Shown here: positions 1 to 64,000 of the stretch, piece by piece
How positions within the stretch are numbered: the first letter of the stretch is position 1
Layout of the letters: every line of letters starts with the position of its first letter
Assembly: GCA_964036045.1 (NCBI GenBank)
Contig: OZ038381.1
Location: forward strand, 117,759,790-117,823,789
Origin: Eutreptiella sp. 'Long Island Sound 2002'
Lineage: Eukaryota > Euglenozoa > Euglenophyceae > Eutreptiales > Eutreptiaceae
DNA: 64,000 nt
Direction: 5' to 3'
Translations under genes and position numbers: made by a program
The notes under the pieces: generated by a model
Databases searched by the model: none
What the model was told of the DNA's origin: nothing
What the model saw: the letters and a program-made list of their open reading frames with translations, nothing else

Positions 1-2928
1 ATCCCACCAATGCGGAGATGTGACCATGGCCCGCCTCTTCTTGGCTGCCACACGGTCGTGCATCCCCATTCGCATGTAGTTGACGACGTCGTCGATTTCG
101 GCGTGGGACAGGACGTCAATGCCATTAATTGGCTGAGCCGCCCCCTCCTTGGCCTCAAACATGACTTTCATGGGCACCGCCTCCACCCTACGGATGAATG
201 CTTCATCACCCGTGGGTTGGGCTTGCGCCCCATCCACCAGGAAAGCCTTGGTCCCCCACGCTTGACCCAGGGAGGGCATTGATACACCCTTGGCGTCGAT
301 GAACAACTCCTCCCCTGGCCCGAAAGACATCTCGTTCAGGGTGATGGAGTCCAGCGTCGACTTGAGACCCTCCAGCGGACATGGGGTGGATCCTATGCCG
401 GTTATGACCAGGATCCCCTTCGCCCTATCCGCGATGATCTTCTCAACCGGAAGTCTGGTATTGTCCAGGGAGCCATGCCAATACATGGGCCCCCACTCCT
501 TCATACCCCAATGCCTGTGCCAGGCTGAGTCTCCTCGATGCCAATGCCTCCTACACTTCCGCAAAAGTGGGGCATCCCGGGAAGCGAAGACGTCCGTCTC
601 GGGCGCTTCAGCTCCCAGCGTCTGAATCATCCTGGCGTACACTTGCGGCGCCATTCCATACTCCGTGAGCTGAACTCCACGGTCTCCTCTGGATTTGGCG
701 CCCACAGCTTGCACCGCTCGGACGATCCGATCCTCTTCCTCAGCATTCCACTGGGATGACCCGCACGCATAATCCGTGGACAGCCATGTGAGGCATTCGT
801 CGTCCTCCCGGACCAGCGTTGCGCGATGGAGAAGGGCTCCAATGGCGTTGGCCACCATGAAGTCATACCCCATGATCATATCCCAATCGGTAATGTCGGC
901 CACATAGAAGTTCCCGGATAGAGTGCTTCTCTTCGCCTGATCAGGGCGGTTCAAGCGCTCATGCTCCCAGAATTCCATACTGATAGTGGCCTCATGGGTG
1001 CCACCACCCATAACCTCTCCGTTGGCGACCTTCAGGCGGACCGGTCTCCGGCTGGGCTGCAGGAGTTCTTCCTTGAACAACCCTCTCCGGACCAGGCTCA
1101 CCTGGGCACCCGTATCCACTAACACATCCACCACCCTCTCCTCTCGTCCGCACCGTACTCGCACTTTCAAGTGCAACTGCCGCTCGTCGCCATGAGGTGT
1201 ATGGACGACTCTCACGGCATGCAACTCTAGCACGTCCGGGTGCATCAGGACTTCAAGGGTATGGTCACGGATGGTGTAGATCTTGGGTTGGTCTTGCCCG
1301 TCCACAGGAATTTCCGTGGTCGCTCCTTCCTTCTTGCCATGTCCCGTACCCACATGTACTTCCCTTGGCAGGGCGCTCCAGGGGTTGGGAGTGGCGATAC
1401 TCAGTGGTTTTGGCTCTTCTGGAGCCTTCTTCGGCACCCGATGTGCCTTCGCTTTCTCTGAGATTCCACTGATTTTCGGAGGAAAGACCTCCGAGGTCCC
1501 ACTCCCGTGGGTGCTCCTCGAGACTTGGCTTCCCGCAGCCCCTTCCGGCTGCGATCCGCCAGGACTTTGTCCACCACGTTGCTGGGCTTTGAGTTCCTCC
1601 AACGTCCTCAACATGTCCTCAGCAACCTCCTCGATCGACCTCACTCGTCGGTCTTGGCCAGGTCCACCACCATAGCCTCTTCCTCCGCCTTTTCCTTGGC
1701 CTTTGCCTTGGCCTTTTCCCCCGTCTCCGCCCTTCGCTTTCCAACCAGAAATCCGCTGCTCCTTGGGCTTCTTCTCGGGGTGGGCGGCGAAGTAGGCCTT
1801 CTTGTCCGCCTCGTACACCTTGCACTGACGGTGGTGGTGTGCATGGTTGTTTCCCTTGCCATAACAGACCCAGCACCCGTCGTGCTGAGACCTGTACTCT
1901 CGGAACGAGAGCGGTGGGTTCCCGATCCTCCTTGGCTCTCTGCTCTTCTTGGGTCCCAGCTGGCTCCATCTGGACCGATCCTGCCCATGGTTCTTCACGT
2001 TGTGCGCCACAAACGTGAAGAAATGGGCCTCCTCGTGATCCTCCCGGGACCCGGTCCAGTGGTCTTGGCAGCTTCCACTACCATCCTCCGCGGAGTTGGC
2101 CGTGTCCTCCTTGATCTCCCGATGATGGCAGTCTTCTCGGTGTCCTCGTTGCCCATGACCATGTCGATCCTGCACGTGGGCCTCGTTCTTCGCATTGAGC
2201 TTCAACTCCACCGTGATGTACTTCACGATCTCGTCCAGGCTCATGCGGGCGAAGATGACTTGCATCCTCAGCGGCTCCCCGCGCCTCCACTCCACGTTGT
2301 TGAGGCGCAGCAACCTTTGCCCCATGGAGTCCCCGAATACCTCCACGTACACCGCGTTCTTCAGTCCCAACATCCGGTTGGGCTCGCCCAGGTTCCTCCT
2401 GAAGAACTCCATGATACCCGAGTGGGTATCCTCCGCCGCCATGATCCTCACCGCCACACGCTTCTTAGCGCGCTTCTTCTCCTCCTGCTCCACTCGTCTC
2501 TTCCAGTTGCCAGGGAGGACGTCCTTCAGGAGGTGGCGGATCTCGCTGGCCTCGTTCCAGTCCTCCACCAGCTTGAGGCATCTGCGGTACTTCCGCAGAT
2601 ACCGGTTCCACTCCCGGACCCGCAACTCACCGCGGTCCAGCGGCAGCGGAATGGACCACAGGTCCCCCAGCTTCTGGTTCGGAGCGTCCACCCGCTCCTC
2701 GTCCTCCAACCAATGGAGGCAGGCCTGCTCCGTACGGATCAATCCTTCCCGGATCTGATCCCGCAGCTCCTCCTTGAGGTCCTGCGCCAGCCGGTGTGGG
2801 AATGTCCGGCACACCCACTTGTCCCGCGGCGCTCCCCGCATCTCGCCGACGACCTCCTCGGCGAAGTCCTCCCAGTCCAGGATGAAGTCATCCAGGTTGG
2901 ACGGGTTCCCGTCGTAATAGGGGATTTT
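1..2928 (-). CDS. Gag(C-term)-Pro-Pol ORF of family 1, open through the left window edge
   Basis: About 975 codons in one minus-strand frame have no stop codon. It contains a capsid-like region beginning YYDGNPSNLDDF (2881-2922). A Cys/His motif (CWVC...H..C) lies at about 1807-1878 and a Gly/Lys-rich basic tract at about 1680-1740. A retroviral-type aspartic protease follows, with LVDTGAQVSLV at 1092-1122 and the second strand IMGYDF near 865. A DVFASR block at 577-594 is followed by about 120 residues resembling the methyltransferase-like module of DIRS and some algal Gypsy elements. No RT is reached before position 1. The frame has no in-frame Met close to its start and would be reached by fusion or frameshift from Gag. 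The intact frame suggests a young copy. Confidence 0.82.
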
Positions 2929-4636
2929 TGATTCCCCTGAGGTCGTCGATCCTGATGGCGTCTCCGACGTCTCCAGCCACCACTCCACCGAGACGGATAC
3001 CACCTGTGGCCGGGGGGTGTGAGTACACTCCCCGTACATCCCTCTCCTCCATGGAGTGCGGTCCAGTTGGGCCTGGACCCATGGGGTTTGGAATGCGGGA
3101 GGGACTTGCTCCATCGGCCGTCCATATCCCCGTATTCGGGTCCTTCGCCCACAGGTTTCCGCTTGGATGGCCTCGACCATGTCCGTCGGCGCTTCCCATG
3201 GTTCGCCCCTGCATGGTCTGGTTCTGGATCTCGGTATTCTCTTCCGCATAGACTACCATATTCGTCGTGATCGGTACATCCTGGGCGGCATGGGACATCT
3301 GTACCGTCAGGCTCCTCGGGTCCGTGGTTACGTGCCCTTCCCGCATGGACCCAGCCGGTGCCGTGTGTTCCCCGAGCATGGTGGATTCGCTGAACATGGG
3401 AACAAACGGCAGCGCACCCGGGTCAACACGCGGAGGCGCGTATGGGCCCTCTGCAGGTCCGCCCATGGGTTTCTCCATGGCGCTCCTGAGGGTCTTAACC
3501 CGCTCCACCAGCTCTACCGCGGCCGGCTTTGCCGGGAGCTCCGGACCCGAGGCGAGGGGCTGTCGCTCCTCTAGCCTTTTCAGGCGTCCCGACATGTCCT
3601 CCACTAAGTGGAGGAGGCTGTCCACCACTTGCTGCTGCTTCTGCAGGGCCAGCTCCAAATTCTGGCGGTACCGGGCCTGATTTGCTCGCAGCTCCTCCAT
3701 GTGGTTCTCCGCGGCCGACTGGTCGTCCAGGATCCCCGCGACGTCCTCCTCTAGACCGTCCTTGGCGTTGTCCAGGCGGTCAAGGCGATGCACGATGGCG
3801 TCCATCCCCATCTTCGGGTACTTGCCCATGAGGAAGGACACGTGCTCGCAGTGGCACGTAGCGTGCTTTCCGCCGGATTCAGCGCATCCCGCGGTTCCCG
3901 GCACCTCCGACTCATCGCCCATGGGCGTATCGCCTATGGCGTCCGTCTCCGGTCCCGTGTGCCGGGGCACAGGTGCCGTCTGGGCCCTGGCCGGCCTCTT
4001 CAAGCCCTCGGCGTCGTGCTTCAGGGCGGGCTCAGGGGCTGTATGCACCCTGGCGATCAGCGCGGACATCTCCGGCTCCGAAGGTGGCTCGTAGGCTGTC
4101 CGATAGCCCTCGGAGTGCCCTTCGGATTCCCACAGCCTGACCGGGCTGGGGTCCCTGTTCATAGCCCCGGCGTCCCTTGCCGCGGACTTGGGTGACCCGC
4201 GCTTCCGGTAGCGCCGGGCCCTTCCTCCACTGCTGCCTGAATGGCAGGCCTCATCAGAGTCCTCCGCGACGGGGCGGAGGTTGCATGCCTTTCGGCAGCG
4301 ACGCTCGCACATGGAGACCAGGTCCTCCATGTCACGTCCTCCTCTTCCCGAGTATCGTTCTTCTCTTCGGGCTTCAACTTCCGGAGTTCGCCATGCTCTT
4401 GAACGTCTCAGTCCTTCTATGGCTCCAATCTCCGGCGTGGTCTCCACGGAGTCCACAATACGCACCCGGGGCGTACTTGGGCAGGGCTCATAAGGGCCCA
4501 AGTCCCCGGGTCGGCGGTTGGTAGGGGCAGCAGGTAAGCCTCTGCTACCATAAAGAAGGTCCCTACCAGGACCGGCCCCCGCTGTGCCCCTTCCGCCTGT
4601 AACCCCTGCTGATTTACTCCGGATCAACGATTGCAT
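2888..4636 (-). CDS. Gag N-terminal ORF of family-1 retrotransposon (582 aa)
   Basis: This ORF is the amino-terminal Gag region. It starts with a basic stretch (residues 1-150). A short CHCEH motif near residue 261 is followed by a conserved FLMGKYP block. A heptad-rich, Glu/Gln/Leu-rich coiled coil spans about residues 285-358, and a Pro/Gly-rich linker follows. The CHCxH-FLMG block and the coiled coil recur in the decayed copy at 41736-43310, which supports real coding. The frame ends at 2888, but the Gag sequence continues in another frame from about 2928 (see next entry). The switch lies at an A5 run (2925-2929 on the plus map), so this is either one extra base or a +1 shift. Structural role in particle assembly is inferred from family knowledge. 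Confidence 0.8.
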   Translation of the reverse strand: MQSLIRSKSAGVTGGRGTAGAGPGRDLLYGSRGLPAAPTNRRPGDLGPYEPCPSTPRVRIVDSVETTPEIGAIEGLRRSRAWRTPEVEARREERYSGRGGRDMEDLVSMCERRCRKACNLRPVAEDSDEACHSGSSGGRARRYRKRGSPKSAARDAGAMNRDPSPVRLWESEGHSEGYRTAYEPPSEPEMSALIARVHTAPEPALKHDAEGLKRPARAQTAPVPRHTGPETDAIGDTPMGDESEVPGTAGCAESGGKHATCHCEHVSFLMGKYPKMGMDAIVHRLDRLDNAKDGLEEDVAGILDDQSAAENHMEELRANQARYRQNLELALQKQQQVVDSLLHLVEDMSGRLKRLEERQPLASGPELPAKPAAVELVERVKTLRSAMEKPMGGPAEGPYAPPRVDPGALPFVPMFSESTMLGEHTAPAGSMREGHVTTDPRSLTVQMSHAAQDVPITTNMVVYAEENTEIQNQTMQGRTMGSADGHGRGHPSGNLWAKDPNTGIWTADGASPSRIPNPMGPGPTGPHSMEERDVRGVYSHPPATGGIRLGGVVAGDVGDAIRIDDLRGIKNPLLRREPVQPG

Positions 4637-4640
4637 ACCT

Positions 4641-7170
4641 CAAATACCAGGGTCCAAATCCAAAAATATAGAAAAAAGAAAATACAATCCTCCTTCAACC
4701 CTGAACAGCAACCAGATCCCACAAATACAGCAATAACCCAATCCACAATCCAATCCAAAAGGCGGGCTTTCGTTCAGCACATCGATGGTCACGCGATGGC
4801 GGGCATGTACAAAAATTGCACCAAGAAAGAAAGCCCTGAAATTGGCATATGAACACTAATAAAGCAAAGTTGGGGAAAGAGGTAAACATACACATTCATA
4901 GCCATAAACCCCTCATTCCCTGGACTCAAGACCTTCCCTTGACTCACCAACATATTGCCCTGAACCAGGTCAAATGAGATGGCTAAATGCCATGTGTCAC
5001 AAGTCACTACATAAACCCCAAAAATGTGTTCACTCCCAAACCTCTATATCCTAGCCCAATGGGGGAGGTGGCGTGTCATGGCATAGAGTGGCACTCAGGA
5101 CCCTGCCCTACCCTGACATAACCTTGGTTGGACTTGGAGTCGAATGGGCTTACAGAAATGACCTATGTGTTTGAACTCATAACATGCCAAAAAACTGCCA
5201 ATTCACACCATATTGGCCATAGATCACATATATGCTCAAAATTGAAGTTACCACTTATCCGAAGGCTCAAGGCATGCATGGAATCGAAGTCTAGTATTCA
5301 TGGAGGATATAGACAAAAGGTCAATGCCCATGTACATCCCCATTCCACCCTCGAAACCCCTTCAGATATGGGCGCCATGCACTGCCCAAGTCAGCCCATG
5401 ATCTTGAGACCAATTCTTGTAATCCTTCGTGCGCCAAGCCAAATGGAGTACGCGATCCGGCATATGGTGGTGTTCAGCTCCAAAGCATATGCCAACATAT
5501 GAACAACATACCATGGTTCGACTCCCGATAGGCTTCTTGCTGTTCGCCGACCGGGTAAGTACACAAAACGCAAAAATGAGCAAAAATTGAGGTCAAAAAC
5601 ATGAAAATATGACCAAATACACAGTTGTCATGATAGTATATCTCTCTGCTCACCCATGATATCCGCTCATGGTTCAATACCCAAATGATTGGAACCATTT
5701 GCGAACATTTCCCCCACTTGGATCCCCAATCAGGCGCATGGAGATACCTTCGCCACTCATATCAACATGCCCCATGAAAATGGGAGTGCACTCATGGATC
5801 TCTTTGTCAAACATACCATGAGCAATACATATGCGGTAGACTTGGTCTAGCGCTTTGAATTCCACAATTGAGACATGGGCAAAACTCTTGTCACGTATGG
5901 CCTCCCATCTCTTCGGCCACACGAAGATATATAACATGGGCGTGAGCATATCAAGACATATACCATGCATATAACACATACCCTCAAATAGTGGCTCCCA
6001 CCATGGTATACCTCCATGGACATAACTTCACGTTAAAAATACGTGGGAACCCAAAGAAAATTATCTATGCAACCGCAACACTCATGCGGTACACTCGAAA
6101 GTCGCATTAAAATATTCGGTTGCACGGTCCAAGAGTTATATATCAATTTATACCCTCTTGACCATTATCCCTTGCAACACCGGGCATGTGTACACACCAA
6201 AAGCGTTTGATTCTTTCCTAAATCAAGTTGAGACCAAGGCGTTTGCAACCCAACCTTCCTTATTCTCTCTCCTCACACTCGCGCGTAGATATGGTCCTTC
6301 AAAGTGGTCCCACGATTCACTTTTGTTTCCCTTATATCTCCAAGTCAAATGGGTGGCAAGTATAAGGGAAACCTGATTCGGGCATAGGGAAAGGAGTATG
6401 ACCACTCGAAGAAGTCCCAATCAAGTGCGGCGATGTCGAAGTCGAAAATCCGATTTCGACATCGCGAAAAATTCAGAATAAAATTTCGAGTGCTTATTTA
6501 GAAAATTGCGGAAGCAACGAACCCTTTGCTGATGAAATCTGACCCTTCAACGGAGTATCCGCCAAAATATCTGGAAATAACAGTTAACCAATCGGTTAAC
6601 GCTAAATCGCGAGCCAACTGACGGTCGCCGATACATTGACCATCAGAACCAAAGGGTGAAAAATTACGGAAACATCATGATAATAAAACCCTGTTGATTC
6701 CTGATATTCCGATATATAAATCTCCGCTGGCGGCGCCTCGGTACTGAATATGGCCGCTCATAGCCGGAATGGCCAAACCTATCACACTATCACATCGGGT
6801 TAGGTCAGGTGGATGAGAGAGTATGATATCAGCCAATGGCGGCTTGCCGGCACATAGATACACACCCAAAGTGACCCCAAGATGGCCACCGGGGTCCGAA
6901 CCGGCTTCACTAGCCGGGGCCCCAAATGTCTCAAAATCTACTATTCCAGATTGGAAGACCGGGCTCTTACCAAGGAACTTGTGGATTTTTTCGGAAGTAG
7001 TCCCAGGGCCAAAAACCTACTTAAACGTGTGGTGAACACACTTATCCCCGCTGCTACACTGCTCCATGCCCCGCGTAGGCAGCGCCCCTTTCCAATTTCT
7101 CCTCAACGTACGGTGGAACTGGTTTTGGACCTTCAAATTCCAAAGAAAAGGTGTTCCGTGCACCACAGCA
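4641..7170. other. Ordinary-GC intergenic DNA, no supported gene
   Basis: There are only short, low-quality ORFs; the longest is a 101-codon minus-strand ORF at 5674-5979 with no recognisable domain. Part of this stretch may be the LTR or leader of the family-1 element, but I could not find a matching second repeat. One clean hairpin is listed separately. Confidence 0.5.
6430..6465. repeat. Perfect 11-bp inverted repeat (hairpin)
   Basis: GCGATGTCGAA (6430-6440) is followed after 14 nt by its exact reverse complement (6455-6465). It sits in AT-rich noncoding DNA. No flanking duplication or T-run marks it as a terminator, so its role is unknown. Confidence 0.7.
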
Positions 7171-7179
7171 TGCAATTTC

Positions 7180-7345
7180 AAAATTGCAACCAAAATTGCA
7201 TTTCACCCAAAGTTGCATTCCTGTTGAGAATCTCTAACTTTCATCAAAGTTGCATTACAACTTGGTAAACTTTCTGGGGGTTCTGCTACCCCCTAATGTG
7301 GCTGATTGCAACTTTGTTGCAAATTTGTTTCAACTTTGCTATATG
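7180..7345. repeat. Cluster of GTTGCAAC/AAAGTTGCA-type motifs
   Basis: The words TTGCAAC, AAAGTTGCA and CAACTTTG recur many times here. They recur again at about 8265-8340, 9905-9990, 10740-10850 and 11620-11765. Some of these later clusters fall inside predicted introns. The spacing is irregular, so this is a dispersed motif family rather than a tandem array. Confidence 0.5.
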
Positions 7346-7371
7346 CTCTTTTAGGTTTGTTTGTGGTGGTT

Positions 7372-7935
7372 TGTTAGCTTTGTTTGTGGTGCCTTTTGCG
7401 GTGGCTGGGCACGACAAACGGTGGCTGGGCAGGACAAAAGGTCGCTGGGCAAGACAAACGCACAGGAGGTGTATGTTGCTCGAGTGGAGAATGCAGATGG
7501 GGACTCGCACTCCGACTGTGATGGGTAGGCCCGAACAGGCCTGAACGTGTGGTGGCTTTTGTTTTTGGTGCCTTTTGCGTGTGGTGGCTTTTGTTTGTTG
7601 TGCCTTTTGCGGTGGCTGGGCACGACAAAGGCACAGGAGGTGCATATGATCAAGTGGTGAATGCAGATGGGGACTCCCACTCTGACTGTGAAGGGTACGC
7701 CTGAATGTGTGGTTGCTTTTGTTTGTGGTGCCTTTTGCGTGCGACGGCTTTTGTTTGTGGTGCCTTTTGCGGTGGTTGGGCAAGACAAAGGCACAAGAGG
7801 TGCATGTTGCTCAGGTGGTGAATGCAGATGGGGACTCCCACTCTGACTGTGAAGGGTACGCCTGAACGTGTGGTGGCTTTTGTTTGTGGTGCCTTTTGCG
7901 TGTGGTGGCTTTTGTTTGCTGGGCCTTTTGCACTC
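7372..7935. repeat. Minisatellite, about 161-bp unit, roughly 3.3 copies
   Basis: Units beginning near 7430, 7612 and 7771 share GCACAGGAGGTGCAT, GAATGCAGATGGGGACTC and paired GTGGCTTTTGTTTGTGGTGC segments. A partial unit precedes them. Long ORFs on both strands here are periodic translations of the repeat and are not listed as genes. Confidence 0.85.
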
Positions 7936-8136
7936 TCCCTGCATGGTGCCCCACGAATACAAAGTTGGACCGGACATTGGACAAGGGCACTGCAATTTTC
8001 TGGAGGAGTTGTGCAAATTCATTTTGGTTTTTTTTCTTATGTTGCATTCAACTTAGCACCACCAGCCGTAAATTCGCACCTCTCTCTTACCCATTACTTC
8101 ATTTGTTTCGTATAACTTCCGCGGTGCTTCGGCGTT

Positions 8137-8240
8137 ACTTTGTTGCTTCGGCGTTGCCTCTGCGTTGCTTCTGCGTTGCTTCGGCGTTGCCTTCGCGTTG
8201 CTTCGGCGTTGCTTCGGCGTTCGTTCAGCGTTTCTTGAAC
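8137..8240. repeat. 11-bp tandem repeat GTTGCTTCGGC, about 8-9 imperfect copies
   Basis: Consecutive GTTGCTTCGGC-like units continue into GTTCAGCGTTTCTTGAACTTC. It is a short minisatellite in noncoding DNA and is directly visible. Confidence 0.85.
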
Positions 8241-8340
8241 TTCAGCATTCCTTCGGCGGCGTGCGCTGCAACTTTGGTGCAACTTCGCTGCAACTTCGGC
8301 TCAACCTTGGATCAACAATGCTTTCGCCTCAACCAAAACC

Positions 8341-9013
8341 TCACGGCCAGCTGCTCCAATGCTCGTTTGTGTGATCTGCGGGTTGCCTGTAGTTTGCAAG
8401 TACGGGAGCTGTTGAAGGCACTCAACACGTCCCGGTTTTTCAACCATGAACGACATAACAACACCTGTTTCGAGGTTTATTGGACTTAGTCAATCTTGCC
8501 GTTCAACTTTCAATCAACATTGCCGTCACTGAGATTCCCATTCCTGAGCGCACGCGGATGCGGAGTAAAGCGCGTCGGTGTGTCTCAAGGTTATTTGCCG
8601 AGTGGGAAAACTTACGTAACTAGTAAATGGCACGGATTCTCGTTGCAAAAGAATAACCGTTCCTGGGCGTACTCCACTGGTGTGGGGTGACAGGGTTGTC
8701 CACCATGGCTGGGACCAATGACCTATCAGCGAAGGAGCTTAGCAGCTTAAGAAGCTTACTCCGGCAGACTCACACTGGAACAGCCCATGTATGCACTGTG
8801 AATGCATTTTTTTTCGGTTTTGGTGATTTTTAATTTTGGTGCTGCAATTTTCATTTACGCGTCGATCGCATCTGCAATTTATAAAGGCGTAACTGCAATT
8901 TTGCATCGATTTTGAATGTTGCATGCAATGTTGTATCTATACTGTGGCAAGTGTGAATGGCGCGCGCGTGGCAGATCTGTCCAGTGCCACATCGCTCCCT
9001 TGTGGTACTGTAG
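8341..9013. other. Noncoding stretch upstream of candidate exons
   Basis: I see no supported gene. The end, ...TACTGTAG at 9006-9013, could be a 3' splice site for the open frame that follows. Confidence 0.4.
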
Positions 9014-9667
9014 ATTCAAAAGGAGCAAAGCGTCCCCGAAGATGAGAACGATGACGATTCCAATATTTCCACCGAGCCGTCCCAGCCCTCCCAGCCCTCT
9101 TATTGCTTCTTCCTTCGTGAGGAGCTTCTAGCAGGGCACCATCACTACCCAGACACCCCCATCATTGGTAGTGGCCGCGCCAAGGCCTTGGGCTACCGCT
9201 GGTTGGCGGACATCACCCTTAGGGCATTGTTCCAAAGGATCCTGTATAAGTGGAAAAGGCTCAACACGAGAACAGACATGGATGGAGCAACACTTCCACC
9301 CCCGTACACATCCGAGGTGGTAACGCCCTCCAACTTGTTCACGTGGCGGACGCTCAAGCCCAGCACCAAAGTATCACAATGGCAACAAGTCTTTCCGCCC
9401 GGCCCAATGGAGTGGGCCTACATTTTGAGAGCATTCGAGGGGTACGGATTAGGCAAAGTGTGCATGGCTGGTGCGCGCGGTGGTAAAGGGGGACGCGCTC
9501 CACAAGCCAAATTCTACTTCTATGACCCTGTTTCGGAGTTGTTTCCGCGGGGATTGTGGGACCAGGACGTTGCCGAGGCCGGGGGGTACGAAAACACGTA
9601 CCCAAGCATCGAGGCAGTAGGGGGGTGTATGACCCCGGGGCGCACACTGTTCCCCAAACCCAAGTAA
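9014..9667 (+). CDS. Candidate exon of an unrecognised protein (217 codons)
   Basis: This is an open frame without a local Met, starting right after a possible acceptor TAG (9011-9013). It begins with an acidic, Ser/Pro-rich segment (EDENDDDSN...) and continues with well-mixed residues. Aromatic-rich stretches such as LGYRWLADITLRALF and MEWAYILRAFEGYGLG look like real protein rather than random translation. It stops at TAA 9665-9667. The same frame reopens at 9686 after a TAG as a Lys/Glu-rich stretch, and the two peptides read naturally into each other. Either a pseudogene with two Gln-to-stop changes or an unresolved splice would explain this. No domain recognised. Confidence 0.4.
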   Translation: MQKEQSVPEDENDDDSNISTEPSQPSQPSYCFFLREELLAGHHHYPDTPIIGSGRAKALGYRWLADITLRALFQRILYKWKRLNTRTDMDGATLPPPYTSEVVTPSNLFTWRTLKPSTKVSQWQQVFPPGPMEWAYILRAFEGYGLGKVCMAGARGGKGGRAPQAKFYFYDPVSELFPRGLWDQDVAEAGGYENTYPSIEAVGGCMTPGRTLFPKPK

Positions 9668-9685
9668 CCCAAGCCCAAGAAATAG

Positions 9686-9913
9686 GAGAAGGAGAAGAGG
9701 GAGAAGAAGGAGAAGGACAAGAAGCACAAAAAAGCCAAGAGAGAAGAACCAAGGGTGAAAGAAGAGGAGATCGATCGAGAGGTTGGGGAACATGCAGTGG
9801 CCAAACCAACCAGGCAAAGGGGGCCCTTCATTGACGAGGAAGTACCACAATTTGCCATTTGGGGTTCGTTGGGGTCACATGGCCTTATTTCGACAATGTT
9901 TAGCCAATGTTGA
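9686..9913 (+). CDS. Candidate Lys/Glu-rich exon or continuation
   Basis: Immediately after AAATAG, a possible acceptor, the frame encodes a highly charged EKEKREKKEKDKKHKK tract. A more ordinary segment with GPFIDEEVPQFAIWG follows, and the frame ends at TGA 9911. It is in the same frame as the preceding candidate exon. The downstream DNA (9914-9995) is rich in GTTGCA words, runs to GTCCAG and looks intronic. No function can be assigned. Confidence 0.35.
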   Translation, partial: EKEKREKKEKDKKHKKAKREEPRVKEEEIDREVGEHAVAKPTRQRGPFIDEEVPQFAIWGSLGSHGLISTMFSQC

Positions 9914-10241
9914 GTGCAACTTTGTGTAGTGCATGAGTGTGATAACAATGTTGCATGCAACTTTGCTTCAACGTTGCTTCCATTCCAATGTCCAGGACGT
10001 AGTGGTCGTCACCAAAAGCGATGTATGGGCACTCGCCAGCTCAGCTCAAGAACCCGTGGCATGGGCCCAATGGTCCGCGACCAGAGCAAGTTCCGTGGTG
10101 GGCCGCCTGGTGCAATCCTCTCGCCTCATCGGCCTCACGTTCACCGCGCTTCAAGGCTGACCTCCACAACTTGCCCTACTCCGACAACTCCAAACCTCTC
10201 AACTACTCCAACAAATTCCTCAACCACCTCATGCCCAAGAA

Positions 10242-11345
10242 ATGCCTTTCCCCCAAGTCCCGCAACTTCAAGTCCAACCCGATAGCAACCGAGTCCAACC
10301 CCAGACGAACGCACACGCTCAAACCCTCCAAGCGTCGGTAGCCAACGTGGCCGGCCCCACGAAGCCCACCAAGGAGGCCATGGCATCCATCCAATCCCGG
10401 CATAAGGAAAAGCCAAGCCACCCCGAGAAGGAAGGGGAGAAGGCCCTGTCCCATGGGACGGACACAAGGGCCCGACGCCCCGCGGAAGAGGACGCCGGTG
10501 TGGCGGAGACAAAGAAGATGATTGCGGACATGATCGCCCAAGACAAGGCCAACGAGAAGGCAAGGCAAGAAAAGAGGGCTGAAAGAGAGAGGGACAAGGA
10601 AAAGAGAAGAGCGGAGGAGCAAAAGCGCGCGAAAGAAGCCGAGAAGAAAAAAGAGCAAGAGCGCCAAGACCGAAAGCACCGGACAGAAGAACGCACCGCA
10701 CACAGGGAGAAGAGCAAGAAGGTATGGGCAACAATACGACGTAGTGCAACTTTCGTTCAATTTTGATGAATTTGCATTGTATACGATGCATGTCACATCC
10801 ACATGCCTCAACTTTGACTCAACATCGATGCAACATGGCTGGCACTCTCATCACCTCACTATCCTCTCCATAGAGCAACCCCACCCAACAAGAAGTGCCC
10901 ACGCAAAAGGCACCGGCGGACAATGGTAACGAAGAGCCGTTGGATGACATAGTTGAAAAAGAAGATGGTCGGGAGGTACACCACGTGTGAGTGGTTGTGG
11001 GACACCAAATAACTCGCACATGTAAATATTTCAATGCGACTTGTGTTTTGCCTTTAGGAACGGTCTTTTTTTTTGTTGTTTTAACACATTGCCACATGTC
11101 CTCAGGTACCCGGCCGCCGGGAGACGATGGTGCCGGAACGGCGTGGAATCGGGGACATGGAAAGGGGGCTCGCAAGGGAGACTCACAGATGGCCACCCAA
11201 ATGCAAAGTCCGATGGGTCTTGTGGAAGACAAGCTTGGAGTGCGGTGTGAACGGGAGCGACGAATGGGGGTATGAGGGGCCTGGGTGTGTACAACCGGTG
11301 GTAGGCGTGGTGACCGGAGAGAAGGGGAAAAAAAGTATGGATTGA
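10242..11345 (+). CDS. Candidate spliced gene: coiled-coil protein of about 273 aa in three exons
   Basis: Proposed exons are 10242-10721, 10874-10975 and 11106-11345, with introns of 152 and 130 bp. Donors are AAG|GTATGG and GAG|GTACAC; acceptors are CCATAG|AGC and CCTCAG|GTA. All three exons join in phase 0 and leave one open frame ending TGA. Exon 1 is Gln/Pro-rich, then a strongly charged Arg/Glu/Lys coiled coil (about residues 85-155). Exon 2 is acidic. Exon 3 ends in a Trp/Cys-containing tail (RWPPKCKVRWVLW). No known domain is seen. The frame is also open upstream to 10161, where a TGA occurs, so the true start may lie in upstream exons. The consistent phase and splice sites are the main support. 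Confidence 0.5.
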
Positions 11346-12017
11346 CACACCCTCCCCATGGGGGGGATCTTGGGAGGCTTGTAAGCTGAAAATCGATCGT
11401 ACCGTGTGTGCACTCTACACTTCCCTTACCGCAGTGAGGGAGGAATGGCTTGGGTGGGATTGCCAGTGGTGTGACTGAACACCAACCCAGGAAGACTCAC
11501 ACCCCTCCCCACTCCGCAGAGTGAGGTCCCCTGCCTTTGAATCTCCATAACCGGGCTCCGTTGGAGTTAAGGTCGTTTTTTTCCAATTATAAACCTATCG
11601 TGTGCTCCTTTGCAGAAAACGAACGTTGAGCCAATGTTGCATCAGAGGTGCAATGCTCAGCATTGTTGAGCCAACGTTGCACTCAAGGTTGCGAATGTTG
11701 CACCAAAGCTGAGGTTATTTACACCAAAGTTGCATTCACTTGTCCCAATGTTGAGGCCCACTGCTCGCTGGGATGCTGCTGGGATGGGATTGCCATGGTG
11801 CTGGGAGGTGTTGAACCCTTAAAACGGCAACGACAGGAGGTAGAAAAATATGTCTTCATAGTGTCCTCAACCTCTCACCGCTGGAAAGGGTAAAAAACGT
11901 AGATTATCAAAAACCACTAAAAACCAAAACTGCGCCAAAATTGCGCTTGGCAAAAATACAATTCTTTTGGTTTTTGGGTACTCAACTTTGACGTTTATGT
12001 CAAAGCAGGCCCCTAGG
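11346..12017. other. Noncoding, with GTTGCA-motif cluster
   Basis: There is no gene. About 11620-11765 contains many AATGTTGCA/CAACGTTGCA words like those in the introns just upstream. Confidence 0.4.
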
Positions 12018-12587
12018 GCAACCTCCCTGCCCACGATGCGTGGGCCGTCCACATCCTCGTACCCCGCGACACAACGCCCAAAGCAGGGGACGCGACAGCA
12101 CGCATCACCAAACAACTCCCCAGCACCACGCTCCACTACGACATACCAACATCAAACATCATTACCACGCACAACACGGGCCGCGACCAGTACTACCTCC
12201 AGGCCGCGCATGAGCGCTCCTGGATCACCATATCTGCCATCACCACATACCCTGGCCTGCAGACGTCACAGCACCAGCCGCGACCGGAATGCAAGCATCC
12301 GCTACAGGTCACCCCAACCCTACGCAAATCGCCCGCCCACTACGCGCCCGCTGCCGCCGACAGCACCACCCCCAACGCAGCCCGCAGACGAGCCGCGGCA
12401 CAACACCAAAACAACCTACTCCCACGAATTAGCGCTGGACCCGGCACTGTCACCGAGGCCAACCACAGAAGCACCAAGAGCCCGCTGGCCCGGAAGCTAC
12501 GCCCCAAGATGGCAGTAGAGGACACGCTCTGGATATACGATCGCAAAAGCCGCACAGCACGGTTGGCGGACCTCCGCACCATTTAGT
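12018..12587 (+). pseudogene. Orphan LINE ORF1 fragment (189 codons)
   Basis: This open frame between TAG 12015 and TAG 12585 has no initiating Met near its start. Its translation aligns along its length with the middle of LINE-A ORF1 (minus strand, roughly 30925-30350). Aligned blocks include DAWAVHILVPRDTT with DEWATLYIIPHTTT, LPSTTLHYDI with LPHTTQVYEL, PRISAG with PRIGAP, and DTLWIYDRKSRTARL with DTVWISAGRSHTRAV. It is a dispersed relic with no EN or RT and no (TACC)n tail nearby. The strong conservation of this block between diverged copies argues that ORF1 has a real folded domain. Confidence 0.7.
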
Positions 12588-14538
12588 CGCGAGATCATTG
12601 TTGACAATATAGGACAGCGTGGAAAATGTGCATTTGGGCCATTTAAACTACAGTTAATATTCACAATATCTTTCTTGACCTTTTGTGTTCTGGTATATTT
12701 GACCTTTTTTTAATTAAAAATGGCACAGTTGGTGCATGTAGTTGTGGCACAATGTATTTTTGTGCTCCGTCTGTCCTTGCAACTTGCTTTCGTGCAACCA
12801 GCACCCTCAAAAGGGGGGGAGGGGGGGGGATTGAAATGCATGTCCAAGGCCAAAAAGTAGTTTTTTTGACCAAGGAAACGGCCCTTTTTTGCCGATTTTT
12901 GTTGAAAAATGGTAAATTTTGGTGCATCCGGATGCTGTAAATTGTGTCTGGGCGACCTGTGTGTCCGAGTGAAATATGGCTGTTTTGAAGCAGTTTTGAC
13001 ATCCGCCGCTGATATATCTTGGTGCAAGAGCATGTAGGGTCACATATGGCATTTTGCCAACCTACAATAACCTTAGGGACAAGGTTGAGTGATTTGAAAT
13101 CTCCTGATACCTCCCCAGAATCTACTTATACGGGAATTACACATTTTATAAGGCAAATATGGCTGTTTTGGGGCAATTTTGGCACTCGCAGTTCATTTAT
13201 CTTGATGCAACAGCATTTAGGGTCCCATCTGGTGATTTGCTAGGGCCAAACGAACCTTAGGGAGAAGCGTGACCAGTTTGAAATCTCATGAAACCACCAC
13301 GAAATGTACTTATGGCATTTTCTTGGAGTAAAAGTGCCAAAAATGGCCGTAAAGGGCGGAATCTTCGAAATTTCCCCTGAGCCATTGATCAAGTCGCCGT
13401 CCTCTGAATGAACGAGCAAAGTATGATTGTGGTTGACGGTTTGCTCTTCCTAAGACCTCTTAACTGCGTACAGAATTGGCACAAATCTAACAAAATCGGC
13501 AAAAAATGGTTGCGGCAGCCCAAAATATAGCGACTGCGGCAGTTTCTGCGATAATGCGGCCCGTGAGTTTTTTCGAATCTGGCAACATCGGAAAATCATA
13601 TGTCTTCGCCATGCCTTCAGCCCTAGCCAAAGACTGCCATACCCCAGGCATGGGGGTGGGGGGCGAGGCGAAAACAGGGTTGTGATACCGCCCAATGATC
13701 GTCGGGCTGCAGCAAAGGCCCGTGGGTGAACTCAAAAGTCTGGTCATGCTGCATGCTTAGCTGCGGCAGGGAAGAAACCCTGTGGCCCACGTCTCGGTCT
13801 TGACGATCAACTCAATATTGGACCGCTCGGGGTGGCTGTTCCCAATGCGGTGGGTTTGGGGGGATTTTACTTCCCGATTAGGGTCTTCGGAGGTAGACTA
13901 CCGCGGGTACGAGGTGGTGGCGGGCATAACTTCCCTTTGAGATTGATGGCTGGGTCGCATGTTTGAGTCGACAGCTTCCTTTGGGGTTAGCCTTAGGCCT
14001 TAAGGGCATGAGGGCCCTGGGATTCTCAGACATCTCAAGAGGGTCGTCATGGCCTGTTGTCCTCAGCCTTCTCTTCTGGGTGCTTTGCGACTCCTGCCAC
14101 GCAGTGCCACTCAGTGCCGTGGGAGGAAGGGTCGAGCACGTACACGAGGGTGCGCATTCTCCCCTACCTACACCACACACTCAGGTTAGGGGGGGAGGAG
14201 TTGAATGTACCTACCCCGTATAGCGGAGGTGTTGCTCTAGGCTTCGCACTCCTGAAGGAGGGCCAACCCGCTCTTGGTTGGTGAAAAAATGGAGACATGA
14301 CCTTCTCAGAAAGAGAAAGGAAGGAGGAACTAAATTCATAAGGTCTGAGAGTTCAAATGGGAGGGATACAATCCGCTCAAGGTGGAGTTAAACAAGCAGA
14401 GGTGCCAGGGGGGTTTGGAGGTATTGGGGCTGACCTCCTACCACCGGTTTCCGCCGCTAAATTCATTGACCGACGGCTGATGGGTCACGCATATGCGCTG
14501 GGTTCCCGCTCCTAATCCCAGTAATTAGGTTGGGGAAT
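12588..14538. other. Ordinary-GC intergenic DNA
   Basis: I see no supported gene. It holds the diverged tandem pair at 12970-13348 and a G-run near 12820. It ends at the left target-site duplication of LINE-1. Confidence 0.5.
12970..13348. repeat. Diverged tandem duplication, about 187-bp unit
   Basis: AAATATGGCTGTTTTG, ATATCTTG.TGCAA.AGCAT.TAGGGTC and CCTTAGGGA..AGG.TGA recur in the same order in the two halves (from 12970 and from about 13157). Confidence 0.7.
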
Positions 14539-14552
14539 CTACAAAGGGGAAT
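14539..14552. repeat. Left target-site duplication of LINE-1
   Basis: CTACAAAGGGGAAT here matches CTACAAATAGGAAT at 36924-36937 at 12 of 14 positions. The pair brackets LINE-1 exactly, with the right copy directly after the (TACC)n tail. The mismatches suggest an older insertion. Confidence 0.7.
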
Positions 14553-16346
14553 TAGCCCCGGCCCGCGCCCTGGCCCAAATCACGTCCGGGCGCCCGGGCT
14601 ACCAGCTGGGACTGGCCATGCTCTGCCTGACCCAATAAATCAAGCACCGCTGGCCATCCACAGGGACCGTGCCCTGGATCTAAGCCATCTCCGCCGCCCA
14701 CACACAAATCGAGGCAGGCCCAGCCACGCGGAAGGACCCCCCCCCCCAGGCCACAGCACTCCCTCACCTGCGGGTAGCACGCCATCCACAGGATCCTCCG
14801 CCGCGTAGGCCTTAGCCCAGAGCTAGCATACCCTCTTCCCACCACTGACCAAGAGGTGCACCAAGAACGCACGCTCATCTGCGAGGTCCTTGCCGCGGCC
14901 GCAGAAGACAGCAAGCTTCTCCTCCAAACCGCCCGGCCTACAACAGACCACACAGGCGCGCCGCTGCAAGCGGACACATACACCAACACAACACACAACC
15001 CCGCGCAATCTGGGCCCCCGCCCTTCCCCCCCCGCTTCCCACACACGCCTACCATCGCGTGCAGCCCCGGGCCCCGCGACAGGGCCCTTCCCAACCGCCC
15101 AAACAACCGCACACGCCCGCCACGGATCCACCCGCCGAACACTCCGCACCACCCCCCACACCCGGCAATCCGCACACACCCACTGCAAGGAGCCCCACGC
15201 CCCAAGGCACACCCATCCCGCCCAGTGACCCGCACACACCCCCCACACACACCCCCGGAACCCCAGGCCCACCCCGCCCCGGCCCCCGGATGCAGCCCGC
15301 GCGAACTGTTTTTCCCCGCGGACGCCAACCCACACAACCTCACGCATTGCAGGACCCCGGCCCAGTCGAGCCCAGAAGGCGAAGACTGCACACCCGCGCC
15401 TCCCTTCTCCACTGCTGCCGAGCAGATCAGCCCTTCGGGCCGCCAGGTCACGGCCGGGCCCCCCGAGGCACCCAGCGCCCCCCCATGCGGCCCGAGGACA
15501 TGCCCTCCATCCTCCGCGCTGTCACTGCAGCGGAAACCGCCGCGACCCACAAGCCTGCAACCGCCCGCATGACATCGCAACCCACGTCCCCCAAAACCAC
15601 CAATTCCTCCTCGTCATCATCCTCATCGACGTCCTCCACCTCATCCTCCGACCCCCCCCTCCCTGCCGACCGCATCCACAAAGCCACACCCAAAGCCAAA
15701 GCTGCAGCCACACACCAGGCTGCCGGAGGCCCCCTGACCCCAACACAGACAACCAAGGCAACCTGGCAGCACACCATGAACCCCCCCCAAGGGGCACCAG
15801 TGCCCTCGCACCTCCCAGACGAGGTCCCTCTCAACCTCGAACCGGACCCCAACCCAAAACCCGACCCCAAACCCAAACCGGAACCCAAACAACAACACCA
15901 CCCGCAGCAGCACCACCACCACAACCACCAACAACAACAACACAAACACCACCCTAAACAGCCCCCAAAACCACAAAAGCTACGACGGCAGCACAAGCGA
16001 CCCCGCCCTAACCCAAACCCTAACCCAAACCAGGACCCCCCACCCACGACATCCCGAGCCCCCCTCCCCCCAGCGGCCGCCGCCACCACAGAGGCGGCCA
16101 CCGAGCACGACCCCGTCCGAACCCTCGTCAACATCCCCATCTCCAAGCGCCCCATCATCCACCCCCTACAAACCACCACCGCCGCCTGGCAGACCGACCC
16201 GGGGACTTTGGACCCCTCGACCTCGGTCATCGTTAAGCCCGGCCCCCAACCCGCCCCCACTACCCACCAACTTGTACGGCCGCAGGGGCTGCAAACAATG
16301 CCCGACCCCCCCGCCCCGGCGGGGGGACCGGAATATCCACAAGGGA
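14553..16346 (+). pseudogene. LINE-1 fragment: peptidase end and Ser/Pro-rich accessory region
   Basis: The sequence starts at the segment matching LINE-A 'GYHPGLAMLCLT' and runs through the conserved EDSKLLLQTARPTT block. It continues through CSPRELFFPADANPH, a Ser-rich tract (15604-15650), a PNPKPDPKPKPEPKQQ repeat tract and a QQHHHHNHQQQQHKHH run. Reading frames shift several times, and TAA codons occur where LINE-A has TGG, so it is dead. It ends abruptly at the LINE-A insertion point. Confidence 0.75.
16336..16346. repeat. Target-site duplication of LINE-A, left copy
   Basis: TCCACAAGGGA here and at 32501-32511 are identical 11-mers exactly flanking LINE-A. Removing LINE-A plus one copy restores the continuity of LINE-1. 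Confidence 0.9.
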
Positions 16347-17989
16347 GGTAGGTAGGTAGGTGCACTCGGTCGTGGAGAGGCGCCCCTGGCGTCGCCCCTG
16401 TGACGAGCAGGAAGAGGCTCCGCGCGTGAAGAGGGGAGGCGGCTTACTTCCCGCTAGACCTGACTGTTGGCCCCCAACAAAGCGGCCCCGGGCAACGCCG
16501 GGAGGGCTGATCGCCGCCAGCTTGACGTGCTTGTCTCGCTGGGAGGGTGTGCCCCCGTGCTTGCGCACGTCCCCTCCTTTGGGCGGAACTTTCACCGGAC
16601 TTCCTGGCGTATCCCGTTCCCAAGGCATGCATGCACGTTCTTGGTACTAGGGTTCCGAGGCGCTTGGGTGTCGCACGCTCCGCCTCGAGTCCCAAAGCAG
16701 CGCAGGCCTTAGGATGCAGCCTGACACCCGGTCTCCGGATCTCGTTTGGCCGGGTCACCTGCATGGCACAGGCTGCCTCAGTGCCCGGGCTGTGGGCACT
16801 GGGTTTCCTACTGTTGTGCGGCGTTTGTGTTTTGGTCCGGTTGGCGGTTGGGTGTGGGTTTTGTTAACCCCGCGGGTCCTGGCTGGGGTCTTGGATGGGT
16901 GTGTTTGGGCTCGGTTTGTGGTGTTGTCCATCTAGTGTCGGCTGTTTGTGGTGTTCGTGGTTGGGCTTCAGTTTCGGCCTGCTTTTGGGACGTGTGTGGT
17001 TTCGTGGGCGCCCCGCTTGCCCCCCTGCCGTTTCCGGTTCCGGCGTGCGGTGTGGGCGTGTGTGCTGGGCCCGGGTCTCGGCTGTGCCCAGCCCTTCCTG
17101 GCTGGGTTGTCGGGGTGTGATTTTTGCGCCTTTTTTTTTCTTTTTTTTTTCCCTGTCTCGGGCTTTGTGGTCCCTGTCCCTCCATCCCCTTTCTTTCAGG
17201 CTGGGCTGGTGGCTCTCTTTTTGTTTTTTTTTCTCGTTTCCGTCTCCCTTTTCCCCGTGGGCCGCTGTTACTGGCTTGGTGTTGCCGGTTTTGGGTGGGT
17301 GGTCCCCCTGTGCCTCTGTGGGGGTCCTGTCTTCGGTGCCTTCTGGGGGGGGGGGGTTTGGCCGCCTCTGGTGGTGTTGGCGGGCGGTTTGGCGGCTGTG
17401 GGCTGTTTTCGTGCCTTTTCCCCCTCCCCCCTCCTTTTTTGGGGGGGGGGGGGGGGCTTGCCTGTTCCTCCCTCTGCCTTCCCTGGGCTGGCGCACGCAC
17501 TGGCCTGCATTCAGTGTTGTCTTCCGGGCTGCTGTTTTCAGTTGCGTTCTGTGTGGCCGCGTTCCGGCCCCATGGGTCGGGTGGGCTATGTACACGGTGG
17601 GCTCGGCGCCCCTTCTTGCCGGGTTAGGTCCTGGCTCTGCCGGCTGGGCGGCTGCGCCAGGCGGCTGCTTGTGGTTTTGGGTTAGGGGGCTGGGGTTGTT
17701 CGTGTCCTTTCCCCTCCGAGGTGCCGGCTGTAATCTTCTGGGTGGTCCGCCACCGTTGTTGCCAGGCGCGCTGTGGCCCCGTGTGTGGCCTGCGGTGCTG
17801 GTGTGTGGCGTGCTGGCGCGGCGCCTTCCAGGGTGTGTGGTGGCTGGCTTTGGTTAGTCCTTCAGGTTGAGGTCAGTCGTGCCGTGTTGTGCCGCTCTGT
17901 GCTGCGTCGCGTTGCGTCGTGCTGTGGCGCGTTGCACTGTGGCGCGCTGTGGTGCGGTGTGCCGTGGTCTCGCGTGGTGCCGCGGTGGG
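16347..17989 (-). other. LINE-A 3' UTR with (CCTA)n tail
   Basis: This GC-rich noncoding region aligns to 34950-36923 of LINE-1. It includes a CACGACACGGCAC-type short repeat (about 17880-17990). A C-run/A-run/G-run hairpin-like tract lies at 17405-17460, T-rich runs near 17130-17240, and about three minisatellite units at 16810-17110. The conserved terminal about 500 bp ends in three TACC units (16347-16360). ORFs of 200-320 codons on either strand here are low-complexity artefacts. Confidence 0.75.
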
Positions 17990-20900
17990 TCAGTGGAGGT
18001 CAGCCTGGCATGAGTCGTGGTGCGGAGTGCGGGCCGGAGTGTGGCTGGCTGGTGGCTGGGGGGTGCGGTTAGGTGTGGATGTCTCGCTGGGTCCGTGCTG
18101 TGGGGGCTTGGGCGTGCCGCTCGGGCTGGTGGGTCGGGTAGGTTGTTCGCGTGACGGTCCGTGGGGTTGCCCTCCCTGGGGGCCCGTGCCTCTGTCCCGT
18201 GTCCTCTCGGGGTTTCGGTCTCTAGTCCTGGGTGCCTCGGCCGTGCCTTTGTCCTCTTCCGGTGCCTGTGAGGTGGCCCTTGTGGTGGCCAGGGTCATCG
18301 CCTGGCGGTGAGGGCGTGGTGGTGCGCCGTGCGGCGGCGTTCCCTGTGGCTTCCTCTGTGGGAGTGGCCCATTCTCCCCGTGTAGGTGTGCCCTCCATTC
18401 TCCGTGTGGTTTCCGGTGGCCGGTGGGCGTGCGCTGGTGTGATCCGCATGGCGTCCGATGTTTGCTTCGGTGGTGTGTGTTGGGGTGTTTGGTGCGGGTG
18501 GGGCGGCGCTGGTCCCCCTGTCGTGGTGTGCCCTTCCTGGGTGTGGGTCGTGGTGCCTGCCGTGGTGCCCTTTTCTTCCGTGTCTTGGTCCCCGCTCCCG
18601 CCCCTTCCTGGTTCTTGGGTTGTTTCCTGCCCCCATGTGGTGTCGCTTCCGGCGTCCTGTCCCTGCGAGTGCCTGCCCTCACTTGGGGCCCCTCCGTGCC
18701 CTCTTGCCTGAGTGCTCCTTGGTGCCCCTTGCCCTTCTCTTGCCCTTGTCCTGCCCCTTCCTGGTGTGGCGGTGGCGGGAGGGGCGGGGTGGGGAGGGGG
18801 CGCCGGCGGCCCAGGCCCGGGGGTGGGTGGCCTGGAGCCACTGGCGGAGGGCCTGGGGGGTGTAGGGGGGGCGGAGGCCCTGGACTGCATCGCGGAGGAG
18901 GGCCTCCCATGCCGCTTGCGGCATGATGGCCTCCAGGGGGGCCTCGTTGGGGTTTGCGGGGGTGCGGGTGCGCACCTCCTCGAAGGTATGCACCATGTGC
19001 ACCCCTTCGTGCCTTCCCGCTCCTCCGGCCCACTTCACCCAGCGGCAGAGCTCCTGCAGAGCGGGGGGAAACCACCAGGCGAGGTGGGCGGGGGCCCGGG
19101 GGGGGGAGGGGTCCGTGTCCGTGGTCCTGGAGCGGTGGGGGGAGGACGTGGACCTGCGGTGGTGGCGGGGGTGGCGGTGCCTGGGGGAGCGGGAGCGGCG
19201 GTGGCGGCGGCTGGGGGTGGAGGAGGGGTACGGGCGGAGGGGGGAGCGGGAGGGGGAGGTGGACATGGGGCGGCGGTGGCGCGCTTGGTGGCGTCCGGGG
19301 GAGCGGGAGTGGTGGTGGCGGGGGCTGGGGGTGGTGGATGGGTACGGGCAGCGGGGGGAACGGGGAGCCCGGCGGGGCGTGTGGGGAGAGGGGGGGGCGG
19401 ACGTGGGGCGGCAGTGGCGTGCCTGGCTGCGTCGGGGGGAGCGGGAGTGTTGGTGGCGGGGGCTGGGGGTGGGGGTCTTGTTTGGGCGGTGGGGGGAGCA
19501 GGAGGCGGACATGGGGCGGCAGTGGCGCTCGTGGTGGTGCCCGGAGGAGCGGGAGCGACGGGAGCGGGGTCCCGGGGGGTCGTGGTGGCACCTGAAAAAG
19601 CAGGAGCGGCGCGAGTGGGTGGTTGATGCGCGGTGGGAGTGTGGGCGCCGTGGGCGAGTGTGCTGTGCGGGGGGGGGGCGGGAGCGCCGCCGTTTGCGGG
19701 ACCGGGCCTCATTGCTCGACTCGGGCCAGTCCGGAGGCGTCGGCGGCCGATGGGGGGCCTCGCGCGGTGCCGCCTGGTACTGGGGGGGGGGGAGGTCCCT
19801 CGTTGTCCATGGATCCGCCACGTAGGGGTGTGGTGGCGGTAGCGGCTGGTGGTGTGGGTCGAGTGGCTGTCCTTGGCCGGGTTGGGCCCAGGGGCCCCCT
19901 TCGGCGTGGACGTGGTGGCCCGGGGGGGTACGGATACGGTTCCTGGTACGGGGGTGGTGGCTGGTACGGGGGGGGTGGCCCCTGGCGGTAGGTGGGGTAT
20001 GCGGCTGAAGCGCTCGGTGGCTGTCATCCCATCCGCTGGTGCTGTTCGTGCACGGGGGGTTGTGGCTTGGTGGGGTAGGGCGGTGGGCAGTGGTAGTGGT
20101 GGGGGTGATGTTTGTAGTGGTGGTGGTGGGGCCGCTGGTGGTGGTGGTGTGGGTAGCGGTGGGGTTGGTGTTCCGGGTATGGCCCATGGACCCCTTGTGG
20201 GTTTTCTGGTCCCCCTTGTGGGGGTGGGGGGTTAGGCATCGTGGGCACTCCCCGGGGCTGCACTATGTGGTGGGCAGGGGGGGCGGGTCAGGGGCCGGGC
20301 TTGACGGTGACGGTGGTCGAGGGGTCCGACGTCCCTGTGTCGGTTTGGCCGGCGGTGGTGGTGGTTTGTGGGGGATGGATGACGGGGCGCATGGTGACGG
20401 GCATGCGGACGAGGGCTTGGACGGGGTCGTGCTGGGTGGCCACCTCTGTGGTGGTGGTGGGTGCCGGCGGGAGGGGGGCGCGGGTTGCGGTGGGTGGGGG
20501 GTCCTGGCTTGGGCGAGGGTCCGGGCAGGGGTGGTGTCGGGTGGGTTTGTGTCGTTGCGTTTGTGGTGTTGTGTGTGCTCGCGTGGGCGCCGGCTTGGGT
20601 TTGGGGTCGGGTTTGGGGTTGCGGTCCGGTTCCAGGTTGAGGAGTACCTCTGTCCCGAGGTGTGAGGGCGCAGATGTCGGGTCGGGGGTCGTCCCGGTGC
20701 GTTGCCGGGGTGCCCGAGTCGCCTGTTTGGAGGTTGGGGGGTCGGTGTGTGCGGCCTCGGCCTTGGCTTTTGCCGTGGCCTTGAGGATGAGGGCGGCGGG
20801 GAGGGGGGGGTCGGAGGATGAGGTGGAGGAGGTGGACGAGGCTGAGGATGAGGAGGAGGTGGTGGACGCGGGTTGCGCTGTGATGCAGGCGGGCTTGTGG

Positions 20901-21559
20901 GCGGCGGCTTCTGCTGCGGCCACGGCAGGGAGGATGGAGGGCATGTCCTCGGGCTGTAGGTTGGGGGCGGGCGGCTGGGGGGGCCTGGTCGTGACCTGGC
21001 GGCCCGGCGGGCCGATCTGGTCGGCAGCGGCGGGGGAGGGAGGAGCGGGGCTGTGGCCTTCTCCTTCTGGGCTCGGCTGGGCCCGGGTCCTGCAATGTGC
21101 GAGGTCGTGTGGGTTGGCGTCCGCGGGGGGGAACAGTTCGCGTGGGCTGCATTCAGGGGCCGGGGGGGGTGGGCCTGGGTTCTCTGGGGTGTGTGTGAGG
21201 GGTGTGGGCGGGCCACCGGGTGGGGTGGGCGTGCCGCGGGGCGCAGGGCTCCCCTCGGCGGGTGTGTGTGGGTTGTCGAGTGTGGGGGGCGGTGAAGGGT
21301 GTCCGGCGGGTGGGTGTGTGGCGGGCGTGTGCTGGTGTTCGGGCGGGTGGGGGGGGCCCGTGTCGCGGGGCCCGGGGGTGCGCGCGATGGCCGGCGTGTG
21401 TGGGTCTCCGGTTGAGTAGCGAGAGGGGGGGGGCATGGGCGGGGACTGTGCGGCGGGGTGTGCTGTGTCGGTGTATGCGTCCGCTTGCCGCGGCGCGCTT
21501 GCGTGGGCAGTTGTAGGCCGGGCGGTTTGGAGGAGAAGCTTGCCGTCTTCTGCTGACGC
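17990..21559 (-). pseudogene. LINE-A ORF3, C-terminal part: Ser-, His- and Arg/Ser-rich accessory region
   Basis: After the conserved AEDGKLLLQTARPTT block comes a Pro/Thr-rich spacer and a Ser run (about 20830). A TGA lies at 20288. Then come a His-rich tract (HHHHQRPHHHHYKHHPHH, about 20100-20170) and a conserved PPPQYQAAPREAP...EARSRKRRRSR segment resembling a bipartite nuclear signal. SR-type repeats based on SRSP.RH..RH.RPMS.S (about 19150-19600, units 108-140 bp) follow. A small domain, LCRWVKWAGGAGRHEGVH...MPQAAWEALLRDAVQGL (about 18850-19060), recurs in LINE-1, LINE-2 and LINE-3. A basic Gly/Arg tail ends it. The function is unknown; nuclear localisation and nucleic-acid binding are inferred from composition. 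Confidence 0.6.
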
Positions 21560-22785
21560 GGCAAGTATTTTGCAAACGAGCTTGCGTATCTGGTGGACCT
21601 CTTGGTCAGTGGTGGGAAGGGGGTATGCTAGCTTTGGGCTAAGACCCGCGCGGTTGAGGACCCTGTAGATGGCGTGGTACCCGCAGGTGAGGGACTGCTG
21701 CGGTCTGGGGGGGGGGTTTGGTCGTGTGTCCGGGCCCCCCTCGACTTGTGTGTGGGCGGTGGGGATGGCCCAAACCCAGGGCACGGTCCCCGTGGGTGGC
21801 CAGCAGCGCTGGATCCAGTGGGTTAGGCAGAGCATGGCCAATCCCGGGTGGTAGCCCGCCTTCCCTGAGGTGATTTGGGCCAGGGCGCGGGCTGGGGGCT
21901 TGTCCCCTGGCTGGAGGACACCCCTGAGGACCCTGTGCTCGGTGGTGGGTCCCCCACTGCCCCTGGTGGGGCGGTCTCCGTGGCGAACATGGTGTCTGTC
22001 CCCTGGATGAGCCATTGCGGGCCGGGGGACGTAGCCGTAGCGGCTATCACGTAGTAGTGGCCGCGCTCGAGGACTGTAACCCAGACCTCCGGCGGGGGGT
22101 GGTCACTGTCTGTAAGTGGGGGGAAGAGGTCGTCGTCTGGGGTGCGAAGGCCGGCGGCGCGGAGGGCGGTGTCGCGGTTTGGCGCGGTGGCCTGTTCCCA
22201 CTGCTCTGGGCGGTTCGGGTCCGCTGGGTGGTCCGTCTCCGCTGGCGCCCGTCGTAGGCGTACGGTCCCTTGACGCGTGACGTTGATGCCGGTGTCGTGC
22301 GTCAGGGACTGGCCCCACTCGATGGGGGGGATCCAGACGTGCTGGCCCCGGGTGTGTTTGCGGGCTCGCCGGAGCACGAGGTCTACGATGGTCTCGTGGA
22401 GGCCGCTGCCTGGGGTGGTCAGGTCCCGGAGGGCTTTGACGGTGAGCTTGGTCCAGTCCTCTTGTAGGCGGTACCAGCCCAGGGGGGTGGTCGGGGCCCT
22501 GTCTTGGAGGGTTGCTCGGAGGAGGTCGGGGTCGCGGATGGTGGCCGGTGTGAGGGGGGGGTGCCCCGGATACAGGGGGGGTGGGCTGGATGGGCTGCCC
22601 GGGTCTTGCGCGTCTACGTCGATGGATGGTTGGCCCTGGTTGGGCTCGGCCGGACTTGGCGGTGCCGGGTGGCTTCTTAGGTGTGAGACGGGTCTCGGGG
22701 CGCTGTGGTGGTGTCTTGGAGACCTGTGGATGGAGACGGGGGGCGCGTGCGGGGCGCGGAGCGGATTAGTGGACGTCTGGGTCAT
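21560..22785 (-). pseudogene. LINE-A ORF3, N-terminal part: putative Ulp1/C48-like cysteine peptidase
   Basis: ORF3 starts at ATG 22785, overlapping the end of pol. After a Pro-rich leader, the fold-like part has the strand HVWIPPIEWG (residues 149-158). It is followed by GHYYVIA (His243), QWLIQGTD (Asp264) and, after a frame change near 21950, PQQSLTCGYHAIYRVL with the candidate nucleophile Cys at 21683-21685. The order His, Asp, Gln..Cys-Gly follows SUMO-protease-like C48 enzymes, and the first strand resembles their IPI segment. LINE-2 carries a diverged homologue with the His, Asp and Cys blocks in the same order. Asp-to-Cys spacing (about 110 residues) is longer than in Ulp1. The function (polyprotein cleavage or removal of a ubiquitin-like tag) is inference. 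Confidence 0.5.
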
Positions 22786-23768
22786 GCACGGAATGGTAAT
22801 GGATGAGACGCTGCATGTGTTCCCTGGCGGTGGGGTCGGTGAGTTGCTCCGCGTGTGTTAGCAGGAGGTGATTGCGGTGTACCATTTGGGCCGCTGCTCT
22901 GCGGACTGGAGCTGGAGGTGTGCTGCTGCCTCCATGGGGCTTTCCGTGTGTTTGGTGAGGTGTCGGTGCAGGGCCTGTGTCACTGCCCCTCTCATGGTGG
23001 CTTCTTTGATCAGGGGTCCCCGGAAGAGGGGTTCGGTGGCCTGGTGTGCGTGGCTGTCGGTTGGCCATCCTTCGTGTTGTCGGAGGGTTTCCGCCGGGGA
23101 CCAGCCCACTAGCGTGTCCCTGTCTGTATGGAGGGGGCATTTCTTGAAGTGTTCCCAGTCCTCCGGGGTGGTGTGGTCGCACGGGCAACAGGTGTGTTCG
23201 TCGGGGACGTGGATGTGCTTGCGGGTGAGCCATCTGGCGACCCTGGTAAGGAATGGCAGTTGCTCCCTGAGGAGCTGGATGCGTCGTTTTTGGAGGTGGG
23301 CTGGGACGTTTGCTGGGCGCAGCGCTGAGTGGTAGAGGGGGACTTGCAGTCTGTCCTGGAGCTCCTGGATGTGCGTCCGGCTGTCTGCGTCGCCGAGCAC
23401 GCGGCCGAGATGTTGAATGGGGTTGGGGTAGTGGTATGCTCTGTCGTGGGAGGAATAGGGGGCGTCCTCTGGTACCCAGTCCGGGGTCTGATGGGGCTCG
23501 GGTACAGGGGGCACGTATTGGAGGTGTGTGTGGTTGCGGCCGAGGTCAGGGATCTGGAGGGCTGGTAGGTGTGTTGTGCGCTGGTGTACTGCCTGGTTGT
23601 CGACCTTACCATTTCCGTATTGGTGTCTGTGGGACTCTTGTTTCACGATGTGGAGTTGGACGTAGGGGGGAAGGCTGCGAAGGGCTTTCCAGAGCAGCAC
23701 TGCCTGGGTGCCGAGGCTCGTCACGGTGGCCTTGTGAAGTGGTTGCCTTGCTATGCGGAGGAGCAGGT

Positions 23769-24042
23769 GTGTGTCGACAGTGGCGTCTACCACGAACCAG
23801 ACCCGGACGATGTGCGGGGAGTGGGCGGGTAGGTGGGCCGCGATCTGGGTGATGGCGTCCGCCATGGCCCCTAGCTCCCCGTGGGAAGAGGCTCCATAGG
23901 TGGTGTGGCCCGTGTGGTGGTCCATGTGGTAGTGTCCCCCGGTGTGGGTTAGCTGCAGGGTGGCCCCCCCGGTGATGGGCGTGAGGGCGGATTCGCCTGA
24001 GGCGTCGGTGAAGAAGAGCCGGTCCGCCGGTGATGGTTGTGG
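23769..24042. repeat. 274-bp direct repeat, left copy (partner 24584-24856)
   Basis: The two copies differ by about one substitution and one 1-nt deletion, and both end exactly at the borders of the 541-bp insert. The arrangement is that of a target-site duplication, though far longer than usual. Confidence 0.9.
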
Positions 24043-24583
24043 TTTGAGGTTTGAGGTTTGATTTTGCGGGTACTAGACGCCTTTCGGCCCCGGGGGGCCA
24101 CCTGGTCGGGCCAGGTGATATCCTCCCAGCCGGGCCCTAGTGGGGGGCCCTCCAAGACGCGCATCCTGCCTGGTGGCGGAGTCCCCCGGGTTCACAGAGC
24201 TCGGAGCCCCGTCCTTCCCCGGCGTCCACGTTTCGCCACTCCCCGGTCAGTGCATCAATTCGCAGCCGTGGCCGCGGGCGCTTACCCACTGCGTCGCCCC
24301 CCTAATGCGTGGCCGCCCGGGGCACCTGCGCCGCCGGGCCCGTGCCACTGGCTTGTCGCCAGTGGGACCCCCTTGGGCTGGCGCGGAGGCTGCCTAGCCT
24401 AGGGGTTGGGGCGTGGCGCTGTGCGCCACTACTGCCTTGGCGGGTGCAGTGTCCCGTCTGTGTGTGCGCGGCGCTCGCGGCTGGTTCGGGGGGGGTTCGG
24501 GCCGGTACCTGGTGTTGTGTCCCCCCTTCTTCCCCCTTCCCACCCCGCGTGTTCCGCGCTGCGTGTGGCGGGCCGTCCCGTCC
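24043..24583 (-). mobile_element. 541-bp SINE-like retroposon inside LINE-A RNase H
   Basis: This unrelated insert is bounded on both sides by the same 274-bp LINE-A segment. Read on the minus strand, it ends in a heptamer tail (TCAAACC repeated about three times), typical of a retroposon 3' end and different from the host LINE's TACC tail. A GACGCAGTGGGTAAGC block (about 24275-24295) resembles a pol III A box, but I found no convincing B box. It contains CACCTGG/CCAGGTG inverted arms near 24100. Its 71-codon ORF looks incidental. Confidence 0.55.
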
Positions 24584-24856
24584 GTGTGTCGACAGTGGCG
24601 TCTACCACGAACCAGACCCGGACGATGTGCGGGGAGTGGGCGGGTAGGTGGGCCGCGGTCTGGGTGATGGCGTCCGCCATGGCCCCTAGCTCCCTTGGGA
24701 AGAGGCTCCATAGGTGGTGTGGCCCGTGTGGTGGTCCATGTGGTAGTGTCCCCCGGTGTGGGTTAGCTGCAGGGTGGCCCCCCCGGTGATGGGCGTGAGG
24801 GCGGATTCGCCTGAGGCGTCGGTGAAGAAGAGCCGGTCCGCCGGTGATGGTTGTGG
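24584..24856. repeat. 274-bp direct repeat, right copy
   Basis: This copy carries the 1-nt deletion in the RNase H SHGELG codons, so the upstream RNase H reading ends as YGASSQGS-stop. The left copy (23769-24042) keeps the good frame. Confidence 0.9.
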
Positions 24857-26031
24857 GAGGCGGCATGGGTTCATGGGCAGGTAGGCGTATATGGCAAGGC
24901 CCGTGGCGAGGTGGGCTACTGGGGTTGTGGGCTGCAGGATGGGGGTGGCGTACACCCCTATTCCTTTGGAGATGATGTGTTTCGCTTGGGGGGACAGGGC
25001 TATGAGTCCCTGCTCCGGCTGTCCTTGTGTGAGGTAGGAGTAGATGTAGTGGAGGATGTAGGCTGTGTCGGGGTTTAGGTCGTGGCATGTGAGGGTTTGT
25101 GTTCGGTGCTCCGGTGTGTGGCAGGAGTAGTGGAGCGGATAGTAGGGGTGCTCGTGCTTGCCCGTTCTGCCTGGCTCGTACATGCTGTAACAGATGGCGA
25201 CTCCGGCCGGGTCGGGGCGGGGGCATGTGGGTGTAGTGGTGAAGAGCCATTTGGGCGCGTGGTCGGGGTTCCATGCTACCATGGGGTTAGTGTCGGTGCG
25301 GTGGAACCATGGGGCTATCCATGCGTAGGCCTGTGGTGGTAGGTGGGTTGTGGGGTGGGTGTGGTGGCGTGCTATGAGGTGTAGTGTGGGCCATGGTGTG
25401 GTTGGTGCCTCGGGGTCACAGGCCCAACATGTGCGTCCCATGCTCTGGGAATCTTGGGGGACCCGTGGTAGGTCTGGGGCGGTCATGTGGTGTTTCGGTA
25501 TGCGCCATTTTGCCCCGTGGTGGATGACGGTGGTCTGCGTGGGTTTGGCTTCATTCAGGGCCAGTAGTAGGGTTAGTGGTGGGACTGGGCCCGTCACCTG
25601 GGGGACGGGTTCGTGTTTCGATCCGGTGGGTGCGTAGGGCGGTGTCGCTGGGATGGGTCGGGGGTGTTGCTTTGTGAATTCTCGGTAGGCTGTGTGCATG
25701 TCTTTGCTGCCCGGTAGAGTGTGTCCCGCTGCTCGTGCCGTCTGCGTGAGGTACTGGTGGAAGAGGCGGTATTGTGGCCATTCGGGAAGCTGTAGAAAGG
25801 GGGTGTGGTGTGCCCCGCTGTGGTGCAGGACCCGCATTCCGGGGAGGGTGACGTATACTAAGGTGATGGAGGCCCCGACAAGGTCTATGGTGTGGATGGT
25901 GCCCTTGGGGTGATCGTGGAGGTCCCCGCAGGGGACCGCTAGTGGCCCTTCCTCTGGGCACGTGTGGTTGGTGAGTATGGCGTGGCGCGGGGATGGGAGG
26001 GGAAGCTGCAGGTGGTTCCACAGGCACGTGT

Positions 26032-28545
26032 TCATGTTGGTGGGCATGCCTGTCTGGTGGAGTACCCAGCGCGGGCATGTGTTGCGGGCCCGTTGTGCGG
26101 CTTGGAGGCCGATTGCGGTGATTGCAACTTGGGAGGGAGGGTGGTGTCCTCAGGGTTGGCGGCCTGGATTACCCCCAGGTGGGTGGTGCTTGTCACGACT
26201 TGCATGGGGGGCCCTTGTGGCCCTAGGGTGGGAGGTGTGGCAGACCCCTTGATGATGGCCACTGACTTTGTGGGGTGGACGATGAGGTTGTTGTGGGAGA
26301 GGTAGGAGACGGTCACGTCCAGTAAGTCGTTGGCCTGTTGGGTGACCGTTGGCCCGGGGTCCGGGGCATGGGGTTCGTGTGGGGTGTGCGCGACTGTGAG
26401 GTTGCTGTCGTCCGCGAAGCCCACCAGGGGGGAGAGGAAGGGGTAGGGTGCGTAGGCCGGGTAATCCTGCTCGATTGCGAGGGCCAGGGAGAGCGTCAGT
26501 AGAAGGTACAGGAGGGGGCCCTCTGCTCCCCCTTGGGGGACCCCGCTGCCTGGCTCCAGGAAGGGGGTGAGGCCTGCTCCAGTTCGGACCGTGTATTTGC
26601 GGGTGCGGATGTAGCCGGAGGTGAAGTTGTAGAAGGGGAGGCCTAAGCGTTTCCACACCGCTTCCAGAAGGAGCCAGGGGGTGTTCGGGAAGGCTCCTTT
26701 GACGTCGAGGGAGGCGATGATGAGGTCCACCGGGTCCATGTCTGCGATGGTGTCCTGGAGGAAGATGGCCTCGTGTGGGGACCGGCCTGGGAAGGCCCCC
26801 CAGAGGCTTGCTGGTATGTGGGGGTCCAGGTGGGGGCAGATGCGGCGCAGGAGGATGGTCCAGACTATTTTGACCTCCGTGACCGCAGAGCCTATGGGGC
26901 GCCAGTTGTCCGGGTTTGCCCAGTCCCCTTTTTTGTAGAGGGGTTTGGTCCGCCCCGTGACGATGTCCAACAGGCGGTGGGCCAGGATGCGGAGGAGGTG
27001 GGCGGGGAGGTGGCAGTATGCCTCTGCAGAAAGGCCGTCGTAGCCTGGGTTTTTGTGTTGCCAGAGACTGTGGATGGCCTTCCGGACTTCGTGGATGGTG
27101 ATGGGGCGTTTTTCCAGTTGCCTCCTCTGGGCGTGGTTGAAGACCCGAGGGAGGCGGTCGATTTTGGCCTGGGTGTCTGGGTCCAGTGTGTCTTGGGTGG
27201 GGGTGTGTTGCCGGAGAAAGCTGTCTTGGCCGGCCTGGAGCACTGTGGCTCGGTCGTTGGTGAGGGAGCCGTCCTCCTGCCGGACCGTGGTGATGGTGCG
27301 GTGGCCGGTGTCGGTCATGGCGTCGTTGAGATGGCGGATGGCCTTGTGGGGGAGTTCATGTTGCGCATACCGTTCGTGTTCCTGGGCGATGCGCTGTTTC
27401 CTGTGGATGTGCCACCGCTGCAGGTCTGCCCTGATGTGGGCTATCCGTGTCCTGCAGTGGTGTATCTGGCGGCGGGTTTGGGGGGTGTCGGTGTGGAGGA
27501 GGGTCGCCAGTTGTTTCTTCGCATACCAGAGGTCATGGAGCATGTCCCCCGGGGCCGTGGGTGGTTGGTCGTCGTCTGTGTGGGGGTGTTGTCGGAAGCC
27601 GCAGGCGACGGCAGCCGTGCGCATGGCTCTGAGTAGGTCGGTGGGGTCTGGTTGGATGCGCCGGGCGCTGTCTATGGCCCTGTGATATTGGGACCAGGCA
27701 TGCTTGTCATGCAGCGGGGGCATCTTCAGGGGGGGTGGTAGGCCTTGGTCCGCATCCTCTGGGGGGCTGGGGGGAAGGTTGGGGATGGTGAGGCGGATGT
27801 GCAGGGGGCTATGGCCTGTGGGTCCCAGTGGGAGGGTTCCATATCGGGCCTCCGCTCGGATGATGGTGGTGGGGTCGCCATAGCATACGTCGATGCGGGA
27901 TGGGGCGGCATCTGTTTGGTGGGGGAAGTGGTATGGTTGGCCTTCGAGGTTGGCTGTCAGGTCCACGAGCCCCAGCATTTCGATGGTGTCGCGGACTGCT
28001 TGGTCCTGGGGTCTGGCCTGTCCCCCTCGGTCCGTTGGGGTGGGGGCGGCGTTCATGTCGCCGATGATGACTGTGGGGGCGAGCATGGCCATCTGGCGGT
28101 ATGCCTCGGCGAGGGCTTGGAGGAAGGGTTCCGTGGCTTCGCCGAAGGGGGGGTGGGTGTTGATGACGTTGAGTTGCCATCCGTCCCCGACGACCTCATA
28201 GACACCTAGCCTCCCTGGGACGCTGAGGTGGTGGACGAGGTGGACGTGGATGCCGGTTTGGGCGTATAGGGGGGTCCCCTTGTGTCAGTAGCATTTGTAC
28301 GCTTTCTGGTCCGGGGTATATATGGGGGTGGTTTCTGGGGGGTCGTCGCGTTGTAGGCCTTGTTCCTGGAAGGTGAGGAGGTGGGGAACCCATCCCGGCC
28401 CCTGTGCCATCGGGAGCTCTTGGAGGGTGGTTGTGGCGTCCTTGGAGTATGTGACGGCCGGGTGGTTGAGGTCGAGGAGGTTGACCGTGGCCTCGGTGTG
28501 GGCGGGCCGGGGCTGTGGAGGCTTGTGCCCTCGGCCCTTGCCCTG
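26032..28545 (-). pseudogene. LINE-A pol, part 1: AP-like endonuclease and reverse transcriptase
   Basis: The frame runs from the ORF1 stop. The endonuclease has LLTFQEQ (about 28360), NVINTHPPFG (about 28150), VIIGDMNAAP (about 28060) and PTGHSPLHI (about 27810), which match the Glu, Asn, GDxN and GH catalytic blocks. The RT has NPGYDGLSAEAY, LYKKG, NWRP (about 26895) and motif A SLDVKGAF (about 26700). Motif B GVPQGG is near 26530, motif C FADD near 26410, then a Lys block and HLGV. An in-frame TGA lies at 28285. Compared with LINE-2, about a dozen residues are missing just before LYKKG, and about 390 bp are lost after the RT near 26130, where the frame also changes. The enzyme would nick target DNA and prime cDNA synthesis. 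Confidence 0.85.
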
Positions 28546-31500
28546 TCAGGGATGGGGACTGGGGCTCGGGGACTTTTTGCCGGTTTGTGGGCGTTTGGGT
28601 AGGCCCGGCGGGGAAAGGCCTTGGCTCCACTCCGGGGGGAGCTCCCCAGTGTATTTGGTGCCTGTGTGGGCCTTGTTCTCTTCGGTGCGGAGCCGGATGG
28701 GGTGGGCGCTGGTGAGCTCCAGGGTGTAGCTGACTGGCTTGTCCGGGTTGCTGCTGCCTTGGTCTAGTTCCTTTTGGCGGTGCCAGATCACCCGGATCTG
28801 TGGCCCCCCGTTGTCCCCTGGTTCCTTGAGGAGGTACTGGATCGTGCCCTCACACCAGATCCAGTCGCCTGTGTGGTCGTTGCGGAAGGGCTGTTCGACC
28901 TTCGCGCCTTTTTCGAATCCTGGGTACGCTTTGGGCGGGGGCGGTGCTGGTGGCGGGAGGGAGGATGATGAGGATGCCTGGTCCGGGTGGGGCGGTGGTA
29001 GTGATCGGAGGGAGAATGAAGAGGATGCTTGGTCCGGGTGGGGCGGTGGTAATGGTGGGAGGGAGGATGACGAGGATGCTTGGTCTGGGTTCGCCGGGTG
29101 GGTCGGGTGGGATGCGGGGGGTTGGGAGGTCGCTGCTTTTCCGGCTTGGCTGGGGCGGGTGCGCCCCTTTGTCGTCTCTTTCGCTTGGGTGGGACTGGAG
29201 GTAGCGGGGCTGGGGGGGTATGGGGTTTGAAGAAGGGGTGCGTTGCTTGCTGGTCCGGATCCCTCAGTGGGGGGTTCTGTTGGTGTTTGCATTTTCGCTT
29301 TCGCGTGGCTGCGTATGATGTCGGCGAGCTTGCGCACGGTCTCCGGGGGATCTGTTGGCCATGGCAGTGCGGCCGGGCTGTCGTCGAAGGGGTGGTGTAG
29401 GTGGTAGTTCCTCGTGGCCTTGGCCTGCATGACCCAGGCTTCTGTGGGTTCTGGTGTGTCCGGGCCGTTGGGGGAGCCTTGAGCCCCGTAGAGTGCTGTG
29501 TGGAGGGCTTCCCAGGGGACGCCTTCGCGGCCTGTGAGGGTGGTGGCCTGGAAGAGTCGCTGCTGGCCCCCTTCGGGGTCTTCCGGGTCTATATCCGGGG
29601 TATAGGCCTGGGCCGCCATGAGGACTCCGTGTGCCCAGTGGAGGACCCACCATTGGGCGTCCGCTTTGAGGATGTGGATGGCGGGTTGTTTGGGGGGGCG
29701 TGTCCAGGGTGTCCCACGATGCGACGGCTAGTGGTATCCTGGAGGGGTGGAGGTGTCGGGGGGCCTTGCGGATTAGGAGTTGATCGATGTGGAAGGGGGT
29801 GACGAGATCTTTGGGGCCCTGGGGTGGTGGGGGCATTGCTGGGATGGTTGTGGGGTCCCAGTGGCGTTCGTGGGCGGCGAGGGTGTACAGGGCAGCGGTG
29901 ATGATGTGGTGGGCTTGCCCCTCCAGGACGATGTGGCGCTCCGTGCCGAAGTCCTTTGGTAGGTGGGCTGCGGGGTGGACGGCGATGTGGGCCAGGGCGC
30001 GTTGGTGGGCCTTTTTTCCCCCGTCTGGCGCTTGTGTCCGTTTGTCCCCCGGGATCTGCTGGTTTTGGTGTTTTGGTGGGGGTGGTCCCAGGGCGAGGGA
30101 TTCTACACCGTGGAGGGGGATGGCGTGTTCCCTGGACCTGTTGGGCAGGATGTATATGCCCGGGTCTCCCGGCACGGTGCCCAGGTACATGTTGCCCGTG
30201 ATGGGGGGGGCCGGCAGCGGTTGGCGCAGGAGTGAGGTGCATGGGGTGGAGCAGGGCAGGTCATGGTGCTCACACCGGGGGTGGTCGATGCCGTATGGGG
30301 TGACGTGTACGGCGAAGGGTCCAACAGCGCGCTGGAGTTTGTGGGGTTGGATGTTGTGGAGGCGCGCCACCGCCCGTGTGTGGGAGCGCCCTGCGCTGAT
30401 CCACACGGTGTCTGCCCGCGACGCCGCTGGGTACAGGCAGTCTGTGGTGATGCCTGTGATCGTGCGGTTGTGGGTGGTATCTGATACCCTGGCGGGGGGG
30501 GCGCCGATGCGGGGGATGGTGTGGTCGTCGTGGAGGGTGCGGGCCTTGCGCCTCGCTTCGTGTCGGTGCTGGGCCTCCTGGGCGGGGGTGTGCACACCTG
30601 TGTGTTTGGGCTCCTTGTTGGGGCGGTCTGCTGTGTGGAAGGGGGTGGGCCAGGAGGTGGCGTGGTGGAGGGTGGGGTGTGGGAGGTCCCCCCGTTTTGC
30701 CAATGTGTACAGGGTTGTCGCGGCGGCCCTTTCCGCCTGTATGGTGTATCGCTCGTCGTGTCGGCGACGGGTGACGAGGACGTTGGGGGCCGTCAGCTCA
30801 TATACCTGTGTGGTGTGGGGGAGGTGGCGGGTGACGGTGATCTTGGCGGCGTCGTTCTTGCGGGTGGTGGTGTGGGGGATGATGTAGAGGGTCGCCCATT
30901 CGTCCTGGGGGGTGTGTTTTGTCCGGTCTAGCTTGAGTGGGGGCTGGAGCGGCTTCGGTGTTGGGGGCTTGTCTCCGCCCTTCGCGTGGGGCGCCACTTT
31001 GATTTCGACCAGGTATTGTGGGCCCCAGGTTTCCGGGGCCCCTACCTGTGTGGCTGCCGCTGTTGCGGCTTCGAGGAGGGCGGTTGTGTTGGTGTCTAGA
31101 GGGGGGGCCCCCGGTTGGGGGGTGACGGGTGTCGTGGTCTTGGTATGCCCACCAACTGGTGTAGCCTCGTTGGGTGTTGCGGTGCGGGGTGTGGGTCTGG
31201 GCTTGCTGGATGGATAGGGCGGTCTTGATGTCCTCCGCTGCTTGTGGGTTTATGGGTGTGGCGTACGCCCATACTCCCGGGGCGTGTATGCCGTGTGGTG
31301 CTTGGCCTACTCCTCGTATCGGCTGTAGGGTGTGGTGGGTGCGTGTGAGCCCTAAGTGTTCTTGGAGGAGGTCCCCCCGGATGTCCTCCCACCGTTGCTG
31401 CCAGGTGTGTGTGTGGTCATTGGGGGTGGGGTAGGTGATGACGATGGCTTTCCATGGGGTGGGCCCTGGATGCCCCGTCATAGGTGCCGACGATGCTTGC

Positions 31501-32487
31501 GGGGGTATGTGGACGGTGTGGGCAGGGGCTGCTATTACGGGCACTCCCTCTGTGGGTGTGATCGTGGCATCGCCTTGGACGGTGAGGAGGAGGTGGTGGC
31601 GGTCCGTCGGTAGTGCCCAGGTGGTGGTGGGCTCGCTGATCGAGTGGAGGCGGATGGCCTGGAGGCCTGGTGTGATTTCGTCCCATCGGAGTGTGCCGTT
31701 GTGGACCGCCCATTCCCGTGGCAGGTCTCGAAACCCGTTTCGGTCTGGGGTGGAGCGGTGTTGCGGGGGGAGCTCCATTGTGGTGATGGGGTGGGTGAGG
31801 GGCTCTGTGCGGGGTTGGTCTCGTGTGGTTGGTGGTGATGGTGCCTGGGGCATCTCTTCGTCCAGTTGCCGTGGGGCTTTCGCCTCCTGGAGTTCTGCAC
31901 TGATGGCGGCGAAGACATCTGGGAGGGTGGGGAACGCGGGGGGGTGGGGTGCCGGATCGTTTCAGGTGATGTGGTATTCCTCCGGGTTCTCGGGGCTTTG
32001 CTGTACGGTGATGGCGGCTGTGGCTTCGTCTTCAGGTGTCCATCGGTGTGGATTGTGGTTGGGGGGGTGGAGGGTGACGGTGTGGCGGTGTTTCCAGCTG
32101 TGGAACGCTAGGAGGGCGTGGAGGCCGTGTCTAGTGTCCCCGTGCGGGCGGGGGTAGGTTTCGGCTGCTGCCTCCAGGAAGACGTCCGCGGTGCCTTTCC
32201 AGGTGTCTTCCCAGAGAAGGTCTTCCTCTGTGCCCCACTCGTTGTCGTTCCTCTTCTCCTGCTTCCACCCCTGGAGGGTCGCGTGGTCTTCAGGGAGGTC
32301 TCGTTGGACCTCCCTGATAGTACTGCTCGGCGTCAATGGGGGCTAGGGTGCTGGCCAGTGTGGCGTAGATGTCCCTTGGGGGGGGGGGGGGTGGGGGCCT
32401 GGCGGCGCGGTCGGGGTCGGGCTCCTCTCGCTGGTATTCCGCGTTCTGGTCTGCGGTGGACGCGGGGGATATGGAGCGTGGTGGCAT
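28546..32487 (-). pseudogene. LINE-A ORF1 (frame-disrupted)
   Basis: The first ATG (32487) is 14 nt from the element's 5' end and encodes MPPRSISPAS. Coding then moves between frames: near 32310, at C/G runs near 31085-31135, and at a C7 run at 29694-29700. One in-frame TGA is at 31962. The segments are an acidic N-terminus and a mixed alpha/beta-like middle, conserved in the relic at 12018-12587. A Pro/Ser tract follows with three DQASSSSSLPP repeats (about 28950-29090). The last is a small Trp-rich module, FEKGAKVEQPF...WIWCEGTIQYL...RVIWHR, that looks like a small beta-barrel. ORF1 proteins usually bind RNA and chaperone priming. The same frame continues into pol after a single TGA (28546-28548). 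Confidence 0.65.
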
Positions 32488-32500
32488 GGGTAGGTAGGGC

Positions 32501-32511
32501 TCCACAAGGGA
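32501..32511. repeat. Target-site duplication of LINE-A, right copy
   Basis: This TCCACAAGGGA is identical to 16336-16346. LINE-1 sequence resumes directly after it (GGGCCATACC, matching LINE-A at about 20185). Confidence 0.9.
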
Positions 32512-35009
32512 TCCTAGGGCCATACCCGCAGCACCATCACCACCACTACCAGCGCCACCGCCACCAACGCCCCCACCACCACCACCACCATCACCATCAC
32601 CACCACTACCACTGCCCACAACACTACCCCACCGGGCCACAACCCCCCGTGCACGAGCAGCACCAGCGCATGGGATGGCAGCACCCGGGCGCTTCACCCC
32701 AATACCCCGCCTACCACCAGGGGCCAGCCCCCCCGTACCAGGAACCGTATCCGCCCGGCCCCCACATCCACGCCGAAGGGGCCCCCCGGGCCCACCCCCA
32801 CCCGGGACAGTCACTCAACCCGTACCACCAACCGCCACCGCCCCCGCACCCCTACACGGCAGATCCATGGAGGGTGGGGGACTCCCCCCCCCTCAGTACC
32901 AGGCGGCACCACGCGAGGCCCCCCAATACCCGCCAACGCCTCCTGACTGGCCAGGCATGCCCCGCGACGAAGCCCGGTCCCGCAAACGGCAGCGCTCCCG
33001 CTCCCCCGCCATACGGCGCACCCAACCCCGGCGCCCACGCTAGCCACAGCACCACCGCGCCTCAGCCGCTCACTCGCGCCGCTCAGGCTCCCTGAAGGGC
33101 CACCAAAACCCCCCAGGGCCCCGCTCCCGCCGCTCCCGCTCCCCCGGGCGCCGCCACGCAAGCCACCGCCGTCCCATGTCCACATCCCCCTCCCCCCGTG
33201 AGGTGCGCCATGAGTCCCGTTCCCCGCGCCGCCCGTGCGCATCCTCCACCCCCAGCCCCCGCCACCCCCGCTCCCGCTCCCCCGGGCGCTGCCACGCACG
33301 CCACCGCCGTCCCATGTCCACGTCTTCCTCCCCCCATGAGACCCACCGAGCTTCCGGTTCCCCCCGCCGCCAGTACGCATCCACCAGCCCCAGCCCCCGC
33401 CACCGCCGCCCCAGGACCTCCAGCTCGGAGCCCTGCCCCCCCCAGGCCCCCGCCCACCTCTGCCCCCGCGTTGCGGGAGCTCCGCCGTTGGGTGAAGTGG
33501 GCCGGGGGAGCAGGAAGGCGAGAAGTGGTGCACTTGGTGCACATCCTCGAGGAGATCCGCAGCCGCACCCCTGCCAACCCCAACGAGGCCGCCCCGGAGG
33601 CCTCCATGCTGCAGGCGGCATGGGAAACCCTCCTCCGGGACGCGGTTCAGGGCCTCCGCCACCCCTACAACCCCAAACCCTCCGCCGGTGGATCCAGACC
33701 AGCCCACCCCCAGGCATGGGCCATCGGCGCCCCACAGGCCCCCCCCCCACCCCACCACCACCACACTGGGAAGGGAAAGGGCACAGGCAAGGGGAGGACA
33801 AGGGACGGGAAGGGACACCCCGGTAAGCAAGCGCCCACAGGGACAGGGCACCGGGGGCGACACAACACGGGAGCAGGAAACCCCGGACGGGCCAGGAAGG
33901 GGAAGGACCAGGGACGGGGGCGCAGAGAGAGAAAACGCAACGGCGGGCACCAGGGCGCACAGACAGGAAGGGCAAGCCACAACGGAGGGACCAGCACTGC
34001 CCCACCCCCAGCAGACACCGCGCGACCCTCAGAGGCGCACGCCCGCCAACACACGCCGCCAAAGCACGGACCAGACGCCGTACTGACCAAACCGGCTCAC
34101 GCCCACCGGCCACTGGAACCCGAACGGGGGAAGGAGGGCACACCCAATGGGGAGAAGGGGCTACACCCACCCAGGAAGCCGCCGAGAACACCGCCGCGCA
34201 GCCCACCACCACGCCCTCAACGCCAGGCGACGACCCCGGCCACAGCAAGGGCCACCACACAGGCACCAGAAGAGGAGGAGGACACGGACGCAGCACCCAG
34301 GGCTAGAGGCAAGGACCCCCAGAGGACACGGGACCAATACACAGGCCCCCAGGGAGGGCGGCCCCGCCGACACCTACCAGACCCACCAGCCGGAGCGTCA
34401 CACCCGGACCCCCGCAACACGGATCCAGCGAGCCACCCCACACCTAACCGCACCCCCGAGCCACCAGTCAGCCACAAAACCTCGAACCGCGTCCCGCACC
34501 ACGACTCAGGCCAGTCTAACAACCACCGACCCCAGCCCCCGCCCCCACCACGGCACAACACGAGGCAACACGGCACACCGCACTGCAGCGCACCGCCGTG
34601 CAACGCACCTCGACAAGGCACCCGTAGACACGACACACCACAACAGGACGCGGCGCGACGCGGCACAGCGCGGCTCACCACGGCACGACACGGCGCAACA
34701 CGGCACGACAAAGCAGGGCGCACAACAACACAGCACGGACCAGCACGACGCAGCACAGCAAAACACTGCACGACACACCACGGCGCACCAACGCACAACA
34801 CAACACCAAAGCAAGTGACACTAACCGAGGGTCTAACCCGAGCAAGCCGCCGCACACCGCTGAAGACGCCGCACCAGCCCGCCGCACACCGGCAAGGGGC
34901 ACCACACGCCCGGCAACTTCGGCGGCGGCCCGCCCACACAAACCGTCACCAGAAAGTTAAAGCCGGCACCACGGAGGCGGATGGACACAGAAAACCCCAG
35001 CAACCCTAA
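32512..35009 (+). pseudogene. LINE-1 fragment: His/RS-rich accessory region
   Basis: The order is the same as in LINE-A: a His tract (32520-32620), HAEGAPRAHPHPGQ, PPPQYQAAPREAP and EARSRKRQRSRS. Two or more SRSP/RPMSTS repeats follow (33120-33420, 140-bp spacing). The C-terminal mini-domain RRWVKWAGGAGRREVVHLVH...LQAAWETLLRDAVQGL (about 33480-33660) and a Gly/Lys/Arg-rich tail complete it. Frames shift at about 32700, 33060 and 33190, so no single intact ORF remains. The repeated SR units and the WVKWAGG domain are the parts conserved with LINE-A. Confidence 0.7.
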
Positions 35010-36923
35010 CCCAGGGCCTCAAGAAACCGCCTGGCACAACCGCCCAGCCGGCAGAGCCAGAATCTAACCCGACAGGAAGGGCCAACGAGGCAAGCGTGTA
35101 CATAACCCACCCGACCCATGGGGCTGGGGCAAGGCCCAGCAAAACGCAAGCACCAACAGCAACCGGGTTAACCACACCGAATGCCGACCAGTGCGTGCAC
35201 CAGCCAAGGGAAGGCAGAGGGAGGAACAGGCAGACCCCTCCCCCCAAAAAAAGGGGGGGGGGCACGAGATAGGCCCACAGCCACGAAGCCGCCCACCCGA
35301 CCACAAGAAGCGGGCAAACCCCCCAACCCAATGGCACCGGGGACGGCACCCACGGGGCCCCCCGAAGGAACACCAGAGGACCACCCAGCCAAAACCAGCA
35401 ACACGCAACCAAGAGCAGCGGCCCACTGGAAGAAAGGACACCCCGCACACGCCAACACACACCTCGCTGGGGCAGAGACGGGCGAAAAAAAACACGAAGG
35501 CGGGGCCGGAACGAGAGGGGGAGGGGGGACGGAGACCACGAGACCCAAGACGGGGACAGCCAGCAACAGACACCACAAAGCCACGACACGACAGGGCCAA
35601 AAATGACATCCCCCCCAGCCCGAAAAAAAAACAAAAGGGGAGGGGGAAGGACACACCCCTAACACGGCAACTCCCGCACACCCCCAGTCCACAGGTGGCA
35701 CCCCCAGAAGGTGACGGGAAACAGACGCGGCGCACACAAGAGGCCACGCGCCCGAGCACTCAAGCCAGGAAAAAACCAGAGAGCGGACGAAACCCAAACC
35801 CACACACACACACCACCCTGCCAGGAATTGGCAGACGCACGTACACACACACACCCCAACGCCCCAACCAGGAGTGGGGGGGCACGGCCAAAACCTGAGC
35901 CCAGGCACACGGGCCCACACCGCACACCCCAGCCAGGAGGGGCGGGGTACAAGCGGGGCGCGCACACCAACACACACACGCCCCAACATGCCAGCCAGGA
36001 GTGGCGGGGCGACCCAAGCCCAAGCACACACACCCGCACCGCACTTCATCCAGGAGAAGACAGGACCAGGCAGGACGCGCACACAAACACACACACACAC
36101 CCCAACACCTCAGCCAAGGAGTGGGGGGGCATAGCCGAAACCCGAGCCCAAGCACACACACCCAGACCGCACACCCGAGCCGGGAACGGCGGGGTACAGG
36201 GGGGGCACGCACTCAACCACGCACGCCCCGAAACCCCGGCCAAGAATGGTGGGCTGCAAGCCTAAACCCAAGCTCAACCGCAGACACCACAAACCCCAGC
36301 CGGGAATGGAGGGGCGAAACCACAACCCGTGTCCAAACACACCCACCCAAGACCCCCGCCAGGGTTGGCGGGGTTACCGAAACCCGAGCCCCAGCACGAC
36401 CCGGACCCAAACACAAACGCCACACAACAGTAGAAAACCCAGTGTCCATAGCCCGGGCACTGAGGCAGCCCGTGCCATGCAGGTGACCCGGCCAAACGAG
36501 ATCCGGAGACCGGGGGTAAGGCGGCATCCCAAGGCCTGCGCTGCTTTGGGACTCGAGGCGGAGCGTGCGACACCCAAGCGGCTCCGAACCCCTGCACGAA
36601 GAACATGCATGCATGCCCTGGGAACAGGATACGCCAGAAGGTCCGGTGAACCTCTAGGGTTCGGCCCAAAGGAGGGGATGTGCGCAAGCACGGGGGCACA
36701 CCCTCCCGGCAGGACAAGCGCGTCACGCTGGCGGCAATCAGCCCTCCTGGTATTGCCCGGGGCCGCTTTGTTGGGGGCCACCAGTCAGGTCTAGCGGGAT
36801 GTCAGCCGCCTCCCCTCTTCATGCGCGGAGCCTCTCCCTGTCCGTCACAGGGGCAACGCCAGGGAGAACCGTGGGGCGCCTCTCCACCACCGAGTGCACC
36901 TACCCACCTAGTTACCTACCTAC
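34500..36923 (+). other. LINE-1 terminal region and 3' UTR
   Basis: It begins with a CACGACACGGCGCAACACGG short-period tract (about 34550-34800), overlapping the end of the accessory reading frame. C7-A7-G10 at 35240-35265 could form a hairpin. A minisatellite at 35810-36430 follows, then the conserved terminal segment (36430-36900) that is about 85-90% identical to the reverse complement of 16360-16870. The tail reads CACCTACCCACCTAGTTACCTACCTAC. Confidence 0.75.
35810..36430. repeat. 3'-UTR minisatellite, about 62-bp unit, roughly 10 copies
   Basis: Units start with CCAGGAGTGGCGGGG, CCGGGAACGGCGGGG, CCAAGAATGG and similar. They continue through CCCGAGCCCAAGCACACACACCC and recur every 55-66 bp. 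LINE-A keeps only about three such units. Confidence 0.85.
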
Positions 36924-36937
36924 CTACAAATAGGAAT
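36924..36937. repeat. Right target-site duplication of LINE-1
   Basis: CTACAAATAGGAAT is the partner of 14539-14552; the first bases merge with the TACC tail. Confidence 0.7.
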
Positions 36938-38207
36938 GGGACAAATACAATATGAAGGAAGCAAGAGCATGGAGGGGGGGTACATGGCCTTCCATCATGG
37001 CTTGTGGCCACAAATCCGACCTCAATAGGTTGTGGGGGTAGGGTGGGAATCTTAGTCGTAAAAGAGTAAAGCCGGGTACGGTGATACCCTTGATCGGGTG
37101 TAGGGTTATGTAACCCATTGCCCTGGATCACCCAACAACGTAGACTCCCAAATTCACCTCACAAATGAGCGTTGACACTCACTAATGAAATGGTAACCCT
37201 CAAAGAGGAAAATGAAAGAAAAATGTTTCATTAAGGTGTTCATTAAGATCGTTTCCTATTTTGGCTGCAAAAGTTTCAATGACGTTCCTTACATGGGGGT
37301 TTTTTCTCCCAAAAAGAGAGTTGCTTGGGTGTTTCCAGACTGGGAATCCTTTGAGATAGGGGCAGGCGGAAGGGCTAGGGCGGGGTATGTATGGATATGG
37401 GGAAAATGAGGGGGGATGTCTCGGATGGAGGAAAGGGAACTTTCTGTGGGTGTTGATTGACAGTGACAAGTGTCCGGTCACCCACATTGGGTATTCATCC
37501 CCCTTCCCATACCCCTGGTCCTCGGAGCACATGCTCTGGGCAGGTGGAGCCCAGAAGGGGGGGGGGGGGTTTCAATTGGGAAAGGAATAGTAGCGAGTGG
37601 GAGAGATGAGGAAAAAACATTCGAACTGCCAAACACTCCTGAAAAAAGGTTGCAAAAATGCTTCCAGCTCATTGGCGCAGTGGGAATGCAATCTAGGAAT
37701 TTAGCGCCGCACCCCAGTGACGTACCCACTGGGGTACTTCCTCTCTGGGGACATCTGTCCGAAACCCGTTTTAAAGCGGGGTTAAACGTTTGAACAACCC
37801 AATTGGGGAGTGTTCACACACACCGCTATGGAACAGTGACCCTGGGCACTGCCCAGGCACTGAGCTACTTGCAATTGAATCACAAATGTTTGAATTCATA
37901 TTCACAATTTCTTTCAGCATTGCCGCTTTCCATCATTCATGTCTACGTGAGATTTAACTTTGATAAAATTGCAGATGGCCACCTGGCTAGCCCTATGTTG
38001 ACCCCAGGGCTGCACAAACCAGGTCAGGCGCATTGCCCGTATCTTACTTCAAATCAATGAGTGTTGTACCACTCAGCGGTACACACATGTGAACTGCATA
38101 AAATTCTGAGTAGCTCACGCCGCTGCAACCAAGACGGTCGTGTACCCATCTGACACACTCAACACACGCGAAACACACACTCGGCGCGCAGAAACCATGC
38201 ACAGAGT
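36938..38207. other. Ordinary-GC intergenic DNA
   Basis: I found no gene, tandem repeat or recognisable element end in this stretch, only short ORFs without domains. Confidence 0.45.
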
Positions 38208-38842
38208 GCCCGCTAAACTGGGCTCGAACCCAAGTGCTAAAAATGATGACTAATACTCTAACCGCTACAGCACTGCTGCCCTGCTATATTCGGCGGGAAT
38301 TGCCGCACAGAAAACGTGCGCTCCTCACGCTACACCCACCACTACACCTCACCTACACTTGACGCGCGCAAGCGGACACCCGCCAAGTGTACGAGCACGC
38401 AATACACTATACAAACGCACTCTCGGGGACGCGAGCAAGCACACGCAGCGCGCGCAACACAGGGAAATCAATCGCCGGAGGCTACAAAACATTGCAGCCT
38501 CCGGGATTCGAACTCAGGCAACAGAATCCGCGCTTTGCACTCTAACCGCTGCGCCATTGCCGATCTGTAGCCTACAGCGGCCATCGCCGCACAAAGAGCG
38601 CGCGTCATATGCTGTACACACACAGTTTTAACTATCCCACACGCGCTGCGCGCTAACAGACCCACTCCGAGTGAACATACACTCAATGCACAACATGTAC
38701 CCACACTCGGCGGTCCGAGTGAACACACACAGCGCGCACAACAGGCAAAACCAAGTCGCCGCTGCCGCTTGGACAGGAGCCGGGCCCGGTGTTCGAAGCT
38801 TGGCCCTGAAATATGCGCCAAGCGCTTAGAGCAGTCGGCCAC
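38208..38842 (-). repeat. Three tRNA-like (SINE) modules at about 283-bp spacing
   Basis: On the minus strand, three segments each have a pol III A box followed by a B box. A boxes are TGTAGCGGTTAGAG (38256-38269), TGGCGCAGCGGTTAGAG (38540-38556) and TGGCCGACTGCTCTAAGCGC (38822-38841). B boxes are GGTTCGAGCCC (38220-38230), GAGTTCGAATCCCG (38502-38515) and AAGCTTCGAACACC (38788-38801). The A boxes are spaced 284 and 282 bp. Stems of real tRNAs are not well kept, so these are tRNA-derived repeats, probably a multimeric SINE, rather than working tRNA genes. Confidence 0.65.
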
Positions 38843-41735
38843 ATACACCACACTACAGCCGGCGCTGACCGCCCAATTTTGATTCGCCCCCTGCGCCGAA
38901 AAACACATGGGTACGTCTCCAACAAACAAAGTAGAAATTTTGTGGCGGCGGCACTGCTTGCGAATACACAAGCGCGCTCGACCACGCACACACTCCGGTG
39001 CCAGTACACACACATACTTGACACAAACTCACTAGACAAAGTGCACTTTACACTACGAACAACTGGAGACAAGGTACAAAAAACGAATAAGCAACTTACG
39101 GATGGTACCAAACACAACAAAGCTCAACAATAACAGCCAAACACAACCAAACCTTGCACTTGAGTGCTCAAACAAACATGAGGACATATATGAAAGCGCT
39201 CAAGCGTCCGAAACCTCAAGAGATCTCCAAACAACTGAACCCAAACAACAAGAAACTTGAAAACACAAACACAGCAAAACATGACTCGTTGCTTGAAGAT
39301 TGAACCAAAAATAACAAGGTCAACACAAAGATGGCACAAACAACCATAGCAACAACCAAAGACCTCAATATAATCAATCTTGAAGCCAAAAGAAAACTCG
39401 ACTTCCAAATTCGAAACTATGGCAATTACTCACCCAGATAAAAGCAAAACATGTATGTAAGCTAACAAATGCACTCAATAAACACATGAGTGTTCCAACA
39501 ACACTCATCACAATACAAGAGCACACAAACACAAAAAACACACTATGAGACAAATATGGCACAAACATGACACATATTCCAATCTCATTCAAATTCTAAA
39601 ATTCCTCAAATCTTTAATGGACAACTCAAAATTGAAATTAGCTTTAATAAACCCATATGTGCCCCGTGTGCCGTAACTCATTACCCCGGGTAAAGCCAAT
39701 GGGCACCACGTTGAAGTTGATCATGCCGATTACCTAAGGGGTCTCCTATTTCTCTTCTTTGCCCATTGTTTGCTTTGTGTGCGAATCAGTATTAATCAAG
39801 TTTTGGATCGAGATGGTGTGTGTGGTACATATTGTGTGCACATGCAATGGGTGGAAATGCAATAGGTGGAGAATTGCACTCGTGCTGATCTTTGATGCTA
39901 ACCTCTCAGGCGCGTGTTGCCGTTTTACTCCTCTGAGCTCCAGGACGTGTCTTCATGAGGATTTCATATCTTTGGTAGACCACGGTTGGTGATCCACTAT
40001 CTCTCCTTCGTCAACTTGCAGTATGGCATGAGGATGGCTCCTTTGATCTGGTAATTGGCTGTAGGGATAATCCTGAATCAATGTCGGAGATTCTGCCTTC
40101 AAGTGCATTCATGCTCTCATGGGTCAGGGCTAGGCAACCATCTCTCTCCCTATGCATGCACCAATGAGTCATGGCTAGGCTATGCGCTCGGGATCGGGTT
40201 TTGGTTGGGTTCTCCCTCCTGGGCCATGGATTGGTTACGTTGTCTCTCGAAACATGGATTGGAGCGGGACCATCTCTCTCAAGGCCTGGATTGGGACGGG
40301 ACCATCTCTCTTCGAGGCAGGAGTGCTTCTCTTTTGGATGGGACAATCCTACATGGATGTGCTCTCATTGGACCCAGGATATCTCTCTTGGTGCACTCAC
40401 TCTGCGCGCCGGGTCTAGGTCCCTTCATGTGACCCGGGGCATCTTCTTAGCCAAGCACTCTTGCCTCATCTCCTTCTAAGTAGCATGCATTGAATTGGCT
40501 TGGTGTCACACAAAGATGCAATTAGGCAATATTGGTTTCACATATCCATGTGTGGATGGTTTCTAATGCACATTCCAATTTGTGTTTGCCAATGCTTTCG
40601 GCTCCCAAGCAATTAGGCAGCAGGTGATGGGACTGAGTGGCATGTCCAAGCATGTGAGGGCATGAGGTGTATGTCCTGTGTTGGCTTTACATTTTGTTCG
40701 TGCCTTTGGTTCGCGATACTCTAACCGCAGGAGCGCAGCAATTGGTATGGAGCATACACTATACAGGTGAAGTTTGGTGGGCTGGCTCTTCTTGATGCTT
40801 TGTTCGCGAGGACCAAGTTTATTCATTTGCTGGCCATTGTGTATGTCATTGCTAAGTGATAGGCACCCGGAGTTCAATGTCAAATACCAAGGCATTCCAG
40901 CATGACGATATATGTGATGTGTCACACATGCCAGGTCTCAGGTATTGCCGTGAGGTCAATGTCCTGACTCATCCTTGTTGATTCTCATTGCAGGCGGGGT
41001 AAATGTCATCATTGGTGATTCATAAGTGTGGACAAGTCATGTAAGTGGCCATGCCGTACTTTGTGTTCATGGAGGCCATGGTGTCATGCTTGATCCACGG
41101 TGGGACATTGTTCATATTTGGAGCTCATGTTTCCCAATTCCAGTTTTTGCCGCCATGTAGGCAAGGGTGAGGATGGACCATGTGGGCCACGCTTATGTTG
41201 AATCCTATGATGCAATCGTGTCGTGTATCATTTTCTTGTGTGTTGCCATGTACCATATGGACGTCATTGATGTCATTTTGTCGCGCATTACACCCGTGAA
41301 TCAATGTCATTTTTCTTAATGTGTTGAACCAAGGTTGTGTTTGCATGGTGTCATATGTCCGTAACTTCATTGTGCACGGTACATAAAATCAATTCTTGGA
41401 GTAGAGATGCAACATCGTCTTCGATAATCGCATACTCTATTCCAGGGCTTCACTTATACGTCTGTTTCTTCCTCTACCTTTGCCGGACATTGTCTTATTT
41501 GTTCCCCTCTCCATGGTCATGTCCATGTATGGATGTGGGTACAATCCGTCCAATTTGGTGATCGATTGCTTGGAGTTCATTGGTCATTCGAATTCATTAA
41601 ACAAGTGTTTGGTTCTTATTGCAAGGGTTGATAACGGGTGTACCTACGGGAGTTGTTTGGATTTTGTGGTCAAGGGTTACCAACAGTACCTGCAGGAATT
41701 TCGGACTTTGGATTTTGTGAAACATCCAAGCATTC
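38843..41735. other. Ordinary-GC intergenic DNA
   Basis: I see no supported gene here. The last few hundred bases may contain the leader or LTR of the family-1 gag copy that follows, but no terminal repeat pair was found. Confidence 0.4.
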
Positions 41736-43310
41736 GTGAGGTCAAAGAAGATGGGAGTCACGGGGAGGAGACTGGACAGATTGGGTATAGGCGGTAGACG
41801 TCACACTATGGCAGGCACTGGTCCTACAGACCTTCTGTATGGTAGCAGAGGTTTACCTGCCGCCTACCGCCAGCCGGTGAGCTTGGACCCTCATGAGGCC
41901 TGCCCAAGTGGCCCCGAGTCACCATTGACGAGACCATCCGGGAATCGTCGGTTGAAGCCTGAGAAGAAAGAACATATTTGGAAAGAAGAATTGCTACCAA
42001 CATGGAGGACATTCTCACCTTTTGTTAAGGAGCATGCCGAAAACGATGTCACCTCCGAGTACCCGCAGAAGAGTCGGACGAGGTCATGAGCTGCAGCAGC
42101 GGCTCAAAGACTAGGCGCTACCGCAAACGCGGTTCGCCAAAACTGTCCAAGGGGGATGCCAAAACGGCAATGGAAATGACGCCGAGCCCCGTCAGCCGAA
42201 TGTTGAGTGCTGCGGCGGATTCCGAGGGATATCAGACTTGCTACCCTTCGGATCGTACAGGCAGAGAGCCAGAGTTCCCGGCGGGCCGGTCGCATACCAC
42301 CCCCTATCCTGAACTTCACCATCACGCGGAACGGGAATCATTGCCGCGAAGAGCAGCCACCACCCGAGTCCCGAGGCACACGGGCGGTGGTGCAGTAGTG
42401 GGGAGGATGGACGGTGACCGCACAGGCGACACCATCAACGGTGGAGGACAAGAGCGTGGAGCTCCGAGAAAGCTGTCATGGGATGGTGAGGGAGGTGACT
42501 GCCATCTTCACGAGGACACCAAGAAGACGGCGTGCAGGAAAACTGGGGGCGGGGATCAATGCCATTGCCATCATGTGGACTTCCTCATGGGCAGTTATCC
42601 CCGGGTGGGCAAAGATGTCCCTATTAAGAAGATCGACAGGCTGGATGACACCACCTTGAGAATCCTTGAGGATTAGACCATCTTCAACAACCATCTGAAG
42701 ACAATTCCATTACATCAAGAGAACTACGAGGCCAAGGTGGATAGCATGCTGGTACAGCAGCAGCGCATGGTGGACAACATGATCAAGTACTTGGAGACAG
42801 TGGAGATCAGGATGAGTGAGTTGGAGACGCGAGGGGGAACTCCAATGCCCCTCCCAGGACGAGGCCCTGACCTGCCACGGGATCCTGCCCCGCAGTCCTT
42901 GCTGAGACGGGTGACGACCTTGAGGACAGCGGCAGAAGGAATGGCGCGCATGGAGCGTCCTGGAGTCGGAGCCTTATGGGCCGCCACAGGTTGAGCCCTG
43001 GCTATTGAGGCACATTCTACTATTTTCGGCACATGTCATGCTGGGGAAGAAGACGCCGGAAAAAGGCTCGAGGATTGGTACGCCCAAGCGGACAACCCGT
43101 GAGGAGACCGTTGAGATCGACATGAGTGGTCCTCCAGCCACGGCAACGTTCGACGCTGGAGCTGCCTATGCGGCACGTGTGGACGAAGAAGCCCCGAGGT
43201 CAGCGGCTCGCCGAGATGGAGTAAGAAAAAGCCACTACCATGTTCTTCTTGGGGTAAATGATCCAGGCCAAGCCGCCCCTAAACGCCTTTTGTTGATGTT
43301 GAGACTAAAT
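41736..43310 (+). pseudogene. Decayed family-1 gag
   Basis: It is homologous to the minus-strand Gag at 2888-4636. Shared blocks are RSK..GVTG, LLYGSRGLPAA, RRYRKRGSPK, VPRHTG, CHCHHVDFLMGSYP..G and RLDRLDD-like RIDRLDDT (IDRLDD). A coiled coil follows (LVQQQRMVDNMIKYLETVEIR, split here only in wording). The frame changes near 42086. TAG 42674 sits where coding clearly continues, TGA 42992 ends the second block, and a further frame starts at 43005. There is no protease or RT downstream. It is the second copy of this family in the window, oriented opposite to the first. Confidence 0.75.
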
Positions 43311-43361
43311 TAATCATTTTTACCGCTCTTTTGAAGTTTGGACTAACTCTCCTCAAAGTAA

Positions 43362-43379
43362 CTAGGGTTATAACCCTAG
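43362..43379. repeat. Perfect 18-bp palindrome
   Basis: CTAGGGTTATAACCCTAG equals its own reverse complement. It lies between the family-1 gag relic and the start of the Gypsy B duplication. Confidence 0.7.
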
Positions 43380-43475
43380 CCCCCCATGAAGTTCACCCCT
43401 ACCACTCAACTGAGCGGAGGTATCTTCCATCATGGAGGTAATACCGAAATAAAGTAGGCACTTCATGCCTAGGGC

Positions 43476-44832
43476 TTTGTAGGTTTACCCTAGTGGTCCC
43501 CCATGTCAAGACCCATATACTCAACTGATCTTACAACTTATTGTGGTTCTACCTTTGATTCTGATTCTGAATTCAGTTGCTTGGCCATGCTCGCCAAGCC
43601 ATATCCTGTGTCTGGCCGAGCTCCTATGTTCCACATTCCTAACCAACTCCATTTTACCCAAAGGTGTGCACATGAGGTGCATGGTGGTACCTTGCAGTCC
43701 TGAGTCATGCCAGTTTTCACTGAAAAATCATTTGTTTTATCCATTTGTGATTGAATCTGTGTATTTAAGCCTGCTTTGTCTATCTGCAGCCCTTCTGTCA
43801 TACACTGGATTTCAGAACTATTCATTGATTTGCTCCACATCCTGCTCTTGCTCTACTTGCTGCTTTGGTCTTGTTTTTCAACAACAAAACGTGCAGGACT
43901 TCATCAGAAGTATTAGGGCATCGATCAAGGATATCTTTCCTATTCCATAGGGATCCCTTGAGAACCTTTCGAACCGACTCGGAGAAGTACACAAGCCAAA
44001 GGCAGCAAACAAAATGTCCACACCATCAGTGCAACTGTCTTCCAGGACATGGCCAATTCTGAGTTAACACGTACAGCTGGGCAGTGGGCCCATCTCAATG
44101 AGTGAGCCCACGTTCAGAGTTGCATCTGGGTCTCAAGAAGATCCAGGTCAAAAAAGGGCGGAACACCAAATGCCCAGAGAAATACCCTTAACCACTGAGG
44201 CCTTAGCGGCCCGAGTTGCTGTCTCCATCTCCAGCTCACCCTGCCCTGCATCTTTGTCTACGGCAGTGAGAGGCTCTGAAGAACAAGACGAATTGAGAAG
44301 GAGAATGGACGATTACCTGCTCCACGATGACAACTACACGTCCGTCCGAGGGGAAGATGGAGAGGAACCTCTCGAAGCCCTGGGGTCCCCACCACAAACG
44401 GACATGGGGTGCTATTATTACTCCGGCCCACCTACGGACCTGGCCGACACTGTATCTCTACCCAGACGCCCGAGAGGCAGTGCTTGGCGTCCAGAGCTGC
44501 CAACAACCATCGGAAGCCCCCGAAGTGTGTCCAGCTTATGTGGAGGATTCCCATGTCCCCGACCCAACCTATGGTGCCCTGGACCGTAGGGCCGAACTAC
44601 TGGCGAAGCTGCTATCTGGGTCCGAAGATCCAGATGTGACAGCCCTGTCTGAGGCTGTCACGGCAAAATTAGGTATCACTGAACCCTTACCCAAGCCGGC
44701 GTTGGCCTCACGTTCCCCCGGACTGAGCACGCTCGCTGATGATCTCAAACGATCAAGGTTTTCCAGGTTACTACCCAAGGTCACATGCCCCAGCCCCTTC
44801 AATCCCCGTGCCAGAACAGTTACCATCGCTGA
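43476..44832 (+). mobile_element. Gypsy B, duplicated left segment (leader/LTR and Gag start)
   Basis: This segment is a near-identical direct copy of 57140-58495. It contains a TATTTAAG box (43762-43769). The start of Gag (about 44013, MSTPSVQLSS in the other copy) follows, then the DPTYGALDRRAELL block. It stops exactly where LINE-2 begins, and the partner copy starts exactly where LINE-2 ends. Promoter or LTR status of the upstream half is inferred from position only. Confidence 0.8.
43762..43769 (+). promoter_or_regulatory. Possible TATA box of Gypsy B
   Basis: TATTTAAG within GTGTATTTAAGCCTGC lies about 250 bp before the gag start. The same sequence is in the second copy at 57425-57432. 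There is no independent evidence of transcription. Confidence 0.3.
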
Positions 44833-46092
44833 CGCACGTCCCATTCGGGGAGGAGACCAAGGACTTCCTGGACACCCTGAGCCTGGCGTACCGCCGACTC
44901 TCCCTCCTGGCACCCACCATCATCATAGGCGACCTAAACGCCGCCCCCACCGACGACGACCGCACCGGCCCACCCATAGCCACCGACACAGCTGTCCGGG
45001 ACGCCATGCACCAACTGGGCCTCACCGACCTCACGGCAGGACTCACCAGCACACCCTCCCATTACCCCCACCAAGCCGGCACCCACCCATCCCGCATCGA
45101 CACGTGCTACGGGGACCCAACCACGGTGCGTGTCCACGAAGCAGCCTACGGGGACCTCCTGCCCACAGGCACGGGCCACCGTCCCCTCTACATCGACCTC
45201 ATCATCCCCAACCTACCCCCACCCGCGGCCACCCTGCCGGACGACACCCTCCCACCCACACTGCAGTTCCCGGCCGAGGACGACCACGGCGCCTGGCACA
45301 GGTATAACAGGGCCCTACACGCCATCCTGCGCCGCCCGGGTGCACCAACACTCACCACCGCCATGCGCCAGGCGGCACAAGCATGCGGCATGGAGCGTGA
45401 CACCAACCACACGGGAGCACCACCAGACCTCACCCTCCAGCAACTAGTCCATGACATCTGGACCACGAAATGGGAACTCGCCACCCTGCTACGCCCCAGC
45501 ACACCGGAGGCACGAGACCGGGACGCCCACCTCCGTGCGCTCCTCACCACCCGCCGCCACCAACTCCAGGAATGGCACGCCCACCGCATAGCGGCCGCAG
45601 CCAAAGAACGCGAAAGATGCGGCAGAAACGACACGCCGTACAAGTCCCTACGGTACGTCAGCCGCATCCTGGAGGACACGGGGCGCCGTACCATCCACGC
45701 GGTACGCACCCCCGAAGGGGGCCTCACCGATGACCCCGACGCCGTCCTCCAGGCAGTCCTGGACAGCTTCCAGGCACAACACGGGGACGCCCTCCCCGAG
45801 CTCGACCCCCACACCAGAAACACCATCCGCGAGCATGTGCCCAGGGTCTTCGACCGGGAACAGCGGCGCGCCATCGAAAACGACCCCTTCAGCATCTCAG
45901 AACTGCAACGCGCCCTAGACCGCCTGAAGAAGGGGGTCGTGCCTGGCGTCGACGCCTTGCCGGCCGAAGCGTACCAACGTCTCACCCTGCCCATCAAACG
46001 CCGCCTGGCAGCCCGCCTGTGGGACATCGTCACGGGCGCCACGCCCATCCCCCCTGAGTGGGCCAACCTGGTCCACCCCCTCTACAAAAAGG
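44833..46092 (+). pseudogene. LINE-2 pol, part 1: endonuclease C-terminus and RT start
   Basis: The open frame is fused at its 5' side to Gypsy B Gag codons. It shows IIIGDLNAAP (about 44920), the SRIDTCYGD block, GTGHRPLYID (about 45170), a helical linker and the RT entry motif KGVVPGVDALPAEAY (about 45935). It ends with PPEWANLVHPLYKKA, just before the 522-bp insert. LINE-A lacks the PPEW segment, so this copy shows the ancestral form. The first third of the endonuclease is missing. Confidence 0.85.
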
Positions 46093-46614
46093 CCCTAGTG
46101 ACCCCTTTTGCACACCTTTGAGCGTAGCGGTTGAACAGCGGTTGAACCCAGTTGAACAGCATGTTGCTGTTCAACCCCCCAGTTGAACTCGGTTGAACGC
46201 GGTTGAACAGTTCAACTGGCCTCTCGCGCCAATCGGTGGCGCGTGCTCGCGCGATCACGCGTTCAACAGTGGTTAATTGGTAACTGTAGCCTGTCCCACA
46301 ATTTTGGTTTTGAGCTGTTCCCTAAAACCCAGTTAAAACCTGGAACCTACTACCAATGGGCAGGTGGTGGTGTGGTGACCACATACATGAAAACTGGAGC
46401 CGGCACGTGGTGGCCAACACGTGGCGGTAAAGGGAATGCACATGGTGTGTAGTAGTTGCCACCTGCTCGCTTTTTACTATATACATGACGCATTGAATTG
46501 AAGAATATTTAATTTCACCTTTGTGCAATATGGTAGTGTCACCAAAAAAAACGTAACAATAAGAACAAATTAGAGCACCAAGAGATTCCCCATTGTGGTT
46601 TCTTACTTGTGTGC
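46093..46614. mobile_element. 522-bp unclassified insertion in LINE-2 RT
   Basis: This ordinary-GC sequence lies between LYKKA and GNWRP codons, flanked by AAGG on both sides (46089-46092 and 46615-46618). The first 120 bp hold at least eight GTTGAAC or GTTCAAC words. They include a hairpin GTTGAACAGCA...TGCTGTTCAAC (about 46161-46185). There are no clear terminal inverted repeats, poly(A) or ORF, so class is undetermined. Confidence 0.6.
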
Positions 46615-49600
46615 AAGGATCCCTCTCAGCCGGGGAACTGGCGGCCCATATTCTGCGCCACCACCGAGGTCAAGCTGGTGTGGACCCTCATCCTAGGCCG
46701 CATCGCGCCAGCGGTCTTCGCCCACGTGCCCGCCAGCATGTGGGGAGCCATGGCCGGCAGGTCCCCCAACGAGGCCATCTTCCTCCAGGACACCGCACTG
46801 GACATGAACCCCTACGAGATGATCATCGCCTCCCTCAATGTCAAGGCGCGTTCCCCCACGCCCCACACCGGCTCCTCACGGAGGTATGGGATGCCATGGG
46901 CCTCCCATTCCTATCCTTCATGACCGAGTACATCCAGACCCGACTCTACGTCGTCATCACAGCCGCAGGCCTCAGCCCCTGGACCGGCACAGACAGCGGG
47001 GTCCCCCAGGGAGGCGCCGAAGGCCCCTTCCTCTACCTCCTCGTCACCCTGACACTGGCATTCGAGCTAGCACGGGTATACCCGGGGTACACCCCATACC
47101 CGCTACGGTACCCCCTCATCAACTTCGCAGATGACAACCTCCTAACTACGGCCACCCGCCACCGCGACCCTGAGAACGCAGGGCTACCAACGACCACCGA
47201 ACTAGCGTCCGCCATTCTCCAACTCACCACAACCTACCTGGACGCCCACCAGCTCCTAGTGCACCCCCCCAAATCGGTCGGGCTGGCCGACGCCAAGACC
47301 CCCACCCCCCACATCCGGAAAGGCGAACCCCTACACCTGGAAGACACCACAGTCCACCTGGGAGTCAGACAGGCCACGCGGCACCACCACATCACACTCC
47401 CAAGCAAGCTAGAAGAGCGCCTCGCCCGGCTACCCCAAATTGCCAGGGGGGACCTCCTGTCTACGCAGGGCCCGGCGTACTTCATTAAAGCAGTGCTCAA
47501 CGCGGCCATCGGGTACCAAGCCCTGCACCTCCCGCGCCCCCAAGACGCACTACGCCACGCTGGACAGCAAGTGACGAAGGCATGGGCGCAACACGGAGGC
47601 TGGCCCACGTCTTTCCCCAAGGAGGCCATGATGGCCCACTGGCGCTACTACGGAGACAATACGGGCGCCCTGGTCGACATGGCCTATGCCAAACACGCAG
47701 CACACCTCCTACACAGGGTAACACACAACCACCAACCTGAAGATCGCGAGGCGGCAGCCATACGCATAAAAGAAGCGCAAATGGCCCGCAACACCTGCCC
47801 CCGGTGGATACTGGCGCAACACCGCGTCTCCACCCCCGTGGGCACTGGCATCTGGGCCCAGCTACAACTCCTCCTACCGCACCACACACACGCCATCCTG
47901 AAAAACCACCACTGCGATCAACAGGGGCCACTCGTGGCCACACACACCGACATCCACCGACGCCCGGCAGGCGAGGTGGACACCCTGCGCCTCGTAGGGG
48001 CCACCATCACCATAGTGTATATCACCCAAACACAGATGAAGATCATGGCCAAATGCGACGCCCACCACGCCCCGTTCCTTTCCGACCCACAATGGCCAGC
48101 ACGCCACGTCTTCCAAGCGTACCTCCGCGCATGTGCTACGAAGGCAGGGCGCGACATGCCGGGGCCCAAGGACATCGACACGGCGTACACAGCCTTCCAG
48201 CGCCAGCACCCCCGGCCCCGCCCGAGCGAGCACGAGACCCCCAACGACGGCGGCACGACGCAGGGGGAGCCCACCCCGTCAGCCGAAGGCTGGACACCAC
48301 CCACCATCCTGCTACCGGCACCAAACGGCCACAAACATGCTACCCGCACTGTCCAGCGACACCATGCCCCCTGGTCCATCCCCAAACACAATGCACCGGA
48401 GACCGATGTACCACCAGTCAGACACAGTGACCAGGGCATACCACGCACGTGCTGGCACTGCGGCCCGGCAGCCCTCGACACTCCGTGGCCCCATGCTGCA
48501 CCTCATCTCCACCCACTACCGCACCCCCACCGCCGCCGCCACCGCCGACCAGCAGGCATGGCTCTCCCCCTGGTTTCACACGGTACCCCCAGACCACCCG
48601 GCGCACGTAGCCTGGACCCGAACACCCACGGCGACATGGACGTTCACCAACGAGCAGGCACACCCGGACCGCGTAGCCATGGAGTACGACCGCTGCGACC
48701 CACACCGCGCAGGACCTCAGGAGGCACCCATGCGCCCCCTATAGCACAAATGCCCCACCCTCCGCGGCGACAAAGACGACAAGGAGCGGCGACAGACCAT
48801 CACGTGCCAGAAGTTCCACCCCAATACGGGATACCTCTTCCACCTGATGTACGCGTATATCACCCAGGGACGCCCAGACAGGGGCCTCCTCCGCCTCACC
48901 CCACGAGCCCAGGCCATCATCACCCAGGGGATAGGCGTCTATGCAGCGCCACTACTACAACCCACGCAAATCACCGCCAGAACCGCCCAGGGGAACCCCA
49001 TCTACGTCTATCACCCCACAGCAATCGCCCGCCTACCCATACCCAGCGACACCGACATCATCTACTTCACTGACGCATCCGGCACCCAGCAACGCACCCC
49101 CACGGTCGGTTGCCCCCTCCCTGCGCATCACCCGGCACGCGGACGGCCTCCACGTGGAACACCACACCGGGGCCACCATCTTTGGGGCGTCCTCCCACGG
49201 CGAACTGCGCACCATGGCAGACGCCGTCACCGCCACACCGCCACCCACGACGATCCGGCCCCGCAACATCTGGGTAGTCGTGGACGCCACGGTCGACTTC
49301 CACCTCACCAGGCGCCTTGCGGACCTGCCCCTCCACAAAGCACTCGAGTCCGGCCTCACCAAACAAGCGTTGGGACTATGGATGGCCTTCAAGGGCATGC
49401 AGCCCCGGGACGCCCTGCACATCGTCAAGCAGGAGTCACACCGCTACGCATACGGCCATGAACGCGCAGACACGCAGGCCAAACACCAGAACACCAACCA
49501 CACCCCAGGGCTCGAACGCGTGCGACTGGACACCCCACACCACAGCCACCTGCAGCACCTGCCCCCGATACCCCCGGCCACACAGCCCCCCCAATGGATG

Positions 49601-50287
49601 CCCGAGGACACGCCATACACGGATCGAGACAAGCAGTACCACTACCCCACACCAATCCAGCAACTGGCCACCACACTGGGCCACCCAGCGAACACCGAAC
49701 TCCTCCGACGCCTCGAAGACTCCGTCCACACCCCCCTCTACTACTCTGCCCTGCGCCCGGATAGCCTCCCAGCACACCTACAAAAGCCCCGACTCCAACT
49801 CGCCCTCGAACAACTTCCCCTCCTCACCCGATACCACCGATGGTATACGCGCCGCCCGATCCACGTCCCCGCAGGACACACCAAATGCATCTGCAGCCAC
49901 GCGGAAGAAGAAACATGGGACCACTTCAAGGCGTGCCCCCTGTACAGAGGACTGGACACCCTCACAGACTGGAACCCAACCCACACCATCGCACAGCACG
50001 CCGGATGGCTGGCGCAGTCCCCGGCGACCCAGCAACTCACCACCGTCCTCAAGCAAACGGAGGTGCTCGAGGCAGTCCGCAGGGGACTCGTCCCCACTGC
50101 TGTCTACACCTTGCTACGCACCCACGCGGAGGACCCCCAGGCCACGGCGGCGCACATGCAGCGGACGGCCGTTGCCAAGACGGCGGAGCAGCTCACATAC
50201 CGCACCCACAAATACCTGCAGCATGCGGCAACCCTGCCCCCAACAGACCAAGCCCACCTCCTCAAACTCCTGTTCTACCAACCATGA
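46615..50287 (+). pseudogene. LINE-2 pol, part 2: RT, connection, RNase H, Cys/His tail
   Basis: The sequence has GNWRP (about 46640) and motif A reading ASLNVK (about 46835), where LINE-A has ASLDVK. A 1-nt loss lies at about 46850. Then come GVPQGGAEGP (about 47000), LINFADDN (about 47125), the Lys block and HLGV, followed by a long helical connection with MARNTCPRWIL that LINE-A has largely lost. Frames change near 48490 and 49100, and TAG occurs at 48742. RNase H sites are YFTDASG, SSHGELRTMADA, VVDATVD and KQESHR...ADTQA. The tail has CICSHAEEETWDHFKAC. The pol stop TGA overlaps ORF3's ATG (CCATGAG, 50283-50287). Confidence 0.85.
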
Positions 50288-52480
50288 GAACCTACCCCGT
50301 GACATACCAACACAGAACCCCCACCACGTCTACACACCGTCCACCGAGCACAGCACTGGCACAGCACACACGGACACCACAGGCACCGCACACACTCTAA
50401 CCAGCATGCGCGCGCCACCGGCCCCCATCCCCCCACGCCGCCGTCCGTCCACAGGTACCACCAACCACCAGCCACCGCATGTCCCCCCTGCGTTCGCCAG
50501 CGGCTACCACAGACAGCCCTGCCCTGCAACCCAGACCACTGGGTCTGCCTGGGAGCCGCGCACCGCCTCACCCACTGCCCCCACTGCGGGGACCTCAACC
50601 CCCACAACCGCGAGCGGCCCGCGGCCCCAGCCGCACCCCCCCCAGCCAGCCACCCCAGCTTCTTCGGGTTCCTCACCGACACCCTCTGGGACCACCTGGG
50701 AGGGTACTACGTGGCGGATGCGGCGGACCACGCATGGACCATAGCCGTGGCCACGGGCAGCACACCCCTGCCCCCCCACAGCCCACCCCTACGCCACAGC
50801 GGAAGCGGCTTGAACGTGGCGGCCTGCCACATCCTCCTCGCCCTATACCTCCACCACCGAGACCTACACCTCCCAGACCCACAACTCCCGGCCCCCCAAG
50901 CAGCAGCCCTGACGCCGGAAGCGTGGGCCGACACGGCACCAGAGGAGATAGCAGCCTACCTCCGAATCACTTGCCGCCGGTTCAAACACGCCCTCGGCCG
51001 ACGGAAGGGAACACCTTACCCACTCAGCGCACTCCTCTACCCGGCACACCGACCCCACCCCGCACAACAGAAGCCCCCGGAGGGCTGGGCGTCTTTTCGG
51101 GACGCCCACCTGGCCGCCCCCGACGAGGCCATCGCCACGCGGATGGGCCTCACGGACCAGGAAACCTACGTCAGAGGCCTCAAGACGAGCCTCCAAGAGG
51201 CACACCGCTGGCACGCCCGCTCCCTGTCGCCCCCACGGGGACAGGGGGCTTCACCCGCCCCCGACACCAACCAGGCCACGAAGACCAAGACAGGTCAGGG
51301 GGCCCGCCAACGCGCCCGCCAGCAGGGCGCGACGCCCCGACCAAGGCCCGGGTCCAGCCACACCGCACCACCCCACGCCCAGATACCCGGGGCACACCAA
51401 CAACACCGCCACCGCCAGCGCCCACCACCACCACGGTACCGCAGCACCCAAACCCTGCAGCCCAGTCAGCCACCACCGCCCACACACGTCCACACCATGC
51501 CAGGACCACCATACGCGCAGAGCCAGGGGACATGGCACCACCAACACCACCACCACGCCCCCGTCCCTCCCAACCCCTACCCCCTAATGCCCCCATGCTA
51601 CAGCGACCCCCACCAGCTACATCCCCACCACGCCCCAGCACAACCAGGCCCCGCGAACGACCCACCCCACATAGCGCACATCACCGCACCACACCATCAC
51701 GTATTCCACCACCACCAGCCCCTGCCACCACACCCACCAACACCGGGGTACCACACACAACCGGCACACCCTCCACACCACCACCACGCGGTCCAGCATC
51801 ACCCGCCGCCCCCGCTACACGGGCCCATGACATACGAGCCACGGTACACCCCCATGGACCTGCGAGGAGCCGCGCACGCACACCAGCAACACCAGGGCCT
51901 AGTAGGAGCGCCCCACCACCACCAACAGCCCCCCCACCCACACCCCATACCAGCGCGCACCATCCACCAGCAGCCACCCATCACATACGGACCACAGCCC
52001 CACCCGGGGGCTCATGCGGCCGCCTCCCACCCGCACCCCGGCACCACAACCAGTCAAGAACCGCAAGGGCCACACGGCGCACACACGCAACACCCACACG
52101 ACCCACAGGGACGCCCGGACCCCCAGCCAGCACAACACCCACCCCCGCCCCCCCCACCCCACCACTAGCAGCAGACCCCCCACCCAAACCCCATACCAGC
52201 GAGCACCATCCACCAGCAGCCACCCATTACATACGGACCACAGCTCCACCCAGACGCTCATGCGGCCGCCTCCCACCCACACCCCGGCACCACAACCAGT
52301 CAAGAACCGCAAGGGCCGCACGGCGCACACACGCAACACCCACACGACCCATAGGGACGTCCAGACCCCCAGCCAGCACAACACCCACCCCCGCCCCCCC
52401 CACCACCAACAGCGCCACCCCCACACCACCCCCCCCCCCGCCCCCCCCCCGAGACGAGGCCACGGACACAACACATGGCA
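50283..52480 (+). pseudogene. LINE-2 ORF3, N-terminal module absent from LINE-A
   Basis: It begins at the ATGA overlap (MRTYPVTYQH). After frame changes it encodes a Cys/His-rich patch DHWVCLGAAHRLTHCPHCGD (about 50535-50600), then FFGFLTDTLWDHLGGYYV. DHAWTIAVATGS and GLNVAACHILLALYLH follow (about 50730-50855), with a helical stretch to about 51230. The rest is a Pro/His-rich tract containing a 245-bp tandem duplication (51926-52410). The paired His and Cys blocks could be a second, degenerate papain-like peptidase or a structural zinc module; I cannot decide. LINE-A goes straight from pol to the domain that follows here. Confidence 0.5.
51926..52410. repeat. 245-bp tandem duplication within LINE-2 ORF3
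   Basis: Two successive copies (from 51926 and 52171) share CCATACCAGCG.GCACCATC, CAGCAGCCACCCAT and CACAACCAGTCAAGAACCG in the same order. They differ by roughly 5-8%. The length is not a multiple of three, so the two copies are read in different frames. Confidence 0.85.
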
Positions 52481-53757
52481 GCCAGCACCAGCCAATTGAC
52501 GTCGATACCCCCGCCGACACACGCCACCGCGAATCCCCCCTCCCGCGACCGCCACAAGAGACCCCATCACCGGACCCCACGCGCGACAACGACGACCACC
52601 CCCCCAAACCCACACCACCCCCCCCATCACACCCCGCACCACCAGCCGCCGCACCGGCCGAACCCTACGCCCTACACAACCCCGCAGCGGTACGGCAGCA
52701 CCTCCGGGGACTCGGGGAACAGGAAGTCGTGCTGTACCTCCGCACCCCCGGCACCAGCACCCCCATCCGGGCGGCCACCCTGGTCCAGGCGGCCACCCTG
52801 GGGGAAGGCGTCAGAGACTTCTTCTTCGACGCCTTCCTCCACGTCGCCCGACACGAGCGCCCCCCACGCGCCACCCCAGACAGCGAGAACCCGCCCCCCA
52901 CGGGGAGCCGGATCTGGGTGCCCCCCATCGACTGGGGACGACACCTGGTCGGACACCCCGTGCCGGGGCGGGTGGACACCAAGGGCCGCACCCGCTACCA
53001 CGAGCCCGACATGGCCAACATCCCACCCGACGCCACCCCCGACAGCACCAAACAGTGGGAGCGGGAAACATGGGTAGCCCGGAAGGCCTCCCTGAGCAAC
53101 TTCCGGCACCACGTCCCGGGGGACATCCCCACCCCCGACGAGCAGCAGCCAGCCCCCTCCACGTACATGACCCTCATGTACAATCTGCACTACACCCTCT
53201 CCACCACCACCTACCACGCACCCAGAGACCACTGGGTGGTACACGGCACCGACTCCCTCCTCCCCGCCGACTACCCCCCCCCCACACACAACCCAGGCCC
53301 CGACACGTACGCCAGGGGGGACGACCCGGACGACCCCCACATCTGGGGCACGTGGGAACCCAAATCCCTGGACACGCTGCTCTCTATCCGCAGCGGCTAC
53401 CAGGGCCTTGGTAGGGCGATGTATTGCCTCGCCAAGTGGACCCAACGGACCTGGGGGATCCCCACGGACCGATGGGTGTGAGTGGTCACGCTGCGCCCCG
53501 AGCAGAGGGAAGCCCCCCCAAACCGCAGGGGACCCACCCCCCCACGCCCCACCACCCTACAACTATGCCCGTACATGGTGGCAGCCCGCCTCATGACGCT
53601 GCTGTGGCCGGGCCCAGACACCCCCACCCAAAACTACCCCCACCTTACAGAGGAGGACATGCCCGGCATCCAGCGATGCTTCTTCCAGACCCTCGACTAC
53701 CTCCAGCAAACACACCCGCACGTCCTGGAGCAGATACGGCCACCCCCCGGGTAACCC
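52481..53757 (+). pseudogene. LINE-2 ORF3, putative Ulp1/C48-like cysteine peptidase
   Basis: It starts with QPIDVDTPAD, matching LINE-A QPSIDVDAQD. The strand RIWVPPIDWG (about 52910), a NLHYTLST His block and DHWVVHGTDSL Asp block (53180-53255), and the YQGLGRAMYCLAKW helix follow. After TGA 53479 comes the Cys block TTLQLCPYMVAARL (Cys codon 53566-53568). The helical end (EDMPGIQRCFFQTLDYLQQ) matches the LINE-A segment after its Cys. Here Cys is followed by Pro rather than Gly, which may weaken activity. Homology to LINE-A over the entire domain is clearer than the peptidase assignment itself. Confidence 0.5.
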
Positions 53758-55208
53758 ACGTGCCCGCGCAGCCGAGACAACGCCGCCACGCCAGCACCAG
53801 CACGCACGGATCACCAGGGAAAACGCGCGCACACGCCCGGTGCCCGAACCTGCACCCTTGTTCTCGCTGCTTACAGGACCCAGCATCATACGCCCGCCCT
53901 CGAAGCCCGAGACCCTCCGCCGTCTCCCACAGCCCTCTCCTCCGCCTCCGACTCCACAACCTCGACCACCACGACCACCTCATCCACCACCACCACCACG
54001 TCCTCATCCAGCACTCCACCCCCGGGGCTGCGGGGGACACCTCCCAAACGGGCCTCCAAACCCGCCCCCACCGCGAGCAGCCCCGCCACCGCCAAGGCCC
54101 ACGCCCCGACGAAGCCCACACCCACGACCCAGCTGAAGCCCAAGACCGCCGCCAAACGGCCACCCAAACCCGTCAGCACGCCACGACCGCAACCCGCAGC
54201 CAAGCCCAAACTCAAGCCCAAACCCGGCGCCACGACGGCAGCGCGAGCCCGGCCCCCCGAGGATGTCCTCCACGACATCTGGCCCCAGTCGTCCCAGGCC
54301 CAAAGGCAGCAGCGCCCAGCGCGGCGCCCCCCCACCGTCACCGACGCCACCGCCACCACCTTCATGGCGGAGCACGCCGCGGCCAAAGCGCGACGCACCT
54401 CGTCCCGCCACCTCTCAAAGCCCGCACCCCAGGCCCACGGACCGCTCCCGACAAAGCCAGAACGACGCCAGGGTCCACCAGCAGCGTCCCCGCCCCCCTA
54501 CCAGCCCTCGATGACGGCCCACATGCAACGCATGCCCCACTACCGCCGCTGCCGCGAATCCCCGCCCAACCCCGAGGCGGAGACCGTACGCGGACACCCG
54601 CGGGTGCACATCCGCGTGCACCACCACTCCCCACGCACCCCCACAGAACAGGACTACGAGGAATCCCCCAGGCCCGCCACCGCCGCCGGTCTCCACGACC
54701 CCGTCACACCCACCCACGCCCACTCCTCCGCCCAAGACCGCAGGCCCGCCCAGGAACAGTGGTGGCAGCGCTGGACCCACACGCAGCTGTGGGAGCTGTG
54801 GAAGTGGGCCCGGGGAGAGCCCTCCCTCGAGGGCCTGGTCCATCGGCCCCGCAAGGGGTCGGTGGAGAAGTGCCGCCTCCGGCCGGCGGGGGGTGGATGC
54901 CGCAGGCCGCATGGGAAGCCATGCTGGCCGATGCGCTCCGCCCCCTGGGAGTCCACCCCCGCAACCTCCGCGCGCCCCAGGACCACCCGTGTGTCCTCAG
55001 GCGCCTGCGGGAGACCCTCCAGGAAACGCAGCGAGACGGCATCCGCCTGTGGGACATCACCCAAAGCCCAGCCCCGCACGCACACACCCCCTCACCACCC
55101 CTCAAGCGTCGGCGCACCGACACCGGCGACACCCACAGCACCCCAGGAGCCCTGCGCGCCACACAACACGACGCGCCTGACCCCCCGGCCAGCGGCGCCG
55201 CCATCTAA
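53758..55208 (+). pseudogene. LINE-2 ORF3, C-terminal accessory region
   Basis: A low-complexity Pro/Ala/Lys/His-rich sequence leads to the conserved end domain WTHTQLWELWKWARGEPS (about 54770-54825), MPQAAWEAMLADALRPLGVHP (54898-54960) and RLRETLQETQRDGIRLWDI. The ending is SPPLKRRRTDTG, a candidate nuclear signal, with the stop at 55206. LINE-3 (63460-63771, minus) has nearly the same end, and LINE-A and LINE-1 have a diverged one. Frames change around 54850-54890. Function unknown. Confidence 0.6.
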
Positions 55209-57139
55209 CCCTGTTACCCAGCAAACCACCACCACGGGGCGCCACGCCAGGCCCCGCCCAGAGGTCACCAAACGAACCGGACGCCGAAGGAAGCCAACGC
55301 ACACGACAACGAGCACCACTACGCCCAAAGGCGCCGAACCCAGGCCCGCTACCGTGGGCTCCTCTCCACCCTCAGCACGACACACACGTCGCTGGCGTCA
55401 CTCCTCCGCCGTGCCCCGTCCCACGCCACCGCCCCGCCCCCCCCCCTCCCGCCGCACGTCCCCACGCCGCCCAGCACCCAGCCCCACACACTGCGCCACA
55501 GCATCGCCCTAGTCCGGCTCCTCCACCATCGCGCCACTTGGCACCTCACAGTAGACCGCCGTCCTGTGGTCCCGCTCCCCCCGGCACCGCTCCCGGGGCC
55601 GCACCCGGCCCACGTCGTGTTCGCCCCCACGTCGCGGGCCGCGGACATCCTCCGCTCCTCGCCGCCACTCCTCCCGGGCATCGCATACTGCTTGCCGCCA
55701 ACCCCTCTGTCCTCAGTGAGGTCCTCATCGGGCACGCCGACGCCCTGCACGTGCGCCCGCTGCTGCCCAACCTGCACGCTGCGTACGCCCCCGGCACGCC
55801 CGTCGACCCCTCCGTGTGGGACTCCCAGTGAGACCACCGGCCACCGGCCGGCCCGCACGCACCACCCCGCACCCGCCTCGGGCGCACGACCCCGTGGACG
55901 CCGCTACCCACACGCCCGGCCCCGCGCAACCGCCTAACCGAGCCAGAACCCAAGCACAAATCAAACCCGAGCCACACCCCGAAACAGCTAACCCTTGACT
56001 TCTAACCAAGCCCGCCGAGGGAACAACGTAACCACAGCCGACACCCACAGCCCACACAGCCGCCTAACCAGCCAGCTCGAGAAGCAAAGAGACACCTCAT
56101 CAAACCCACCCTGACCCAAGCCCGTGTACATCAGGACGCGCGAGCCGAACCCCTGGGGCGCGACCGCCGCCACAGCACCGACGACACACGCCAGAGGACA
56201 CAACGCTATTGCACCGCCGCACCAGCTGCCCGTGCCTGTGCCTGCAGTGTACGCGCGCCCCTGTTTTTCTCTTTTTTGTTTTTCTTTTTTTTTTTCCAAA
56301 AAAAAAAAGAACCAAGTAAAAAAAAAAAAATTTCGGGGGGAGGAAGAGGGACACAACCACCCATGGCACACGCGCACCGCACACAGCACGCACACCGGTG
56401 AACAGGAGCCCAGTGGCCCAGGACACCGCACATGCAACACAACACACCGAGCGAGCACACCGGTAAACAGGAGCCAGCTGGCCCAGGACACCGCAGACGC
56501 ACCACAGCAAACCGCGCGGGCACACCGGTGAACAGGAGCCCAGCGGCCCAGGACACTGCACACAAGTAGGGCGGCCGAGGGACAGGAAAGAACCAATACC
56601 CCATGGGTCGGACGTACTGGGGCGACCCAGCCGACCCACCGTGCCAGTGGCAGGAGCGGTACTCCAAGGCCACTGGTCCGAGCCCGGCCAGGCTGCATCG
56701 GGGACCATGGCAAACGTCACCCGGAGCCATGGAAGCAACGGGTGACAGGCGAGCCGGTACACAGTCCAGGAGGGGGTCACCCGCCAAGCAGAGTGGCCCC
56801 GCAACTCAAGCCACAAGGGTGAGGCGGTTGTACCGTAGACAAGCCAGAGCAATACCCCTTGTGGTGAGAGATACTCCACACGGCTGGGCAGCCCCCCAGA
56901 GCTGCGGCCCAAAGGAGGGGGCATGTGGCCCTACCCATGGACACATGTGGGGACACCCTCCCACCTCGGACACATGGACCGGGTGGCCGCGACAATGCCT
57001 TCCCAAGCACATGCGGGAGCGGCTCAAGAGGCACCTGACATAGGGCAGTGTGAGGGACAGGACGTCCCCTTGGTAAGACCTTCTTCCTGCAATGTCAAAG
57101 GAGGCATCCCGAGCTCCCGAAGATACCTACCTACCTACC
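55209..57139 (+). other. LINE-2 3' UTR
   Basis: This noncoding GC-rich DNA includes a T11-CC-A11 hairpin-like tract (56284-56310). A three-unit repeat lies at 56370-56575. The terminal conserved segment contains CCCAAAGGAGGGG, also present near the 3' ends of LINE-A and LINE-1, and then CGAAGATACCTACCTACCTACC. ORFs here are not credible genes. Confidence 0.75.
56370..56575. repeat. 3'-UTR tandem repeat, about 66-bp unit, 3 copies
   Basis: CACACCGGTGAACAGGAGCCCAGTGGCCCAGGACACCGCA recurs at about 66-bp intervals in slightly varied form (quoted here in shortened form: CACCGGTGAACAGGAGCC). LINE-3 has the same three-unit array at about 62700-62900. Confidence 0.85.
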
Positions 57140-57676
57140 TTTGTAGGTTGACCCTAGTGGTCCCCCATGTCAAGACCCATATACTCAACTGATCTTACAA
57201 CTTATTGTGGTTCTACCTTTTAACTGATTCTGAATTCAGTTGCTTGGCCATGCTCGCCAAGCCATATCCTGTGTCTGGCCGAGCTCCTATGTTCCACATT
57301 CCTAACCAACTCCATTTTACCCAAAGGTGTGCACATGAGGTGCATGGTGGTACCTTGCAGGCCTGAGTCATGCCAGTTTTCACTTGAGAATCATTTGTTT
57401 TATCCATTTGTGATTGAATCTGTGTATTTAAGCCTGCTTTGTCTCTCTGCAGCCCTTCTGTGATACACTGGATTTCAGAACCATTCATTGATTCGCTCCA
57501 CATCCTGTTCTTGCTCTACTTGCTGCTTTGGTCTTGTTTTTGAACAACAAAACGTGCAGGATTTCATCAGAAGTATTAGGGCATCGATCAAGGACATCTT
57601 TCCGATTCCATAGGGATCCCTTGAGAACCTTTCGAACCGACTCGGAGAAGTACACAAGCCAAAGGCAGCAAACAAA

Positions 57677-59851
57677 ATGTCCACACCATCAGTGCAACTG
57701 TCTTCCAGGACATGGCCAATTCTGAGTGTACACGTACAGCTGGGCAGTGGGCCCATCTCAATGAGTGAGCCCACGTTCAGAGTTGCATCTGGGTCTCAAG
57801 AAGATCCGGGTCACAAAAGGGCGGAACACCAAATGCCCAGAGAAATACCCTTAACCACTGAGGCCTTAGCGGCCCGAGTTGCTGTCTCCATCTCCAGCTC
57901 ACCCTGCCCTGCATCTTTGTCTACGGCAGTGAGAGGCTCTGAAGAACAAGACGAATTGAGAAGGAGAATGGACGATTACCTGCTCCACGATGACTACTAC
58001 AGGTCCGTCAGAGGGGAACATGGAGAGGAACCTCTCGAAGCCCTGGGGTCCCCACCACAAACGGACATGGGGTGCTATTATTACTCTGGCCCACCTACGG
58101 ACCTGGCCGACACTGTATCTCTACCCAGACGCCCGAGAGGCTCTGCTTGGCGTCCAGAGCTGCCAACAACCATCGGAAGCCCCCGAAGTGTGTCCAGCTT
58201 ATGTGGAGGATTCCCATGTCCCCGACCCAACCTATGGTGCCCTGGACCGTAGGGCCGAACTACTGGCCAAGCTGCTATCTGGGTCCGAAGATCCAGATGT
58301 GACAGCCCTGTCTGAGGCTGTCACGGCAAAATTAGGTATCACTGAACCCTTACCCAAGCCGACGTTGGCCTCACGTTCCCCCGGACTGAGCACGCTCGCT
58401 GATGATCTCAAACGATCAAGGTTTTCCAGGTTACTACCCAAGGTCACATGCCCCAGCCCCTTCCATCCCCGTGCCAGAACAGTTACCATCGCTGAGCTAC
58501 AGGACGTCCCCGTGACTGAGACTGAGGAAAAGGGGCTAATAGCTCTGGCACCTCTCGCTGGCAGACCACCCCCCCCTTCACACCTATCCTCAGGGCATGG
58601 GAAGAGTGGCAAACCAATTGCCCAGGCGAACATCCAGCTGCAGTTGCTGGAGTTCGACCCTAAAAACCTGCCGAAATGGGCAGAGGAATTCGCCGAGTTT
58701 CTTTTACTCACTGGCCAATGTCATGTGGATGTGACCACAAAATGTTCACATTTGAAACGTTCATGCAAAAAAAACGTTTTGGCAAAAACAGGTGAAACAG
58801 ATTGTAAAAACCTGTTCTACTTGGGCTGAGGTTCTCCAAAGCTTGGAGAAACATTTTCTCGGTCTACGAAACAGATCTCAGTGTACGCACACTTATTGAG
58901 GAGCTCCCTATGCTCCCTGAATTTCCTTTTGCTGCGCCAGTCTCTGAGTACGTGTGCGACCTGGAGTATCTGTTCTCACGAATGAACGTGGGTTCCTATG
59001 GACCCACGGAACCCCACCTGTGGCTTGTGAGTAAAATCCCTAAACGTACGTGGGACGATTGCCGCTCCACCTCAGAGAGGAAGAGTCGGACCCATACGTA
59101 CGATGATCTTGTGGACCTGCTGATCGAACTGTCCCTTGAGAGGGAGAATGACTCCCGTATGGAAACACTCCTCAAGAGACACCTGGGTAGAGGTTCCATC
59201 CCTACCCCTGAACGTGGCGAGGCAACAGGGCCTAACAATCCCACTAACGCCAACAAGGGTGGTGGTAAGGGGGGGGGTAACCTGCGTGCATTGAGTGAGG
59301 TTAAACCTGAAGCCGGTGCACCCCCACTCTTCTACCGTAAACCTGTCAATGACAAGGGACAGCCCTGTCATGCCCCTGACTGCGACCATCGCAGTGGTTG
59401 TGTGCTGCAACTGAAAAGACAGCAGCACACCAAAATTGGGGAAGCAGTTACCCATCAGCATCATTTCAGGTGCACCATCACCTGTGGGTATTGTGGCAAA
59501 CGTCGTCACTACGAGGACGAATGTCACATCAAAAAACGTGAGACTGACAAACACAAACAACAGGAGGCTGAAGGCCAGAACTCCCAAGCACCCACCAGGA
59601 CTTCCCAGAATGGGGACCAGGGTGGTAAAGGAGGAGACAAGGGGGCTGGCAAAGGTGGAACCCCGGACCCCCAGAAGCGTTCTTCAGCGCCCGCTACTTC
59701 TTCTTCCCCTGACGGTGCTGACCCCAAGAAACGCCCACAGGGGGATAACGCCTCCCCTGAGGGGTCTAACTCGAAGAAGAGGCGACTGGCCTGTATGGGC
59801 AAGTCTCTCATGTCTGCTGGCATTTATGTCAAATTCCCTGCTGAGGAGTAG
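57677..59851 (+). pseudogene. Gypsy B gag
   Basis: Coding runs in several frames. The first is 57677 to about 58118, the second about 58100-58770, the third about 58770-58860, and the last about 58840-59851. Capsid-like sequence includes FDPKNLPKWAEEFAEFLLL, QIVKTCSTWAEVLQSLEKHF and EYVCDLEYLFSRMN. A canonical CCHC knuckle CGYCGKRRHYEDEC lies at 59482-59523, followed by a Gly/Lys/Gln-rich tail. The 58118 frame change is shared by the duplicate at 43476-44832, so it predates the duplication; the later ones lie outside it. Confidence 0.8.
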
Positions 59852-59859
59852 GGGGGCGG

Positions 59860-60957
59860 CTCTGAAGAGGAGAACTTGGTTTTCTGGATCCTCATGAAAT
59901 CAGGGATCAAGTTTTTTGAGCAGTGCTTGACACCGGCGCAACACCCTCTATAGTGGCCCGGTGCCTGCTAAACACCTTCAAGAAAACTAAGACTGTGGCC
60001 ATAAAAATAGGGGATGGGCGAACCATCCATGCCTTGGAGGGTGTCGATGTCTCTATTTGTCTTGGCAACGAAACTGTGACGCAACACTGCAGGGTGTTGG
60101 ACACTGACGCCTTTGACATCGTCATTGGCACCGACTTCCTGCGAAGAAACCCCCAGGTTACAATGTTGTCTCTCCAATGCCCCTATTCTCTACACTGCGA
60201 CTTTGGCAGTGGCCTCTTCTCCGTACCTTTGGAGGTGTCAGGATGAAAAGAGTCTGGGCTGCGCTACGCAGCAAAGACTAACTATCGTACTGAAAACTAC
60301 CAATTGGCTCGTCACGATCTTGAAAATGGACTGGGAGCCCTACAGGTATCCCTGGATGAGACCCAGGTTGAATTGTTTGCGAGCCAACAACAGCACATCA
60401 TGCAGTTTTATTGCTCGAAACATATGAATAACGCTTTCCGCTTCTTCTGGAAAGCAATGGGCCTAGCGTATGCTAACCCTGCCTTCTTCCTGCTCGCGAA
60501 GGTTTTAACCAAAATCGCTTATGAGGGAGGAAGGGTTGTCATGTGTACCCCTGACTGGGGTTGATCAGGTGAACACGCTTATTGGCGCCAACTGCTGGAC
60601 CGAATGACTGTGGGAAGAGTGCAGCTCACCGACGATCCCATTCGTGTGCTTGAGGATTGAGACACAGCAATGCAGGCCCCTGAATGGGCCAGTTTCATAT
60701 CCAACGTGGATGGATCCCTCAACTCTTCACCCCTGCGTGATCTGGACCAGGTGCTACTGAAGGAGGTTATTGCCGAAAATTGTGGCTTGCCCCTTTTTGA
60801 TCTCGCAAAACGATCTCCTGTGCTGCACATGCAACATACTTGCTCAGGTGAACCCGTGGCTCAGAGTCCTGACGCTCTAGCGCAGCCTGCTTCTGACACG
60901 CCACTGTCACACAGGAACTCCGACGACTGTTGTACCTGAGAGCTGCAGGTATTGAGC
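59860..60957 (+). pseudogene. Gypsy B protease and methyltransferase-like module
   Basis: One frame carries AVLDTGATPSIVARC (59920-59964) and FDIVIGTDFLRR (about 60112), the two protease blocks. It then reads LDETQVELFASQQQHIMQFY (about 60352-60411), AYANPAFFLLAKVLTKIA (about 60468-60520) and GGRVVMCTPDWG. This resembles a DNA-adenine-methyltransferase-like module, with NPAF in place of NPPF/Y, known from DIRS-type and some algal elements. In-frame TGA codons occur at 59917, 60244, 60562, 60658 and 60937, with no TAA or TAG, and the peptide clearly continues across each. Confidence 0.65.
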
Positions 60958-61058
60958 GCCAAGAGCGGCTTCAATAAGTCAGACAGACCTGGTAATCCTC
61001 CATCTGGTCCGAGGAGGACGATGAGTCCTACAGGCTGCCTGACCCTGAGATACCCCTA

Positions 61059-62139
61059 GTGTATTGTCTGCACTATGGGCAACAATGTTCCCCTGAGTGG
61101 GATGATAGCTCAGTAACTGCCAAAACTGCTGATCGACAGAAAGAGAATGAGCGTGGTAAGAGCAACCTCCATGCTGATGAGGATCTCTGGCAGAAAATGG
61201 AGAGTCTGAACCTTGACCCCCGACTGAAGAAACTGCTCCTGACCTATGAGGAGGTGTTCGGCGCCTTGACGCCTCCCCTGTCCTGCAAAAAACTGGTCCA
61301 GATGAACCTGAAACTGAAACCTGAATTTGAGAAGACGCGAGGGAGACCTCGTCCCTATCCCGCTCCTCAGAAACAGGTTGAGGAAATTGAGCGGCAGATC
61401 CGGGAATGCGTGGATGCTGGCGTCGTTGAAGAGTATAAGAAGGGGGACTACCCCTATCAACGCAATCTCTGCTTCCTGGTTGCTAAACCTGGATCGACTG
61501 CCCTGCAACTGGTTGTTGACTATGGTGAAGTCAACAAGAAAGCCCAAAACCACTCCGTGAGTATTCCCAACATGGAAAAAACCCTGGAGCGTATTGCAAA
61601 ATGCCGCTACAAAACCAAAATGGACAAACGCAGTGGTTTCTGGCACGTTGACCTAACCGCTGCCGCTCAGGAACTGCTGGCCTTTCTAACCCCTAGTGGT
61701 CGTGTGTTCAAATCGAAGGTCATGCCTTTTGGCGTAGCCAACGCCCCGGCACTCTTCCAAGAATTGATGAACAAAGTTTTGTACATACTGAGGCGCAGAC
61801 CTCTTGTACAGGAGTTGATTTCCCGAGGGGCAGAAACAGAGGCCCACATCGATGACGTGAGTTTGGGTACCAATACCCAAGAGGACCATGTCCTTGTCCT
61901 CCGTGGGTTTTTTATCGTTCTTCAGGAAAACCCTCTCCGAATCAAACTCGAAAAATGCGAGTTCATGAAGAAGGAGATGGAGTATTTGGGTTCGATGTGG
62001 GGTATGGCTGGTGGAAACCAGCCGCGTCTAAGATGCAGCCCCTACAGGACATGCGGAGTCGCGATGACCTTAGGAAGGGTCTACACGAGGTGAGGAGTTT
62101 TGTGGGCGCCTGTAACTTCTATAGGAGACACATCCACAA
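61059..62139 (+). pseudogene. Gypsy B reverse transcriptase (C-terminally truncated)
   Basis: The 344-codon frame is intact to 62093. It has the linker with VFGALTPPLS, PYPAPQKQVEEIERQI and LQLVVDYGEVNKKA. Motif A region is YKTKMDKRSGFWHVDL, motif B VMPFGVANAPALFQEL, motif C HIDD (about 61847) where YxDD is usual, and EKCEFMKKEMEYLGSMWG. The connection FVGACNFYRRHIH (62098-62136) lies in another frame from about 61990. RNase H and integrase are missing because LINE-3 abuts at 62140. It copied Gypsy RNA into DNA when active. Confidence 0.85.
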
Positions 62140-64000
62140 GGTAGGTAGGTATCTTCGGGAGCTCGGGATGCCTCCTTTGACATTGCAGGAAGAAACCAAG
62201 GGGACGTCCTGTCCCTCCCACTGCCCTATGTCAGGTGCCTCTTGAGCCGCTCCCGCATGTGCTTGGGAAGGCATTGTCGCGGCCACCCGGTCCATGTGTC
62301 CGAGGTGGGAGGGGGTCCCCACATGTGTCCATGGGTAGGGCCACATGCCCCCTCCTTTGGGCGGCAGCTCTGGGGGCTGCCCAGCCGTGTGGCGTATCTC
62401 TCACCACAAGGGGTATTGCTCCCGCTAGTCTGCGGTACGACCGCCTCATCCTTGTGGCTTGAGTTGCGGGGCCACTCTGCTTGGCAGGCGACCCCCTCCT
62501 GGACTGTGTACCGGCTCGCCTGTCACCGGTTGCTTCCATGGCTCCAGGTGACGTTTGCCATGGTCCCCGATGCAGCCTGGCCGGGCTCGGACCAGTGGCC
62601 TTGGAGTACCGCTCCTGCCACTGGCCCGGTGGGTTGGCTGGGTCGCCCCAGTGCGTCCGACCCATGGGGTGTTGGGTCTTTCCTGTCCCTCGGCCGCCCT
62701 ACGTGTGTGCAGTGTCCTGGGCCGCTTGGCTCCTGTTCACCGGTGTGCCCGTGCGGTTTGCTGTGTTGCGTCTGCGGTGTCCTGGGCCACTTGGCTCCTG
62801 TTCACCGGTGTGCTCGCTCGGTGTGTTGTGTTGCGTGTGCCGTGTCCTGGGCCACTTGGCTCCCGTTCACCGGTGTGCGCGCTGTGTGTGGTGCGCGTGT
62901 GCCATGGGTGGTTGTGTCCCTCTTCTTCCCCCCCTAATCCCCGATATTTTTTTTTGACCGAAAAAAAGACAAACAGGGGCGCCGGTACACTGTAGGCACA
63001 GGCACGGGCAGCTGGTGCGGCGGTGCAATAGTGTTGTGTCCTCTGGCGTGTGTCGTCGGTGCTGTGGCGGCGGTCGCGCCTGAGGGGTTCGGCTCGCGCG
63101 TCCTGATGTACACGGGCTTCGGCCAGGGTGGGTTTGGTTAGATGTCTCTTTGCTTCTGGAGCTGGCTGGTTAGGCGGCTGTGTGGGCTGTGGGTGTGGGC
63201 TGTGGTTACGTTGTTCCCTCGGCGGGCCTTGTTAGGAGTCAAGGGTTAGCGGTTTCGCGGTTTGGCTCGGGTTTGGTTTGTGTTTGGGTTTTGGCTCGGC
63301 TAGGCGGTTGCGACGGTAGCGGGCCTGGGTTCGGTGCCTTTGGGCGTAGTGGTGCCCGTTGTCGTGTGTGTTGGCGTTCTTCGGCGTCCCGTTCGTATGG
63401 TGACTTCTGGGCAGGGCCTGGCGTGGCGCCCCGTGGTGGTGGTTTGCTGGGAAATGGGGTTAGGTGGCGGCGCCGCTGGCTGGGGGGTCAGGCGCGTCGT
63501 GTTGTGTGGTGCGCAGGGCTCCTGGGGTGCTCTGGGCGCCGCCGGTGTCGGTGCGCCGACGCTTGTGGGGTGGTGAGGGGGTGTGTGCGTGCGGGGCTGG
63601 GCTTTGGGTGATGTCCCACAGGCGGATGCCGTCTCGCTGTGTCTCCTGGAGGGTCTCCCGCAGGCACCTGAGGACATATGGGTGGTCCTGGGGCGCGGGG
63701 AGGTTGCGGGGGTGGACTCCCAGGGGGTGGAGCACATCGGCCAGCATGGCTTCCCATGCGGCCTGCGGCATCCAGCCCCCGCCGGCCGGAGGCGGCAGTT
63801 CTCTACCGAACCCCTTGCGGGGCCGATGGACCAGGCCCTTGAGGGAGGGCTCTCCCCGGGCCCACTTCCGCAGCTCCCAGAGCTGCGTGTGGGTCCAGCG
63901 CTACCACCACTGTCCCTGGGCGGGCCTGCGGTCTTGGGCGGAGGAGTGGGCGTGGGTGGGTGCGACGGGGTCGTGGGGACCGGCGGCGGTGGCGGGCCTG
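62140..64000 (-). mobile_element. LINE-3: 3' end of a LINE-2-type element, runs off the right edge
   Basis: It is the reverse complement of 54770-57139 with high similarity, and its 3' tail (TACC)3 is at 62140-62151. It includes the end of ORF3, the three-unit repeat (62700-62900) and a T9/A7 inverted tract (62947-62967). The tail abuts Gypsy B codons directly. The target-site duplication cannot be checked because the 5' end is outside. Confidence 0.85.
63460..64000 (-). pseudogene. LINE-3 ORF3 C-terminal region (partial)
   Basis: The minus frame 63771-63460 encodes MPQAAWEAMLADVLHPLGVHP, RCLRETLQETQRDGIRLWDI and a RRRTDTGG end, nearly the same as LINE-2's C-terminus. Upstream, the HTQLWEL.KWARGEPSLKG block continues to the window edge in shifted frames. 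Near-identity to LINE-2 suggests recent activity of this subfamily. Confidence 0.7.

Follow-up and report, generated by a model that had tools for sequence, protein, structure and literature searches.

Introduction

Among the non-LTR retrotransposons, the NeSL and Utopia LINEs have been described with a proposed Ulp1-like cysteine peptidase, N-terminal where present, and a restriction-like endonuclease (PMC4640811). The I group, given in the same source as Ingi, I, Nimb, Loa, R1, Tad1, Loner, and Outcast, has an RT with RNase H (PMC4640811). For SART1 and L1, ORF2 is described as starting at the upstream stop or close to it, with reinitiation proposed as the way in which it is reached (PMC2881922, PMC5972666). 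Terminons are described as large Penelope-like telomeric retroelements with added ORFs (PMC6431247). Type II readthrough, as set out in PMC11166343, involves a UGA followed by CGG or CUA, in many cases with a stem-loop about 6-12 nt downstream.

Two related, very long LINEs of diverged families were found in the window, i.e., the whole 64-kb stretch of euglenid DNA that was analysed: LINE-A on the minus strand and LINE-2 on the plus strand. I-group LINEs have the order EN, RT, RNase H-like region, and CCHC motif and are usually much shorter than LINE-A. Like them, LINE-A and LINE-2 have an RT followed by an RNase H-like region, recognised here by motif alone, but they add a third ORF and, in LINE-A, a UGA junction. 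As in NeSL and Utopia, a non-LTR retrotransposon is combined with a proposed Ulp1-like cysteine peptidase, which is only a candidate in LINE-A and LINE-2; however, the endonuclease (EN) of both is of the AP type instead of the restriction-like type, and the peptidase-like domain is not N-terminal but lies in a separate downstream ORF3. The coupling in SART1 and L1 is between ORF1 and ORF2, whereas the stop-start overlap of LINE-A and LINE-2 is between ORF2 and ORF3. Terminons are similar in their large size and extra ORFs but differ in RT and ends. The reading favoured here, with a probability of about one half, is that LINE-A and LINE-2 are non-LTR families that would combine a readthrough fusion, a reinitiated ORF3, and a clan-CE-like peptidase.

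Extent and copies of the elements

LINE-A was inserted into a copy that is older, lies on the plus strand, and belongs to a related subfamily; this copy is split into two parts (Table 1). LINE-A is flanked by an 11-bp TSD, TCCACAAGGGA, at positions 16336-16346 and 32501-32511. The limits proposed for LINE-A by the sequence-only reading proved to be exact, because the older copy is interrupted at these points and the TSD is present. At the 5' edge, the alignment to another copy, L063, stops no more than 3 bases away. No terminal repeat (LTR) of LINE-A was found in the self-comparison of the window, and with the TSD and the 3' repeat tail this agrees with a non-LTR element. An addition of 815 bp in the window LINE-A, consisting of a 541-bp insert and a 274-bp duplication, is missing from L063, and therefore the length of LINE-A without it is about 15.3 kb. 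Nested insertions were frequent within the window.

All of the 40 scored matches per family (window copy included) span the whole domain query; as only the best candidates were counted, at least 39 further copies of each family were scored. The other copies were 95-97% (LINE-A) and 97-98% (LINE-2) identical to the window domain query. Both families are young and have many copies.

Table 1. Positions of the features of LINE-A, LINE-2, and the older related copy in the window
Feature	Position	Strand	Evidence or remarks
LINE-A, complete element	16347..32500	-	splits older copy; TSD; (ACCT)n 3' tail; L063 alignment
Older related copy, left part, with Cys block decayed	14556..16345	+	
Older related copy, right part	32502..36910	+	
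LINE-A ORF1 region, disrupted by indels in window copy	28549..31249	-	
In-frame UGA between ORF1 and ORF2 (TGA CAG in window; TGA CGG in 4 other copies)	28546..28548	-	
GC-rich hairpin directly after UGA	28499..28544	-	
LINE-A AP-type endonuclease, GDMN and SRID motifs, edges estimated	27740..28500	-	PF03372 at ~27865-28221
LINE-A reverse transcriptase (FADD)	26251..26934	-	PF00078 E 1e-12
Secondary insert, 541 bp, flanking 274-bp duplication 23769-24042 / 24584-24856	24043..24583	-	self-comparison and L063
LINE-A putative RNase H-like region, D-E-D-H-D motif pattern	23600..24015	-	motifs; 47-54% identity to LINE-2
CCHC-type Cys/His motif, ORF2 C-terminus	23130..23187	-	read from sequence
LINE-A ORF3 ATG (22785) overlapping ORF2 stop TAA (22768-22766)	22766..22785	-	
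LINE-A ORF3 W-H-D-C domain	21640..22479	-	W 22335-22312, H 22062-22042, GTD 22002-21985, Cys 21703-21668
LINE-2, 5' truncated inside EN, (ACCT)n tail	44833..57136	+	
LINE-2 EN, C-terminal part	44835..45200	+	PF03372 E 4.4e-6
LINE-2 RT	46618..47417	+	PF00078 22.8 bits, below cut-off 29.6; 46-62% identity to LINE-A
LINE-2 putative RNase H-like region, frameshifted	49063..49456	+	motifs and LINE-A match
LINE-2 ORF3 start/ORF2 stop overlap ATGA	50284..50287	+	
LINE-2 ORF3: N part rich in Pro; W-H-D-C domain follows at 52702-53751	50284..53754	+	

Enzymes of ORF2 and the downstream region

Protein matches between LINE-A and LINE-2 run through the EN, RT, RNase H region, CCHC motif, and W-H-D-C domain, with identities of 35-62% for the ORF2 pieces and 25-31% for the last domain. 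The shared order of EN, RT, RNase H, and a Cys/His peptidase-like ORF that had been noticed before was borne out by these matches, with RNase H recognised by its motifs only. The EN was over the PF03372 cut-off (24.5 bits) in the window LINE-A (25.0 bits) and LINE-2 (27.1 bits) and under it in L063 (20.3 and 24.3 bits). The RT of L063 was over the PF00078 cut-off (E 1.7e-15), and the ORF2 of this copy matched L1 ORF2p chains (best E 8.9e-12). RT and AP-type EN place the elements among the LINEs, both being over the cut-off in the window LINE-A and the EN only in LINE-2. No RNase H match was found for the RNase H region in Pfam, PDB, or Foldseek. Its AlphaFold2 model (pLDDT 45), built from two window rows only, had no match in the PDB at E<=0.001, nor did an RNase H occur in the best 50 of 605 PDB matches at E<=10, and the name RNase H is a putative one taken from the conserved D-E-D-H-D motifs. 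Searches of viral and prokaryote collections gave no relatives.

Downstream of the W-H-D-C domain, an accessory ORF shared by both families had also been claimed. This was not upheld, as no LINE-A/LINE-2 protein match was found there at E<=1e-3. When LINE-A was compared with the older copy, the substitutions in window positions 22001-20202 were distributed over the three codon phases as 126/106/79, the first figure being the third position of the Cys-block frame, which is a weak excess; beyond this region no codon-phase excess was found.

Junction of ORF1 and ORF2

ORF1 and ORF2 of LINE-A occupy one frame, separated by a single UGA, ahead of which 393 codons are open in frame in the window LINE-A and 570 in L063; no family match was found for the two pieces of the L063 ORF1. 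The UGA was present in all of the five copies holding the junction (12 looked at), with CGG next in four of them and CAG in the window copy. Because these copies belong to one young family, the agreement among them reflects shared ancestry. UGA looks like a true stop in this host, since LHC frames as long as 6122 aa remain open with the standard stop codons. These polyprotein frames are of the green type, and LHC polyproteins of this kind are linked to Euglena; the host is taken to be a photosynthetic protist, probably a euglenid. A vertebrate host was considered and dropped: of the 8 globin matches, the best lay in fused frames without introns. An ORF1/ORF2 junction of LINE-2 was not found, and the stretch fetched for it carries no LINE frame.

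The UGA CGG, the following stem-loop, and the extension in the same frame resemble type II readthrough; however, the stem begins 1-2 nt after the UGA instead of about 6-12 nt, and LINE-A is a LINE and not a virus. The next AUG begins 138 nt after the first base of the UGA, behind the EN start TVNLLDLN. The EN thus begins ahead of this AUG, and ORF2 is therefore probably reached by readthrough of the UGA.

Alternatively, the UGA could be a stop that is not read through, with ORF2 reached by reinitiation or from a non-AUG start and the hairpin a by-product of GC-rich coding. The GC content of the region (64-65%) and the position of the hairpin, which is too near the stop for classical type II readthrough, agree with this explanation, as does the description of ORF2 of SART1 and L1 as thought to be reached via reinitiation (PMC2881922, PMC5972666). 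In L063, the MFE of the hairpin was -31.5 (window copy -28.6), with a z of -3.69 and none of 200 shuffles as stable, but z was only 0.34 and 0.76 in the flanking 60-nt windows. When L063 was scanned at every third base, five of 2627 windows were as stable as the hairpin; three of the five overlap it, and the one other place that folds equally well, at position 2147-2150, again fits a by-product. On the other hand, the single frame of ORF1 and ORF2, the lack of any AUG from the UGA to the EN start, and the naming of UGA CGG as a leaky context (PMC11166343) are all arguments for readthrough, and a start without it is considered less likely.

Stop-start overlap and conservation of ORF3

The AUG of ORF3 overlaps the stop of ORF2 in both families. 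The ATG and TAA overlap of LINE-A was kept in 30 of 30 loci, and the ATGA of LINE-2 was present in four of seven sequences (the window and three of the six fetched), the other three being without the junction. Neither this overlap nor the UGA-hairpin junction was part of the sequence-only reading; both are new here.

The window copies of ORF3 are damaged. In LINE-2, stops occur at 50398-50400 and an in-frame TGA at 53479-53481, inside the domain; in LINE-A, the domain is frameshifted between D and C, with other copies open. All four blocks were in one open frame at 14 of 30 LINE-A loci and 27 of 30 LINE-2 loci. The motifs named earlier were found at the places given for them, in the order W, H, D, C. 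Conservation of the His, Asp, and Cys, which had been set beforehand as the test that could overturn the reading, was kept at the LINE-A loci (H 30/30, D 28/30, C 30/30) and the LINE-2 loci (30/30 each), and the three columns were invariant in an alignment of 17 open copies from the two families.

With one copy per family, the domain alignment had a BLOSUM score of 437, whereas shuffled alignments averaged -306 (sd 38). Identities at codon positions 1, 2, and 3 were 0.447, 0.544, and 0.406, where 0.290, 0.261, and 0.410 were expected from composition. The domain could be taken as coding because conservation between the families is confined to codon positions 1 and 2, and by these comparisons the third ORF is conserved at the protein level in both families. 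Within families, the synonymous excess was not significant, as the observed count was reached by the null in 67 (LINE-A) and 691 (LINE-2) out of 1000 draws each (sites with a minor count of 2 or more; loci chosen as best matches to the same region).

The third ORF might also be a fragment of a host gene or a neighbouring element joined to the LINE by chance, which the common nesting of insertions in the window would allow. However, ORF3 is in the same place after ORF2 in two families whose EN and RT are 46-62% identical, with the ATG/stop overlap in both, and it recurs at dozens of loci, which makes a chance joining extremely improbable.

Is the ORF3 domain a clan-CE peptidase?

The identification of the domain with Ulp1/C48 enzymes was not confirmed. 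No family match was found in Pfam or NCBIfam, the PDB profile search with the domain returned no C48 chain, and in hhalign comparisons with nine C48 domains from this genome, E values were 0.11-0.18 and probabilities below 1%. The AlphaFold2 model, for which three window-only rows were used as input, was uninformative (pLDDT 34) and had no PDB match at E<=0.001. Significant profile similarity to C48 or clan CE was thus obtained by no method; the His-Asp-Cys order of these enzymes is present and conserved. The spacing from D to C is 104-105 residues, compared with 52 in the host C48 domain L064, and the Cys block of LINE-2 reads CPY instead of CGY.

A conserved structural or RNA- or metal-binding LINE domain, in which the order of H, D, and C is a coincidence of a fold rich in W, C, and H, could possibly account for this lack of profile, hhalign, or fold support. 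The second Cys (AM-C-L) is as invariant as the block Cys, and so are several Trp and other Asp, Glu, and His residues; the residues before the Cys are RPQQSLTC in LINE-A and RPTTLQLC in LINE-2, the latter being without the oxyanion Gln. Against this stands the local context of the blocks, i.e., hydrophobic-H-aromatic, D after a hydrophobic stretch, and W-hydrophobic followed by Pro and then C-[GP]-Y. A similar context is seen in the host C48 domains, and together with the block order we take it to fit clan CE. Moreover, in the top local match to C48 from hhalign, although not significant, the block of the catalytic Cys is aligned with the Cys block of the ORF3 domain. A domain of another function is therefore a real but lesser possibility, and the ORF3 domain is called peptidase-like here, with a peptidase as its putative identity. 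Of the roughly 15-kb AP-endonuclease LINE with a peptidase in a third downstream ORF, as originally suggested, the AP-endonuclease family of this length and its conserved third ORF, with H, D, and C blocks ordered as in clan CE, stood, and the peptidase itself is what we infer from the blocks.

Discussion

If LINE-A and LINE-2 are expressed by readthrough and reinitiation, ribosomes would mostly produce the ORF1 protein, readthrough of the UGA at a low rate would give an ORF1-ORF2 fusion by the logic of gag-pol, and reinitiation at the overlapping AUG would yield the ORF3 protein. The EN would nick the target and the RT would copy the RNA by target-primed reverse transcription. The W-H-D-C domain would most likely act like an Ulp1/adenain-type (clan CE) cysteine peptidase, which may free the ORF2 enzymes from the fusion or strip SUMO-like tags off host factors. 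That these giant LINEs form a euglenid lineage with retrovirus-like expression, uniting a readthrough fusion and a coupled ORF3 with a highly diverged clan-CE peptidase acting on the fusion or on host ubiquitin-like conjugates is put forward as a tentative and rather doubtful hypothesis.

In the literature search, no paper was found on a LINE joining a readthrough fusion, a coupled third cistron, and a peptidase. The UGA-hairpin and the ATGA overlap, both short and exact in sequence, are open to a direct reporter test. If the proposal is true, the readthrough fusion and the translation-coupled third cistron would be a gag-pol-like expression strategy outside the LTR elements, and the downstream peptidase would be a second pairing of an Ulp1-like enzyme with a LINE.

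Structure and insertion sites of the two LINEs

Within this genome of 2.28 Gb, self-comparison of the window placed LINE-A inside an older copy of a related subfamily, with an 11-bp direct repeat at its edges and an (ACCT)n tail at its 3' end. The 5' edge was reproduced by L063, a LINE-A copy on another chromosome, with the alignment stopping at most 3 bases away. LINE-A in the window is interrupted by a secondary insert that is absent from L063, and because L063 has the adjoining 274-bp stretch only once, the 274-bp repeat around the insert resembles a target-site duplication of unusual length. The 1358-bp repeat on both sides of LINE-2 also seems to be a target duplication, a very long one, within another element.

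Features of the window
Feature	Position	Strand	Remark
Retroelement	1-4639	minus	aspartyl protease, weakly matched (PF13975, E 3.7e-5, under cut-off)
Older related copy, halves	14556-16345 and 32502-36910	plus	self-comparison
11-bp direct repeat	16336-16346 and 32501-32511		edges of LINE-A
LINE-A	16347-32500	minus	
274-bp direct repeat	23769-24042 and 24584-24856		98.9% identical
541-bp insert	24043-24583		GC-rich, in LINE-A
1358-bp direct repeat	43475-44832 and 57139-58495		97.7% identical
LINE-2	44833-57136	plus	5' truncated within the endonuclease
RT of a different element	60996-62090		PF00078, E 1.9e-24

ORF1 and ORF2

The endonuclease (EN) and reverse transcriptase (RT) claimed in the sequence-only reading were both recognised by Pfam in these LINEs, though the LINE-2 RT and the L063 EN matched under curated cut-offs. 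In the PDB, L063 ORF2 matched chains of human L1 ORF2p (E 8.9e-12), with its EN alone reaching just 0.19 against chain 2v0s. The region after the RT appears RNase H-like, with 54% identity between LINE-A and LINE-2 across the shared part; it has an Asp-Glu-Asp-His-Asp pattern conserved between the families, but was unrecognised in profile and fold searches. A CCHC-type motif lies downstream. ORF1 of L063 (L063 1022-4668) is very long, with about 1,200 codons spread over two frames, and had no match in Pfam; its stretch HHLLLTVQGDATIT...HIPPQ is cupin-like by eye only.

ORF1 and ORF2 of LINE-A share a frame, with a lone TGA between them. The junction was present in five of 12 sequences sampled, which comprised ten fetched stretches plus L063 and the window copy; all five have the TGA, followed by CGG in four and CAG in the window. 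The other seven were without the junction at the expected distance, as 5'-truncated copies would be. In L063, the 56 nt from the TGA had a folding energy of -31.5 kcal/mol that none of 200 shuffles reached (z -3.69), with z of 0.34 and 0.76 for the 60 nt upstream and downstream of this hairpin. When L063 1022-8900 was scanned at every third base, 5 of 2627 scan windows were equally stable, three overlapping the hairpin and two at 2147-2150. The next AUG lies 138 nt past the first TGA base, behind TVNLLDLN, which by comparison with the L1 EN would hold the first EN strand and a catalytic Asn; an ORF2 start at that AUG would therefore leave the EN incomplete. Two additional in-frame TAGs in L063 ORF2 were taken as private decay, since the window copy encodes Gln where L063 has the TAG at 4909. 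The TGA agreement among five copies of one young family reflects the source element, which was active with UGA in place unless mobilised in trans. It was reported that UGA CGG is a type II readthrough context, with a stem-loop in many cases about 6-12 nt downstream (PMC11166343, in part); in LINE-A the stem begins 1-2 nt on.

A coding third ORF

The ORF3 ATG overlaps the ORF2 stop in both families. In LINE-2 this overlap reads ATGA in the window copy; of six further copies that were fetched, three show ATGA as well and three are without the junction. At 30/30 LINE-A loci an in-frame ATG is found 17 nt upstream of the TAA, with another 9 nt farther upstream at 28/30. Such stop-start coupling is known from SART1, where it joins ORF1 to ORF2 (PMC2881922 and PMC5972666, each in part), whereas here it would join ORF2 to ORF3.

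The domain after ORF2 comprises the blocks W(V/I)PPI(D/E)WG, H-Y, GTD and C-(G/P)-Y. Searches with it gave 40 scored matches per family including the window copy, each covering the whole query (non-window identity 95-97% for LINE-A, 97-98% for LINE-2); these are the best matches, biased to good copies, and both families probably exceed the 40 listed. When 30 loci of each family, one of them the window copy, were extracted, all four blocks stood in a single open frame at 14 (LINE-A) and 27 (LINE-2). Between single copies of the two families, third codon positions were 0.406 alike (0.410 predicted from base composition), and first and second positions 0.447 and 0.544 (expected 0.290 and 0.261); the amino-acid score was about 19 standard deviations over shuffled. 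Conservation of positions 1 and 2 with position 3 at expectation, together with this score, shows that ORF3 is protein-coding and has been under selection across a long divergence. A synonymous test within each family gave no significance. The third ORF proposed earlier, with its block order, was supported in both families.

Is ORF3 a cysteine peptidase?

The His, Asp and Cys stand in clan-CE order. Their conservation had been set beforehand as a test: in an alignment of 17 copies all three columns are invariant, and the residues were retained at 30, 28 and 30 of 30 LINE-A loci, respectively, and at 30/30 each in LINE-2. When the domain was compared by hhalign with nine C48 domains from this genome, the best local match put Trp on Trp and the Cys block on the catalytic Cys block, at non-significant E values of 0.11-0.18; the C48 reference itself performs as it should, recovering SENP1 at 1.4e-44. 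With Pfam at an E cut-off of 10 the domain stayed empty (a lone SR-25 match, 0.46, fell outside it), NCBIfam had no match to it, and a PDB profile search up to E 10 returned BOP1 alone, at 0.46. The predicted structure was uninformative, and the glutamine preceding Cys is missing from LINE-2. Of the suggested peptidase identity, residue order and conservation stood, but Pfam, NCBIfam, PDB profile and hhalign searches gave no significant match. The domain was not filed as a C48 member; we judge it slightly more likely than not to act as clan-CE peptidases do.

In Utopia-1_TSP and NeSL, which group with restriction-like EN elements, an Ulp1-like peptidase is N-terminal (PMC4640811, in part). A LINE of the present make-up was absent from the accessible parts of reviews on giant or domain-rich retroelements (PMC6431247, PMC6338049, PMC5718144), and a literature search whose reach mostly excluded subscription journals did not find the combination.

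Other elements and genes of the genome

A canonical C48 domain occurs in repeated sequence (L066 and other loci), with an open frame of 1182 aa at several loci, and at another locus, L065, an apparent LTR-type pol sequence is joined to a C48 domain; several element types of this genome seem to have taken up C48. Light-harvesting (LHC) polyprotein genes of green-type sequence (e.g., G000:C23:19070551-19075362) occur in open frames as long as 6122 aa, and two globin domains are fused in a single open frame, intron-free in between, at L073 (G000:C4:10016146-10017315). These polyprotein frames, the green-type sequence and the fused globins indicate that the host is a green-plastid alga, and the LHC polyproteins, a feature linked to Euglena, suggest a euglenid.

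Proposed expression and transposition

The sequence signals, domains and target-site duplication are present in the elements, and the most likely scheme would start from a full-length RNA. ORF1 protein would be the bulk product, readthrough would yield a minor ORF1-ORF2 fusion, and reinitiation would give ORF3. Through the presumed enzyme activities, target-primed reverse transcription would follow, often ending in 5' truncation, as is seen in the LINE-2 of the window and probably also applies to the copies without the junction.
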